Origin: Brachynemurus nebulosus
Lineage: Eukaryota; Arthropoda; Insecta; Neuroptera; Myrmeleontidae
NCBI GenBank assembly: GCA_035578155.1
Contig: JAPWDM010000016.1
Span: 6,792,005 to 6,856,004, forward strand
Length of the DNA stretch: 64,000 nucleotides
Direction: 5' to 3'
Shown: piece by piece, positions 1 to 64,000 of the stretch
Layout: each line of letters begins with the position of its first letter
How positions within the stretch are numbered: position 1 is the stretch's first letter
Translations under genes and position numbers: made by a program
The notes under the pieces: model-generated
Seen by the model: the letters and a program-made list of their open reading frames with translations, nothing else
Databases searched by the model: none
What the model was told of the DNA's origin: nothing

Positions 1-1379
1 AGTATTATTCAAAAAGCTTTTTGGATATATATATTTATATTTAAAAGTGTATCTGTCCTTATAAGATGGGGTTAGGTACACACGGATCTTTTTTCCAATT
101 TCAATAGAGTCGACTCTCGTTAAATTAAGCCTGCGATAATTCGAACCTCTCTATAAATCAAAGTTATCACGAGTTCCCTACAAAATTTCTTTATATTTCA
201 AACTAAATCAATACATTTTTATACAAGCTGTGGCTGCATTTAAGTTAAAATATTTTAGTTAAAAAGTTATAGATTTCGCGGGACGTGGTTAAATGACTTA
301 AAAGTTACTCAGAAGTAGTTACAGGAAATCTAATGAATCAATACTAGCGATTAACAATAATAGATTTATATTCTAAAATAAAATATTAAAATTACAGAAT
401 TGAAACCAATTTGGGCCAATTAAAGTTACATAGAAATTTATGTTTCAACAATGAAAATTATAAATACTATAAAATTCTTATAATCTATAATATTACATAT
501 GCAAGCCGATTTGGGTGTGGTTGGGGGACTATCGTAAGTTATATGAAAATACCTAAAAATATCTTTTGGGTATTTTCATATAACTTACGTATAACAATTG
601 TTAATTCGAATTTTAGTAAAATACCGAATCGGGTTGCATATGTGGATTAAATATTAAGAAAGGAAATGCGTATCACCTCTTCCTGAGAAATACACAAAGC
701 ACAACACAAAATCAAATCTTTAACAACTTTCCACTTTAAAAGTACATTACTGAATGAATTATATCGACCCGTTTTTGGACCTCAAGCGTCGTTAGGGTAC
801 TCCCCTTACCTGCTTCATTAATCGTTCGATTTCATATTTCCGGCGTTTCGCTGATTTAACGATTTAATCAAAGACTTCATTATTTTACTTCCAACTATTC
901 ACTTCTAGATTAACCTGTACAGTAGTATTCATCAATATGTTTACAGTATGTTACAATGTGGTTAGAAAGTGGGTACTGTAGCGGGCATAATTTAGAATAT
1001 ATTACACAACTTCTAACTTGTACATATCATCGTACACGAGCCTTTGTTTTTGTTATTGTCAAACCATTTGATATTTCAAACACTCGATACTTCGTAGTAT
1101 TTTAAGAGTCCCTCGAGTTTCGAATTAAGGAGAATCGGCTGTAGTACCTGTTTGTTTCACGAAATCATTAAAGTTATACAAATTTAAGCCAATATTACTT
1201 GAAAGTGGTTGAAAAAGAAAACATAAATGCCTTAGTATATTTAGTGTATGCATTGACCTTTGACCCGGCACGTACAACGCACATATATCAAAATTTGTTG
1301 CTGAAATTTGACCTCAACACTCGCTCATACTGTTGTGATATTATATGTTAATATTATATATGAATCTATATGCAAACAT
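1..1379. other. AT-rich DNA, no gene recognised
   Basis: No open frame here resembles a protein family I know, and base composition is uniformly AT-rich. The only structure seen is the small foldback at 495-643. The last part grades into the degenerate Polinton terminal repeat that begins near 1380. Confidence 0.6.
495..643. repeat. Short foldback hairpin (MITE-like)
   Basis: Outer arms 495-515 and about 625-643 are imperfect inverted copies carrying the core CATATGCAA. An inner pair of perfect 21-bp arms lies at 533-553 and 569-589 around a 15-nt loop. The nested symmetry suggests a small foldback element. No target duplication was found. Confidence 0.6.
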
Positions 1380-2304
1380 ATCATGAAAATACATTATCCT
1401 GAGTCAGCTAAAAAATCTTAAATAAACAAACTGAACTTAAAATAAACAAATTAATCTTATAAAGCGCTAAATAGAAACAAAAAATCCCCCTGAGGTAGAG
1501 TTGACACCCGATTTTCGGTAGTACAGTAGCGGTCTGAAATCTGGACTATGAAGTCTGGACCCTGGGGTCTGAAGTTAGTTTTAAAATCACGATTGGGGCT
1601 CAAAATCTAGCGCTTGGTACAGTACCCCCACAAAATTTATCGTTAGCGGTCGAGTCAAATTTTCGTTTAAGATGACGCAATTAAGCGAGGTTAAAGGCCA
1701 AGGCTTGTACGTATACAACATAAATACAGTACGCTTCAAAAAGTGATCGGACACTTTTTTGGTCAGAGAGTCTACACTTTTGGAACGGCAGTGTACCAAA
1801 AATTTCAGTTCAGTACGATGTCAAAAGTTCGGGGCCACCCTTTGGGTTAGAGTAACCCTACATTTTTGATGCGGTAGTGTACCCAGGCTCTCAACTTGTA
1901 GTCTAAAATTCAGTCTGCGCATGCGTTGTGTACTAAAATTCAGACCGCGCATGCGTCATGTACTAAAATTCAGTCTGCGCATGCGTTAGGTTTGGATTTA
2001 AAAACTACGTTAGCGCTGGTGGGTAATGGGTTAACACAAATTGAAATTGTGATCAAATTGTAATGACGCATAATGGGTTAACTTAAATTAATTTGGTTGC
2101 GGGTGATGGCTCATCTCTTAGGAATTTCAAGACCAAAGTATGAACAAGTGTTGGGGTCAAATGTCAAGGTTTGCACATCGATACATTTTGATGACTCATC
2201 AGTTCGGAATGTGTAGTACCTTAAAGTCACGATTTCAAACATTGGCAAAAGGGTTCAAATTGCTTAGTTGTACGGTGCCCCAGAACTGTCCTAGCTCTCC
2301 TACT
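1380..2304 (+). repeat. Degenerate solo Polinton terminal repeat
   Basis: This stretch is a diverged copy of the right terminal inverted repeat of the Polinton at 18551-33660, in the same orientation as that right arm. Shared landmarks in the same order are the AAATCTTAAATAAAC motif, the CCCCTGAGGTA box, repeated GTGTACC and TCAAAAGT boxes, three tandem copies of a 30-bp unit containing GCGCATGCGT (1915-1990), and a terminal CTACT near 2300. No Polinton gene is attached, so this is a solo end or a remnant of an older copy. Confidence 0.75.
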
Positions 2305-2547
2305 AATTTATATAGACAACTTCTGAGCGTAGAAATGTGAAATTTTACGCAGATGTACGTTAAGAAAGGATTTTTAGAAATCTGTCTTACAAGGGGGTAA
2401 AATGAAAAATTATATAAAAAATCTTTGGGTTTAAAAACTTGAAATTTTGCCTCCAACTGCTTTACTTTTTTATTCATTCTTCTTTTTCTCCATTTCATCT
2501 TGTTTTTACCGTTTTAGCTTATTTTTTTAATAAACTAAAAAACCAAA

Positions 2548-4029
2548 AACGTCGTGAGCAGCGGGGCCCCATCACGGAAGTCGAATTTTTCCCTTCATCC
2601 TCAGTATCTCCAAGATATTTAAATGTGAATGAAAGGCTACAAGCGAATTATCATTTTGGTGGTTTCAAAACTGATGATGAGTGTTCGGCTGATCGAGGAA
2701 TTTAAAAAGACTTGAATCTACTATTTTCATTTTTTCGAAAACTACGCAGTCACAAACGTTTTTATGAACATATTGAAAATTTGCAAATTATTTCCGATCA
2801 ACTGAGTACCCGAAAGCATATACCTATCTCTAAAAAAGCTTTTCAAGCATTTAATTTTTTTTAACTATGACGCACCCGGAAATTAATTCTGAAAAAATTA
2901 TATGTTGCCTGGATCATAGTAAGAAGGTGGCAAAAAGATTTTGATAACTATACCATAGCTACAAGTTGATAAAAAAAAAAGTTAAACAATTATTTTTGGG
3001 AGGGGCAGAGGATAGGAGGCTATACTTTTTTGAAGCTGAAAATATTTTCTGAGACATACTGACACATATAAAAACTTCAACGAAATCCGTCAAGCCATTC
3101 AAAAGATTTTTCGACTTGCAAAAAATAATTTCTTACTCACAAGCGGTAAATTTTTAATGACTGAAATTCAGTAAATTTCAATTTTATGTCGACAGCAGCT
3201 ATCAGCAAAAAGAATTAACACAATTCAAATTCAATAGAAACACATACGTACAAGGGCATTCCTACCCATGCTTACTTGCCAATACCCATTGTGTTTTTTT
3301 TTTCTTAAATATTAAAAATGGGACTTGAAGATATTTTTTCTTTCCAAAAAATCCAAAATTCCTACATTATAAGTATAAAACACATACCTATAGTATTTTT
3401 AAATTACTCAATATTTATGTATTGCATTTGTTATAAAAGTAAATTCATTTTTTTTTAAATTGTTAAAATTACTATGCGCCTACTTGTATTAGAATACAAA
3501 TAAAGAATTTAAAACACATTTAACAATACCATTGAATTCCAATGTAAAATGGGAGAAGTGGGGGGGGGGGGGAAATTAATGTGGAGTCCCTAAAAGGCAC
3601 TAGCTGGATACTAACTCAATACACGTAAAAAATTTCAGCCCTCTAGGTTCACTTAGAGAGTCTCTAGACATGCTAGCAAAAAGCAAAAAAATCAAGGAAA
3701 TATTGACATAAAAACCGTGAGGGTAAGGGTTAAAAATTAGAATCTCCAAAAAGCAGTGGCTGGTTATTAACTTAACCTATACACAAAATTTCAGCCCTCT
3801 AGGTTTATTTGGGGAGATTTTGACCCGAACGAAACTTAAAAACAAGAAAAATCATGTTCTTTTTGGTATAAAAATGGTGGCGGTATGGGTTAAAAGCTGA
3901 GACCCCCAAAGGCCACCCGCTCGATACTAACTTAATCCGAATGCATAATTTCAGCCCTCTAGGTTTATTTAGGTGACCTATGCGAGTGGTACAAACTCCG
4001 AAAACGTCAAAAAAGCATGAAATTGTAAC
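2548..4029 (+). repeat. Dispersed repeat family A, copy 1
   Basis: This is the first of six related copies in the window. Ordered landmarks are CGTGAGCAGCGG and CCATCACGGAAGTCG, a GGGCATTCCTACCCATGCTT box, a CGCCTACTTGTATT box, AAATGGGAGAAGTGGGG, and then subrepeats about 150 bp apart that each carry CAGCCCTCTAGGTT. It encodes no recognisable protein. It may be a non-autonomous element or a complex satellite; its ends are not defined. Confidence 0.7.
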
Positions 4030-4827
4030 TTAAAAAAAAAATTTCCTTTCATTTTCGGTATTGAATGTCTACAAGCGAAATGTAATTGAAAGTCCACAAG
4101 CGATTTGTCATTTTGATGGTTTCACAACTGATGATGAGTGTCCGGTTGATCGGGGCTTTAAAAAAAGGTTTTAAGTTTTTAAGGGCTGAATCAAAGTAAA
4201 TTTCAATTTTGTGTCGATAGCAGTTAGCATGGAAAAGGCCAACACAATTCGTACGAGGGCATTCCTACCCATGCTTCTCCGCCAATTGCCTTTGTGTTTT
4301 ATTTTTAAATATTAAAAAATTAACTTAAATAGTAAACTGGAAGGCCTTTATGAAGATATTTTTTCTTTCCAAAAAAATCCAAAATTCCTAATTTATAAAT
4401 AAACAGTGACTTTAATAACATTTTTAAATTACTCAATATGTATGTATTTCATTTGTTATGAAACTAAGTTCACTTTTTTTAAATTTTTTAAAATTAATAT
4501 TCGCCTACTTGTATTTAGAATAAAAGTAATGCATTTAAAACACATTTAACAATAGCATTGAATTCCGATGTAAAAATGGGAGAAGTGGGGGGAAAAGTAA
4601 TGTGATGTGTACTCACTAGAAGGTACTAGCTGGATACTAACTGATTACACGTACAAAATTTCATCCCTCTAGGTTTCCTCAGAGAGTCTCCAGACGTGTT
4701 AGAAAACAAGCAAAAAAAATTAAGGAAATATTGGCGTAAAAATCGTGGGGTAAGGGTTAAAAGTTGAAACCTCCAAAAAGAAGTGTCTTAATTAACTTAA
4801 CCTGTACACAAAATTTCAGCCCTCCAG

Positions 4828-4926
<99 letters not shown>

Positions 4927-5480
4927 CATTTTTTTTACAGAATCGTATTCTACGGGTCCGAAAACTGATAGCGCCCCTACTCTCGCCTCTCGCCGTTCTT
5001 ATCGCGTAGGCTGTATAAGTCTAATTTTTTCAAGCAAAAATTCGACTAATTAGGGCGTGGGCGTAAAACTTAAAACCTCCAAAAAGCTCAACCTAGGTAC
5101 GAACTTTATCAACGAACCAAATTTCAACCCTCTGCGTTAATTCTGGGGGCTGTGGGCGTGTTAGATCCAGCCAAAATCGTTTTTTTTTTCCTCTACTCCC
5201 TCTAAATCAACCTAGGAAGCTGAATTTTGGATATGTTGTAGATAATTGACCGATACATTATTTCCAACCGGTTTGGAAAAGCTTTAGTGTTTTACATAAT
5301 CATATTCTACATAATCGTGTTGTGTTCTACGGGTCCGAAAACGGATAGCGCCCCTACTCTCGCCTCTCGCCGTTCTTATCGTATGGGCTGTAGTAGTGTA
5401 ATTTTTTCAGTTGAGTCGATAAAATGTAGCTGGTCGATAAAACGAATTTTTAAAAGGATTTTAACGAAATTTCTCTAGAT
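4030..5480 (+). repeat. Dispersed repeat family A, copy 2
   Basis: Same ordered landmarks as copy 1, directly following it. The copy is split by a long (TA)n array at 4831-4922. Beyond the array lies the distal family A box containing CGCCCCTACTCTCGCCTCTC, seen at 4970-5000 and again at 5350-5375. The array sits at a similar place in the minus-strand copy near 16685, so it may belong to the repeat. Confidence 0.7.
4831..4922. repeat. (TA)n microsatellite
   Basis: About 92 bp of uninterrupted AT dinucleotides inside family A copy 2. Confidence 0.95.
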
Positions 5481-6184
5481 ATTTATTTAATTCAATAACA
5501 ATAATACGAGCCCTTGCCGAAAAAAAAATTGACCACACCAATTTTGAGAAAAACTATTTCAAAGTTTTGTAATTTTAACATGAGCTCTTATGGGAAAACT
5601 CTTTTTTTCTTAATAAAATGAAAACGTGTCAAGGGAATTTGATAAAAATTTAATATGTTATAAAATACAAAGTTACAAACCATATTTAATAAGAAATAAA
5701 AATTATTCGTCAAGCCGTTTTTGAAATATAATTTATAAAAATCATTTTACAATGTTTTTACAACGCTTTTTTAACAATATTTTTATATTGCTACAACATA
5801 GGCGGGCGGATACTCAAAAAAACAAGTGGCTTACAAATATAATCACTGAAGAATATTAATACATATAGACCCAAGAGCCAATGGTATGAAAATCCCTGTC
5901 ATCGAACACCCTCATAATTTAAGTGAAATTAGAAAGTAAATATACCCAAAAATATAAAGAAGTCGGTCGCCCGTAATTAATCCTGGACAAATTGCCGTAA
6001 TTAAGCGAATAATCATAAAATACATTTTTTGAAGTTTTAAATTGTCAAATAATTTCAAAAAATTAATAATCAACAATTTTTTTCATAGTTACAAAAAGTA
6101 AACAGTTTTTCCCTAGCTACAAAATAATACAGTTCAAGACCCCACGACTCTTTGTCTATTTGTATTATATTTTTTACAAATATA
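5481..6184. other. AT-rich spacer, no gene seen
   Basis: Low-complexity AT-rich DNA between two family A copies. No coding similarity or clear repeat structure was recognised. Confidence 0.6.
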
Positions 6185-7560
6185 TGAAAAAAACGCCGTG
6201 AGCAGCGGAGCCCCATCACGGAAGTCGAATTTTTCCTTTCATCTTCGGTATTGAGTGGTCTACCAGCGAAATATAATTGAAAGTCCACAAGCGATTTGTA
6301 ATTTTGGTGGTTTCAAAAACTGATGATGAGTGTCCGGTTGATCGGGGCTTTAAAAAAAGGTTTTAAGTTTTTAAGGGCTGAATCTCAGTAAATTTAAATT
6401 TTGTGCCGATAGCAGTTAACAGGGAAAAAGCCAACACAATTCGTACGAGGGCATTTCTATCCATGCTTATCCGTCAATTGCCTTTGTGTTTTATTTTTAA
6501 ATATTAAAAAAGGAACTTAAATAGTAAACTGGAAGGCTTTTATGAAGATATTTTTTCTTTCCAAAAAAATCCAAAATTTCTATTTTATAAATAATAAAAA
6601 TCCAAAATTCCTAATTTATAAATAAACAGTGACTTTAATAACATTTTCAAATTACTTAATATGTATGTATTTCATTTGTTAAAAAATTGTATTCACTTTT
6701 TTTAAAATTTTTTAAAATTACTATTCGCCTACTTGTATTTAGAATAAAAGTAATGCATTTAAAACACATTTAACAATAGCATTCAATTCCGATGTAAAAA
6801 TGGAAGAAGTGGGGGGAAAAATAATGTGGACTCCCTAAAAGGTACTAGCTGGATACTAACTGAATACACGTACAAAATTTCATCCCTCTAGGTTTCCTTA
6901 GAGAGTCTCTAGACGTGTTAGAAAACAAGCAAAAAAATTAAGGAAATATTGGCGTAAAAATCGTGGGGGTAAGGGTTAAAAGTTGAAACCCCCAAAAAAC
7001 AGTGTCTGGCTATTAGCTTAACCTGTACACAAAATTACAGCCCTCTAGGTTTATTTGGGGAGATTTTGACCCGAACGAAACTGTTAAAAAAATAAAACCT
7101 CCAAAATATTAAAACCGCAAATATTAAAACCTCCAAAAAGCACAACCTAGGTACGAACTTTATCAACACACCAAATTTCAACCCTCTTAATTCTGGGGGG
7201 CTGGGGGGCTGTTAGATCCAGCGAAAATCGTTTTTCCCCCCTCTACTCCCACCAAATCATCCTAGGAAGCTGAATTTTGGATATGTTGTAGATAATTGAC
7301 CGAAACATTATTTCCAACCGGTTTGGAAAAGTTTTATTGCTTTTCCGCCCTCCACCACCCCCTTAAAAGTTGAGTCGGATCAAAAATTTTCCCAAAATTT
7401 GACCCCACTTTGATAGTATGAGGTGCCTCGAAAATAAATCAGACATTTTTTTTCTACATATTCGTGTTCTACGGGTCCGAAAACGGATAGCGCCCCTACT
7501 CTCGCCTCTCACCGTTCTTGTCGTATAGACTGTATAAGTCTAATTTTTCAAGGAAAAATT
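6185..7560 (+). repeat. Dispersed repeat family A, copy 3
   Basis: A nearly complete copy with all landmarks: the GTGAGCAGCGGAGCCCCATC start box, the missing-array variant of the CCCTCTAGGTT subrepeats, and the distal CGCCCCTACTCTCGCCTCTC box at about 7490. A local duplication of ATCCAAAAT..CTAATTTATAAA is visible near 6570-6625. Here the TA array found in copy 2 is absent. Confidence 0.7.
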
Positions 7561-7574
7561 CGACTAAAAAGACG

Positions 7575-8095
7575 TTGCTTCCGTCATAAAACATCCTATT
7601 AAAATTTATAAGGAAGACAAATAAATATATGAATAATTTCACAATATATAGGCTGCCGTATCTTGTGTTAAATACTTCGGTATGACGGTATTGGTGGTAT
7701 ATCACAAATGGTATTGGCGATATCGCCATCACAAAACATCACAGTGAAATTTATGTGAAATATACGAATAGACGAAAGTGTTTAGTTTCATAATTAACAG
7801 GTCGGCCTTACCGAATCTTGTATTAAATAATGCGGCGACCTACTTCAAAGTATCGTATTGGCAGTAAATCGCCCGTCATAAAACATCCGAATGAAATTTA
7901 TGTGGAATATAGATAAAACTGTCTAGTTTCATAATATACAGGTCGCCCTTATCGAATCCTGTATTAAATACTCGGGCGACCTACTTTAAAGTATCGTACT
8001 GGTGACCTGTATATTGTGAAACTACATTTATACTTTTATCTATATTCCACACAAATTTCATTCGCATATTTTATGATGGTAATACCGCTATAATA
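7575..8095. repeat. Tandem ~150-bp repeat ending in an inverted unit
   Basis: Three direct units share, in order, CATAAAACATCC, AAATTTATGTGGAATATA, a CAGGTCG box, and CTTCAAAGTATCGTA (about 7575-7730, 7731-7869 and 7870-8005). A fourth, partial unit at 8003-8090 is inverted, with ATATTCCACACAAATTTCAT as the mirror of the second box. The result is a tandem array capped by a palindrome. Confidence 0.65.
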
Positions 8096-8099
8096 TTAT

Positions 8100-8790
8100 T
8101 TGCGATGGATCTAACACGCATCCCCCAGAATTAACGCAGAGGGTTGAAATTTGGTGTGTTGATAAAGTTCGTACCTAGGTTGTGCTTTTTGGAGGTTTTA
8201 ATATTTTACCCCCACCCCCCTCATTTTTAAGCTACAATTTCATGCATTTTTGACGTTTTCGAAGTTTGTACCACTCGCACAGGTCACCCAAATAAACCTA
8301 AAGGGCTGAAATTTTGTATTCGGATTGAGTTGGTAGTAAGGGGGTGCCTTTTGGGGGTCTTAGCTTTTAACCCTTGCCCCCACCATTTTTATACCAAAAC
8401 GAACATGATTTTTCTTGTTTTTTAACCGTTTCGTTCGGGTCAAAATCTCTCCAAATAAGCCTAGAGAGCTGAAATTTTGTGTACAGGTTAGGCTAATAGC
8501 CAGCCACTGCTTTTTGGAGGTTTTAACTTTTAACCCTTACCCCCACGATTTTTACGCCAATATTTCCTTAATTTTTTTGCTTGTTTTCTAACACGTCTAG
8601 AGACTACGTGTATTGAGTTAGTATCCAGCTAGTGCCTTTTAGGGATTCCACATTACTTTTCCCCCGACTTCTCCCATTTTTACATCGGAATACAATGATA
8701 TTGTTAAATGTGTTTTAAATGCATTATTTTTATTCTAAATACAAGTAGGCGAATAGTAATTTTAAAAAATTTAAAAAATACTCCTGTCAC
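8100..8790 (-). repeat. Dispersed repeat family A, copy 4 (inverted)
   Basis: Family A landmarks appear in reverse complement and reverse order: the AACCTCC / GGTTGTGC box, AAATAAACCTA...GGGCTGAAATT subrepeats, the reverse of the GGGAGAAGTGGGG box near 8675, and the reverse of the CGCCTACTTGTATT box near 8740. It ends abruptly against satellite DNA at about 8790. Confidence 0.7.
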
Positions 8791-9090
8791 AGCACCTGCA
8801 TAACATAGCGAATTTCCAAATATTGGGCACTGGCGGATTTCATGTAAGGCCTGTACCTATTTAAAATAGTTTAGCTTTCTAAGAGTAAAAGAATTTTTAA
8901 AATCGGCTGGGTAATTAGTTTTGGCATTTTTGGGGACCCAAGAACCCGAACGGATTTTGCGCAGCATAGTTGTATCCATCTAAAATAATTTAGTTCTCTA
9001 GCAGTGAGAAATTTTTAGAATCCGTTCGGTAGCTTATTACTGGCGTTTTCGGATCTGCAAGATCCCAGTGAACCTCATTAAAAAATCAGC
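8791..9090. repeat. 120-bp satellite, short block
   Basis: Roughly two diverged units of the satellite best seen at 17075-17925, with the recurring core of a TTTAGCTCT-like box, a GTGAAAAAATTTT-like box and a following GGACC/TTACATAA-like box. The block ends at the TA array flanking the transposon at 9186. Confidence 0.6.
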
Positions 9091-9097
9091 TTGACCG

Positions 9098-9098
<1 letters not shown>

Positions 9099-9183
<85 letters not shown>

Positions 9184-9185
9184 TA
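9099..9185. repeat. (TA)n microsatellite, left flank of transposon
   Basis: About 85 bp of TA dinucleotides that directly abut the left terminus (TGTTACG) of the element at 9186-11677. Confidence 0.9.
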
Positions 9186-9477
9186 TGTTACGCTCAAAGA
9201 TCGAAATCGCTCATTGAGCGAAAAAATCGACCACAACGCGTTGTCGTTATTTAAAATCAGCCACAACACGAAATTCGCGTCGTGGCTTTGTAAGATTTGA
9301 CCACAATGCGACGTGGTCATTTACAAAAGCCACAACGCATTCTAGGCCGTTAGCTGATGCAATTGTGACACGACGGATAGGTTGTTATTTGTCAACTGGC
9401 GCATTACAATCAAGTACCGTTGAATTTGTATTCATTGTTGATTGTTATTTCCAAGTGTAAAAATCAGTGCGCTAATC

Positions 9478-10437
9478 ATGGCTAATAAAAAAAATGTATT
9501 TAATGATAAATTGGATGAGTTTATAAAGCCAAATTCCGTTCGCAGTCTTTTCATTAGTAACGAACGATACCAAACGTTACTTCAAGAAACAAAGGAAGCT
9601 CGACTTCTCAAAAAAAGTAATCAACCCCTATCGTCAAAACATTATCGTCGTCTTAAACGATATGATGTTTTAAAAATAAGTGACACGGAAAAATTGATTG
9701 AATATGGATCTGATAGTATTTGTGATTCAAAAATCCATTATTTTTGTAAGGTTGATGAACTGTTTGGAAAACGCACATATTAACATCGGACACAAACGGA
9801 CACGAGGTAAGTAGTAAGTAAACTTAACAAAGAAGTGGAAAATTTTGTCTTTTTAAATTTTTGTCTTTTTAAATCTTTGAAAATGTGCTAAAACCGATCA
9901 GGAAAAACAAGCACAAAAAATGGTTTCATTATCCAACTCAAGATTTCCTGGAGTTGAAGTTGGATCTAATGTTTTAGTTGGGGTACCTGTGTTGAGTGGG
10001 GACGTGCAGCTCCCAGAAATGTTTTAGCTGTTGTAATGGGCATTAATCTGTCAGGACTTTATCAGTTAGGAAACAAAGAAGGTGTTCTAGATCGACTTTA
10101 TGCCCGTAACGAATTTATAGTTTCTGAGAATAATTTTATTGACATTGAGGACGTTCCCTCAACTTCATTAACACTTCGCTCAGCATCGATGCTTTTATCT
10201 GGAAGAAGGCAAGGATTTGTCAGCTGTAATTGCAAAAGATACTGCATTGATAAAAATGCAAATGTCGTTCAAAGAACGTACAGTGCAATTCTAAATGTCA
10301 CGGTAATAGTTCTTTTAAGAATAAATAGCTTTGTAATATCTATTTCTCATATTCTTATATTCTTTATCTCTATAAAAAAGATTAATTCATTAATTAAAGT
10401 TCCCGAACAAAATCATAATTTACTAGTTTAAAAATAT
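9478..10437 (+). pseudogene. Integrase-transposon protein remnant (KRBA2/SCAND3-like), core deleted
   Basis: The start at 9478 (MANKKNVFNDK) opens an N-terminal part ending in the family pattern SKHYRRLKRYDV ... YFCKVDELF, typical of the region just before the integrase core in KRAB-A-domain-protein-2/SCAND3-like transposon proteins. The next residues continue in another frame after 9770, up to a GTAAGTAG donor-like site at about 9806. The DDE core is absent. The distal part resumes at about 9895 and includes SGLYQLGNKEGVLDRLYARN (from about 10045), then a Cys-rich tail beginning CNCKRYC whose later cysteines lie in a shifted frame (about 10257-10310). Frameshifts are also seen near 9990. It is dead as an integrase. 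Confidence 0.7.
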
Positions 10438-10485
10438 TGCTAATTAAGTTTTTTTTTTTTAAATACTGAGATCTCGAACACTTAA

Positions 10486-11228
10486 GGGGGTATTCTAGTC
10501 AAGAGGCTTGATTTTGACGTGATTTTACGGGCGTAATAAAAAAAGAAAAGAAAAAACAGTAAACATTTTTAGTATTCATTTTTTAAATAGTTTTTTAATA
10601 GTTTTTTACTGATATTTGAAAAGTATAAAATGTCTGAAAATTCAGAAAAAATTCAAAATTGAAATAGGTACAGGCCGGCAAAATGGGGACTCAAAAAAAA
10701 GATGTCTCTTAGTTGACGTGATTTCAACCCTCTTGGTGATCTGAAACATAAAATTTTACTTAATTCTTAATAAACAAGGATGTAGAATTAGTTGAACCTA
10801 GCCGATTTGAAAAAATACATTTTTTCATAAAATGGCGTCCATTTAAAAAAAAAATCATTTTTTCGCCTCCTTTTTTCAACTTGGAAAATTTTTTTAAGAA
10901 TAGTAAAAAATTTAATTCCAAAAACCTCTGCGTGGAACCAATTTCGATAGTATTAAGAAGGTTTGTACCAAATTTCAAGTAGGTGCATTAGAATTTGAGA
11001 TATGTCAACCGTGTCGAAAAAAGTAGTTTCGAATATTTTATAATATATTAAAAATTTGAATTTAACACTGAAAAGATATACAGTACACCGAAAAAAATAA
11101 CTATAACTCCGAAAATAATTCGAATTTTCGTAAATCCTTTCACAGGCTTATTCTTAAAGGTCTAAACTTTGAAAATGTGGAAAAAAAGGAAAATTGATTT
11201 TTTCGAATTTCTAGACTAGAATACCCCC
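10486..11228. mobile_element. TTAA-flanked MITE nested in the Ginger-like element
   Basis: The terminal inverted repeat GGGGGTATTCTAGTC is mirrored by GACTAGAATACCCCC-type sequence at the right end. Flanking TTAA lies at 10482-10485 and 11229-11232, as produced by piggyBac-type transposition. The 743-bp interior is A/T homopolymer-rich and has no recognisable gene. It inserted into the host element after the end of its coding remnant. A related end (CTAGAGTAGCC...CCCCTT) is visible near 44830-44850. Confidence 0.75.
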
Positions 11229-11676
11229 TTAAACAGATTTTAATGCATGGCTATGTATTGCTTAAAAATAACTAATTTGCAATTCAGTAACTATATGGGA
11301 AATAATTTTGTTATGCTTACTAATGTAAGATCACGAATTCATAATGAATAAATAATTTAATGAAAGGCTTTTATTATTTAACATCCTGAATCCTATGCGT
11401 CAGTTGACGGATAACAACTTGTCCATCGTGTGACAATTGCATCAGCTAACCCTCTAAAACGCGTTGTGTCTTTTTTAAATGACCACGTCGCGTTGTGGTC
11501 AAATCTTATGAAAGTCACGACGCGAATTTCGGTTTTTTTGAGTTAGTCACAACGCGTTGTGGCTGTTTTTATAAGTGACACAACACGAATTTCGCGTTAT
11601 GGCTGATTTTAAATAACCGCAACGCGTTGTGGTCAATTTTTTCACTCAATGAGCGATTTCGATCTTTGACCGTAAC

Positions 11677-11931
<255 letters not shown>

Positions 11932-12124
11932 AGTAAAAAGGCAAAAGGGGCTATCCAATATAGTATAAATTTTACAGAAGAGACGAAATAGTGTGAAGAA
12001 TTTTTCTAAATTATCACAGATGGTTCCTTTTGCTTATTCTGTCAACTTTAGTATCCTTGAGTTAGTCAGTTAGTTTATTTGGATACTTTTGGGTCTTATG
12101 GGCCCTGACGGACCTGACATAATA

Positions 12125-12848
12125 CGAGGCATGTTTTTAAAGTAAGTACCGTTTTTAAATTACGCCGCCGCAGCGCTGCAGTTGCCGTTTAGCGCATGCG
12201 CGTAGTGTAGCTACATCAGTTGGGAAGCCACAGACGCCATTACGACATCGTTTGATCGAGTCTTCGTTTGTTTACGTGATTTTAAAATGCCGCCGACTAT
12301 CGCGAATCCCACCGACTGTGAAGTACGTGCTGTGATTCGTTTTCTCTGTGTTAAAGGCTTAAAAGCAATTGACATTCATCGTCAAATCAGTGAAGTTTAT
12401 AGTGAAAACATTATGAGTGAAGGGATGGTGCGGGAATGGGTTAGGGCCTTCAAAGATGGCCGCACAAACGTTCATGATGAGGAACGAAGTGGACGACCTT
12501 CAGTCATTACCGATGATCTCATTCAAAAAGTGGACTGTAAAGTGAAAGAGAACAGACGGTTCACAATTTCGTCCTTAGCTGAAAAATTTCCTGCTGTCTC
12601 AAGAAGTGTTCTCTACGAAATTGTGTCCGAACGTTTGTCACAACGTGCAGCAGTGGTTGTCCAGTCTGGCGGCAAGCTTCTTTGACGAAAGCTGGTCCCA
12701 AGACACGACAAGTGCCTTAATAATAATAGAAATTATGTAGAGAAGTAGAGGAAAGAATGCTCTTTCAGATAAATAAAGTTTTGTTTGAAAAATTTACTTG
12801 TTGATTTTTTTTATATCAAAACGGTACTTACTTTAAAAACATGCCTCG
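12125..12848 (+). mobile_element. Internally deleted mariner element
   Basis: About 32-bp terminal inverted repeats begin CGAGGCATGTTTTTAAAGTA at 12125 and are mirrored at the right end (…CATGCCTCG, 12848). TA target duplications lie at 12123-12124 and 12849-12850. The 724-bp length is about half that of a full mariner. The flanks are both 120-bp satellite, and intact satellite units elsewhere (17280-17530) give the pre-insertion site. Confidence 0.92.
12287..12755 (+). pseudogene. mariner transposase N-terminal fragment
   Basis: From the ATG at 12287 the frame gives about 115 residues of the paired helix-turn-helix DNA-binding region of a mariner transposase, with landmarks EVRAVIRFLCVKG, VREWVRAFKDGRTNVHDEER, SGRPSV and FTISSLAEKFP. 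After SERLSQ the frame jumps to non-homologous residues and stops at 12685. Remnants of the transposase C-terminus (FFDE, then a decayed tail to about 12755) follow in another frame. The deletion removed the whole DD(34)D catalytic domain, so the product could only bind the element ends. Confidence 0.9.
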
Positions 12849-13277
12849 TATAATTTATATCTACTTAAAATAGTTTAGCTCTGTAACAGTGAAAAAATTT
12901 TCAAAATTGGTCGTTTAGTTTCTTTTTTACAATTATGGGATCAGTAAACCCTGGGGCAGCTCATACAACTCTAGTAATCTAACAGTAAGAAAAGGGTTCT
13001 AGGGATCTCATATAACTTATGGCAGTCCGTAAGGTTATTGCGGACATCATGTAATTAATTAATTCAAATACTTTAACTTACTAACTGTGAAAAAATTTTT
13101 AAAATCGACTAGGTAATTAATTTTTGACCCTTTTAGGTCCTAAGACCTTGACGGATCTCACATAAGATACCTTAAATCCATTTAAAATTGTTTAACTTTC
13201 TAACATTAATAATTATTAGTGAAAAAATTTTCAAAATCGATTCATTTAAAATTTTTTTCCGTGCTTACATACATATA
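12849..13277. repeat. 120-bp satellite, block interrupted by mariner
   Basis: Continuation of satellite units that begin at about 12028 and are split by the mariner at 12125-12848. Cores AGTTTAGCTCTGTAACAGTG and GTGAAAAAATTTT recur. The last unit ends in TTTTTTCCGTGCTTACAT, just before the foldback insertion. Confidence 0.75.
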
Positions 13278-14814
13278 CCGTATGAGTTTTTCGGGAGTTG
13301 CCATTTTTATTACAGCCAAACCGTTGATTTAATCGAAAAATTGTTCAAATAAGAGTTGTAGATATCGACGGGGGCAACCGATTGCTATAGTCAGGAGCTT
13401 TATAGCTCTTATGGTTTTCGAGGTATGATACAAACTTATAGTTTTTAAAATGAGACTATATGTTAATTTTTCGATAAAACTGTTCTAATACATGAATTAA
13501 AAATATAGATGAAGAAAAAAAATTTTTTTACCCATGTTTATTTTTTGAATTTTTCTTTAATTTAGCAATTAGGCGGTAGAAATATGCATATGTATTTGAG
13601 GCTCTTTCAACCGATAGAGTTTGAACGGCTAAAATTTCTATTATATCCAGGAAAAGAACCTTTCCCAATATCATTCTCTATAATACAGCATTGAGTACTG
13701 AATGGCAGTAATTAAGATTTTGGAGTATAGATGTCGGGCTCTATTTCAAGTTTTTAACATTTTAAAAAATTAGTATTTAAAGTAACTTAATTTAAAAATA
13801 GTTTGATGTATTTCATTAATTTACTGAAAAATATATTTTATTTATTTATTTTATTTTTGCCAATGACAGGTGGCAAGTGAAATAAATGAATCTAATGTAC
13901 ACATTCAATACAAATCAAGATGACATTGGCGTTTCTTAATAGTAGCAAATTGAGGTTAATTGGGAACGAAAATATTATTAATAAATGTACTCAAATAGTG
14001 TAAAAATATTTGAAATTCGATATTATTTTCTTTTTGTAAATAATAAACAAATACTTTACTTTGCAAAATACCACGTTTATTTAAATTTTTTAAAATAAAC
14101 GTGGTATTTTGCAAAGTAAAGTATTTGTTTATTATTTACAAATATGGAATACCATAAAGTAACGCTCAAATCTATTAATATTATTTTCTTTTTATTACAA
14201 ACCAAATTAAAAAGGAGAAGTTTTTTCACAAAAAACTTTTCATTTCCTTTAAAAATACTTGCTACAAAAATATGTTTAGACGCCTATGTATCTGTCAAAA
14301 ATAAGTTTTTATTTTTCAATGAATTAAAACTGAAATTTTATTTCCTTATTGTACTTAGTTATCATTTTTATATGATAACTTAATCTATTTAATAATTTTA
14401 ATTTACGATGGAAAACGTAATAATCGTTTAATTTTTCGTTACCACATTGTCAAAAATGGCAACCATATTGAGTCAATATCTTTTTAAATTACGTAAAATC
14501 CTAATCGTTTGCAAGTACTTGAGTACGAAATTTAAAAGTGTCGTTTTTAAAACATAATTACTCAAAAATATGAGATAAAACAATGAAAATTTGAGTGTTT
14601 CTGGTAGTTTTGAATCACAAACAAATTTTTGAAAAACTTTTAAACATACGTTTCCATTTAAAAAACTATAAGTTTGTATCATAACACGAAAACCATAAGA
14701 GCTATAAAGCTCCTGACTATAGCAATCAGTTGCCCCCGTCGGTATCTACAATTTTTCGATTAAATCAACGGTTTGGCTGTAATCAAAATGGCACCTCCCG
14801 AAAAACTCACACGG
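13278..14814. mobile_element. TA-flanked foldback element
   Basis: Inverted arms of about 175 bp (13278-13450 and 14640-14814) begin CCGTATGAGTTTTTCGGGAG and are mirrored at the right end, with TA on both sides (13276-13277, 14815-14816). The interior of about 1.2 kb has no recognisable gene and carries a perfect 46-bp hairpin at 14036-14139. The paralogous block at 17926-17965 runs straight through the same junction without it, which is an empty site. Confidence 0.8.
14036..14139. repeat. Perfect 46-bp inverted repeat, 12-nt loop
   Basis: Arms 14036-14081 and 14094-14139 are exact reverse complements around a 12-nt AT loop, at the centre of the foldback element. It could extrude as a cruciform or give a long RNA hairpin. 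Confidence 0.9.
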
Positions 14815-15418
14815 TATTATGTTGTTTTGTTTGATATTTAATAATATTTTATAATAACATAATTTTCAATTTCTTATTTATTTAAAATTCAATAAAAAAA
14901 AAAATATATCTTCATTACATAAGCTTAGAAAATCTGCTTAATTTTCATTTTTCAATTTGAGACAGAACTATGCTAATTATAATGCAATAAATGAGAAACA
15001 AAACCTTGTTTAATATAATAGATATATGTGGATAAATTTTACTTGTTCTTACAAAATTAAAAAAAAAAAATGAGATATTTTTATATTATTAAAGAATTGA
15101 GAAAAAAATATAAATTACTTATTAGACTAACAAAGAGAGAGAGAATTAATACAAATGTGAAAAATTATAATTTTCTCGAAAAATAGTTAAGTTAGAAAGA
15201 AAATTATAAGAATATTTTCTTGTTAATTTTTTTTTTTTGGCTTTTCAACGATCTAAATGATAGGATCGAATGAGAAAAAGACGAAAAAAAATGGCCAGAA
15301 AACCTACTTCTGGGCATTCGACGTGTCTGGCTGACGAACTTAGCCGAGCTAATCCGGATTTTAGTTCGCACACAAAATTTCATAAGCACTAAAGGTTTCA
15401 TTCGAAAGTTATCGTGGC

Positions 15419-15497
<79 letters not shown>

Positions 15498-15645
15498 TTT
15501 AGTGAATATCATTTTCGTATTCTAGGAACCTCAAAACATATTTCTGCCATAGTGCCGGCCTCAGATTGCGTCATGAGACCTACTGTAATAATAGGTGTCA
15601 TGGCGTCATAATAGGTGAATTTCGAGTTTTCGAAATTCGCTAAAA
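14815..15645. repeat. Repeat block B, copy 1
   Basis: Directly duplicated with 17926-18550 plus 33661-33996. Shared landmarks in order are TTATGTTGTTTTGTTT, CATTACAT..GCTTAGAAAATCTG, ATAATGCAATAAATGAGAAAC, TTTTTTTTTGGCTTTT, GCCAGAAAACCTACTT, CGAAAGTTATCGTGGCGACA, a (TA)n array, AAATTTTAGTGAATAT and TTCGAAATTCGCTAAAA. No gene was recognised. In this copy the TA array is uninterrupted, whereas copy 2 is split there by the Polinton. Confidence 0.8.
15422..15494. repeat. (TA)n microsatellite in repeat block B
   Basis: About 73 bp of TA between TATCGTGGCGACA and AAATTTTAGTGAATAT. This is the undisturbed equivalent of the Polinton integration site. Confidence 0.95.
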
Positions 15646-16682
15646 GTGAACTATAATAAATGAAATACATACATATTAAGTAATTTAAAAATGTTATTTT
15701 TTTTTTTAATATATGGGGTACTGCTGCCGGTGGATGGCGCGGTCAGCAGCACCCGGCGGCATCGCCTACTAAGGGCATGCGCCGCCATAACCGACAAAGA
15801 TAAAAACATACACAAAACAGACAGGAACACATAAATGCACTAGACAACGGACAAACATATACAATAAAAACAAACTAACACGCAGACCCTGCCATCCCAG
15901 GGTCTAGGGAAATACTCTGTAAGGACAGGGCATAGCGTATAACGCCGAAACCAACGAAGTGCCCTGCCTCAAATAAGTATGTCTTTGCAACGCTGAATGA
16001 TTGCACTCCCCAGCGATACAGAGCAAGTCCACATTATTTATACATATAAAAATGTTATTAAAGTCACTGTTTATTTAGAAATTAGGAATTTTGGATTTTT
16101 ATTATTTATAAAATAGAAATTTTGGATTTTTTTGGAAAGAAAAAATATCTTCATAAAGGCCTTCTAGTTTACTATTTAAGTTCCTTTTTTAATATTTAAA
16201 AATAAAACACAAAGGCAATTGGCGGATAAGCATGTGTAGGAATGCCCTCGTACGAACTGTGTTGGCTTTTTTCCTGCTAACTGCTATCGGCACAAAATTG
16301 AAATTTACCGAGATTCACCCCTTAAAAATTTAAAACCCTTTTTTAAAGCCTCGATCAACCGGATACACATCATCAGTTTTGAAACCACCAAAATGACAAA
16401 TCGCTTGTGAACTTTCAATTACATTTCGCTTGTAGACATTCAACACCGAAGATGAAACGAAAAATCCGACTTCCGTGATGGGGCTCCGCTGCTCACGGCG
16501 TTTTTTATAATTGTTTTTTAATATTAACTATATTATTTGCTGCGATATTTTTTATTAGTCGAATTTTTCAACTGAAAATATTAGACTTACACATCTTATA
16601 CGATAAGAACGGCGAGAGCCCCGAGTAGGGGCGCTATCCGTTTTTGGACCCTTAGAACACGATTACGTAGAAAAAAAATTGT

Positions 16683-16684
<2 letters not shown>
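15646..16684 (-). repeat. Dispersed repeat family A, copy 5 (inverted)
   Basis: Reverse-complement family A with the TTTGGATTTTT, AGGAATGCCCTCGTACGAA and GGGGCTCCGCTGCTCACGGC boxes and the distal GGGGCGCTATCCG box near 16630. It is split by a poly(A) retroposon at 15697-16047. The GC-box end abuts a TA array at 16685. Confidence 0.75.
15697..16047 (-). mobile_element. Poly(A) retroposon (5'-truncated LINE 3' end or SINE)
   Basis: This GC-richer 351-bp insert starts with an 11-bp poly(T) on the plus strand, which is the poly(A) tail of a minus-strand insertion. A 10-bp duplication, AAAAATGTTA, flanks it (15687-15696, 16048-16057). The surrounding family A sequence becomes continuous if it is removed. 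No coding region is visible. The end beside the tail contains GGCAGCAGTACCCC-type sequence on the minus strand. It looks like a 5'-truncated LINE 3' UTR, but a SINE is possible. Confidence 0.8.

Positions 16685-16772
<88 letters not shown>
16685..16772. repeat. (TA)n microsatellite with palindromic borders
   Basis: About 88 bp of TA framed by TTGTCTTA on the left and TAAGACAA on the right, so the whole block is palindromic. Confidence 0.95.
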
Positions 16773-16774
<2 letters not shown>

Positions 16775-17074
16775 ACAATGTGTCATTCACGAAGGTGGCA
16801 ACATATGGAAAATTTTTCTATACTAAGTTTCTCAAAAAATTGTATTCTTAGTGGACTTAAGAATGTGAAATTGGTGTAAGAGTAAAGCATCCTAATTATT
16901 GAAACTTGACAAAAATTTTACTGGGAAAAGTTGTTTAGAATTAAAAATTAATGTAAAATACAGTATCATAGCCAACTACAACTAATAAAAAATTTTCCTA
17001 TATTCTTCCGTTTTTTCCTTATCACCCAGTAGATTATGAAAACGGACGTACTTAGACGACTACTATTTACTACA
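16773..17074. other. Spacer without recognisable features
   Basis: AT-rich sequence between a TA array and the 120-bp satellite. Nothing coding or repeated was recognised. Confidence 0.5.
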
Positions 17075-17925
17075 GGACAGTTATTAAAATTTTCAAATCG
17101 GTCAGTTATTTTATTTTTGACACTTTTAGGTCCCATTGACACTGTCGGACCTTACATAACGTAATCTATATTTATCTAAAATAGTTTAGCTCTGTAACAG
17201 TGAAAAAATTTTCAAAACCGGTCATTTAGTTTATTTTTGACACTTTTGGGTTCTATGGACCCTGGCGGACCTTACATAACGTAATTTATATTTATCTAAA
17301 TTAGTTTAGCTCTGTAACAGTGAAAAAATTTTCAAAATCAGTCGGTTAGTTTATTTTTACCACTTTTGGATCCCATGGACCCTGGCGGACCCTAAATAAC
17401 GTAATGTATATCTATCTAAAATATTTTAGGTCTGTAACAGTGAAAAAATTTTCAAAATCGGTCAGTTAGTTTATTTTTGACACTTTTGGGTCCTGTGGAC
17501 CCTGGCGGACCTTACATAATGTATTCTATATCTATCTAAAATAGTTTAGCTCTGTAACAGTGAAAAAATTTTTAAAATTGATAGTTTAGTTTATTTTTTA
17601 CAATTATGGGATCAGTAAACCCTGGCGAAACTCGTACAACTCTAGTACTCTGACAGTAAGAAAAGGGTTCTAGGGATCTCGTATAACTTATGGCAGTCCG
17701 TAAGCTTCTTGCGGACATCATTTAATTAATTAATTCAAGTACTTTAACTTACTAACTGTGAAAAAATTTTTAAAATCGATTGGTTAATTAATTTTTGGCC
17801 TTTTTAGGTCTCGAAAACCTTGACTTCACATAAAATACCTTAAATCCATTTAAAATTGTTTAATTTTTTTTTAACATTAATAATTATTAGTGAAAAAATT
17901 TTCAAAATCGATTCAAAATATTTTT
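17075..17925. repeat. 120-bp satellite, main block
   Basis: The box GTGAAAAAATTTTCAAAA recurs at about 17198, 17318, 17438 and 17558, giving a 120-bp period. The boxes TAGTTTATTTTTGACACTTTTG and GACCCTGGCGGACC sit at fixed offsets in each unit. Four well-preserved units are followed by more diverged ones. Related blocks lie at 8791-9090 and 12028-13277. Confidence 0.88.
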
Positions 17926-18550
17926 CCGTGCATACATATGTACATTGTACATATTATGTTGTTTTGTTTCATATTTAATAATATTATACCATAACATAAT
18001 CTTCAGTTTCTTGTTTATTTAAAAATTCAATAAAGAAAAATTCTTCATTACATTAGCTTAGAAAATCTGTTTAATTTTCATTTTTCAACTTGACATAGAA
18101 CCATGCTAATTATAATGCAATAAATGAGAAACAAAACTCTATACATGTATGTGTGTTATAAGACATGTATGTGAATAGACTTCAGTTGTTCTCACAAAAT
18201 TCTTTAATAAAAAAGTGAAATTATTTTAATCTTCATAAAGAAGTGAGATATAAATATAAATTACTTATTAGACTAACAAAGAAAGAAAACTAATATAAAA
18301 GTGAAAATTTACATTTTCTCGAAAAATACTTAAAATAGACAGAAAATTATAAGAATATTTTCTTCATAATTTTTTTTTTGGCTTTTTAACCATGTAAAAA
18401 TCGAACTGTCTAATGATAGGATCGAATGATAAAAAATGGCCAGAAAACCTACTTGCCAAGCCAGATCAAAATCGAGTCTCCATACGAAATTTCATAAGCA
18501 TTAAACGTTTCGTTCGAAAGTTATCGTGGCGACACATATATACATATATA
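17926..18550. repeat. Repeat block B, copy 2 (left part, cut by the Polinton)
   Basis: Parallel to 14815-15421, with the same boxes in the same order up to CGAAAGTTATCGTGGCGACA. It stops at the TATATA duplication beside the Polinton and resumes after it at 33661 with a TA array and AAATTTTAGTGAATAT. At 17935-17960 it also shows the empty site of the foldback element. Confidence 0.82.
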
Positions 18551-19810
18551 AGTAGATAAGCTATGAGAAAGCGGCGGTACCGTAAAACTAACCAACTTGA
18601 ACCCTTTTGCCAATGTTTGAAATCGTGTAACTTTACGGTACTAGTGCAAACCTTAACCTTTGACCCGGCACGTACCAAGTACATGTATTTAAAATTTGAT
18701 GTTGACATTTGATCCCACACGCGCTCATACTGTTGGCCTTGAAACTCCAAAGACCTGAGTCATCACCAGCAACCAAATTAATTTATGTTAACCCATTATG
18801 CGTCATCACAATTTACTTATAACAATTTGGTTTTGTGTTAACCCATTACCCACCAGCACTGACGTAGTTTTTGAATGCAAACCTAACGCATGCGCAAACT
18901 GAATTTAAGTACACGACGCATGCGCAGACTGAATTTAAGTACACGACGCATGCGCAGAGTGAATTTTAGGTTACAATTTGATAGATGGGGTACACTACCG
19001 CGTCAAAAATGTGGGGTTACCCTGACTCGGGGGTGGCCCCAAACTTTTGACACCGTACTGTACTTCAATTTTTGCTACACTGCTGTGTCAAGAGTGCGGG
19101 CCCCCCTGGGCAAAAAGGTGTCCGATCACTTTTTGAAGCGTACTGTACGTGCAAACCTTGACCCTAACACGAGCTTGCCTTAATTGCGTCATTTTAAACG
19201 AACTACCACATCAAAAATGTGGGGAATACCCTAACCCAGGGGGTTGCCCCAAACTTTTGACACCGTACAGTACTTAAATTTTTGGTACACTGCCGTGTCA
19301 AAAGTGTGGACTCCACTGACCAAATAGGTATCCGATTACTTTTTGAAGTGTACTGTGCTTATCACGTGTAAATTTGGGCCTCACTTAATTGCGTCATCTT
19401 AAACGAAAATTGGGAGGCCGCTAAATTTTGTGGGGGCACTGTACCAAGCGCCAGATTTTAAAATCAGACTCCGGGGTCCAGATTTCTGACCGCTACTGTA
19501 CTGTAAATCGAGTGTCTACTGTACTTTTCAACAAGTTTAAGCCTGTTTTCAGCAAAGTCAGCACTTTTTTAATTTGTTTATTTATATAAGTTTTAATTTA
19601 AAAAAATGTTTATTTAAGATTTTGATGATTCAGCAATTTCTTTATTTGATTTCAAATACGAAATAGTTTTCTTGGAATTTTTAATTTATGGCCTGATTGT
19701 TGAATTATAATTATAGTATGATTCATACAAGCGGGGATTTTTGTTATATTTGTTTATTTATATAATAATTTTGGATCATGTAATAATTTTAAAATTGTTT
19801 ATTTAAGATT
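18551..19810. repeat. Polinton left terminal inverted repeat
   Basis: Mirrors 33660 inward to about 32200. Internal structure from the end inward is: a unique tip; CAAATTAATTT...GTTAACCCATTATGCGTCA; three tandem 30-bp units containing GCGCATGCG (18890-18965); several copies of a box with TTTTGACACCGTA and GTGTACC/GTACACT; then AT-rich sequence with CTTAAATAAAC-type repeats. A partial repeat of the inner box (ACCGCTAAATTTTGTGGGGG) occurs just inside, at 19811-19900. Confidence 0.88.
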
Positions 19811-20565
19811 GGGAGACCGCTAAATTTTGTGGGGGCACTGTACCAAGCGCTAGCCGCAATCACGACTTCAGACTCCAGACTCCAGATTTCTGACTGATTA
19901 TATATTAAGAATATGTTATGTATACACTCTGTATATCGCTATTTAATTTTAATTTTATAAATACATACTAGTAAATGTAGTCTTTATGTCAACAAAATCT
20001 AACTAAAATAATTTATCACTTTTATCAGCATTGGAAAAATATTTGCTTAATTAGCAAAAAAGTAATATGTTTGCAAATAAATTCGTATATATTACTGTAC
20101 AATAAATACTTGGATTATTTCTTAATATGTATACTATAATTTAGCTATGTTGTTTAATATAAAAATTATAACATCATTAAGATTTGCTAAATTTTTTTTT
20201 ATAAATTAGTAGTTTTGGGGTAAAAAATTTATAGAATATCATCTTAAAACTTACATCACACATACATAATATAATTATAATATACAAATGCATGTATAGA
20301 TGGGTGCAGGTATAAATGCATGTATGCACGAGTGTATTCTTATACAGGGTGTATCATGAAATATGCTTTTCATCTAGAATAAAAAAATTTCTTAAGATTT
20401 TTGTCAATACTTTTATAGATTAACGAAAGTAACTTCTTGCTGTAAAAAGTAGGGGAATTCAGGGTAATAATTAAATAAAACGCACATAATTTTTTTTTTT
20501 TAATTTTATTTATAGAATATGTATACAAAAAATTAAATTGCTTAAATCTATATATTACTTAAAAT
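19811..20565. other. Polinton left interior, non-coding
   Basis: After a partial duplicate of an inner terminal-repeat box (19811-19900) the sequence is AT-rich, with no recognisable gene up to the stop codon of the exonuclease-like gene. A packaging ATPase would be one candidate for this space, but none is seen. Confidence 0.6.
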
Positions 20566-21051
20566 CTATTTATTTTCCATATAAAAATTTTTTAATAGAA
20601 TACAATTTTCTAATGAACAAATTTTATCTGAATGAAGCATACAACATCTTGAATAATATTCATCTCGCAGAATAGAAATCTTCGGTACAACAAATATTTC
20701 TTCCAAATTCAGAATCCACGGCTGGTTTTCGGTACCATCAAACAAACTTGATATCCATTTCTTCTTTTCACCACCCTTGACGTATATAACATCATACTTC
20801 TTTAATATAGGTTTCAATATGGTATGAAGTTTTTTGTACGGAATAAATCCATACGACCAAGGTATCCCATGCCAATTTCGGCAAAGCCAACGGGCTACTC
20901 GTTGATATTTCTTCGGCAACTCGTTGAAATCAAACGGTGCGTCGAATATAAGATGTAATATATCATCTGAATTTTCTGCAGCAATACCAACTTCTTTAAA
21001 ATAAAATTGGATGTTAGCTCCTTGATAGCCTTGTATGTCAAGAACCGCCAT
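20566..21051 (-). CDS. Polinton-associated DxQG protein, possible RNase H-fold/exonuclease
   Basis: An intact 161-residue frame. It resembles a family that recurs in animal Polintons: an N-terminal hydrophobic strand with DIQGYQ (residues 5-10), a central YVKGGEKKKW motif (about 95-104), and a C-terminal Cys/His cluster C..H..(D/K)ICSLENC (about 137-150). The D-x-Q-G strand and the basic KG-E-K motif suggest an RNase H-fold nuclease, but this is inference and no family function is assured. It is the last gene of the minus-strand capsid cluster, about 80 bp downstream of the major capsid gene, in the usual accessory position. No stop or frameshift interrupts it, unlike its neighbours. Confidence 0.6.
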   Translation of the reverse strand: MAVLDIQGYQGANIQFYFKEVGIAAENSDDILHLIFDAPFDFNELPKKYQRVARWLCRNWHGIPWSYGFIPYKKLHTILKPILKKYDVIYVKGGEKKKWISSLFDGTENQPWILNLEEIFVVPKISILRDEYYSRCCMLHSDKICSLENCILLKNFYMENK

Positions 21052-21130
21052 TTTTTACCGCCGCCGTAGAACTGAAATTATTCACACAATCCACAACTTT
21101 ATATAGAATAACTAAAAGTGGTGGGGGTAA

Positions 21131-22332
21131 TTAAGTATACTTTTTAACCAGGTTAGTTAGTGGAATGTATTCGAAAATGACATCATGAACTAAAATGGCT
21201 ATTGCTGTCGTACCAGCTGGAATATCTTTATTACATTTAAATTCTAAACGAACATCAACTGAACCGCTTTTCAGTGACTCATTTTGAGGTGAGCAATGGA
21301 TAAAAACTATCGGAGCTATAGTTTTAAAATTTTCCCAATTTAAGAGCAGTTCATTGGAACGATGATAGTATGAGGATTGAAAGCGGGTATACATATCATA
21401 AAGTATTGCATACTGATTAATATCAAATTTAATATTCAAATCATCATAAGGGTACACTTGTGAATTTAGGTAAACTTTGAAATTATTTAAATCACAATGA
21501 TCAAACTTAGAAACATTTTTATCCTTTTTCTGTAAAGCGAAAATGATATATCGCGGTTTTTCTAGCTGTGTAGTTGTTTCTACAACCCAAGTGTTTTGTT
21601 GTTTTGTTGTGTAGTGGGTAATGCAGGTTAAATATAAGTTTCCCACGCTCTAAAACTAATCTGTATAGGTTCAGCTTTTTCAACATATTTTAGCAGTGAT
21701 AGTTTAATTTCATCTGAAACAGTTACATGTGGAACACGCCATTCGAGTTTATTTATTTCAAATTTCAACGAATCCGATTCTGAAACAATTACATCGTTGT
21801 CAGTTCGTGCACGAATAAGAATTAATTCATGTTTTGCGTTTAACATAATTTTTCCATAATCCTCAGCGAATCCCAATAATTTTCTAAGCGGAATGCAAAA
21901 GTTAAAGTTGGCTTGTGGTAATTTTATTGTACAATCATTATCAATCGACCAACCAGCGTTTAGTAATTGTTTACTCTCACCATCGTTTAACGATAAATAA
22001 TTTTTCAATGTCGATGTTAGACCAACATACCTAACACGTTCAAGTTCAACCCCATTTAATTCATATCTAATTTCATCGAATAGAAAGGCAATACAATTAT
22101 TAACCAATTTTATATCTGGAACGGCATTTTCATTATTTAAAATTTTCCCCTCAATGTAAATAAAACTTTCACTAGGTAAAATGTACAAGTCCTGGTTTTG
22201 AATTAATATTCTAACTTCGTCATTATTCTTAAAGGATCGTAAAAAGGGCGCATATGTATGATATTCAAAGTTCGTAATGCTATCGTCAATTTGTGAGCCA
22301 CCAGGAATATTTAATACGTCGCTGTATACCAT
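21131..22332 (-). pseudogene. Polinton major capsid protein (double jelly-roll), frameshifted
   Basis: Two overlapping frames together give about 400 residues, the usual size for insect Polinton major capsid proteins. The first (22332-21628, 234 residues) holds the N-terminal jelly roll, with landmarks RYELNGVELERVR and FCIPLRKLLGFAEDYGK. It ends SFRAWETYI, where the family normally continues. The second (to 21131) carries on with TQLEKPRYIIFALQ, YPYDDLN and the second barrel. The frame change lies within 21628-21650. In Polintons this protein is predicted to form the hexameric capsid lattice. One frameshift is enough to abolish it here. Confidence 0.85.
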
Positions 22333-22502
22333 TTTCTTTTAACTTTGTGACCCAATGCTTCAAGAAATGCTAAACGTTCAGGTGAAATACGCTGTTGCTT
22401 AAATGCTTTACGTTTAATGGTATTCAACTGAATGAGCTCAGGCTGTAAAAACCCTCTATTATACAGCCTAGCGGCGGGTTGCTCCAGATTGTAAATTAAC
22501 AT
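22311..22502 (-). CDS. Small basic Polinton protein between the capsid genes
   Basis: A 63-residue frame rich in Lys/Arg (motifs YNLEQPAARLYNRG and RKAFKQQRISPERLAFLEALGHKVKRK). Its ATG at 22502 overlaps the end of the penton gene (stop at 22496), and its end overlaps the start of the major capsid gene (22332). This tight packing supports a real gene. I recognise the position as one often occupied by a small conserved Polinton protein but know no function. It is intact. Confidence 0.55.
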   Translation of the reverse strand: MLIYNLEQPAARLYNRGFLQPELIQLNTIKRKAFKQQRISPERLAFLEALGHKVKRKWYTATY

Positions 22503-23206
22503 GGTCTCAAATGCAAACGTACTGTGATTGTTTCACCGCGAAAGTCTACCAAATCACCGTCTTGATCGACAATTTTCAGCGAAAGAGATGTTAACTCTCT
22601 AACGGTTACTGGTGAATAGATTATATTTCGCGGTACCTCAACTATTTTATACCCTGCCGCAACAAGAGGTGAAAATTCGTGAAGTGTGTGAGCTAGCATA
22701 CCATTCATATAAGCATTACTCGTAATATTAGATTCAATGCGTATTGCATTCACCTTCATAATACTGACAGGCTCATTAGATGAGTGAAGCTTGAGTGGTT
22801 CCAATATCTGTTTAGTAAACCCTAAAAGTGAACCAATCGTATTAGGTTTAGTGAAATCAATAGCTTTATTGCTAATTATTTCGCATTTGAGTGTGTTATT
22901 ATTAGCCCTTAGATGTATGTATGTTTTATCATTTTCGTTGTTATATATTATATTGCCATACTTGTTGTAAATAGTTTTGTTTATATATGTAGCTAAATCA
23001 TCTATTTCAAAGGTGCCGGTAGGAAATGATATTACATCATTATCACCGTAATGTAATAAATTACTTTTAACAGTTACATTAGGAATTGAATTGTATACTT
23101 GAAAATCTAATAGAGCGCACTCATATTGATTTCTAAGTTGAATTGCCGGAAAATAGTGTGCAGTGAGTATAGAAGTATTTCCCGACAAAGTTAATGTGAA
23201 CGCCAT
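22496..23206 (-). CDS. Polinton minor capsid protein (penton, single jelly-roll)
   Basis: The start chosen is the ATG at 23206 (MAFTLTLSGNTS), because the open frame upstream is a run of hydrophobic codons lying opposite the protease gene, and family members begin close to this motif. The 236 residues are beta-rich, with landmarks ALLDFQVYNSIPNV, SFPTGTFEIDDLATYIN, LLGFTKQI and a C-terminal LSLKIVDQDGDLVDFRGETI, typical of Polinton penton-like proteins. It lies between protease and major capsid genes, as in other insect Polintons. It is intact. Confidence 0.85.
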   Translation of the reverse strand: MAFTLTLSGNTSILTAHYFPAIQLRNQYECALLDFQVYNSIPNVTVKSNLLHYGDNDVISFPTGTFEIDDLATYINKTIYNKYGNIIYNNENDKTYIHLRANNNTLKCEIISNKAIDFTKPNTIGSLLGFTKQILEPLKLHSSNEPVSIMKVNAIRIESNITSNAYMNGMLAHTLHEFSPLVAAGYKIVEVPRNIIYSPVTVRELTSLSLKIVDQDGDLVDFRGETITVRLHLRPC

Positions 23207-23252
23207 GACTTCGTCTTTCGAAATGACAAACGTACGTAAGCGTTGATTCCTT

Positions 23253-23633
23253 TTATAAATATTTATCACCATCACCGTAATATTTATTATAAAAAAACTC
23301 CAAACATAAATGACCACATTTATAGGAATTGTAATCTTGATATTTATTATAATTGTATGTAATATTGTTTCCACTGAGGTAGCGAGCCACTTCAAGCGGT
23401 GGTTTTAAATTACCAAAACTATCAAAATAATCTACCTGATTCCCATTTTTCCAGTAACAGGTCCAATGAGTACCAGGTCCGGTAGAACTATCTAAATTTA
23501 AAATACCGCATTCATTATACCACGGTCCACGTTTGGGTAAATTATCGCGCATAAATACACCACAAAAATGGGGTAAATATTTCGCATATTTACGTAAATC
23601 TCTATCTGTTAGTGCCCGCTCGGGCAATTTCAT
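23253..23633 (-). CDS. Adenain-like cysteine protease (Ulp1/C5 family)
   Basis: 126 residues with the full catalytic set of the adenovirus-type maturation protease: His in GTHWTCYWK (about residue 56), Asp in VDYFDSFG (about 68-74), Gln in YQDYNSYKCG and Cys in KCGHLCLEF (about 105-107). In Polintons this enzyme is predicted to process capsid precursors. The ATG at 23633 abuts the stop of the upstream PLA2-domain gene, suggesting coordinated expression. The frame is intact and no key residue is missing. Confidence 0.9.
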   Translation of the reverse strand: MKLPERALTDRDLRKYAKYLPHFCGVFMRDNLPKRGPWYNECGILNLDSSTGPGTHWTCYWKNGNQVDYFDSFGNLKPPLEVARYLSGNNITYNYNKYQDYNSYKCGHLCLEFFYNKYYGDGDKYL

Positions 23634-24400
23634 TATAAGTTTTTTGGATACGGTTGCAAGTATAATCCTAATCCTTTTCTATATGGTTTTATATACAAAC
23701 CCCGGCCATTACGTATAGCAATAGCCTCCATCGTTCGGTTATGGCGTTCACTTTCATTCAACTGTTTTTGTGCCGCTTTAGCATCAGTAATAGCTTTCGC
23801 AATTCCTGATGCACCTCCGGCTAGCGCACCAGCTAGTGCCGCAAAAATTGGTAAAAGAGGTAGAACACCACCCGTTTTAGGTATTGGAATAATACGTGGT
23901 GTTTTAATTTTTTTACCCCTAGCTGCAACTTTAGCCACTTTAAGAGCAAGCTTTACAGCATTATTAATTGGTTCACGTTTTAATTTTTTAACGGTACCGC
24001 GTACACTTCTTCGCACTTGCCCGAGTGTAGCCTTTTTGTTCACACCCATACCAAGTTTTACTTTAGCTTTCATGGCGTTTGTTATTGCCCACGCAGCAGC
24101 TTTTTCACCAAATTTTGCGTCTGAAGATTTAACTCGATCCTAGGCTGCGTTTGCTAAAATTAAATCCGCCTTATGTCGATCAGAGAGATTTTTACTTTGC
24201 GAGTAAGCGATATCGTGTGCCTTACAAGCTTCGTCTAATTTATTGATTCCCGGATCACCTCTTGCTAATCTTTCTTGTAATTTTGTACCCGGTCCACAAT
24301 ACTGATAGCCGGGTATGTGAAGTTCGAACGGTAATTCGTTAATTAATGAATTAACAAGTCCACGACCACTTCGTTGTTGTTGTCGGTTGTGACGTAACAT
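23633..24400 (-). pseudogene. Polinton PLA2-domain protein, one in-frame stop
   Basis: The frame opens at 24400 and has the parvovirus-type phospholipase A2 signature: calcium loop YCGPGTKL (about residue 37-44) and catalytic DEACKAHDIAYS (about 57-68). An in-frame TAG at 24140-24142 interrupts it. The same frame then continues with AAAWAITNAM and a basic, Gly/Ala-rich tail (ALAGALAGGASGIAKAI, RHNRTMEAIA, a YxKPYRKGLGLYLQPYP repeat). Total length would be about 255 residues. Similar two-part proteins occur in insect Polintons and may aid membrane escape and core packing. One substitution-type stop breaks it, unless the stop is read through. Confidence 0.85.
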
Positions 24401-24460
24401 TAGAACTGAATGCTAATAAAATTTGATTCGAGCTATTTATAGATTCATGAAAAATTGTGA

Positions 24461-24640
24461 CTGAAATAGTGTGCGGTCCGACCGAAATATTGTGCGGTTC
24501 GACCGAAATAGTGTGCGGTTCGACCGAAATAGTGTGCGGTTCGACTGAAATAGTGTGCGGTTCGACCGAAATAGTGCGCGGTTCGATCGAAATAGTGTGC
24601 GGTTCGACCGAAATAGTGTGCGGTTCGACTGAAATCTCTG
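24461..24640. repeat. 21-bp minisatellite between divergent Polinton genes
   Basis: About eight to nine tandem copies of a 21-bp unit with the core GTGTGCGGTTCGACCGAAAT, varying at one or two bases. It occupies the space between the minus-strand PLA2 gene (start 24400) and the plus-strand gene (start 24743), where promoters of both transcription units should lie. The period is a multiple of three, so it reads open in one frame, but it is not likely to be coding. Confidence 0.92.
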
Positions 24641-24742
24641 TTCAGTTCATCAATTCGTTTCGAAAAAGCTATAAAATGGCTGTGTACACGTTAACACTGC
24701 ACATTTGCTAGTAAACTGTAATAGCATAAGCACGCACACACT

Positions 24743-25731
24743 ATGGATAAAGAACGGAGCTAAAACCAAAAATCGTCAATGCCACAAAATCTATACGCGC
24801 CAAATACCGTGCGCTCAAAGATAGTCAGTTTAAACGAGAGAAAAATTTACAAGAATCATTTAAGCCAATAACGGAGCCACTTAAGGAACTAGCTGCTGAA
24901 ATAAGAAACGAACCAATAAAAAGTTTCTTGCTTAAAGATGAAAAACCTAAAATTAAAAAAGCACGTCTTTCAACTGATTCTGATATCGATATAAAATCAC
25001 GTTTTCTTAGTAACGATGATGATGATACTGAGATATTCAGGTCAACGCTTATGGAACAAAGTAGTCAACCTACAAGAGGTCAACCTACAGCAACACCTTA
25101 TGTGATGGAACAAAGTAGTCGACCTACAGCAAAACCCTATGTTGGTGCACTAGCTGAAAAATATCTCACGTTAGCAACCACACGTAGAGCTAAAAGAACC
25201 CTTGATCGTACCTATGGACCGCGTATTGATGAGCGAACAAATAAATGGATGATTGGTAATTCTGAATTGGATATAATTGATGATAATTTTATTATTAACA
25301 ACATCGTTTACCCCGGCACTGAAGGTCTCTTTGAGTTAATGTTTAAAAAATATCCAAATCATCATGTATACACAGAGTCGGATTTAGATACTTATAAGAC
25401 CATTTTAAAAAGTACTAATGCGCATAAAAGAAGTTATAATATTAATGCACCAGTTAATTCAAATCAAAGTTATAAGTATAGAATAATTATAAAAAAACTT
25501 TTTCCATCGTCACCAAGGTACACGTCAACACCCAAACGACAACCAACCGGTTCCGGTTTAATGCATTATCATGCTAATCAAACGATTGATTATCGTTATT
25601 GGAATGATATAGACGAACTTATCGATAGGCTAATATTATTGGTTGCATCACAGCAAGCTGGACATACCAATCATCAAAATGAGATACAAGCCATTTTAGA
25701 GGAATTGCGTGAGGCTGATGTAATAGAATAA
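24743..25731 (+). pseudogene. Conserved Polinton protein of unknown function, frameshift near start
   Basis: An ATG at 24743 (MDKER) starts a frame that stops six codons later. The adjacent frame is open from about 24757 and runs to 25731, so one small indel separates start and body. The body has a lysine-rich helical N-terminus (ATKSIRAKYRALK, ITEPLKELAAEIRNE), a low-complexity linker with a repeated MEQSSxPT motif, a central EGLFELMFKKYPN box and a conserved C-terminus (DELIDRLILLVASQQAGHTN, ILEELREADVIE). This C-terminus is characteristic of an insect Polinton family whose function is unknown. It begins the plus-strand unit with the fiber-like and integrase genes. Confidence 0.7.
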
Positions 25732-25769
25732 ATACAGGTGATAAACCTGATTAGATAGTCATTTCAAAC

Positions 25770-26186
25770 ATGAGCGTTGACAAATTCGGTCGATTCAGCA
25801 GTGGCGGAAAGGCCGCTTCCATTAATTTAACAACGAATGGTGATTACGATATGAAAGGTAAACGTCTGACAAACGTTCGGACACCTAAACATAAAGCTGA
25901 TGCTGTTAACTTGGCTTTTCTTAATGAAGCGCTTGCTAAAATTTCGGACGGTATGACAACACTTGAAAATTCACATAAACAATTTGAATCAATTGTGACC
26001 GCAAAACTTAGTCATTTGGAGAACATGGATAATGAGTTGAAAATGGTAATGGAAACTATTGCAAATGCGGTATTTAAAGAGGAATTTCACGTTAAATTTA
26101 AGCAATTAGAAAATAAAATACAATTTATTTCGAACCTATATAAGCAACTCACTGTAAATACCATGCCAACAGTTCAAGATGAGTAA
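25770..26186 (+). CDS. Fiber-like coiled-coil protein of Polinton
   Basis: 138 residues. The N-terminal part has GRFSSGG and NGDYDMKGKRLTNVRTPKHK followed by ADAVNLAFLN, a pattern shared with trimeric phage and virus tail-fiber anchors. The rest is a heptad-like coiled coil (about residues 50-125). The end overlaps the integrase start by 8 bp (ATGAGTAA). A structural attachment or spike role is inferred from the fold pattern only. The frame is intact. Confidence 0.6.
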   Translation: MSVDKFGRFSSGGKAASINLTTNGDYDMKGKRLTNVRTPKHKADAVNLAFLNEALAKISDGMTTLENSHKQFESIVTAKLSHLENMDNELKMVMETIANAVFKEEFHVKFKQLENKIQFISNLYKQLTVNTMPTVQDE

Positions 26187-27105
26187 AGTTAAAGAACAAG
26201 TTGTAAGCGAATTACACAAACCGGCTCGTAAAAATTTCAAAAGGCGTCGTGTTATAACTAAGGGTATCGATGATTTATGGCAGGCTGATCTTGTTGAAAT
26301 GGGTGCTTATGCGAAAGAAAATCATGGATATAGGTACCTTTTAACAGCTATTGACACATTTTCGAAGTATGCTTGGACTATACCGGTAAAAGATAAATCT
26401 GGAGCGCTTGTTACTGCTGCCATGGAATCAATATTCAAACAGAGCAAGCGCACACCGACGCACCTTCAAACAAACGACGGCCGAGAATTTTTTAATAGTA
26501 ACTTTAAGGCGTTAATGGAAAAACATAATATTAATCATTACTCTACGTATAGTACGTTAAAAGCTTCAATCGTTGCACGTTTTAATTGTACCATTAAGAA
26601 TAAACTTTGGCGTGCTTTTTCTCTAAACGGTAATTATAAATGGTTGCAATTAATTAACGATTTAGTTGATGAATATAATAGAATAAAGCATCGTACAATC
26701 AAAATGGCTCCACGAGATGTCACTGCTGATAATGAAGCATATTTATTATCTAATGTATACAGTAATATAAAAATTGCTGGTGCAGCCAAGTATAAAGTTA
26801 ACGACTTTGTTCGAATTAGTAAATTTAAGTCAATCTTTGAAAAAGGCTATTCACCGAATTGGTCTACGGAAATTTTTAAAATCTTCAAAGTTCAACATAC
26901 AAATCCAGTCACATATCTACTTGAAGATATCAATCAACGGCCTATCCGAGGCAGCTTTTACGAGTATGAACTACAGAAAGTTAAATATCCTGATGTGTAC
27001 CTCGTGGAACGAATTCTGAAGAGACGTGATGTGAAAGTATTGGTGAAGTGGCTTGGTTTCCCATCCGATAACAACACCTGGATTCAAGAATCTGATATTG
27101 TTTAA
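26179..27105 (+). CDS. Polinton integrase with chromodomain, two catalytic residues replaced
   Basis: A 308-residue open frame with a retroviral-type integrase core (about residues 30-190) and a C-terminal chromodomain (YLVERILKRR ... VKWLGFPSDNNTWI, about 275-308). The first catalytic Asp is present in WQADLVEM. At the second site the family TD(N/D)G is TNDGREFF here, so the Asp is Asn. At the third site the family Glu before RFN is Ala (IVARFNCTIKN). With two of three metal ligands lost, the enzyme should be dead although the frame is open. The integrase normally inserts the element, and the chromodomain would target chromatin. Confidence 0.88.
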   Translation: MSKVKEQVVSELHKPARKNFKRRRVITKGIDDLWQADLVEMGAYAKENHGYRYLLTAIDTFSKYAWTIPVKDKSGALVTAAMESIFKQSKRTPTHLQTNDGREFFNSNFKALMEKHNINHYSTYSTLKASIVARFNCTIKNKLWRAFSLNGNYKWLQLINDLVDEYNRIKHRTIKMAPRDVTADNEAYLLSNVYSNIKIAGAAKYKVNDFVRISKFKSIFEKGYSPNWSTEIFKIFKVQHTNPVTYLLEDINQRPIRGSFYEYELQKVKYPDVYLVERILKRRDVKVLVKWLGFPSDNNTWIQESDIV

Positions 27106-27328
27106 ACAATATAATTTTTGATAATCTGTAAGATAAAAAGGTTCTTTTTTTTCAAATAAATAACACATATATGTAAATAATTATTATTCTTTATTTTTAA
27201 AATATAAGTATGAATACAAAATATTTTCACAATAAATGTATATGTAATATTTTTTACAATAAATGTTTTGTATATGAAATATTTTTCACAATAAATGTAT
27301 TTGAAATATTTTTTACAATAAATAAATA

Positions 27329-28084
27329 TTAAAAATTGTATGATTTGTTTATATATTCAATAACACCCGAATGTAACTGTTTCGTGTTTTCAGGTAACTG
27401 ATCCCATACTTGACAAATTCGTTGTGCATATTCGGGTATCATATATGCATACAGATGTTGCACCCAAATATCATATTTCAATAGCTGTTTTGTTAAGTAT
27501 AATAACATATCGAAATTTCTGACTTTTGTATACAAATAAGGATTAGTCAGAAATATGTCTTCAACGTGTGAAATCCGTGTTGCAAATGTCAATGGTTCAC
27601 CAACGGGCGGTTGAAAGTTTTCCTCCATTTTCACGCCATTCTTGCACATTTCACAGCGAATTTTCAAACCAGGTGGTCCGTCAATATGATCTTGTTGCCA
27701 TGGTCGACTATAATGTTCAAAACATGGTTCACATTCTTGAAACATGGCTCGACAATCGGATGGTAACCAAATCCAGGCGCGTTGTATGACTTTCGCACCA
27801 TAACTTTTCAGCACATTCAAACTGATCCACTTGTAGATTTGAAGAAATGTTTCCAAAGTCGGTTCGTTCAGTAGAGTTGGTTCACGTTCGAAAAATTCAC
27901 CAATTGAAACATCCATTTTATCCCAGTCCATTGATTCCGGTTCAGACAATTTCAAATTTTGCATTTTTACAAGAGCAAAAATTGTTTTTCCGTAGGTATC
28001 AATCCGTTTACGTAGTTTATCCAGTTCACTTGAAAATATTTGTAGCCGTTTCCAGTAAGCCAATGATGACGATGCCATTTCCAC
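27329..28084 (-). CDS. Unrecognised 251-residue protein next to polymerase B
   Basis: I do not recognise this protein. It begins MEMASSSLAYWKRL, or two codons later at MASSSL. It is predominantly helical and rich in Trp, Tyr and acidic residues. A mid-protein Cys cluster (CRAMFQECEPCFEH, then IRCEMCKNG about 30 residues later; residues about 112-148) could bind zinc. The frame is intact and lies 8 bp downstream of the polymerase stop on the same strand, inside the Polinton, with its 3' end facing the integrase gene. It may be a poorly conserved Polinton protein or captured cargo. Confidence 0.6.
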   Translation of the reverse strand: MEMASSSLAYWKRLQIFSSELDKLRKRIDTYGKTIFALVKMQNLKLSEPESMDWDKMDVSIGEFFEREPTLLNEPTLETFLQIYKWISLNVLKSYGAKVIQRAWIWLPSDCRAMFQECEPCFEHYSRPWQQDHIDGPPGLKIRCEMCKNGVKMEENFQPPVGEPLTFATRISHVEDIFLTNPYLYTKVRNFDMLLYLTKQLLKYDIWVQHLYAYMIPEYAQRICQVWDQLPENTKQLHSGVIEYINKSYNF

Positions 28085-28091
28085 TTGCGTA

Positions 28092-31000
28092 CTAATTTAA
28101 CGAGTAATGTCCCCATGCTAAAGTATCCGTTTCCCCCTCCACTATATGTCGTTTCGTATCATACGGGTTGAGCGCCACCTTGTTCTGAGTTACACTATAC
28201 ACGTTATGTTTTTTCGATTGTATCAGGTTTTGTTGTCGGTTTATGATTGTATTGTGTTTTAGACTGTCCACGTAATCGTTAAAAGTTATCGTTTTCTTAA
28301 CCACAGAGTTCTTTATACCTTCCGCTTTCTTCGTGTGATTCTCGCCGTCCACTTGACAACTGTACATTTTTGACCTTAAACCCACAAATTTTGTAAATAT
28401 TCGTCCATTTAGCTCATCCTTCATTAACCCGGGTATTTTCTTATTGACTCTTGGCATATTATATTGATTATCTGCGCTGTAATCTGTCGTATCAAAGTAT
28501 TGAATATCTCGTTTCATTATTTCGTAAATATCTGGGCATTTTATCTCGTAAATCAATGAATCGGTATCCGTGTAGAGTAATTTGCTGTTGTTTCCGAACG
28601 TTGGCTGTATGTAGTTGTAATGAAAATCGTAGACACATGTTTTCGAAATATCCAGAATTGCTTGCCCGACGTATATTGGTTTGTTCATAAAAACTTCCGT
28701 TTTCCGTAGTTCGACCGCGATAAGATTCTCGTCAAATATGGTGCGGCTGTGGAAATTCGGTTTCGCTATCATAACTTCCGCACCATATCGTCCATACCAC
28801 TTCGTTAACAATTTCACAATCGAGTGTTTCCGTACATTTTCCATCGTTTTCCCGAAGACTGCGTTGTTGAGTAGCTTGTAGAGATTTTTCTCGAATTCGT
28901 TTCCCGCCATTTATCTTAGAGTTGTATTCAAGTCGATGTAGGATTTAAGCCATGGTGATTGATTAAACTGTAGCACTCTATGTATTTTCTTTAACTTCAT
29001 CCCGTGTTGTAGACATTGTTTCAGGTTCCGATAGTGTATCACGTATTTCTGTTTGTTGTATAACGTTGCTAGTAACATTTCCTGTTTAGTACCGGGTGCA
29101 CACATTCTCTCTGGACATAATGGTAAATCGTTGTGTTTATCGTCTAGTTCTCTCGGGTATTCCAAATCCACTTCCAGTAAATATCCTATTGGTGAATCAT
29201 CGGGTATTTGTTGAATATCTATGTCAGTATTTTCCATCCATTTGAAATTTCCCGTTGGTAAGTATTGTGACATTGCCCATCCATATAAGTTGTTCACGTC
29301 ATAGTACATCAGGTATTTTGATTCCTCGTCCGGGTCGTAGGTGTTCATATATTTATTGTTTGCTGTCGCGTATCGGTTACTACACTGGCTCAATCCACCT
29401 CGAATGCCACGTTCAATGAATAATAATTGATCCACATCAGATATCAGTATAACTCCACTTTTGTATATTTTAAGGCTGCATCCCACGTAAGTCCCGGCGT
29501 CGTGTAGTAATGAGCTGGATACAATCCGTGTGTGCGCATGCATGTATCCCGAAAATTCTCAAAAACATCCGCGAGTAGTAGTATGTCCGTTTTCATATAT
29601 AAATTCGAATATTCTCCAAGCGTCTGTATGTTGAACGTGTTCCAAACTTTTTGTGCATGTGTATAGTCATCCATGGTAATATCGTTGTCGTTGAGCCGAT
29701 TGTAGAATTTTTCCCGTGATGGTAAACATGTTTCCTCTAATTTATCCCAGCCTGATATATAATCGTACGGAAAGACACCTTTGCGCGTAAGTAATTTGTA
29801 ATCTCTGTTCGGAAATTGCGATTTTACTATGTCGAACTCGTTGAGGTATGAAGATAATTTATCCAAACTTGATGCCATAAATCGGAAAGAGTCGATGAAT
29901 CTAAATGTAATTTCGCTGCCCGTAACATGTTTAGTGAATGCAATGTATCGTTCCTAGTTGATTGGTAGTAAGTCGACACGTCCCTCGAATGCTGTTGCTA
30001 TATCCTTTATTACGAAATGTGCATCATAACCACTCAAGTTGTGGAATACAACAGGAATCATATGAAAATCCTTATAATTCAAGTTGCATCCCTTGTGCGC
30101 AGGTCCATTGTATTCGCCGGTGAAGTGGTTATGATCACGAACCACAATATCCTCAGGTTTGAATGGTTTCTCACAGATGTGGCACCCGGTACTTCGTTGT
30201 TTAAGTTGCTGTTGTTCCTCTGGTGTTAACTCGTTCATTGGTATTATGTTGTCATATTTATGGGTTCCAAGATATTTTCACGTAACGTTACCAGTTCTTC
30301 CGCGAACCATTTTTCGCAATTTGGTCCGCGGTATGATCGATAGTAGCTTAATGGGTTGTTGTAGGAGCAGTGAAAGTAGTAACCGATACTGTATGCCCGA
30401 TATTGTTGGTACGTTGTCGTGTTTTTCTGATTTTCGTTATCCGTCACAGGTTGTAGGAATGATTCGATGTCCGCGTAAATTATAAATGGAACACGTTTTT
30501 TGTTGCTATAATTCTTGAACGATATGTATTTGCTTTTCCCTTCTGGCATTATCACCCGGTTGTTCATGTTCACGCAGTCCTCCGTATGTTTGATCAGTTT
30601 ATCCTCCGTATGAAAGTAATTTAAGCATCGATCACAGATGAATTTTTTCCCATTACGATTTGCTAGTTGTCTTGATACAAGTCGCGATAAGTCCTTAATC
30701 CAACAAAAGTGGTAGCGTAAATCTTGATCGTTGTCCTGTTCTTTGTCTTCATCCTCGTAATACTCGTTCTGGATCATTAAAAGGTTTATGTGGTTTTGTT
30801 TCTTCTCTCTCGTTAGTGCAGCAGGTACGGTTTCAAAATGTCCATTTTGTTTTTTTAGCATAAACACGTTGACTGATATCGTTGGGTTCTGTTTCTCGAA
30901 TTTGCTCAGTTGTTGGATCGTCATTGAAAATTGTATCCCGTCTAAATTTAGCACCGTTGAGTAGTGTGGGTACGCTGATGTTCTTTTAGCACAATTTCGA

Positions 31001-31584
31001 TCTGCTGGATAAAGTGCAGATACCATTGCCCACGCGAAACAGGCGTCATCGTCGAAGTTTTGGATGTTGATACATGCTTGTTTTCGTTTTATTTCCTGAG
31101 GCAATTCGATGTAGCTTGATCCACGAAAAGGTGTGTATTTGTTCACGTTCACAGCTAGGTTGATTATGCTTGATAAAGTCCATCCGCTCCCCGACTCGGT
31201 AAACTCGCTCAATTTTCTCAAAATTGGTTCCCGTACATGTTCCATGTGGCACTGTTTTAGGTTTTTTCCACGATCTATTAAGATATTCGGTGTATTGAAA
31301 TGTTTCATGTCGTATTTATCCTCGTCACCATCAGTTTTCACAAATAACCCGCAAAACGTTGTGTTAAATTTTATCGTTAAGTATTTTTTTAATATATTTT
31401 GTATTCGCCGAGTGAACATCGGTGTAACGTCGTCTAAAAAGTCCTTTGGCTCTATGTGTGTTATGTTGGTAACCACTCCCGTTCGTATTCGACTTGCAAA
31501 TGCGGATTCCACGTCAGCCCATTGAATTCCATCAGATCTTTTACGTTGATTTCGATTCATGCCGGCACCTGAAACAATCAACAT
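28092..31584 (-). pseudogene. Protein-primed DNA polymerase B of Polinton, four disabling lesions
   Basis: Pieces in order show a zinc-finger pair (FICDRCLNYFHTEDKLIKH), exonuclease motif YADIES, an HNH/endonuclease VII-type insert (CHICEKPF, HNHFTGEYNGPAHKGCN), polymerase motif A ([12 protein letters not shown]), motif B (LYKLLNNAVFGKTMEN), motif C (YTDTDS) and the usual C-terminal AWGHY. All catalytic motifs survive. The frame is broken by a frameshift near 30245, a TAG at 29954-29956, a frameshift near 29450 and a TAA at 28911-28913 followed directly by an in-frame ATG. The family enzyme replicates the element from protein-primed ends; this copy cannot make a full-length one. Confidence 0.93.
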
Positions 31585-31695
31585 AAAAAATATTATTTAT
31601 CAAATTTATAAAAAATCATTAAAAAAAAATTTTTTATTTAAAAAACTTACCATGTTGATATATCAAAATTATAAAAAAATCATTAAAAAATAAAT

Positions 31696-31956
31696 TTATA
31701 TTTGAAAACCATGTTTTCGTAGCGCCTTCATTCTGATTCGAAATCCTTTCATTTTTCCCGCACATGATTCAAAATGTTTGCGTTGTCCCAAGTTTTCCGC
31801 TCCACGTATAGCCTTGTTGATTAGTCTTATGTTGGTATTTGTATGTTTCATCCATTTTTCCAATTCATCTGCATCCCGGGTACCCATTTCCAGTAATGAT
31901 AGCGCGTTGCGTACATTTTCCACCATTCTAGTTGTCACGTCGTTTAATGAAGCCAT
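31696..31956 (-). CDS. Small helical Polinton protein
   Basis: An 86-residue frame (MASLNDVTTRM...), mostly helical and basic at the C-terminus (MKGFRIRMKALRKHGF). It lies 111 bp upstream of the polymerase frame on the same strand. I recognise no family. Its intact frame and position make it a plausible first gene of the polymerase unit, or an N-terminal accessory such as a DNA-binding or terminal-protein-like factor, which is speculation. Confidence 0.5.
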   Translation of the reverse strand: MASLNDVTTRMVENVRNALSLLEMGTRDADELEKWMKHTNTNIRLINKAIRGAENLGQRKHFESCAGKMKGFRIRMKALRKHGFQI

Positions 31957-32199
31957 TGTATTTTAATTTTATAAAAGTCTCGATACAAATTCTTGCAACA
32001 ATAACAATATTAACTGCTTGAAGTTTGCTGAAGAAGTGATTTGAGGGAGCACGCAGACCTCAATTTATACGATTTTGACTGCTCGAAAAATTCTGGAGGG
32101 GAATCACAAAAAATGCTGGCTCAGAATTTTTACAACGCAAATAACCGAAGGTCAAATGTCAAATTCCGAGAAACTTATTTCGCATTTGAAACCTAATAA

Positions 32200-33996
<1,797 letters not shown>

Positions 33997-35030
33997 AAAA
34001 ATCCAAAATTAATACTTTATAAATAAACATTAACTTTAATAAAGTTTTTAAATTACAATATTTATGTATTGCATTTGTTATAAATGCAATACATGCATAC
34101 ATATACATATACAGTACGTTCATTTTTTTAAAATTTTTAAATTTACTATTCGCCTACTTATAGCATAAATATAAAGAATTTTAAACATATTTAAAAATAC
34201 CATTGAATATCGATGTAAAATGGGAGAAGTGGGGGGAAAAGTAATGTGGGATCCCTAAATGGCACTAATTGGATACCAACTCAATACATGTACAAAATTT
34301 CAGCCCTCTGCGTTTACTCAGAGAGTCTGTAGACGTGTTAGAACAAAAAAGGCAAAAAAATAAAGGAAATATTTGCATCAAAATCGTGGGGGTAAGGGTT
34401 AAAAGTTGAAACTTCCAAAAAGCAGTGGCTGGCTATTAACTTAACCTGTACACAAAATTTTAGCCCTCTAGGTGTATTTGGGGAGATTTTGACCTGATCG
34501 ATACTGTTAAAAAACAAGAAAAATCATGTTCTTTTTGGTATAAAAATGGTGGGAGTAAGGGCTAGAAGTTGAGACCCCCAAAAGGTACTCCTTTGATACA
34601 AACTCAATCCGAATACAAAATTTCCGCCCTCTAGGTTTATTTGGGTGACCTGTGCGAGTGGTACAAACTTCGAAAACGTCGCAAAAGCATGAAATTGTAG
34701 CTTAAAAATGAGGGGGGTGGGGGTAAAATATTAAAACCTCCAGTAGCACAACCTAGGTATGAACTTTATCAACACACCAAATTTCAACCCTCTACGTTAA
34801 TTCTGGTGGGCTGGGGGCGTGTTAGATTCAGGGAAAATCGTTTTTTCCCCCTCTACTCTCTCCAAATCATCCTAGGAAGCTGAATTTTGGATATGTTGTA
34901 GATAATTGACTGAAACATTATTTCCAACTGGTTTGGAAAAGTTTCATTGTTTTGCCTCGAAAATGAGTCACTTACCAAATTTTAGCTCTTAACTTCCATA
35001 TGGGGGCCCTAGACATAGTGAAAGGTGGCG

Positions 35031-35033
<3 letters not shown>
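33997..35033 (+). repeat. Dispersed repeat family A, copy 6
   Basis: Contains AAATGGGAGAAGTGGGG, the GCACTA..TGGATAC box, three CCCTCTAGGT subrepeats and the GGAAGCTGAATTTTGGATAT box. It ends at a TA array. Confidence 0.7.
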
Positions 35034-35128
<95 letters not shown>

Positions 35129-35129
35129 T
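35034..35129. repeat. (TA)n microsatellite
   Basis: About 95 bp of TA with a few TTT interruptions at its right end, next to family A copy 6. Confidence 0.95.
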
Positions 35130-35272
35130 ACGAACGAACTAACGAACGCACACACAGACGTCACGCTAAAAACGATGTAATCGTAATCTAGTGACCTTGA
35201 ACCGTGGAGATATGTCAAAATTAGCGATTCGTAAAATCGGACCTATTACAATAACTTCCTATGGGAAGTTAA

Positions 35273-35323
<51 letters not shown>

Positions 35324-35911
35324 ATGCTTTTTTCTTGAATGTATGTTTTTGACATGGTCCCTCATGTATCGCGAAAAGTATTTGAGATATCGACCAAAAT
35401 CAAAGTGCATATTACTCCTCGATACCGTTATTTTGACAGGAACTAGGATCTTTTGGTTCGGTAATATGTTTTCAAAATGGCGGCTATTTATATTTGAGAA
35501 GAAGTGGTGATTTTTGAAAATTTATTTTCAAAATGCGATTTCTCGCTGGTTTTTATTTCTTTCTTAGATCCTAGTTAGTGCCATAACTGTATATTGTGTA
35601 TATTTTCATAAAATTCTTAATTTTTTTATTTTGGTTCACTGGGGATTTCAGAACGCGAGGAACTATCAAGATGGAAGAACCTCACAGTGTCGATTTCAAA
35701 GCCATTTAGACTCAGCTCATTAAAAAAATTTTTTTGTAATCTCAGGACATCTGAATTTGAGTTTGAATTTTTTCTACTCCTACTATTAAAAGTAACATTT
35801 TGTGGACGGCTAACTGTGTGTAAAAATTAACAATTCCCCACACTCTGCGGAAATACAGTGGGAAATTATTTCCTACGCCTTAATGTAATAAAAAAGTAGG
35901 CTTTTCCGTTA
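35130..35911. other. Non-coding spacer with (AAAT)n tract
   Basis: Contains a tetranucleotide AAAT tract at about 35271-35325 just after CTTCCTATGGGAAGTT. No gene was recognised. Confidence 0.6.
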
Positions 35912-36102
35912 GTTTAATATATAGAAATAATACAAAAAATATACATATATGTGTGCTGATTATTTATTATTGTTTCCATAATTTCAAAGTATGCTTTGGC
36001 AAAAATTTGAACATCTTAGCACTGACATTATAAATTTAAAAAATTTTTTCTACTTATTTAAATTTTATTTTAATTATTTATGTTAAATTTTACGAAAAAA
36101 AA
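35912..36102. repeat. Direct repeat C, left copy
   Basis: A 191-bp sequence repeated at 37529-37713 in the same orientation with few differences. Shared text runs from GTTTAATATATAGAAATAAT through TTTGGCAAAAATTTGAACAT to TTTTACGAAAAAAAA. The pair brackets 1.43 kb containing a hairpin, a palindromic MITE and a perfect palindrome. It is not obviously an LTR pair. Confidence 0.85.
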
Positions 36103-36134
36103 TGTGCTCGTAGAAAAAGTATAGTGTAAAATGC

Positions 36135-36233
36135 GTGGGAAAAGCTTATTTCTCACTCATACGAATTGTTGCACTCGCCCTGCGGGCTCGCGCTGCAAAC
36201 TCATATTCGTGAGAAATAAGCCTCTGTTCCCAC
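36135..36233. repeat. GC-tipped hairpin of about 100 bp
   Basis: Outer arms GTGGGAA and TTCCCAC and longer inner arms with CTTATTTCTCAC..ATACGAAT face each other around a GC-rich centre (CTCGCCCTGCGGGCTCGCG). It is an imperfect stem, unusual here for its GC content. Confidence 0.7.
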
Positions 36234-36625
36234 TTATTGTACAATATACTATTGTATGTTTAGTTTTTAATAAAATATTTATTTGTATTAAAAATAATAA
36301 AACAGCTACAGCTTATTCTAAAGTTAAATAATACAGTGGCCGTCCAAGATAATCACACAAATGTTCCTCTAGTGACTATCTTGGAAGTCATAAACGTCCG
36401 TCAGGTGGGGTAAATGTTTAGTTAACATAACAAATTGGAATTTTTTCAACAACATTATTATAAAAAATTATGTTCAAGTCAAAGTAGACAGAGAAAGGTA
36501 CACTACATTTGAAACCAAATAAGCTTTTTTTGCGCAATTCGCCATCTACGCCATAATTACGTCACATTTTTGAATTTTTAGAAAAAGACAACATTACAAA
36601 TATTTATTATTTAAATTAGTATGAA

Positions 36626-36904
36626 TAGTGAGGACATTGGTCCGCACAAACTCGTTCCAAATTTTTTATAGCGGGTTCTAGCACCCACTACGTCGTCAAA
36701 AGTATTGCGACACCTTGACCCGGGGGGGGGCGGGTCCCACACTTTTAACACGGCAGTGTACCACAACATTAAGTACAGTACCGCGTCAAAAGTGTGGGCA
36801 CCCCCTGGGTCAAGGTGTCATCATACTTTTGACGACGTAGTGTGTACTAGAGCCCACTATCAAAAATGTGTGATCTCGTTTGTGCGGGCCAGTGTCTTCA
36901 CTCT
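36626..36904. mobile_element. Palindromic MITE sharing Polinton terminal-repeat boxes
   Basis: Terminal arms carry AGTGAGGACA and GGTCCGCACAAACTCG, mirrored by CGTTTGTGCGGGCC and TGTCTTCACT at the right end. Inside, a second inverted pair (ACTACGTCGTCAAAAGTATT and its mirror) surrounds boxes such as ACGGCAGTGTACC and GTCAAAAGTGTGGG, which also occur several times in each Polinton terminal repeat. There is no coding capacity. The target duplication is unclear. Confidence 0.7.
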
Positions 36905-37223
36905 AGACTAATATACGTACATACGTATCACACACGACACACATTACACGATAGCTACCTCACAAGGTACCACACGGCAGGTACACGGGGTATGTATGTA
37001 GTGAGTATGCAAGAGTGAGTATGACGCACATGTGCGTATAGACAAGAGTAAACATAGTATGTGGATGACGTATGTGTCTATTTCACTAGTGTGATTCATG
37101 AAGTGTGACTATCTTGGAAGTGACTTGGACAGCTACTGTAACAGGTATTTAAAAGGTGTATATAAATATGTGTTGCTACTCCACTGTGTAAATAAAAAAT
37201 AGATCCGAAACGCTTTAGTAACC

Positions 37224-37295
37224 CAGATGGTATATTATATAAGTCGAAGAAAAAGTAACCCAAATGGATTTCTGCTTAAAAGTATATTAAAATTG

Positions 37296-37365
<70 letters not shown>

Positions 37366-37380
37366 CAATTTTTATATATG

Positions 37381-37455
<75 letters not shown>

Positions 37456-37527
37456 CAATTTTAATATACTTTTAAGCAGAAATCCATTTGGGTTACTTTT
37501 TCTTCGACTTATATAATATACCATCTG
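37224..37527. repeat. Perfect 77-bp palindrome arms around a (TA)n core
   Basis: Left arm 37224-37300 and right arm 37451-37527 appear to be exact reverse complements (CAGATGG...AAATATA against TATATTT...CCATCTG). The interval is a TA array with a short AATACAATTTTTATATATG interruption. Exact symmetry indicates a recent event, a strong cruciform, or an assembly foldback artefact. Confidence 0.88.
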
Positions 37528-37528
37528 T

Positions 37529-37713
37529 GTTTAATATATAGAAATAATACAAAAAATATACATATATGAATGTTGATTATTTATTATTGTTTCCATAATT
37601 TCAAAGTATGCTTTGGCAAAAATTTGAACATCTTAGCACTGACATTATAAATTTAAAAAATTTTTACTACTTATTTAATTTTAATTATTTATGTTAAATT
37701 TTACGAAAAAAAA
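37529..37713. repeat. Direct repeat C, right copy
   Basis: Same orientation as 35912-36102. It begins immediately after the perfect palindrome, so the palindrome sits at the left edge of this copy. Confidence 0.85.
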
Positions 37714-38429
37714 TAATAAATAATCAGCGTATTTAACCGTGATGTGATTTGTTTAATTTGGCGGGGATGTAACTTTTTGCAGCAGGACAATGTCTTCGTA
37801 TGTTTAGTTTTTGTCTGTACTATTTAATAAAAAATTTTTTCGCCTCTATTTGTTTCTGTTGTCTGGAAATTTTGACACAACTAAAGTGTGAGTTTTCCAA
37901 ACTGGTATATGTAAGATTTTGAATGATTTCAGCTGAAAATGTTCGGTAGGTTTAGTGTGCACATATGTGTGGATGTTTGTATGAGGGCGACCGAGCGGCT
38001 ATCGTACACACAAGTGAAACGTATCTGCGGTTTTAATGTCCCTTAGTCGGTAAAACAGTTGCCACTGGGGAATTTAATGTTATTGATAATTTCATTAGTG
38101 TATAGCAGTCTCGAATATATGTAGGTAGTGATGAATGTTTTATGGACCAGCAGGATGGAATATGCAGTCAAAAATAAACAACTATAGAACGGGCTGATCA
38201 GTGTATATTTAACGTGGTCTCAGTTTCAAATATTATCGAGTGGTTGTGAAACATTACTATGTATGACGAACTTTTGTCCGCATTTAAACATACGCAGTAT
38301 TCATATGTTCACTCGCGCGTTCAGTACGCGTTCGCGGTCCGAAAACCCCAGCTCTTATCCCCTACGCCGTCCTGGACCTGTCGGTATAACAAATTAAACC
38401 TTTGACGACTGATTCAGGGCACTACTTAC
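37714..38429. other. Spacer, no gene recognised
   Basis: Mixed-composition sequence, locally richer in CG (GCGCGTTCAGTACGCGTTCG near 38315). No open frame resembles a known protein. It may include decayed 3' sequence of the LINE fragment that follows. Confidence 0.5.
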
Positions 38430-38658
38430 TCATTCCTCTCTGGATGGTGAAGGGGACACAGTCCTGTCAGCGTCTCCAGAGCGACCAGTACGTAGTCTTT
38501 GTACCAGGCCACCAGATCAAAGAGGCAAAAGTAAGGGATGGCCTAACAACTGTTGTGTAGAACCCATAATCAATTTTTAGTTTAAGGCCCCATCTGGCCC
38601 CAACAGCTCTTCAGTAAGCCCATAGAGTATTACATGCCTTAGCCACCTTGTTTTCAAT
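38430..38658 (-). pseudogene. LINE reverse transcriptase, C-terminal fragment
   Basis: Read on the minus strand, the sequence gives NKVAKACNTLWAY, RWGLKLK and VVRPSLTFASLIWWPG, which is the segment just after the palm domain in Jockey/R1-like non-LTR reverse transcriptases. Stops and frameshifts are present. It is the direct continuation of the fragment at 43291-44150; the two were separated by the transposon at 38661-43288. Confidence 0.8.
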
Positions 38659-38840
38659 ATCGTCGCTGTTACTTCAGTATGTCGTATGTCAAAAATATGT
38701 CATTTTCTGTTAACAACGCTATTCGCTATGAGCTTTTAGGTGGAAGGGATATAAGTTTGGATCACAGTGCGCATGGTGGTAGAAAGTGTAAATTTTACCG
38801 GGACGCAACCGTATATAGATTACATTATCTAATAAAAGAA

Positions 38841-40486
38841 ATGGTTCATTATACTTGTTGTATTGTTAATTGCAAGAATAACTGGCGAAATAGTAACTGC
38901 AAATTTTATTATTTTCCAAAATCTCGACATAAATTGGATCAAAGAAATAAATGGATAACGGCAGTGAGAAGAAAAAAGTGAGTGTACATAACCATACATT
39001 TGTCATATGTCATATTTTTCATTACGATTACATAATTTTTTAGCATTGACGGATCATCGTGGATTCCGAATGCAAATGATACTATTTGCAATGAACATTT
39101 TGTGAGTTATTGCAAATCTAACGACCCAACAAGTCCAAGTTATGTTCCAACTGTCTTTCCGGAAATATACAAGAAACGTAAAATAGATATAGTTTCAGTA
39201 CACAAAAGGTAACATTTCACATCTTTTTATCCATATTCATATAAAATATAAACAACGACAATTAATTTTATAGATACGATCGTTTCATGAAGCGCAGTAA
39301 GATGAGTAAAAAAGCATTAGAAAAATATGAAACCGTGAATGAAGAGCAGATTGAAAATATTACTGATATTACTAAAAAAAATGAAAATATAAGTAAAGAA
39401 TTAGCTTATGAAGCGATTTCATATGATAAAGCATGCAGTGTGTACATTCCCTGTAATTCAACGACCACGACAATTAACAACACATTTGTTTGTAATCGCT
39501 ATATTTATAGCTCTAAATGTGATGCAGAAATTCAGACTGTAATAACTGAAAGTAAGAACCCAATTATTGTTAGCAAAAGAGAGTGTAATGATAAGAAATG
39601 TGGTACACCTAGCAAAACTTTTGCCAATAAATCCGTTGATACCAGCTATTTTAAGAGTATCAACAGTGAACAATTTATTTTCCGTTATTCATCTATAAAA
39701 AGTAATGAGCAACTTGTGGACTTGGCTGGTGTGACATTTAATAATTTTAAAATTTTATTGACAAGAATGGAAGAGTCAAGTAAATGGAAAGTCAATAAAG
39801 AAAATAGACTATTCATTTTCTTAGTAAAATTAAAAACTGGTCTAACTTATTCAGCATTAAGTGTCATTTTCTCTTTACATCGCACTACTATTTCGAAAAT
39901 ATTTTTATCTACTTTACTACACCTTACCAGTGTAACAGCTGATTTTGTGCGTTGGCCTGATAAACTAACAGTTTGTAATACAATGCCAGATTGTTTTAAA
40001 CCTGATTTTGTTAACACTAGAGTTATTATAGACTGTACTGAGTTCCGTATTGACGTTCCAACAAGTGTAGACAATAGAGTATGGTGCTATTCAAATTATA
40101 AAAGAGGATTCACTGCAAAAGTTTTAATTGGTATAACACCGAGTGGCTATATAAGTTTTAAGTCTAAAGTATGTGGAGGTAGAAAAACTGATTCCCAGAT
40201 CACAGTTGAATCAGGAATTCTTGATTTATTAGAAAATGGAGATCTTGTTTTAGCAGATAAAGGATTTCCTAAGATAAAAGAAAGGATTGATGAAACAGGT
40301 AAACGAATACTTCTTGTAATACCACCTTTCTTGGAAAAAAATAAAGAATTCACCAAAGAAGAAACGGAATTAACTTACAACATAGCAAGAGTGCGTATTC
40401 ATGTTGAGCGTATAATGCAGCGACTGAGGATACATAACATTTTAAATAAAATATCAGAACATTTATTTAGTCTAATATTTATTTAG
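38841..40486 (+). CDS. THAP-domain DDE transposase, three exons, in-frame stop near the end
   Basis: Predicted as 38841-38977, 39044-39208 and 39274-40486. Introns of 66 and 65 bp have GTGAGT...TTTTTTAG and GTAACA...TTTTATAG borders and keep phase. Exons 1-2 give a THAP zinc finger (CCIVNC, W in NKWITAV, C..H in CNEHF, then the Pro-containing YVPTVFP). Exon 3 has an HTH region and a DDE_Tnp_4 core with IIDCTEF, LADKGFP and RIHVERIMQR carrying the D, D and E. A TAG at 40484-40486 ends the frame. The same frame continues for 28 more sense codons (DDIVHMCCVLVNLQSPII) to a TAA at 40571-40573, which looks like the original C-terminus. A 16-bp duplication (TTTATTTAGT core) lies at the stop. Confidence 0.85.
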
Positions 40487-40633
40487 TATAATATTGATGA
40501 CATTGTACACATGTGTTGTGTATTAGTAAATCTGCAATCACCAATTATATCTGAAAAAGTGAATGAAAAGTAATAAAGTCAAAATTTTTTAACTGTTTTT
40601 TATTGTTATAAATTTTTTATTTATTTTTTTACA

Positions 40634-42590
40634 GTTGCTGAAAACTCAAACTCATTTTATTCCACTCTTTATACATATTTTTTTTTTAAATTATTTTTCG
40701 TAAATCCGTAAATGATATTTAATGAATGTCATAAATTAATAACAGAACGGTTTATAAATGCAAGACCGTGTTCGATTCATGGTATAGAAAATTCTCGCGC
40801 ATGTGCACTATTAAAAAATTCAAATTATTTGACGTCTATTACCATATCTGGAAACTGGAATTTTTTATACCAAAAATCGAACACGAGGCAGGCGAAAGGT
40901 ATAAATTACTAAAATAAAATTAAACTTTTTAAGTAAATTTATTGTATTTTATTTGCAATATTTAAGCCTGTAAATGAACGTTTGCCATACGGTACTTTAT
41001 CTTTAATATTGCACATAACATGTTGAAGTACCACCCCAGAAGCTTTGACTACCGGCAAGTAATGTCTAAAATAAAAGTTTTCGCAGAACGGAATTACTTC
41101 TTTTAACCATTCCTCATCTCTGAAGACAGTAATTAAACAACTATTATTGTTAAATGGAGTATAAATTAATAAATCACACTCACTAACTCCGCAAATATAC
41201 ATTTGTACTTGACACTGATAATAATACATATGGCTTTTCTTCAATTGCAACTTGTTTTCGTGAAATATTAAATAGTTTACGTTGACTTTCTTATTTTTAA
41301 AATCAACGATAACTTTTTCCTTACAGCTGATAGGACATTTTATTTCTAATATTTTTGTTATGCAACCATCGTCTATTACAACTCCATCCGGACTCGTACA
41401 CAACCATGAATGATCTTTCGAAACGATGACACCAACTTTTTTAACATCTACTTCATATTTATTTTTATAATACTCTATGGCGTTTGATTCGTGATTTTTA
41501 CCATATCTTGTTGCAATAACATCAACTTTTTTTGGATTTAATATATCACTAACTAATGATTCTACACTTTTTTTTGTGCGGGATTTTATTGAATAGATAT
41601 TTTTACTTGAAGAAAACCTTAGTCTCCTTTCTTGAAACCATCTTGAGCATCCAGACTGCTTAATAGTATCGCAACATAAGTCAATTATTTCACGTTCAGA
41701 CATAACAATATAATCTTGATAAAAATTTATTATTTCTTCATCAATAATATAAATACCTCGATACGTATCATAATCTTTGGCAAAGTTGAAAAAATTTTCT
41801 AAACAAACAGCACAATCTTCCTTTTCAGTTGTTACTGGTATATTTTCCTCTGCAATGTTAATAAACAACGCCATTGCAGAATCAACATTATTTTTCGATT
41901 CTTGGACAAGAATCCTTTTAAGCGCTGACGGATTTTCTAGTTCCTCTAGTTTCGGCGGGATTGACTTTACATTATTTTTCTTTAGTGGAGGGTACATTTC
42001 AAAGAAATATCGTCCTTTCGAATATTTCTCTTTAGTTAATTGTTTCATACTTAATTTGCTCCATTCTTGACCAGTATCGGTTTTTGTTAGGCTTTCTTTA
42101 TTATTTATATATTCGATAACTGCGGCAATATGTTTACATTTATTACTTTTATTGTACACACAAGTACATGAAACGTTGCTGATCACTCGATGATCATCAA
42201 TCTATGAACAAAAAGTGGAATTAAAAAAGTCACAATACATATACGACATTATTTCAATTTATAATAAGTTACATTTAATATTACTACATATGGAGGCGAA
42301 TTAACCGAAGTTTGCCTTATAACAGAAGCCTTAATTAAATTACTTCGGCCATTTGATCGATGTTCTTCAGCATTTATAACGTGCCCGGCCTCTATCAATT
42401 TCTTCCCCTTAGAAATCGTTGCGGGTTGAAATATTATACTATGCATAACTTTTTGAAATCCTGTTTTTATAATAATATTCATTTTTTGCTAAAAAATTAC
42501 ACAGGTAATTATTTTTGAGTAATTAAATTTGTGTAAATATAATATTACCTTGTGCAGAGTGGAATAAAATAAGTTTGAGTTTTCAGCAAC
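40634..42590. repeat. 35-bp inverted repeats bracketing the YqaJ gene
   Basis: GTTGCTGAAAACTCAAACTC... at 40634-40668 and its inverse at 42556-42590 differ at one base of 35. They enclose the YqaJ gene but not the transposase gene. Internal inverted repeats of this quality inside a transposon could be recombination, transposition or regulatory sites. Confidence 0.85.
40939..42482 (-). CDS. SWIM zinc finger / YqaJ-type nuclease of the transposon
   Basis: Predicted exons are 42482-42273 and 42201-40939, with a 71-bp intron (GTAACT...TTCATAG). The N-terminus has KGKKLIEAGHVINAEEH and then a SWIM finger (CTCVYNKSNKCKH). The C-terminal half is a lambda-exonuclease/YqaJ-fold nuclease with WFQERRLRFSSS, RYGKNHESNAIEYY, the SPDG Asp, the LEIKCP Glu-x-Lys and YYYQCQVQMYICG, so all catalytic positions are present. 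ISL2EU elements typically carry such a nuclease, presumably to process ends. An additional 5' exon upstream of 42482 is possible because the first Met is close to an acceptor-like TTTTTTAG. The frame is intact. Confidence 0.85.
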
Positions 42591-43290
42591 GATTGACAAT
42601 ATTTAATTTTATTTTAAACAAACAAAACAAAAAAAGAAAAAATACAGAAGTGATACCTAGGAAACAGAATAACATATTTAATATATTTTATGTGGGACCG
42701 ATTTTTAAATTTGAATAATAATTATTAATATAATTATTTAAAAACTTATTACACATAAAGCGATTATACTAACTCGAAATTTATGAACTGAATAAACAAT
42801 ATATGTATTCTGGATGTTATTTAATAGTGGAGGATATATTTTTTTAATTTATAGCTAGTTTTAAACCAATTTTTATAAAATTAATCATTACTTTCTATAG
42901 TAAACTGTCCCGATAAAATTGCCAAATAGTCAGCTATTACAGATGTCACTACTTTCGGCTCGTAGTCAATAGTAACCAAAATCATCTTTTCTATATAATA
43001 GCCAAAATTCCAATGTCTATGACTACAGTGAAACAGAGAATGCGCACTTGAAAATATTTCGTATATCGCCATTTTTATTTGGCAATGCGTCATATATCGT
43101 ACGGTGCTTTAAAAATACAGGTACTTTAATAAACAATAAATAACAGTAATAACACATCACCAAAAATTCTTGATAATTCAATAAACAAAGCAACCAAAAA
43201 AAATTGCAGCGTAAAGAATAAAACAGCTTTTTTTAATTTCTGACAAATGCCTTTTTTTGACATACGACGTTTTGAAGTAACGGCGACGAT

Positions 43291-44150
43291 ATGCTCTTTC
43301 CAGGTTAGTCCGGCATCGAGAGTCATTCCCAGATACTTGATCGGACCTGAAAAGGTCAGTCACTTTCCAAAGAAGAGTGGCCCGAATATACCATTGAGCC
43401 TCGGCGTATCCCTACGCGTAAATACCGCTATTATTGAGATTAGCGATTAGATCTTCCACCACAAAGCAACAAAGAAGTGGAGAAAAAATCCCTCCCTGGA
43501 GGCAACCTCTTGGTGTATTTACCCTTAGAGAGCAGTCGTTTAGGTTAGCGACTGCCTGTCGACCCTCAAGAGAGGTTATTTTCCATCGAGTCGTTGAGTT
43601 ATCGATTCCATGTTGACTCAGTCCTCTATGAATAGAGTTCAGAGAAGTGAAATTGAATGCTCCGTCTATGTCCAAAAAAGTGGACATGGCTAATTCTTTC
43701 TGATCCAGCGTCTTCTCCAATCGAATACCCAGTAGGTGAACAGCAGTCTTAACCGATTTCCTAGCTTGATATGCATGTTGATTAGGATGTAACGGCCTAT
43801 CTTTCAGGGCATTATCCTTAATGTACCTATCCACCAGCCTTTCCAATGATTTCAATAGAAATGAAGTCAGGCAGATGAGGCGAAAGTCTTTGGGTCGGAT
43901 ATAAGAGTTCGTTCCGGTTTCGAAATAAACATTACCCTGGCCATGCGCCCTGCAGAATGGACATATCCCATAGCCAAGCATCTTCTAAAGATTCTAATCA
44001 GGAACGGAATAAGTAATTCTCCTGCTTGTTGCAGCAGGGCAGGGAATACCCAATCTAAGCCTGGACTCTTATATGGGGCAAAAGTATTGATCCACGGCAA
44101 TCCTAATGTTGGTTTGGCAGTGCCTATTAGATGGCAATTAGATACGGTTG
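43291..44150 (-). pseudogene. LINE reverse transcriptase, N-terminal and palm fragment
   Basis: On the minus strand, frames give FAPYKSPGLDWVFPALLQQA, IRPKDFRLICLTSFLLKSLE, LHPNQHAYQARKSV and PRGCLQGGIFSPLL, a classic non-LTR reverse transcriptase order. The catalytic YADD segment is deleted: after SGIYA there is a stop and the sequence jumps to KYLGMTLDAGLTWKEHI. Several frameshifts are present. The fragment continues at 38658 on the other side of the inserted THAP/YqaJ element. Confidence 0.88.
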
Positions 44151-45003
44151 ATGATTGATTTTACTAAATTATCTGCAATTGCAGCGGCTTTTACATGTGG
44201 GACAGTTTACATAATTCAAAAACACGGTTTAGAAATGACATCATACTTCGTTAACAACACATGCGAATTCGTTTTTCGTTTCGACACCTATCACAATATT
44301 CGAGGAAGTAACACCTACACTATGATAGTCGAAATTTACAAATACCCAATTCAGCATGTTGCTGTTGTTGTATATCTGCCGAAACTTTACCAACAAAAGA
44401 CAGCCGGTTAATAATTCAGTTGTATTTATATGTAGTATTTTGACTGACATAAAATATTCCAATATTTTATCGACAATCGATATTTAATAGTCTTCCATGA
44501 TAAGAATAAGCGACAGGAATCTCACCAAATTGAATAATTTAGATATTTATGCTTCAACAAACTACGCGAGATGTCACCACCGATTTACAGTAATTTGCTA
44601 CTTCAATAAAATTAATGATAAAGTTTCAACACCACTACCGCCGTCGCCACCACGTCACCACCACCACACAACCACCACATTTGAGTTACTCGCTGCGGGC
44701 CATAGACGGCCTTGTGCTAAAATTCGAAAAGTGAGTACTTAGAGACTTTCCCGGCCACAAACTTTTAGGACATCATTTTTAAGGTTCTAAGAAACCATTA
44801 AAAAAAGAAAAAAAGTCGATTTTTCGAAAATTCTAGAGTAGCCTAACCCCTTCAGAGTGTAAGGACTTTCCCAAGAAGAAAAAACAATAAGGTTAGTAAG
44901 GATGATGTAACATTATGATGTCATTTTGTAACGGTTGTAAAATTTAGACGAATACTTAAGAAATATATCGAATGGCAACTTTTAGAATGTTTTGTACCTA
45001 TAC
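44151..45003. other. Non-coding spacer with CAC-rich tract and MITE end
   Basis: A CAC/CCG-rich tract lies at 44630-44682. An end similar to the TTAA MITE (TTCTAGAGTAGCC..CCCCTT) lies at about 44828-44852. No gene was recognised. Confidence 0.5.
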
Positions 45004-45841
45004 ATATAAGTCGTTTCTTTGTAGTGATTTTGGTGGATGTTGTATAAATTTGACTTTTTAATTTTAGGAGTTGCTCCACCGTGGTTAGGTTATCTTAATT
45101 CAAATTTTATATAGCTTAAAAACATTACTTTACAATATATTTTGCTACATTTGAAGAGCCATCAGGTACCTACATCTATAATTAATTATAATAATTACAA
45201 TTTGGATAAATTGTTCTACAATTTTAGCTTATATTACTTACGTAACTATGACTAATTTCGTGATAATTTTTTTTTTTGTTAAGTCATAAAACTTGATTAA
45301 AATGTGTATATATCTAATATTTCTATATATTGTGTACATTTTTATTGTAATTAGACGATAGTGTTATATCCTTGTCATTGTATTACATCAACTTTGAAGT
45401 CTATTAAATTTAAATTATTTTTTCATCTGTAGCACACATTAAAATAATACTACAGATGAACAAATAATTTAAATTTAATGGACTTCAAAGTTGATGTAGT
45501 ACAATGACAAGGATATAACACTATCGTCTAATTACAATAAAAATGTACATAATATATAGAAATATTAGATATATACACATTTTAATCAAGTCTTATGACT
45601 TAACAAAAAAAATTATCAGTAAACTAGTCATAGTTACGTAAGTAATATAACCTAAAATTGTAGCACATTTTATCCAAATTGTAATTATTATAATTAATTA
45701 TAGATGTACCTGATGAGCTCTTCAAATGTAGCGAAATATATTGTAATGTAATGGTTTTAAGCTATATAAAATTTTAATTAAGATAACCTAACCAGGGTGG
45801 AACAACTCCTAAAATTAAAAAGTTAAATATAAGTCGTTTCT
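45004..45841. mobile_element. Large foldback element with 15-bp flanking direct repeats
   Basis: Arms 45047-45432 and 45450-45829 are close inverted copies (about 380 bp each) around a 17-nt loop. Landmarks are TTTAATTTTAGGAGTTG and TATCCTTGTCATTGTA with their mirrors. The 15-bp sequence ATATAAGTCGTTTCT stands in direct orientation at 45004-45018 and 45827-45841, like a target duplication, but about 28 bp of extra sequence separates the left one from its arm. There is no coding capacity. A transcript would fold into a long double-stranded RNA. Confidence 0.85.
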
Positions 45842-47869
45842 AAAATACCGATTTAAAAAAACCCACTGTGTTCCTCACTGTATCCCAGTACCTGCATTCG
45901 ACTGTGTGTATATTGTTTAGATATCATTAAAGTTACAATTAATTTTCAATACACCCAGAGAAAAAACAACTTAATTTCAATAAAAACCATATTGATTCAA
46001 TGTAAAACGTTAACAATAGTCTAGTAACGTTGAAATTTATTGTTTCAATGTAGAACAATTTTGTTTTCAAGTTGAATAATATGGATCATAATAAAGTTGC
46101 ACGTTATTAATTTAAAATTGAAACAATTTTGAATTTAAGTATTTATCTATTGAATCAATGTATAATTTTTTTAAAGCAAAGTTAAAACAGTATTAAAGTG
46201 ATAATTATAGAAACATTTTGGAATCAATATCTAATATAATTTAAATAATATTGAAACGTTATCAAATTAATAAATTAACAATATTAAATCAATTCTGAAA
46301 CACTTTAGGATTAATGTTGTCCACTATTGAATTAATATTGAATTTTTATAGATTCAAAACTGAGTATTATTGAAATAGTATTGAAATATTCTGGAAGAAA
46401 ACAATAGGATTACGTTTTAAAACTTTAATGTTACATAAGGCTTTACAGTTATTATACATACTTAGATTGGACAAATATTTTTCAATTCGTTAGGAGATAT
46501 ATATTATGTTAAATGTAAAGGTGAACTATCGGAAACATTTTTTATTTCCAATTTATTTGTACAACATGTTTTTTTTTTTAACAATTATGTTGACTAGCTC
46601 GTTCCGATTAGTTTTTAAAGTCCTGGTTGGTATTATAAAATTCTAGCAAAGCTCTTCCTTTGGCAGCATCACCTAAAACAGTTGATAAATCCTAAATGAT
46701 AATGGAAGAGTGTATAATTTTCTAACAATGTTTGGTTTAAATTACCTTATTAACACAGCCATACGATTGAGAAAGATGACTGACGACAAATGATGCTGCT
46801 TGGGACGACGTGTTGGCGATTTATGCAACCAATTGGTTATTTCACTCAAAAAGCTTGCTTCCCGTGGGTTGTACATATTTCTAAGTAGTAGGTACTTATC
46901 CATAATATGTTGCTTCTATTGATTGTAGTTTGATGTGTATTATGGTTGCAGTTTTCAACATAATTTGAAACTATATTATACCTCTGACTATTAACGTTAT
47001 ATGTGCTATGGAAAGAATTTCCACGAAGTCCACAGATGTTTATTGATTGTTTAAATACAAATTTTGACACCAAACGTTACATAAATATTTCCTAATTACT
47101 AATTAGTAGGTAACCTGTTTTATATTTTTAAGCCATGAAAACTATTTAGTAAAATAATGTTGATCAACTATGTATCGTTTGCAATACCAAATTTTAAAAA
47201 CTTTATCGTAAGTGTACATTTTTATTTTTTTATTTTTTTTAACCACAATTTATTGTAGTATTACTTTTTCTTATTTTAATAATAAAATCATGACAATGTA
47301 GAGGTATTAATTATACTGTTTGCGTTATATGTATACATTCAGCCAAAACGGATTTAACTAGAATTATCTCCTGGCCGGAAACAAGCCCCGGAAGAGGTGA
47401 GAGAGCTGTAACTCCGGTGACAAGATCCAGAGAAAACGTCTAGAGGCATTGTAAGGGGTTCGACAAAAGTTCCCACCGACTCAATTTTCAGGGAGAAATT
47501 TTGAAAATACTTTTTCCGTCGCCGTGATTCGTCATTTCTCTTTACGGTCTTGGACGGGTGGCCAGTTGCAGTCCCCTTTTTATAATGATGATTATCAAAA
47601 ACGTAACTTTGTTTTCTTGTAGCTGTTCAGCCAGAGCTGGCTCGACAAGAATCGGGGCTTGGTGCAAAATTAACTTGCAGGACCTTAAAACAAATTTCGT
47701 GCAACAATATAACAATCAATTCCATTTTACTCCTTTTACATTGCCAGTACAAACAGGGATAGGAAGACCTACATGGAAAACATTTAGCAATTCTAATAGT
47801 AATAGTTTAATTAATCAAGTTAATACAGTTTTGAGAACAGAAGCCAAATTTTAATACAATTCAAAAAAT
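45842..47869. other. AT-rich spacer, no gene recognised
   Basis: Includes a zone (45960-46400) full of short TTGAAAC and GAATCAATAT motifs without clear period. A GC-richer patch at 47370-47650 has a TTTTCTTGTAG acceptor-like site, but no recognisable protein. Confidence 0.5.
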
Positions 47870-48510
47870 TACATATTTTTAAATTATAATCTAATTTATA
47901 TGAACTGAAAATGACTCATTCACATAATTGTATGTATCAGAGAAGCTCGTAATATAGCTACCAAAATTTTAGGCTAATTTCCAAATTACGTGCCAACGAA
48001 AAAATAAAGTTGTCAAATTTTTTTATATAATTATTTAATTTTCCTTTTTTTTTTTGATTGATTTAATATTAAAACAAATAAAAATGACGATAAAAGTTTA
48101 TGCACATATTTAATTTTCATTAAAAAATATTAAAAACTTAATTTTTATTTATAGGAAATTTAGGTTATATGTTAATATGATTTTACTATTCCTCTTAGAA
48201 ATTATATTATTTAGTAATAAATAAATATGATAATTAAATTAAATTGTTTGTTTTTCTTTCTAGTATTTCCCCTTGCCCAAATTTAAAAAAAGAAAGGAAA
48301 ATGGGTTATTTACTTACTAAAAACTTTTTAACGGAAATTAAGCGTGTCCCCCAATTTTTATCTACTTTTTTACTAGTTTTACTTGCAATTCAGTCAAGAA
48401 AAACAGAAAAAAACTACAAAATTTCGTTGGCACTTAATTTGGGAAATTTGCCAAATTTTATTTTTTATATGAGTCATTTTCATTTAATATAAATTTAACT
48501 TGACGTATTG
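47870..48510. repeat. Possible MITE with inverted ends
   Basis: Sequence around 47890-48005 (AAAATGACTCATTCA, CTAATTTCCAAATTACGTGCC) is mirrored near 48425-48500 (GGCACTTAATTTGGGAAAT, ATGAGTCATTTTCAT). The mirrored blocks enclose about 400 bp of AT-rich sequence. Boundaries are unclear. Confidence 0.5.
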
Positions 48511-49489
48511 TAATATATTGAGGAATCAAATGGAAGCGTGGTTTAATATTTACCCTATCTCCAGTCGTTTCTTTATTCGTCACCAGATGGTAAAAGTTGG
48601 CGTTTAAAAATGGTAGCCGTTTGGAAGTCTTCGTTTTGGGTGAATATGGTGCATTCCTAGTATACGTGCAGAAGAAAAATTGTGAAAATTTCTAGTTTTA
48701 TATGTTAAACATGACCCAAAACGAACGAAAATTAGTATTAAAATTGGCGCTCACATTTATTTTTCGTAAAATTTAATATTCAAAATTTGATTTGTGCATA
48801 TGTAAAATATACTTAAAATCGTATGACAAACCATGTACACAAAAAGTAGTAACAATTTCTAGCTTTGTATATTAAACATGACCCAAAAAGAATGAAAATT
48901 AGTATGAAAATTGGTACTCACCTTTACTTTTCGTAAAATTTAATATTTAAAATTTGATTAGTTAAAGTGTACAAAAAACCAATATAACACTTGGAATGCT
49001 TGAAATTTTGTCACTATTTAGTTTTAATTTAATTTTAGTTCACTATTTAGATAATTTTAACTTTACCAAACAAATTAAAAATAAAGAAAAAATATTAATT
49101 ATAATATTTATTTCAAAAAAGTGTATTTTAAAAATTTTTAATTTTTGAGAAACATGAAAAAAATTTTTTTTAGACCATGTAAATAACATGAAGATAGTTG
49201 AACACGTACACATTATATGTATTGCAATTGAGAAGAGTATTTAAAATGAAAAATTCAGTTAAAAGAAGAAAATGTTTATTACACACATACAATGTTTTTC
49301 AAATAAGTATTTGTTAATTTTAAAATAAAAATAAACTCTACATACCACTTTTGAACGAAAATTATCCAACTCATGAATTGTCATTTAAAATTTTCAACAA
49401 TTAAAAGTAAGCATTTTTTCTTAAATTCAAATACATATTTGACGTAATCATGACGCAGATAGCAAAGAGGACAGAAAAAGTCGATTTTA
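48511..49489. other. AT-rich spacer, no gene seen
   Basis: Contains an imperfect direct repeat of about 120 bp (48660-48790 and 48850-48975) sharing TATTAAACATGACCCAAAA and TTTTCGTAAAATTTAATAT. Nothing coding was recognised. Confidence 0.5.
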
Positions 49490-49690
49490 GGTCTGTTCCC
49501 GTACGAATAGGAAAGTGAATGTATTAAAAAAAAAAAAAAAATGTTGGAAGTCGTTCCTGTACACCAAAATTTCACAGTTCCTACTTTTTCCTTCCAACTG
49601 TAAAATTTAAATTTTTAAATTTATAAATAATATTTACGAAAATTATAGTACATAAATTTAAATGAAATTAGTGATTTTAAGAATTTTAAG
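49490..49690. repeat. Direct repeat D, left copy
   Basis: Related to 52118-52355 in the same orientation, sharing AGAAAGTGAAT-like, TTTTTCCTTCCAAC and AAATTTAAATTTTTAAATTT boxes. The pair brackets the minisatellites of 49786-52035. Confidence 0.65.
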
Positions 49691-49785
49691 TTAGTCTTTG
49701 ATGTGTAAAATTTAAAACTTCAAAGAATAACGACTTTGTACAAATGTTGGTTGAGCAGTAAGGTGCCGCGATTAAATAACTGTCG

Positions 49786-49910
49786 ACAAAATAACCGAAC
49801 CAAAAAATAACTGCACGACAAAATAACCACACGACAAAATAACTGTGGACAAAATAACCGAACGACAAAGTAACTGTACGACAAAATAACCGAACAACAA
49901 AATAAACATC
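49786..49910. repeat. ~17-bp tandem repeat
   Basis: Seven or so degenerate copies of a unit with the core GACAAAATAAC followed by CGAA, TGCA or CACA. Confidence 0.85.
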
Positions 49911-50689
49911 TTTAATTTTATTATTCTTTTGAGTTAGGGTACATGCAACCGTGATATGATTAAGATATTTTTTTTTGCTTCCAATATATAAAAGATGGCT
50001 AAATTGTAAGATACATCAATCTGACACTATTTGCTAAACAGGTAGGCCAGTTACATGTTATTGTCCTATACCCATTTTTCTTACTACAGCTTACTACGGG
50101 CAAGCCATCTCCGTAGTTACAAGAGTAAACAAACCTTTAATTACTATAGTAAATACCACAATTGCGCAAAATTCTGTAATTTTCATATATATTTTACCAC
50201 TGACGTTCAACTAGGTAAAAGGTATAATTTAAAAATGATAGGAGATTTTGTATTTAAAGTAAGTAAATATTCACCAATCCACTTTCCTCAAGATGAAGTA
50301 AGTTATTTTCGATTTCCGAAAGCACACGTTTGTAAATATTTTTCTTTTATACGTACGTATATCATATAAACCTATTTAATTTGCAATTTTTTAATAACTA
50401 GATTCTACGCCATTGAGTTATATATGCATTTAAAAATTGGGACCAAAAAACTAGCGAAATTGGCTAACCTGTATAGTATAATATACTAATCAATCAAATG
50501 ATCTTGGCTAAATTGCAATAGACCTTAGATGTTGGCATTTAAACTATTCCATTTAAAAACGAACGTTAATGGGTGAAAACTATTGTATTTAAAAAGCTAA
50601 GCTTGGGAAACATTATTTTGAAAGATCAAATAGCGGATGATATAAAAACTAAGTAATAATATTATAAGTTAGTTAGGTTAAGGTTATAA
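49911..50689. other. AT-rich spacer, no gene seen
   Basis: No recognisable protein or repeat structure up to the start of the minisatellite. Confidence 0.5.
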
Positions 50690-52035
50690 GTTTTTTTTTT
50701 CAAATTTTAGGTAGATATAAAAACTCGGTGGTGAGGTTAGTTAAGGTTAGGTTAGTTTAGTTAGTTTTGACAATATACTTAGACTTTGATATAAAAACTA
50801 ATTAGGTTAAAGTTATAGGTGGTGAGGCTAGTTAAGATAAGGTTAGTTTAGTTAGTTTTAGCAATATACTTCGACTTTGATATAAAAACTAATTAGATTA
50901 AGATTATAGGCGGTGAGGTTAATTAAGGTTAGGTTAGTTTAGACAATATACTTCGACTTTGATCTAAAAAGTAATTAGGTAAAAATTATAGGTGGTAAGG
51001 CTAGTTAAGGTTAGGATAGTTTAGCTAGTTTAGATAATATACTTCGACTTTGATACAAAAACTAATTAGGATAAGGTTATAGGTGGTGAGGTTAGTTAGG
51101 GTTAGGTTAGTTTAGTTAGTTTTGACAATATACTTCGATTTTTGATATAAAAACTAGGTACTGAGGTTAGTTAAGGTTACCCTTTGCCCGAAGGTTAGGT
51201 TAGTTTTGACAATATACTTCGACTTTGACATAAAAACTAGGTGGTGAGGTTAGTTAAGGTTAGGATAGTTTAGTTAGTTTTGACAATATACTTCGACTTT
51301 CTTATAAAAACTAATTAGGTAAAGGTTATAGGTGGTGAGGTTAATTAAGGTTAGGTTAGTTTAGTTAGCTTTGACAATATACTTCGACTTTAATATAAAA
51401 ACTAATTAGGTTAAGGTTATAGGTGGTGAGGTTAGTGTAGTTAGTTTTGACAATGTACTTCAACTTTGGTATAAAAACTAATTAGGTTAACGTTGTAGGT
51501 GGTGAGGTTAATTAAGGTGGGGTTAGTTTAGTTAGTTTTGACAATATACTTCGACTTTGATATAAAAACTAATTAGGTTAAGCTTATAGGTGGTGAGGTT
51601 AGTTTAGTTAGTTTAGACAATATACTTCGACTGTGGTATAAAAACTAATTAGGTTAAGGTTATAGATGGTGAGGTTAATTAAGGTTAGGCTAGTTAAAAC
51701 AATATACTTCGACTTTGATATAAAAACTAATTAGGTAAAGGTTATAGGTGGTTAGATTAGTTAAGGTTAGGTTAGTGTAGTTAGTTTTGACAATATACTT
51801 CGACTTTGGTATAAAAACTAATTAGGTAAAGGTTATAGGTGGTGAGGTTAATTAAGATTAGGTTAGTTTAGTTAGTTTTGACAATATACTTCGACTTTGG
51901 TATAAAAACTAATTAGGTAAAAGTTATAGGTGGTGAGGTTAATTAAAGTTAGGTTAGTTTAGTTAGTTTTGACAATATACTTCGACTTTGATATCAAAAC
52001 TAATTAGGATAAGGTTATAGGTGGTGAGGTTAGTT
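50690..52035. repeat. Minisatellite of ~73-93-bp units rich in GGTTAG
   Basis: The box GACAATATACTTCGACTTTG recurs about 15 times between 50770 and 51970, at spacings of 73-93 bp. Each unit also has ATAAAAACTAATTAGGT, TTATAGGTGGTGAGGTTA and AAGGTTAGGTTAGTTTAG. Length variation comes from loss of one or two GTTAGTTTA-type subrepeats. The GGTTAG runs resemble but do not match the TTAGG insect telomere repeat. Confidence 0.93.
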
Positions 52036-52117
52036 TTTATCTTTAAATACTTCACGAATTAGAAACAAGAGGAAAGCAATAAATTTCAGGATTATTAGAT
52101 TTATAAAACGGTTAGTT

Positions 52118-52355
52118 CCCGGACGAGTAGAAAAGTGAATCCAGTATTAGAAGGAAAAAGTCGAAACTCGTTCTTGTACATCGAAATTTCAATTAGTTCA
52201 CGTTCTTTTCGGTAGGCAAATATATAAATTAGCAGTGACTTCAGATTTCCTGCTTTTTCCTTCCAACACTAAAATTTAAATTTTTAAATTTATCAATTAT
52301 TTTTACGAAAGTGATTGTACGTAAATTAAAAAAAAAAGAATTAATGATTTTGAAT
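52118..52355. repeat. Direct repeat D, right copy
   Basis: Right-hand partner of 49490-49690, located just before the LTR element. Confidence 0.65.
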
Positions 52356-52427
52356 CATTAATTAGTATAGTATTTCGCGCATACTCTTTCTCAACCTCGT
52401 ATCTGAAAAGTCGTGTATATATATATA

Positions 52428-53091
52428 TGTGGGATTGCAGAAATGAAACAGAAGAATTATTTAAATATATTTCATTTATTTTTCTATAATTACAATTTTT
52501 ATAGTGTAATTGTTAATTATTTATTAATTAGAATTGTTAAAATTAACATTTATTGTAATGACAGACTGTTAGACGGACTGTACAAAAGACTGACTAATCA
52601 GACGTACTGTATTTTTTGATACATTTGGGCTGTATGTGCCGTATATGCCAATTGACGGATATACACATTTTTAAGACGAACTAAATATTATTGTTTTGTA
52701 TTCATTTTTTAAGACGACGACGTCTATTTATTTAATTAAAAGACGTGCATTTATCTTCTTAAGACGTATGGAAGATTCTTGCTTATTTTTATGACGAATA
52801 TCTGAAACAAACAATATTTTAAGACGGCATCATACGACGTGTTTATATTTAATTTACTTACCTTTTTATTTGTGTTTTGTGTAATTAAAGTGTTAATTAA
52901 TAATAATTACTGTTATAGTGTAAAGTGTTGTGTTTTATTTAAACCGATATTTGCTATTCTGGTAAATAAATAAACGCTCACAACAAATATTAACCGTAAA
53001 GTGGGATAAAATAATGCCCACTGATATTATTATTTAAAGTGGGGATTTAATTAATAATAATTAATTTAAAAAAAAAATTTTAATCTCCACA
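52428..53091 (+). repeat. 5' LTR
   Basis: A 664-bp repeat. It matches the 3' LTR closely over the first 200 bp and from about 52670 to 52890. It has a diverged patch at 52620-52670 and about 130-150 extra bases before its end (52890-53050). Confidence 0.9.
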
Positions 53092-53098
53092 TACACAT

Positions 53099-53230
53099 CA
53101 GAAGTGGGATAGTGGGCCAATAAAGTGGGATGTTGAACTGGAAAACTGGGATAGTGATAAACTGGGATACTGAACTGATAAAATGGGATACAGTACTGCT
53201 AAAGTGAAACTGACCGTATAAATAAAGTGG
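53099..53230 (+). repeat. Degenerate leader repeats after the 5' LTR
   Basis: Five or six imperfect copies of a unit of about 20 bp with the core ACTGGGATA(C/G)TGAACTG or AAGTGGGATA. They lie in the untranslated leader, where packaging or priming signals would be expected. Confidence 0.7.
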
Positions 53231-53656
53231 AGAAAGATGAAGTGATGAAAGTTTCACACACGTTAGAAATTTGTGAATTAAAGGACAAAGGACTAGTGAA
53301 AAGAACGTAAAACATTTATTATTTAAATTTGTATTGCCTCGAAATCCGTTACATAAAATAAAACGTGCTTGGAAAAGGAGAGAGTACATTGTATATAGCA
53401 ATATACAGCAAGTGGATATATAAGTGAAAGAGACAGAGTGATCTAATGGTGATGTATGTAAATGTAAAGTTCCGCGCAACAGATTACTACGCATCGGATT
53501 TGTATCTATCGTAATACTGTACATACGTACGCGCCAAATCAGCGCCAAATTAACAGTTCTGATTATTCGCGCTAAAATTCAAACGTCTAAATATTTACAT
53601 TTATTAAATTATTCGTGCATTTATTTTAAAATACAACTTCATATACTATTTTCAAA

Positions 53657-56600
53657 ATGGACCGTATACAAAGTGACTCGAATTTAAGAAATTCTGAATT
53701 TATAAATTTTAATAAACGAACACAAAGTTTTAACATATTAAATTTTCCATTTATCTCAAATTCTACGCGTAATCCAAATGATAAGATTAATCTAAATAAC
53801 GAATCTTTCGAACCGTTTAATAAATCGACGAATCATCAAAATTATTTAAAACAAAATAGTGTACCCGGTACTGTACCTTTAACGCATGTTTTAAGTTTAG
53901 ATCAACGCGAACGCGAATTGTTACGTCGCGAATGGAATCTAATTGAAAGGGAATGCGAATTTTTAAATGAAACACGAAGAAGTTTAGAGTCTCGAATACA
54001 CGATTCGCAGCCAATACATGCAATACCTCAACATATTGCAGATGACTTTTTACCTATTTTTGAACCTGGTAAACCGACGAGTTTGACACCGAAATTATGG
54101 CTTAAAAAAATGGAAGAAATATCTACACTCTACAATTGGGATGAAAATACTTTGCTCCTTCGCAGCATTTCCAAAATTAAAGGACCTGCTAAATTCTGGT
54201 ATGATGGAACTCGAAATATTTCAACCTGGAATCAATTTACCACTAAATTAATCGCCGCATTTCCATCTTTTACTGATGAATCTGATGTTCACATGCAATT
54301 AATGAAACGATTTAAGCATACTAACGAGTGTTATGAAAACTACATTTATGAAATGCAAGCTATCGTAAGAAACGCAAATTTAACTAACGAATCAGTAATT
54401 AAATACATTATTGCGGGAATAAGAGATCCTGAAATCATAAAATCATTATCTTTGTCTCATGTTACCGATATTCAAGATTTGTTGATGCAGTTGAAACGTT
54501 ATGAAAATACGCAAGTTCAAGTTAAACAACGTCAACCATTTATTTCTAATGATGTTCGAAAAGAGAAATACCGACAACCAGTTAAGAGCAACTTTCCGAA
54601 ATTCAATTCTAAACGTTGCTATGATTGTGGATCAGTAGGACATTTATCGTCTCAATGCCCATTCAAACGTTCTGGTCGTAAATGTTTCGTTTGCAATAAA
54701 CATGGTCATATTGCGCCAGATTGTCCGGAAAAGAAGACAGCTCAACAAAAGCAACCTGGGCAAACAACCTTGATGGCTTCTACGAATACTACAGGGAATA
54801 TGTACAAAAATGCAACAATCCAAGGCATAACTTTCAACGCTTACCTGCATACTGGATCCGATTTGAATTTACTGTCGTGTGAATCATTCTTTAAAATTCC
54901 GTGTGCACAGTTTCGAAACAACGAAAATTTAAAATTAATCGGTATTGGTGGTCCAACAACAACTTTAGGTACAGTTACCACTAATGTTACCATAGAAGAT
55001 AAGGATTATGAAATCAAATTCCACGTATTGCCAAAGTCGAATCTCAATTTTGATATTATATTAGGAAAAGAATTTTTGTCTAAAATTAACCTTACCATTG
55101 TTGATGGAAATATTGAAATAGTTAACTCCGAAGATGCAAACAATATAATGAAAATCGAACTATCCGAAGATGAATTAGTTATAGGAAGCGACTGTTCAAG
55201 TAATGTTAAGAACGAAATCCGAAATTTAGTACAAGATTATGAACCGATTGCAACCAAGAAAACTGACGTTACTACTAAAATAATTTTAAAAGACGATAAA
55301 CCGGTATTTCACCGTCCAAGACGATTAGCATTTAGTGAAGTTAAAATAGCGAAAGTGTTACCAGTTATTTGCGAAGATGATCTCGAAGAAAATGTTAAAC
55401 TCGACGAAATATGTAAGAGCGGAAAAGACAATTGCATAGTAGATCCGAATAGTAACAATGAAGATGGTACCCAAGAAGAAGATGATTTCTACAAACCACC
55501 GAATAGTAACAATGAAGATAGTACCCAAGAAGAAGATGATTTCTACAAACCACTTACCGAACATCAATCTGATCGACTCAGCGATGAAATAACAAAATTA
55601 TGTGAAAATGAATTATGTCATGCAGCGACCAAAAAGAAACAACCAAGTTTAGGAAAAGTGATATTTAAATGTTTTGGTTTCGAATTCATGTTGTTAGGAT
55701 TGGTATTGTTAGTGTTTGAAATTGGAATGAGGATGTTACAATCCTTGGCGTTGGGAAAATTGATCACGTACTTGTACGCAGCCGGCGTTGTCGCATGTTC
55801 ATTTTTCTACGTTATCTCAGTGCATCCATACATGATGAGAATTTTACATATTTTCAACTATGGTTCAAGAACTGAACTTCATACGGACGCGTCTATGGGG
55901 GGATATTCCGGAATACTCATGCAGGAAGCCGATGATGGGAAACTACATCCAGTTCATTACATGAGTCGAAAAACTATGCCAGCCGAACGTTTATATCACA
56001 GTTACCAGTTAGAAGTATTAGCGATTGTCGAAAGTTTAAAGAAATTCAGAAATTACTTACTGGGTATTCAATTCAAAATCGTAACCGACTGCAAAGCTTT
56101 CGAACAGACCATGGCAAAGCGAGATTTAATAACACGTGTAGCACGATGGGTACTACTAATGCAAGATTTTAATTTTACGGTTGAACACTGTCCAGAATTA
56201 AGAATGAGACACGTTGATGCTTTGAGTAGATATCCTATTGTTATGATGAATCACATCGAAGACACATTAACTAGACGCATACAAGCCGCTCAACAACAAG
56301 ATACTGCGATTAAAGCAATAATGAAAATATTGGAAACCAATCGTTACGAAGATTATATTTTGGAAAATGAAGTGTTATACAAGGAAATAGAAGGCGACAA
56401 ATTACTTGTCATACCTAAAAGTTTACAAACAGAAATAATTCGAGCAGCTCATGATAAAGGTCATTTCGAAATTAGAAAGACTCAAGATTTAATTTCCAAG
56501 GATTTTTACATACCAAAACTTGTCAAAAAGATTGAAGAAGTTATTACAAGTTGTATACCTTGTATCCTTGCAAATAGGAAAGCTGGTAAACAGGAAGGTT

Positions 56601-57529
56601 TCCTAAATCCTATACCTAAATTTTCTACCCCGTTAGATACCTATCATTTAGATCATATTGGACCTTTACAATCTACCCGTAAAAGTTATAAACACCTTTT
56701 CATTATTGTTGATTCTTTTTCTAAATTTACCTGGATCTATCCTACCAAAATCGTTAATGCTCAAGAAGTTCTGGATAAACTTAAAAAACAACAAGCCGTA
56801 TTTGGAGTACCTAGACGTTATATCACAGACCGCGGTGGCGCTTTCCGTTCTGAAGAATTCCAACAGCATTGCCAAGAAGAAAATGTAGAACATATCCAAA
56901 TTACCACAGGCATACCACGTGGAAATGGTCAAGTTGAGAAGATGAATGACGTAATAATTTCCAGTTTGGCTAGACTATCAATCGCAAATCCTCAAGAATG
57001 GTACAAATACGTTCCGAAATTACAACGAACAATAAATTCTACTTTTAACCGTAGTATAAATAATGCACCTTTCAAAGTCATGTTTGGTACCGATATAAAA
57101 TTTAACGCTGATGAAAATATCATAAAAATTCTGGAAGAAGAAACAAGAAATCGTTTTGAAGAGGATCGTAAGGAAATAAGAGAAAATTCCAAAAAAGCTA
57201 TTCTCAAGATTCAAGAAGAAAACCGAAGATACTTCTATAAAAAGAGACGTAAAGCAAACAAATATGAAGAAGGCGATATAGTAGCTACGAAACGAACACA
57301 ATTTGGTTCTGGTTTAAAGCTGTATCCGAAATTCTTAGGTCCGTACCGAATTATCAAAGTGAAACCTCATGACAGATATGATTTACTCAAGATTGGTACT
57401 GGTGAAGGCCCGAATACGACTTCTGCTAGTGCCGATAACCTGAAAAGATGGGAACCACTCGATGACAGCTATAGTTCATCCGAGTCGGATGAAAGTACAG
57501 AATGGCCGAGTGTGGGATTGCAGAAATGA
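53657..57529 (+). CDS. Gag-protease-[ABCC-like segment]-RNase H-integrase polyprotein
   Basis: A 1290-residue uninterrupted frame. Gag has two CCHC knuckles (CYDCGSVGHLSSQC, CFVCNKHGHIAPDC; residues about 320-357). The retropepsin has LHTGSDLNLL where families have DTG, so the catalytic Asp is His398. The pre-RT linker reaches KPVFHRPRRLAFSEV (about 550-565), and then all RT motifs, including YxDD, are missing. Residues about 600-732 instead hold acidic repeats and a membrane segment resembling the N-terminus of insect ABCC/MRP4-type (lethal(2)03659-like) transporters: DDFYKPLTEHQSDRLSDEI, KCFGFEFMLLGLVLLVFEIG, YLYAAGVVACS and HPYMM. RNase H (TDAS at about 743, VTDCKAF, DALSR) and integrase (HDKGHF/CIPC finger, DHIGP, TDRGGAF, GQVEKMN with Glu) follow intact. 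Confidence 0.9.
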   Translation: MDRIQSDSNLRNSEFINFNKRTQSFNILNFPFISNSTRNPNDKINLNNESFEPFNKSTNHQNYLKQNSVPGTVPLTHVLSLDQRERELLRREWNLIERECEFLNETRRSLESRIHDSQPIHAIPQHIADDFLPIFEPGKPTSLTPKLWLKKMEEISTLYNWDENTLLLRSISKIKGPAKFWYDGTRNISTWNQFTTKLIAAFPSFTDESDVHMQLMKRFKHTNECYENYIYEMQAIVRNANLTNESVIKYIIAGIRDPEIIKSLSLSHVTDIQDLLMQLKRYENTQVQVKQRQPFISNDVRKEKYRQPVKSNFPKFNSKRCYDCGSVGHLSSQCPFKRSGRKCFVCNKHGHIAPDCPEKKTAQQKQPGQTTLMASTNTTGNMYKNATIQGITFNAYLHTGSDLNLLSCESFFKIPCAQFRNNENLKLIGIGGPTTTLGTVTTNVTIEDKDYEIKFHVLPKSNLNFDIILGKEFLSKINLTIVDGNIEIVNSEDANNIMKIELSEDELVIGSDCSSNVKNEIRNLVQDYEPIATKKTDVTTKIILKDDKPVFHRPRRLAFSEVKIAKVLPVICEDDLEENVKLDEICKSGKDNCIVDPNSNNEDGTQEEDDFYKPPNSNNEDSTQEEDDFYKPLTEHQSDRLSDEITKLCENELCHAATKKKQPSLGKVIFKCFGFEFMLLGLVLLVFEIGMRMLQSLALGKLITYLYAAGVVACSFFYVISVHPYMMRILHIFNYGSRTELHTDASMGGYSGILMQEADDGKLHPVHYMSRKTMPAERLYHSYQLEVLAIVESLKKFRNYLLGIQFKIVTDCKAFEQTMAKRDLITRVARWVLLMQDFNFTVEHCPELRMRHVDALSRYPIVMMNHIEDTLTRRIQAAQQQDTAIKAIMKILETNRYEDYILENEVLYKEIEGDKLLVIPKSLQTEIIRAAHDKGHFEIRKTQDLISKDFYIPKLVKKIEEVITSCIPCILANRKAGKQEGFLNPIPKFSTPLDTYHLDHIGPLQSTRKSYKHLFIIVDSFSKFTWIYPTKIVNAQEVLDKLKKQQAVFGVPRRYITDRGGAFRSEEFQQHCQEENVEHIQITTGIPRGNGQVEKMNDVIISSLARLSIANPQEWYKYVPKLQRTINSTFNRSINNAPFKVMFGTDIKFNADENIIKILEEETRNRFEEDRKEIRENSKKAILKIQEENRRYFYKKRRKANKYEEGDIVATKRTQFGSGLKLYPKFLGPYRIIKVKPHDRYDLLKIGTGEGPNTTSASADNLKRWEPLDDSYSSSESDESTEWPSVGLQK
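55340..55855 (+). other. Captured ABC transporter-like segment replacing RT
   Basis: From about 55340 the frame leaves Pol similarity. A 54-bp tandem duplication (55445-55498, 55499-55552) doubles an acidic block ending DDFYKP. From 55536 to about 55850 the residues follow the start of insect ABCC4-like proteins: an acidic DDxYxPL.EH.SD..D box, PSLGKVIFKCFG, two hydrophobic helices, and HPYMM. About a dozen residues usual between LITY and AYLYAAG are absent. No intron-like interruption is seen, which suggests capture from spliced RNA. Pol similarity resumes at RTELHTDAS (about 55868). The transporter identity rests on my recognition of the pattern. Confidence 0.78.
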
Positions 57530-58039
57530 AACAGAAGAATTATTTAAATATATTTCATTTATTTTTCTATAATTACAATTTTTATAGTGTAATTGTTAAT
57601 TATTTATTAATTAGAATTGTTAAAATCAACATTTATTGTAATGACAGACTGTCAGACGGACTGTACAAAAAACTGACTAATCAGACGTACTGTATTTTTT
57701 TATACATTTGATGGTTGTAGCAACATTCAGAAGAAAGACGAAAAGTTGTGAAGACGTCATTTTTAAGACGAACTAAATATTATTGTTTTGTATTCATTTT
57801 TTAAGACGACGACGTGTATTTATTTAATTAAAGGACGTGCATTTATCTTCTTAAGACGTATCGAAGATTCTTGCTTATTTTTATGACGAATATCTGAAAC
57901 AAACAATATTTTACGACGACATCATGCGACGTGTTTATATTTAATTTACTTACCTTTTTAATTGTGTTTTGTGTAATTAAAGTATTAATTAATAATAATA
58001 ATAATTAATTAAAAAATAAATAAAAAAAAAATTAATCCC

Positions 58040-58043
<4 letters not shown>
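57511..58043 (+). repeat. 3' LTR
   Basis: A 533-bp repeat starting TGTGGGATTGCAG inside the last codons of the polyprotein frame and ending CCCCACA. It is followed at once by a TA array. Confidence 0.9.
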
Positions 58044-58138
<95 letters not shown>

Positions 58139-58145
58139 GTATATA

Positions 58146-58224
<79 letters not shown>
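58044..58224. repeat. (TA)n microsatellite, right flank of the LTR element
   Basis: About 180 bp of TA with TATG/CATA interruptions. The left flank of the element holds only about 14 bp of TA. Confidence 0.95.
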
Positions 58225-59053
58225 TAGGGTGGCGCAAAAAAACCATGTACTTTTTTTTTGGTCTCATAAAAAAAAAGTTAATTTAGCTCGATTTAAGAAT
58301 GCTCACCAAAAATTAGCTCGGTAAAAATTTTTTTAAAGGTCGCTCAAAATTTTTTTAAATTTAAAAATGGGTCAATAATCGATTTTTTTTTCATCCCTGC
58401 ATAATATGTTTGTACATTGAATAGTAAAAAATTCCTCCAAATTTTAACTCAAAAAATTGATAATAATAGGTCGCTCAAGAGTTTTGAAAAATTTTCAAGT
58501 CAAAATATTTAATATTGTTTAGCGGCCCTCAAATATCAATGTTATGAGATACATTTAAAAATTACTTCTAATTTATACCCAAACAAATCAAACTTTCAAA
58601 CAAGACAAGAAAAAAATACCAAAAATAGATCTGAATTCACTTTTTTACCCACACCATTACTACTTCAATTTACTTAAATATTTCATTGATATCAGTCAAA
58701 TTAATTCACAATATTGTTTAAGTATTTATAGCAAATTATCATTCTTATAAACAATCAACATTATTTATTGGTTTCCAGCTAGCAAATTCTTTTTATTAAT
58801 GATCTTCTTTTGCAAAATTTTTTTTATCAATCAATTTAAATTAAACAAAAAATAATGAAAATACTAAATAATTATTTTATATTACGTTTATTAAACTTTT
58901 ATTTTGAACAATGTATAATGATTCCGACATGCTAATATCTCTTTTTGTTTATTTACTTATAAGTTCGCTACTATATTATTTAAATTTCAAATAGAAACTT
59001 TTTTTTCTATGAATAAGTCATATATTATTCAAAGAAGTACATTTTGAGCAATA
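58225..59053. other. Possible transposon end and 3' non-coding DNA
   Basis: Right after the TA array stands TAGGGTGGCGCAAAAAAACC, a form typical of DNA-transposon termini, followed by subterminal boxes GGTCGCTCAAAATTTTT and GGTCGCTCAAGAGTTTTG. It may be one end of the transposon encoding the transposase-like gene at 59054. The other end lies outside the window. The rest is AT-rich. Confidence 0.5.
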
Positions 59054-60018
59054 TTAATTATTTCTATTCCTCTTTAAATTTTTTATTAGATTTGTTTTAT
59101 TTGAGTTGGGGTAAACCTTAACATTTCCTTCTACAACTTGTAGTAATTTTTGCATCTCTTCCTCATCTTTGACAAATTTAATATTAGACTGCATTAATGC
59201 GATACCTCGCTCAGCTGTATCATTTACTATTTTTAATGCCGAAACAATGTTTAAAGCTTTTATATATGATTCATTTGAGTCCCAAGTGCTGGGATGATCA
59301 TTGTCTAGATTTAATGCTTGAAAAAAAATTTCGTATTTTCATTAACAAAATGATGTATTTCTTTGTTCTTAATATCAGTTTCTTTGATAGTAATACGATT
59401 TATTGATGATTCACATTTTTTATTTAAAGCGGAAACCATTTTAATTTTTGTTTCAATTGAAATTGCACGATCGAAAAATGCTAATCCAATCAAATGATCA
59501 CTCAGATACCATAAATGTCGAGAAAAACTTTTTATAGCTAAAGAAGCTAATTTGTTATTTTGTTTTTTATATTGTACGAGATCTTTTAACAACTGTAAAT
59601 CCATTCTTGGTGCTATTGTGGGGTTTTGACAAAGGAACCAGGCTTTAAAATATATTCTTACAACAAATTCATTAAATGCGGCTAGTCCGTTCAACTCTGA
59701 TCGAGACAATTGAAATTGACTGCGAAAAATGAATATTTTTAAACAATAAATTATTATTTTAGCCATCCATCGAGCCCTATGGTAAGCACCGGGAATATTT
59801 ATTGTAAAACCCTTAGTTTCGCCGAGATAAATCAATGATAGTATTAATAATTCTTTATAATCATCTCTAGGTTGTTGATTTTTCAATTGGTCATAAATAA
59901 AATCTTTGATTTCAGTTGTATCTTTCATTTCTCCACACTCAAATTTAGTTTTGTCTAATTCTGGCCATATATTTTTAAAGCGTTCGAACAATTTTATCTG
60001 AGGGCCACTAACTACGTG
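59054..60018 (-). pseudogene. Transposase-like protein, C-terminal part (split gene)
   Basis: The minus-strand frame continues the gene seen at 63777-64000. It opens VVSGPQIKLFERF just after the TACGTG duplication, runs helical through PGAYHRARWMAKIIIYC and LAFFDRAISIETK, and breaks at an A8 homopolymer (59321-59328), where one base appears lost. The adjacent frame gives SALKIVNDTAERGIALMQSN and VKDEEEMQKLLQVV, then a stop at 59054-59056. The pattern (DTT..N.G, CRHH, SGP..LF..F, ND.AERG) marks a widespread insect/cnidarian family that looks like a transposase with a CxxH motif. The superfamily is not settled. Confidence 0.7.
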
Positions 60019-60095
60019 AGTAGTTACTTTTGGGGCATTCTGGGACCACCTCCCCACCTCCCGATTTTTGAACAACCCCAGAAGGAGATAGCTAA

Positions 60096-60305
60096 GCTAT
60101 GCCGTCTAGATGGTGTTGCTGGTCTGAACCACTGCGAACCCTGTACCCTGATTCAAAATTCCATGAAAAGATGGCGTTGCTAGTCTGAGCCACTGTGAAC
60201 TCTGTACCTTGATTCAAAATTCCATAAAAAGATGGCGTTGCTAGTCTGTACCACCGGGAACTCAGTACCTAGATTCGAAATTCCGTCAAAAGATGGCGTT
60301 GCTTT
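60096..60305. repeat. 61-bp subterminal tandem repeat (left arm)
   Basis: Three to four units with the cores AGATGGCGTTGCTAGTCTG and TTGATTCAAAATTCCAT at 61-bp spacing. The same array is mirrored in the right arm at about 63490-63690. The outer boundary lies about 80 bp from the element tip. Confidence 0.9.
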
Positions 60306-61095
60306 CATAATTTTATAATATTTTTATCTGAAAACAGGTTTATACAGGTTTTTCTTTAAATAAAAATACATTTTTTTATTTTAATAAATTTATTTAAAAA
60401 GAAATATTTTACAACAAAAATGTTTAAATGTTATTACAATAATATTTGTATATGGATTGATCTTTGATTCCTCACAGAGCACTTTCTTGCATATGCACAA
60501 ATTTTTAATATAATTACAAATTTTACTAGTTAAAAAGTGATCATTGTGTACCTATTTTTTTTAAAAAACTATACTTAATAAAAAAAAATTTAAAGAAAAA
60601 AACCGATCTTTTGATTTACACCGATTCCCTAAAAAGAAATCGAACTAATTTTTGATATAATAATTTAAACTTGATGTATATTTAAAAATTCCATTTACAA
60701 TTATGGTACACCATATATACTCGTAAATTTTACAAAAATGTATCACTCTGTACATTTTTTAAGTCTGTGTGCATATTCTTTGATGTTATTTAATATCAGA
60801 CTATATATTAATCAGCTAAAAATTGTTACATACTTACGTTATAAATATCTAAGTGTGTATTTTTTTTTAAATATATACCTTATAAATACCCATGATTACT
60901 TTACTATATCTCTAATCACGCGATATCGTGTTATAAAATACATAAGAATTTACTCATTTAATGTAAAAATATTTGATCATCAACAATTAAATAAAAACGA
61001 ATTTTTTAAAATATATATAGTAATATAATATTTTGCATATATACAGTACTCTGTTAAAAGTACGGGTTTCTACACCGTTAAAAAACCGTTAATAT

Positions 61096-61255
61096 TTTTG
61101 GTGTAATTTGGTGTATTTTTGGTGTAATTTTGTGTATTTTTGTGTAATTTGATGTATTTTTGGTGTAATTTGGTGTATTTTTTGGTGTAATTTGGTGTAT
61201 TTTTATGTATTTTTGGTGTAATTTGGTGTATTTTTGATGTCATTTTGGTGTATCG
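61096..61255. repeat. ~20-bp minisatellite in element interior
   Basis: Tandem units of GGTGTAATTTGGTGTATTTT with small length changes, just inside the left arm. A (TCAG)n tract follows at about 61997-62013. Confidence 0.9.
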
Positions 61256-62717
61256 CCAACGGTGGTGATGAAAAAATTGCAGGTAAAGGGTTATATTTAC
61301 GACCCTGTAGGAGGCTTTAAAATAAACTTTTAACATTTTATGAGTTGTAAACTAAACCAGTAGTGTAACCTTTCCAATAGCTGTATACCAAAGTTAATTA
61401 TTTAATAAAATATTTTAAAAATTATGTGAGTGTTATTATTTCTTACATACCACAGTTCTTTAACAATTCGTTAAAAAAGATCGTCGAAGTGATTATTCTT
61501 ACAACGAACTATGTAATGTATATTTTCAGAACTATTAAAATAGGTAATGTTTTTAATTGCTCCTGAATATAGGCAATTAAATTGCATTGTTCCATTGACG
61601 TTCTGACACAATAGAATATATGTGCAAACTATGTAATTCTTGCCAATTTTAATGTTTTTCAAAAGCCTAAATCAATATCCACGATGAACTTCCCATATGA
61701 ACTTTCATTTTCTTTTTTAACGCCTTAGGGAATAAATTTCCAGAAACAACTGACTTTTATTTATAAATAGAAGCCTAAACGCCAATTTTCATAAGTCCTG
61801 TGTTTAATTTCGTCCCTCTAAACTCAACCGTTGAGGTTGTCCGTTGTCTATCGGTCAAAGTTAATGATTCATTAAATATTTAGGGGACGAATTTTTCAAA
61901 AAATCCTTTCTTAGTGCTCACCTACGTCACATAGGGAACTCCTATGCAAAATTTCATTCTTTTAAACCCAACGGTTTAGGCTGTGCGTTGTCTGTCAGTC
62001 AGTCAGTCAGTGTTAGAAATTTATTAAGTAGATATATTACCTAAGTCACTCAATATATGTAATGTTCTTATTTATCTCTGAATACCCCCGGGAGAGTTTT
62101 AAGTTTATTGTTGGGATGGTATGAACCAAATCGTTCATCGTCATTTGTTAGTGTAACTAACGTCTTAAGACTTAAAGTTTTTTCATCATCATTTTTTTTG
62201 GCAAACTTGTTAATATATGTATAGACATGACATAGTATATAATCAGAAATATCGTGAAGTCAGATTATGATTTTGTTAAATTTTTTAATAATTAAAACAC
62301 ATTTTTATAAATTATAATAATATACAATACATATTGGAGTATGACAATATGAGAAAAACGCTTATTTAGCATTGATAAAATAATTTCGTATTTAAGATGA
62401 ATTTCTATTACAGTCTTTTACAAAAACTAGAGGTCATTTAATACCTACAGATATATTTAACTAATTTTTTAACAATAGCAAGTAATAATTTTTTTTTGAT
62501 AAAAATAGCTATACATTATTTAGATAAGTTATAAAATATTAAAAGGAAAATTTTCTTAAAATATATGGAACATTGTGCTATTAATTTAAGACTAAAAAAA
62601 TTTTATGAGGAGAAATTAATGTTTCAGAACTGTTTTAAATTCTTGATATTACATATTCAGTTTTAAAAATATTAAGAAATATGATTTTTTTACAATATAT
62701 TGATATTGTAAAAATAT
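61256..62717. other. Interior of the Polinton-like element, no gene seen
   Basis: AT-rich, with a patch at 61680-62020 containing two similar boxes (CTCAACCGTTGAGG.TGTCCGTTGTCT and CCCAACGGTTTAGGCTGTGCG) typical of dispersed non-coding insect repeats. No reading frame resembles a protein family. Confidence 0.55.
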
Positions 62718-63776
62718 GTTTTTTAACGGTGTAGAAACCCGTACTTTTAACAGAGTACTGTATATATGTAAAATATTATATTACTATATATATTTTAAAA
62801 AATTCGTTTTTATTTAATTGTTGATGATCAAATATTTTTACATTAAATGAGTAAATTCTTATGTATTTTATAACACGATATCGCGTGATTAGAGATATAG
62901 TAAAGTAATCATGGGTATTTATAAGGTATATATTTAAAAAAAAATACACACTTAGATATTTATAACGTAAGTATGTAACAATTTTTAGCTGATTAATATA
63001 TATTCTGATATTAAATAACATGAAAGAATGTGCACACAGATTTAAAAAATGTACAGAGTGATACATTTTTGTAAAATTTACGAGTATATATGGTGTGCCA
63101 TAATTGTAAATGGAATTTTTATATATACATCAAGTTTAAGTTATAATATTAAAAATTAGTTTGATTTCTTTTTAGGGGATCGGTGTAAATCACAAGATCA
63201 GTTTTTTTCTTTAAATTTTTTTTATTAAGTATAGTTTTTTAAAAAAATAGGTACACAGTGATCACTTTTAACTAGTAAAATTTATAATTATATTAAAAAT
63301 TTGTGCATCTGCAAGAAAGTGCTCTGTGAGGAATCAAAGATCAAATCATATACAAATATTATTGTAATAACAATTAAACATTTTTATTGTAAAATATTTC
63401 TTTTTAAATAAATTTTAAAAAAAATGTGTTTTTATTTAAAGAAAAACCTGTATAAACCTGTTTTCAGATAAAAATATTATAAAATTATGAAAGAAACGCC
63501 ATCTTTTGACGCAATTTTGAATCTAGGTACAGAGTTCCCGGTGGTTCAGACTAGCAACGCCATCTTTTAATGGAATTTTGAATCAAGTTACAGAGTTCAC
63601 AGTGGCTCAAACTAGCAACGCCATCTTTTCATGGAATTTTGAATCAGGGTACAGGGTTCGCAGTGGTTCAGACTAGCAACGCCATCTAAACGGCATAGCT
63701 TAGCTATCTCCTTCCGGGTTTGTTCAAAAATCGGGAGGTGGGGAGGTGGTCCCAGAATGCCCCAAAAGTGTCTACT

Positions 63777-64000
63777 TACGTGTTCCAACTGTGACGAAAA
63801 TATTGCAGTCAAAATCAGTTCTAAAATATGATGTCTACAAGAGACGTGAAGCATTTTTTTATTTAACTTTGTTCTAAAAGAACGCAAGCTCCTTGGTTTT
63901 TCCCCTTATTACTAGCAGTTGTATCCAAACACATTGATCGAACTTGATCATTTAAATCCCAGTCAGAAATTGCTTCGTAAACAGCCATAGCTTGATTGAT
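63777..64000 (-). pseudogene. Transposase-like protein, upstream part (split gene, runs off window)
   Basis: On the minus strand from the window edge the frame reads VYEAISDWDLNDQVRSMCLD, TTASNKGKNQGACVLLEQ, then shifts frame near 63865 and continues KKMLHVSCRHHILELILTAIF up to QLEHV at the TACGTG duplication. The D-T-T..N..G and C-R-H-H boxes match the family described at 59054. The 5' end of the gene lies beyond the window. The frameshift and the inserted element show it is dead. Confidence 0.7.

What the first reader, a model, noticed from the sequence alone, without database searches (positions are those of the whole stretch)
55340..55855. LTR retrotransposon whose reverse transcriptase is replaced by an ABCC/MRP4-like transporter segment
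The 1290-codon frame is open from Gag to integrase, yet the RT region between the PRRLAFSEV linker and the RNase H start (RTELHTDAS) is gone. In its place is a stretch matching, by motif order, the N-terminus and first membrane helices of insect ABCC4-like transporters. A random fusion would soon acquire stops, but this one keeps frame on both sides, which suggests either a very recent recombinant or selection for the fusion. It would be a retroelement polyprotein with membrane-spanning helices in the middle and no polymerase, mobilised in trans. I know of no described family like it.
Basis: partly seen in the sequence, partly recalled or inferred. Interest (0 to 1): 0.93.

Follow-up and report, generated by a model that had tools for sequence, protein, structure and literature searches.

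The report
Retrotransposon with a stolen transporter piece
An insect jumping element has lost its copying enzyme and carries in its place a spliced piece of the host's own ABC-transporter message; four copies of this chimera lie scattered in the genome, so it seems to have been copied by enzymes borrowed from other elements, a rare animal parallel to the maize element Bs1.

Summary
Observation confirmed, limits corrected. A Ty3/gypsy-type element (LTRs 52428-53091, 57511-58043) has one open frame (53657-57529, 1290 aa) with Gag, protease, RNase H and integrase but no reverse transcriptase. In RT's place, 55528-55853 matches ABCC4 (PDB E 6e-10; Chrysoperla carnea ABCC4, 61%). The donor gene lies in the same genome; its 2.2-kb intron is removed exactly, so mRNA was captured. 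Most of 55340-55527 is not ABCC4; a 54-nt tandem duplication spans the left joint.

Not a lone accident: four fusion copies (C45, C4, C1, C58) fit one capture; in two (window, C4) the frame is open as far as read. Their right-hand joints are of three kinds, two at microhomologies, as template switching predicts. A genome search found no RT-bearing copy of this family above 75% identity; sister elements about 66% alike carry RT, and three sister copies lost RT and RNase H in frame.

Gag-PR and integrase show purifying selection between copies; the ABCC part does not clearly. Best reading: a non-autonomous LTR element that transduced host mRNA and was mobilised in trans (inferred). Closest precedent: maize Bs1.

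The parts
52428..53091 (+). 5' LTR (TGTGGG...TCTCCACA), preceded by a (TA)n run
57511..58043 (+). 3' LTR (TGTGGG...CCCCACA), with an internal deletion relative to the 5' LTR, followed by a (TA)n run; 12 of 442 aligned sites differ (K2P 0.028)
53657..57529 (+). single open frame, 1290 aa: Gag - CCHC x2 - protease - foreign segment - RNase H - integrase
54845..54862 (+). protease active-site motif, altered in this copy and of the usual form in the C4 and C1 copies
55340..55473 (+). stretch of unknown origin between the protease linker and the ABCC part; shared by the C4, C1 and (diverged) C105 loci
55445..55552 (+). 54-nt tandem duplication across the left joint (present in the C4 copy, absent in the C1 copy; C58 is truncated here)
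55528..55853 (+). captured ABCC4 mRNA piece: exon join at 55731/55732; 39 nt of the gene missing at 55767-55773, between CGTACTT repeats
55649..55822 (+). two hydrophobic stretches (residues 665-700 and 702-722), corresponding to the first membrane helices of ABCC4
55840..55855 (+). right joint inside AATTTTACATATT; the word stands in the native linker of relative L043, and the gene and the C4/C58 copies each match it at 12 of 13 bases
55871..56319 (+). RNase H with its acidic motifs (TELHTDAS, QLEVLAIV, IVTDC, HVDALSR) present
   Evidence: that these are the catalytic motifs is recalled
56320..57526 (+). integrase (H2C2 finger; HLDHIG, ITDRGG, GQVEKM present)
   Evidence: catalytic role recalled

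Best explanation
A Ty3/gypsy-type LTR element transduced a piece of spliced host ABCC4 mRNA during reverse transcription. Shown: the piece matches a gene still present in this genome, that gene's intron is removed exactly, two of three kinds of right-hand joint lie in microhomologies, and four scattered copies fit one capture. Inferred: ABCC4 mRNA was co-packaged in a virus-like particle; the reverse transcriptase jumped from an element RNA to the ABCC4 mRNA and back, losing the RT region. The chimera keeps LTRs, Gag, protease and integrase in one frame and is copied with RT supplied in trans by relatives. Later jumps between chimeric and RNase-H-bearing RNAs gave the other right-hand joints; the window copy regained RNase H that way. 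The ABCC stretch mainly acts as an in-frame filler that keeps integrase translated.
For: ABCC4 identity. Donor gene: captured parts of two exons at L012 6715-6918 and 9096-9255; the 2177-bp GT...AG intron between them is absent from the element; the gene matches Chrysoperla ABCC4 over residues 27-1397 of 1411 in four long blocks. Four fusion copies among 8 matches of the segment, on C45, C4, C1 and C58. Of the 427 and 357 bases flanking the window element, the other three loci show one 36-nt match (89%), inverted and about 2.8 kb from the C58 element. Derived sites: 6 shared by all four copies against the gene, 7 by window+C4+C58 only, 4 in conflict with that grouping. C4/C58 joint at AATGAAAATA, found once in the host piece and once in RH-IN; 2.5e-5 of 200000 random joints share 10 or more bases (three 10-mer positions are shared overall). 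Window joint word stands in the native linker of L043. Gag-PR dN/dS 0.35 (window-C4, p 2e-4) and 0.33 (window-C1, p 5e-8). RT is plentiful in the genome: 13370 first-look RVT_1 candidates, of which 150 were scored and listed above cut-off.
Against: No RT-bearing copy of the same family was found: of 23 RH-IN matches, 6 rows belong to the four fusion copies and 17 are 64-74% alike, so the helper is extinct, divergent, or missing from the assembly or the search. Only the window copy has both LTRs; C4 has part of a 5' LTR and runs into Ns, C1 and C58 are truncated. The window's protease motif is altered, so this copy may be dead. P(no stop) since insertion under neutrality is 0.13, so its open frame alone proves little. 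Integrase may have entered the window and C1 lineages by recombination, so its dN/dS need not have accrued in RT-less elements. The C1 joint has a 7-8 nt filler and no clear microhomology. The left joint was not tested statistically.
Confidence: 0.85

Rival explanations
1. Assembly or library chimera, or a chance resemblance.
For: The window's own right joint (ABCC to RNase H) was seen in one copy only.
Against: ABCC E-values of 6e-10 to 3e-32; left joint and ABCC piece in copies on other contigs at 93% and 81% identity; two joint kinds lie in microhomologies.
Confidence: 0.02
2. The fusion protein was domesticated or is selected for its membrane helices (for instance to bring Gag-Pol or particles to membranes).
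For: Two copies keep the frame open through the ABCC part; the large losses in C4 are multiples of three (465 net and 234 nt); both hydrophobic stretches remain, and the 39-nt loss only shortens their loop.
Against: dN/dS of the ABCC part between copies is 0.37-0.57 and not significantly below 1 (p 0.055-0.48); C58 has a stop in it; four copies with different losses rather than one conserved gene.
Confidence: 0.08
3. A processed ABCC4 retrocopy was inserted into the element as DNA (LINE-type or repair) and the RT was deleted later.
For: Retrocopies are common (recalled); the piece is intronless.
Against: No poly(A) run or target duplication is visible at the joints; the piece is internal to the mRNA at both ends and meets the element at shared words on the right.
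Confidence: 0.04
4. The four copies are dead fragments spread by segmental duplication or repair, not by trans-mobilisation.
For: Three of four copies are incomplete.
Against: Flanks differ; the window copy has both LTRs between (TA)n runs; Gag-PR is constrained between copies.
Confidence: 0.05

Closest known systems
Bs1 of maize (LTR retroelement with transduced host gene pieces)
   Same: LTR element carrying pieces of three host genes, one a membrane transporter (proton ATPase). Seen as passages in the review PMC13317346. That Bs1 lacks RT and that its pieces are spliced is recalled.
   Different: Plant element with several captures; here one gene in an animal, inside the pol frame, with RNase H and integrase kept in frame downstream.
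LTR-mediated retroposition in metazoans (Tan et al. 2016)
   Same: Encapsidated mRNA, template switching at microsimilarities; reported for mosquito, zebrafish and chicken. Seen only through passages of the review PMC5408686; the paper itself is not held.
   Different: There the review speaks of retrocopies carrying LTRs; here the host piece stays inside an open Gag-Pol frame and the chimera is present in four copies.
Oncogene-transducing retroviruses (recalled)
   Same: Host cDNA replaces part of the viral genes and the chimera needs a helper.
   Different: No evidence here of a gain from the captured piece; a genomic transposon, not an infectious agent.
Non-autonomous LTR elements such as TR-GAG, LARD, BARE-2 (features recalled; TR-GAG and LARD only as search terms in listing 129, BARE-2 in a passage)
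   Same: Depend on enzymes made in trans.
   Different: Here Gag, protease and integrase are kept and RT alone (or RT and RNase H) is missing.
Insect retrotransposons with accessory domains (viral helicase fused to LTR polyproteins)
   Same: Foreign domain translated with a retrotransposon polyprotein; passages of PMC6338049.
   Different: Those domains are of viral origin and added; here a host transporter piece replaces RT.

Membership tests
Autonomous Ty3/gypsy (Metaviridae) | LTRs, Gag, PR-RT-RH-IN order | tested here: not met
   RT absent; the rest in order
Non-autonomous LTR retrotransposon of Ty3/gypsy origin | two LTRs and dispersed copies | tested here: met
   LTRs (both seen in the window copy only); four copies with different flanks
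Non-autonomous LTR retrotransposon of Ty3/gypsy origin | lacks an enzyme needed for its own copying | tested here: met
   no RVT_1 in the window copy; no RT match in the loci of the four copies (L035-L040)
Non-autonomous LTR retrotransposon of Ty3/gypsy origin | mobilised in trans by a helper | not testable with these tools
   inferred from copy number and lack of RT; no close RT-bearing copy found
Bs1-type / LTR-mediated transduction of host mRNA | host exons joined without intron inside an LTR element | tested here: met
Bs1-type / LTR-mediated transduction of host mRNA | microhomology at the joints | tested here: inconclusive
   present at the C4/C58 right joint (10 nt) and the window right joint (12 of 13); not at the C1 right joint, which has a 7-8 nt filler; the left joint is short, its element-side source uncertain and not tested
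ABCC4 transporter | two membrane domains and two ATPase domains | tested here: not met
   only residues corresponding to 41-161 of C. carnea ABCC4 are present
Domesticated retroelement gene | purifying selection on the new part | tested here: inconclusive
   ABCC dN/dS 0.37-0.57 in six element pairs, p 0.055-0.48

The most novel reading that the evidence does not exclude
In these element families the RT-less state itself is selected: elements repeatedly shed RT or RT+RNase H at microhomologies while keeping Gag, protease and integrase in frame, so that RT is shared in trans and the shed forms outlive their RT-bearing parents. In one lineage a host membrane hairpin filled the gap and gives Gag-Pol particles a membrane address.
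Probability: 0.07. Interest if true: 0.85.

Novelty: new variant of a known kind. Interest (0 to 1): 0.56.

Why it matters
It is an animal case in which capture of spliced host mRNA by an LTR element can be read base by base: donor gene, removed intron, slippage-like deletion, and three kinds of joint. The chimera multiplied although no close RT-bearing relative was found in the assembly, and a sister family shows RT and RNase H lost in frame in three copies. That makes the questions of who supplies RT, and whether RT loss is favoured, testable by sequencing.

Tried and rejected
Considered and rejected: chance or assembly chimera; LINE-type retrocopy insertion; a lone recombinant (see rivals). 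The internal loss, 33 nt in my notes, is 39 nt by the two CGTACTT positions in the gene. L043, 87 kb off in my notes (measured from the window's end), lies about 93 kb from the element's end.

Led nowhere: a single-sequence AlphaFold model of the fusion (mean pLDDT 43) is uninformative. The source of the pre-ABCC stretch was not found: against 124 other proteins held, the best E was 0.51. Of 150 scored RVT_1 places I fetched 20: none matched the element's DNA at E 1e-5, and the best protein similarity to RH-IN was 38-40%, so none of the 20 is a close helper. Genome searches with the LTR, with Gag-PR and with 55340-55486 did not complete, so solo LTRs and Gag-only copies are uncounted. Literature: Elrouby and Bureau 2010 and Tan 2016 are not held. 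Paper searches were seen as listings (titles and starts of abstracts): 9 of 9; 0; 11 of 11; 10 of 20; 10 of 10; 8 of 32; 9 of 9; 8 of 12; none listed an LTR element with a captured ABC-transporter piece.

Full report
What is there. The window lies in a genome of 960 Mb in 138 contigs; the donor gene's likeness to Chrysoperla points to a lacewing or relative (inference). The element runs from 52428 to 58043 between (TA)n runs: LTRs of 664 and 533 bp with TGTGGG...CCACA ends, the 3' one with an internal deletion. Over two clean blocks they differ at 12 of 442 sites, K2P 0.028; a 38/47-nt block between them does not align and was left out, as was the part missing from the 3' LTR. The frame 53657-57529 is open for 1290 codons. 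Pfam matches, in order, Gag, two zinc knuckles, a protease (19.2 bits against a cut-off of 20.7), RNase H, H2C2 finger and integrase core; no RVT_1.

The foreign part. Residues 625-732 match residues 41-161 of Chrysoperla carnea ABCC4 at 61% identity with one 13-residue gap, and mammalian ABCC4 structures at E 6e-10. In one search the four proteins listed, of 180 candidates, are insect proteins: one ABCC4-like, two MRP lethal(2)03659, and a hypothetical one with ABC domains. The hydrophobic stretches at 665-700 and 702-722 are the only ones in the whole frame above the 1.6 Kyte-Doolittle mark.

The donor. A DNA search of the same genome with 55340-55855 gave 8 matches: the window; C4 (93%, nearly full length); C1:62.20M (81%, with gaps); C58 (95%, right half); three matches on two exons of one gene at C1:177.37M; and C105, which has only the pre-ABCC stretch. 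The gene matches Chrysoperla ABCC4 from residue 27 to 1397 in four long blocks of 68-86% identity; it was not checked for stops. Its two captured exons are separated by a 2177-bp GT...AG intron; the element joins them exactly (55731/55732). The element also lacks 39 nt lying between two CGTACTT words of the second exon, as slippage during reverse transcription would give. So the piece came through mRNA.

One capture, several copies. In the ABCC columns, six sites differ from the gene in all four copies and seven in window, C4 and C58 but not C1; four sites conflict with this grouping. Window and C4 share the 54-nt duplication, C1 lacks it, and C58 has lost that part. This fits one capture with C1 branching first. 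The window's flanks do not recur beside the other copies, save for one 36-nt inverted match about 2.8 kb from the C58 element. The C4 copy, though it lost 465 (net) and 234 nt, has no stop and no frameshift against the window in the stretches compared, all in one frame; its 3' end runs into Ns. C1 has at least two stops and five frameshifting indels, C58 one stop.

Three right-hand joints. C4 and C58 continue with a few more host bases (TGG) and then meet the element at AATGAAAATA, a word found once in the host piece and once in RH-IN (56320); 2.5e-5 of 200000 random joints share 10 or more bases, and three 10-mer positions are shared overall. This looks like the original joint, with RT and RNase H lost together. 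The window instead joins to the RNase H start inside AATTTTACATATT. The decayed relative L043, about 93 kb downstream of the element on the same contig, carries this word in its own linker (PILHIF); the gene and the C4/C58 copies each match it at 12 of 13 bases. So the window copy most likely regained RNase H by a second switch. C1 shows a third joint with a 7-8 nt filler. The order of these events is an inference; only a few bases mark the C4/C58 joint as host beyond the shared word.

Who copies it. RH-IN of the window was searched in the genome: 23 matches from 21 first-look candidates; six rows are the four fusion copies, the other 17 are 64-74% alike. Among those 17, tblastn with the RT of relative P0006 found RT with a YxDD string in L041, L042 and L045, further RT pieces in L043, L044, L050, L052, L054, L056 and L057, and next to integrase only the first 30-39 RT residues in L046, L047 and L048 (L046 has a separate RT piece at the far end of its locus). 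The last three are 94-98% identical to L041, L042 and L045 and lack about 1.1 kb between near-identical 10-nt words, in frame. L046 has 612 codons from protease to integrase without a stop; L047 and L048 carry frameshifting indels and stops. L048 is nearest to RT-bearing L045 (dS 0.022), so either the same loss happened twice or copies recombined, and selection after the loss cannot be isolated there. Relative P0007 (source 'lgn') also lacks most of RT. Thus loss of RT with the rest kept in frame recurs in this clade; an RT-bearing twin of the ABCC family was not found.

Selection. Between window and C4, Gag-PR has dN/dS 0.35 (p 2e-4) and integrase 0.24 (p 2e-5); window-C1 0.33 (p 5e-8) and 0.27 (p 5e-5). 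Against this, C4-C58 integrase, after their shared loss of part of the core, gives 1.20 (Sd 3, Nd 14, p 1): no constraint. The ABCC part gives 0.46 (p 0.055), 0.51, 0.57, 0.50, 0.37 and 0.55 in the six element pairs, none below p 0.05. The pre-ABCC stretch gives 0.12 (window-C1, p 0.003) and 0.57 twice (not significant). Fisher tests treat sites as independent and pairs share branches, so p values are rough. Gag-PR constraint lies on the side linked to the shared left joint and is the best sign that chimeras stayed active; integrase may have been imported by recombination. The protease active-site motif is altered in the window copy and of the usual form in C4 and C1. Neutral drift since insertion would leave the frame stop-free with probability 0.13, so the open frame of this single copy is weak evidence.

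Comparison. Reviews describe the same kind of mechanism: maize Bs1 with pieces of three host genes including a membrane ATPase (passages of PMC13317346) and LTR-mediated retroposition in mosquito, zebrafish and chicken through template switching at microsimilarities (passages of PMC5408686; a short passage in PMC8232201). The finding is therefore a new variant of a known kind, with an unusually clear record and an unusual architecture: RT replaced in frame by a host transporter piece. It is not a member of autonomous Ty3/gypsy, since RT was tested and is absent.

Noticed in passing
L046, L047, L048 (G000 C1:134.98M, C138:0.11M, C48:8.01M): Sister-family copies that lost RT and RNase H between near-identical 10-nt words, in frame (L046: 612 codons from protease to integrase without a stop).
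   Followed up: partly
window 21131-31584: Cluster with Maverick/Polinton-type genes: DNA polymerase B, double-jelly-roll capsid in two frames, integrase with chromodomain (the name is an inference).
   Followed up: no
window 39287-40486: Frame with DDE_Tnp_4 and HTH_Tnp_4, a Harbinger-like transposase (the name is recalled).
   Followed up: no
window 40939-42186: Frame with a YqaJ-like viral recombinase domain.
   Followed up: no
window 52628-52665 versus 57711-57757: A 38/47-nt block of the two LTRs is unalignable although the flanking blocks are 97-98% identical; by eye the 3' LTR version resembles the C58 copy, which suggests a patch exchange.
   Followed up: no
L014 (G000 C105:940500-950400): Gag-protease relative (76-84% DNA identity in pieces) that has the pre-ABCC stretch without ABCC or pol and runs on into an acidic tail; a possible Gag-PR-only element and source of the left side.
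   Followed up: partly
window 50576-52077: Tandem array of 76-91-nt units about 350 bp upstream of the element.
   Followed up: no
window 60108-60303 and 63495-63687: The same 61-nt tandem unit occurs in opposite orientations on either side of about 3.2 kb.
   Followed up: no
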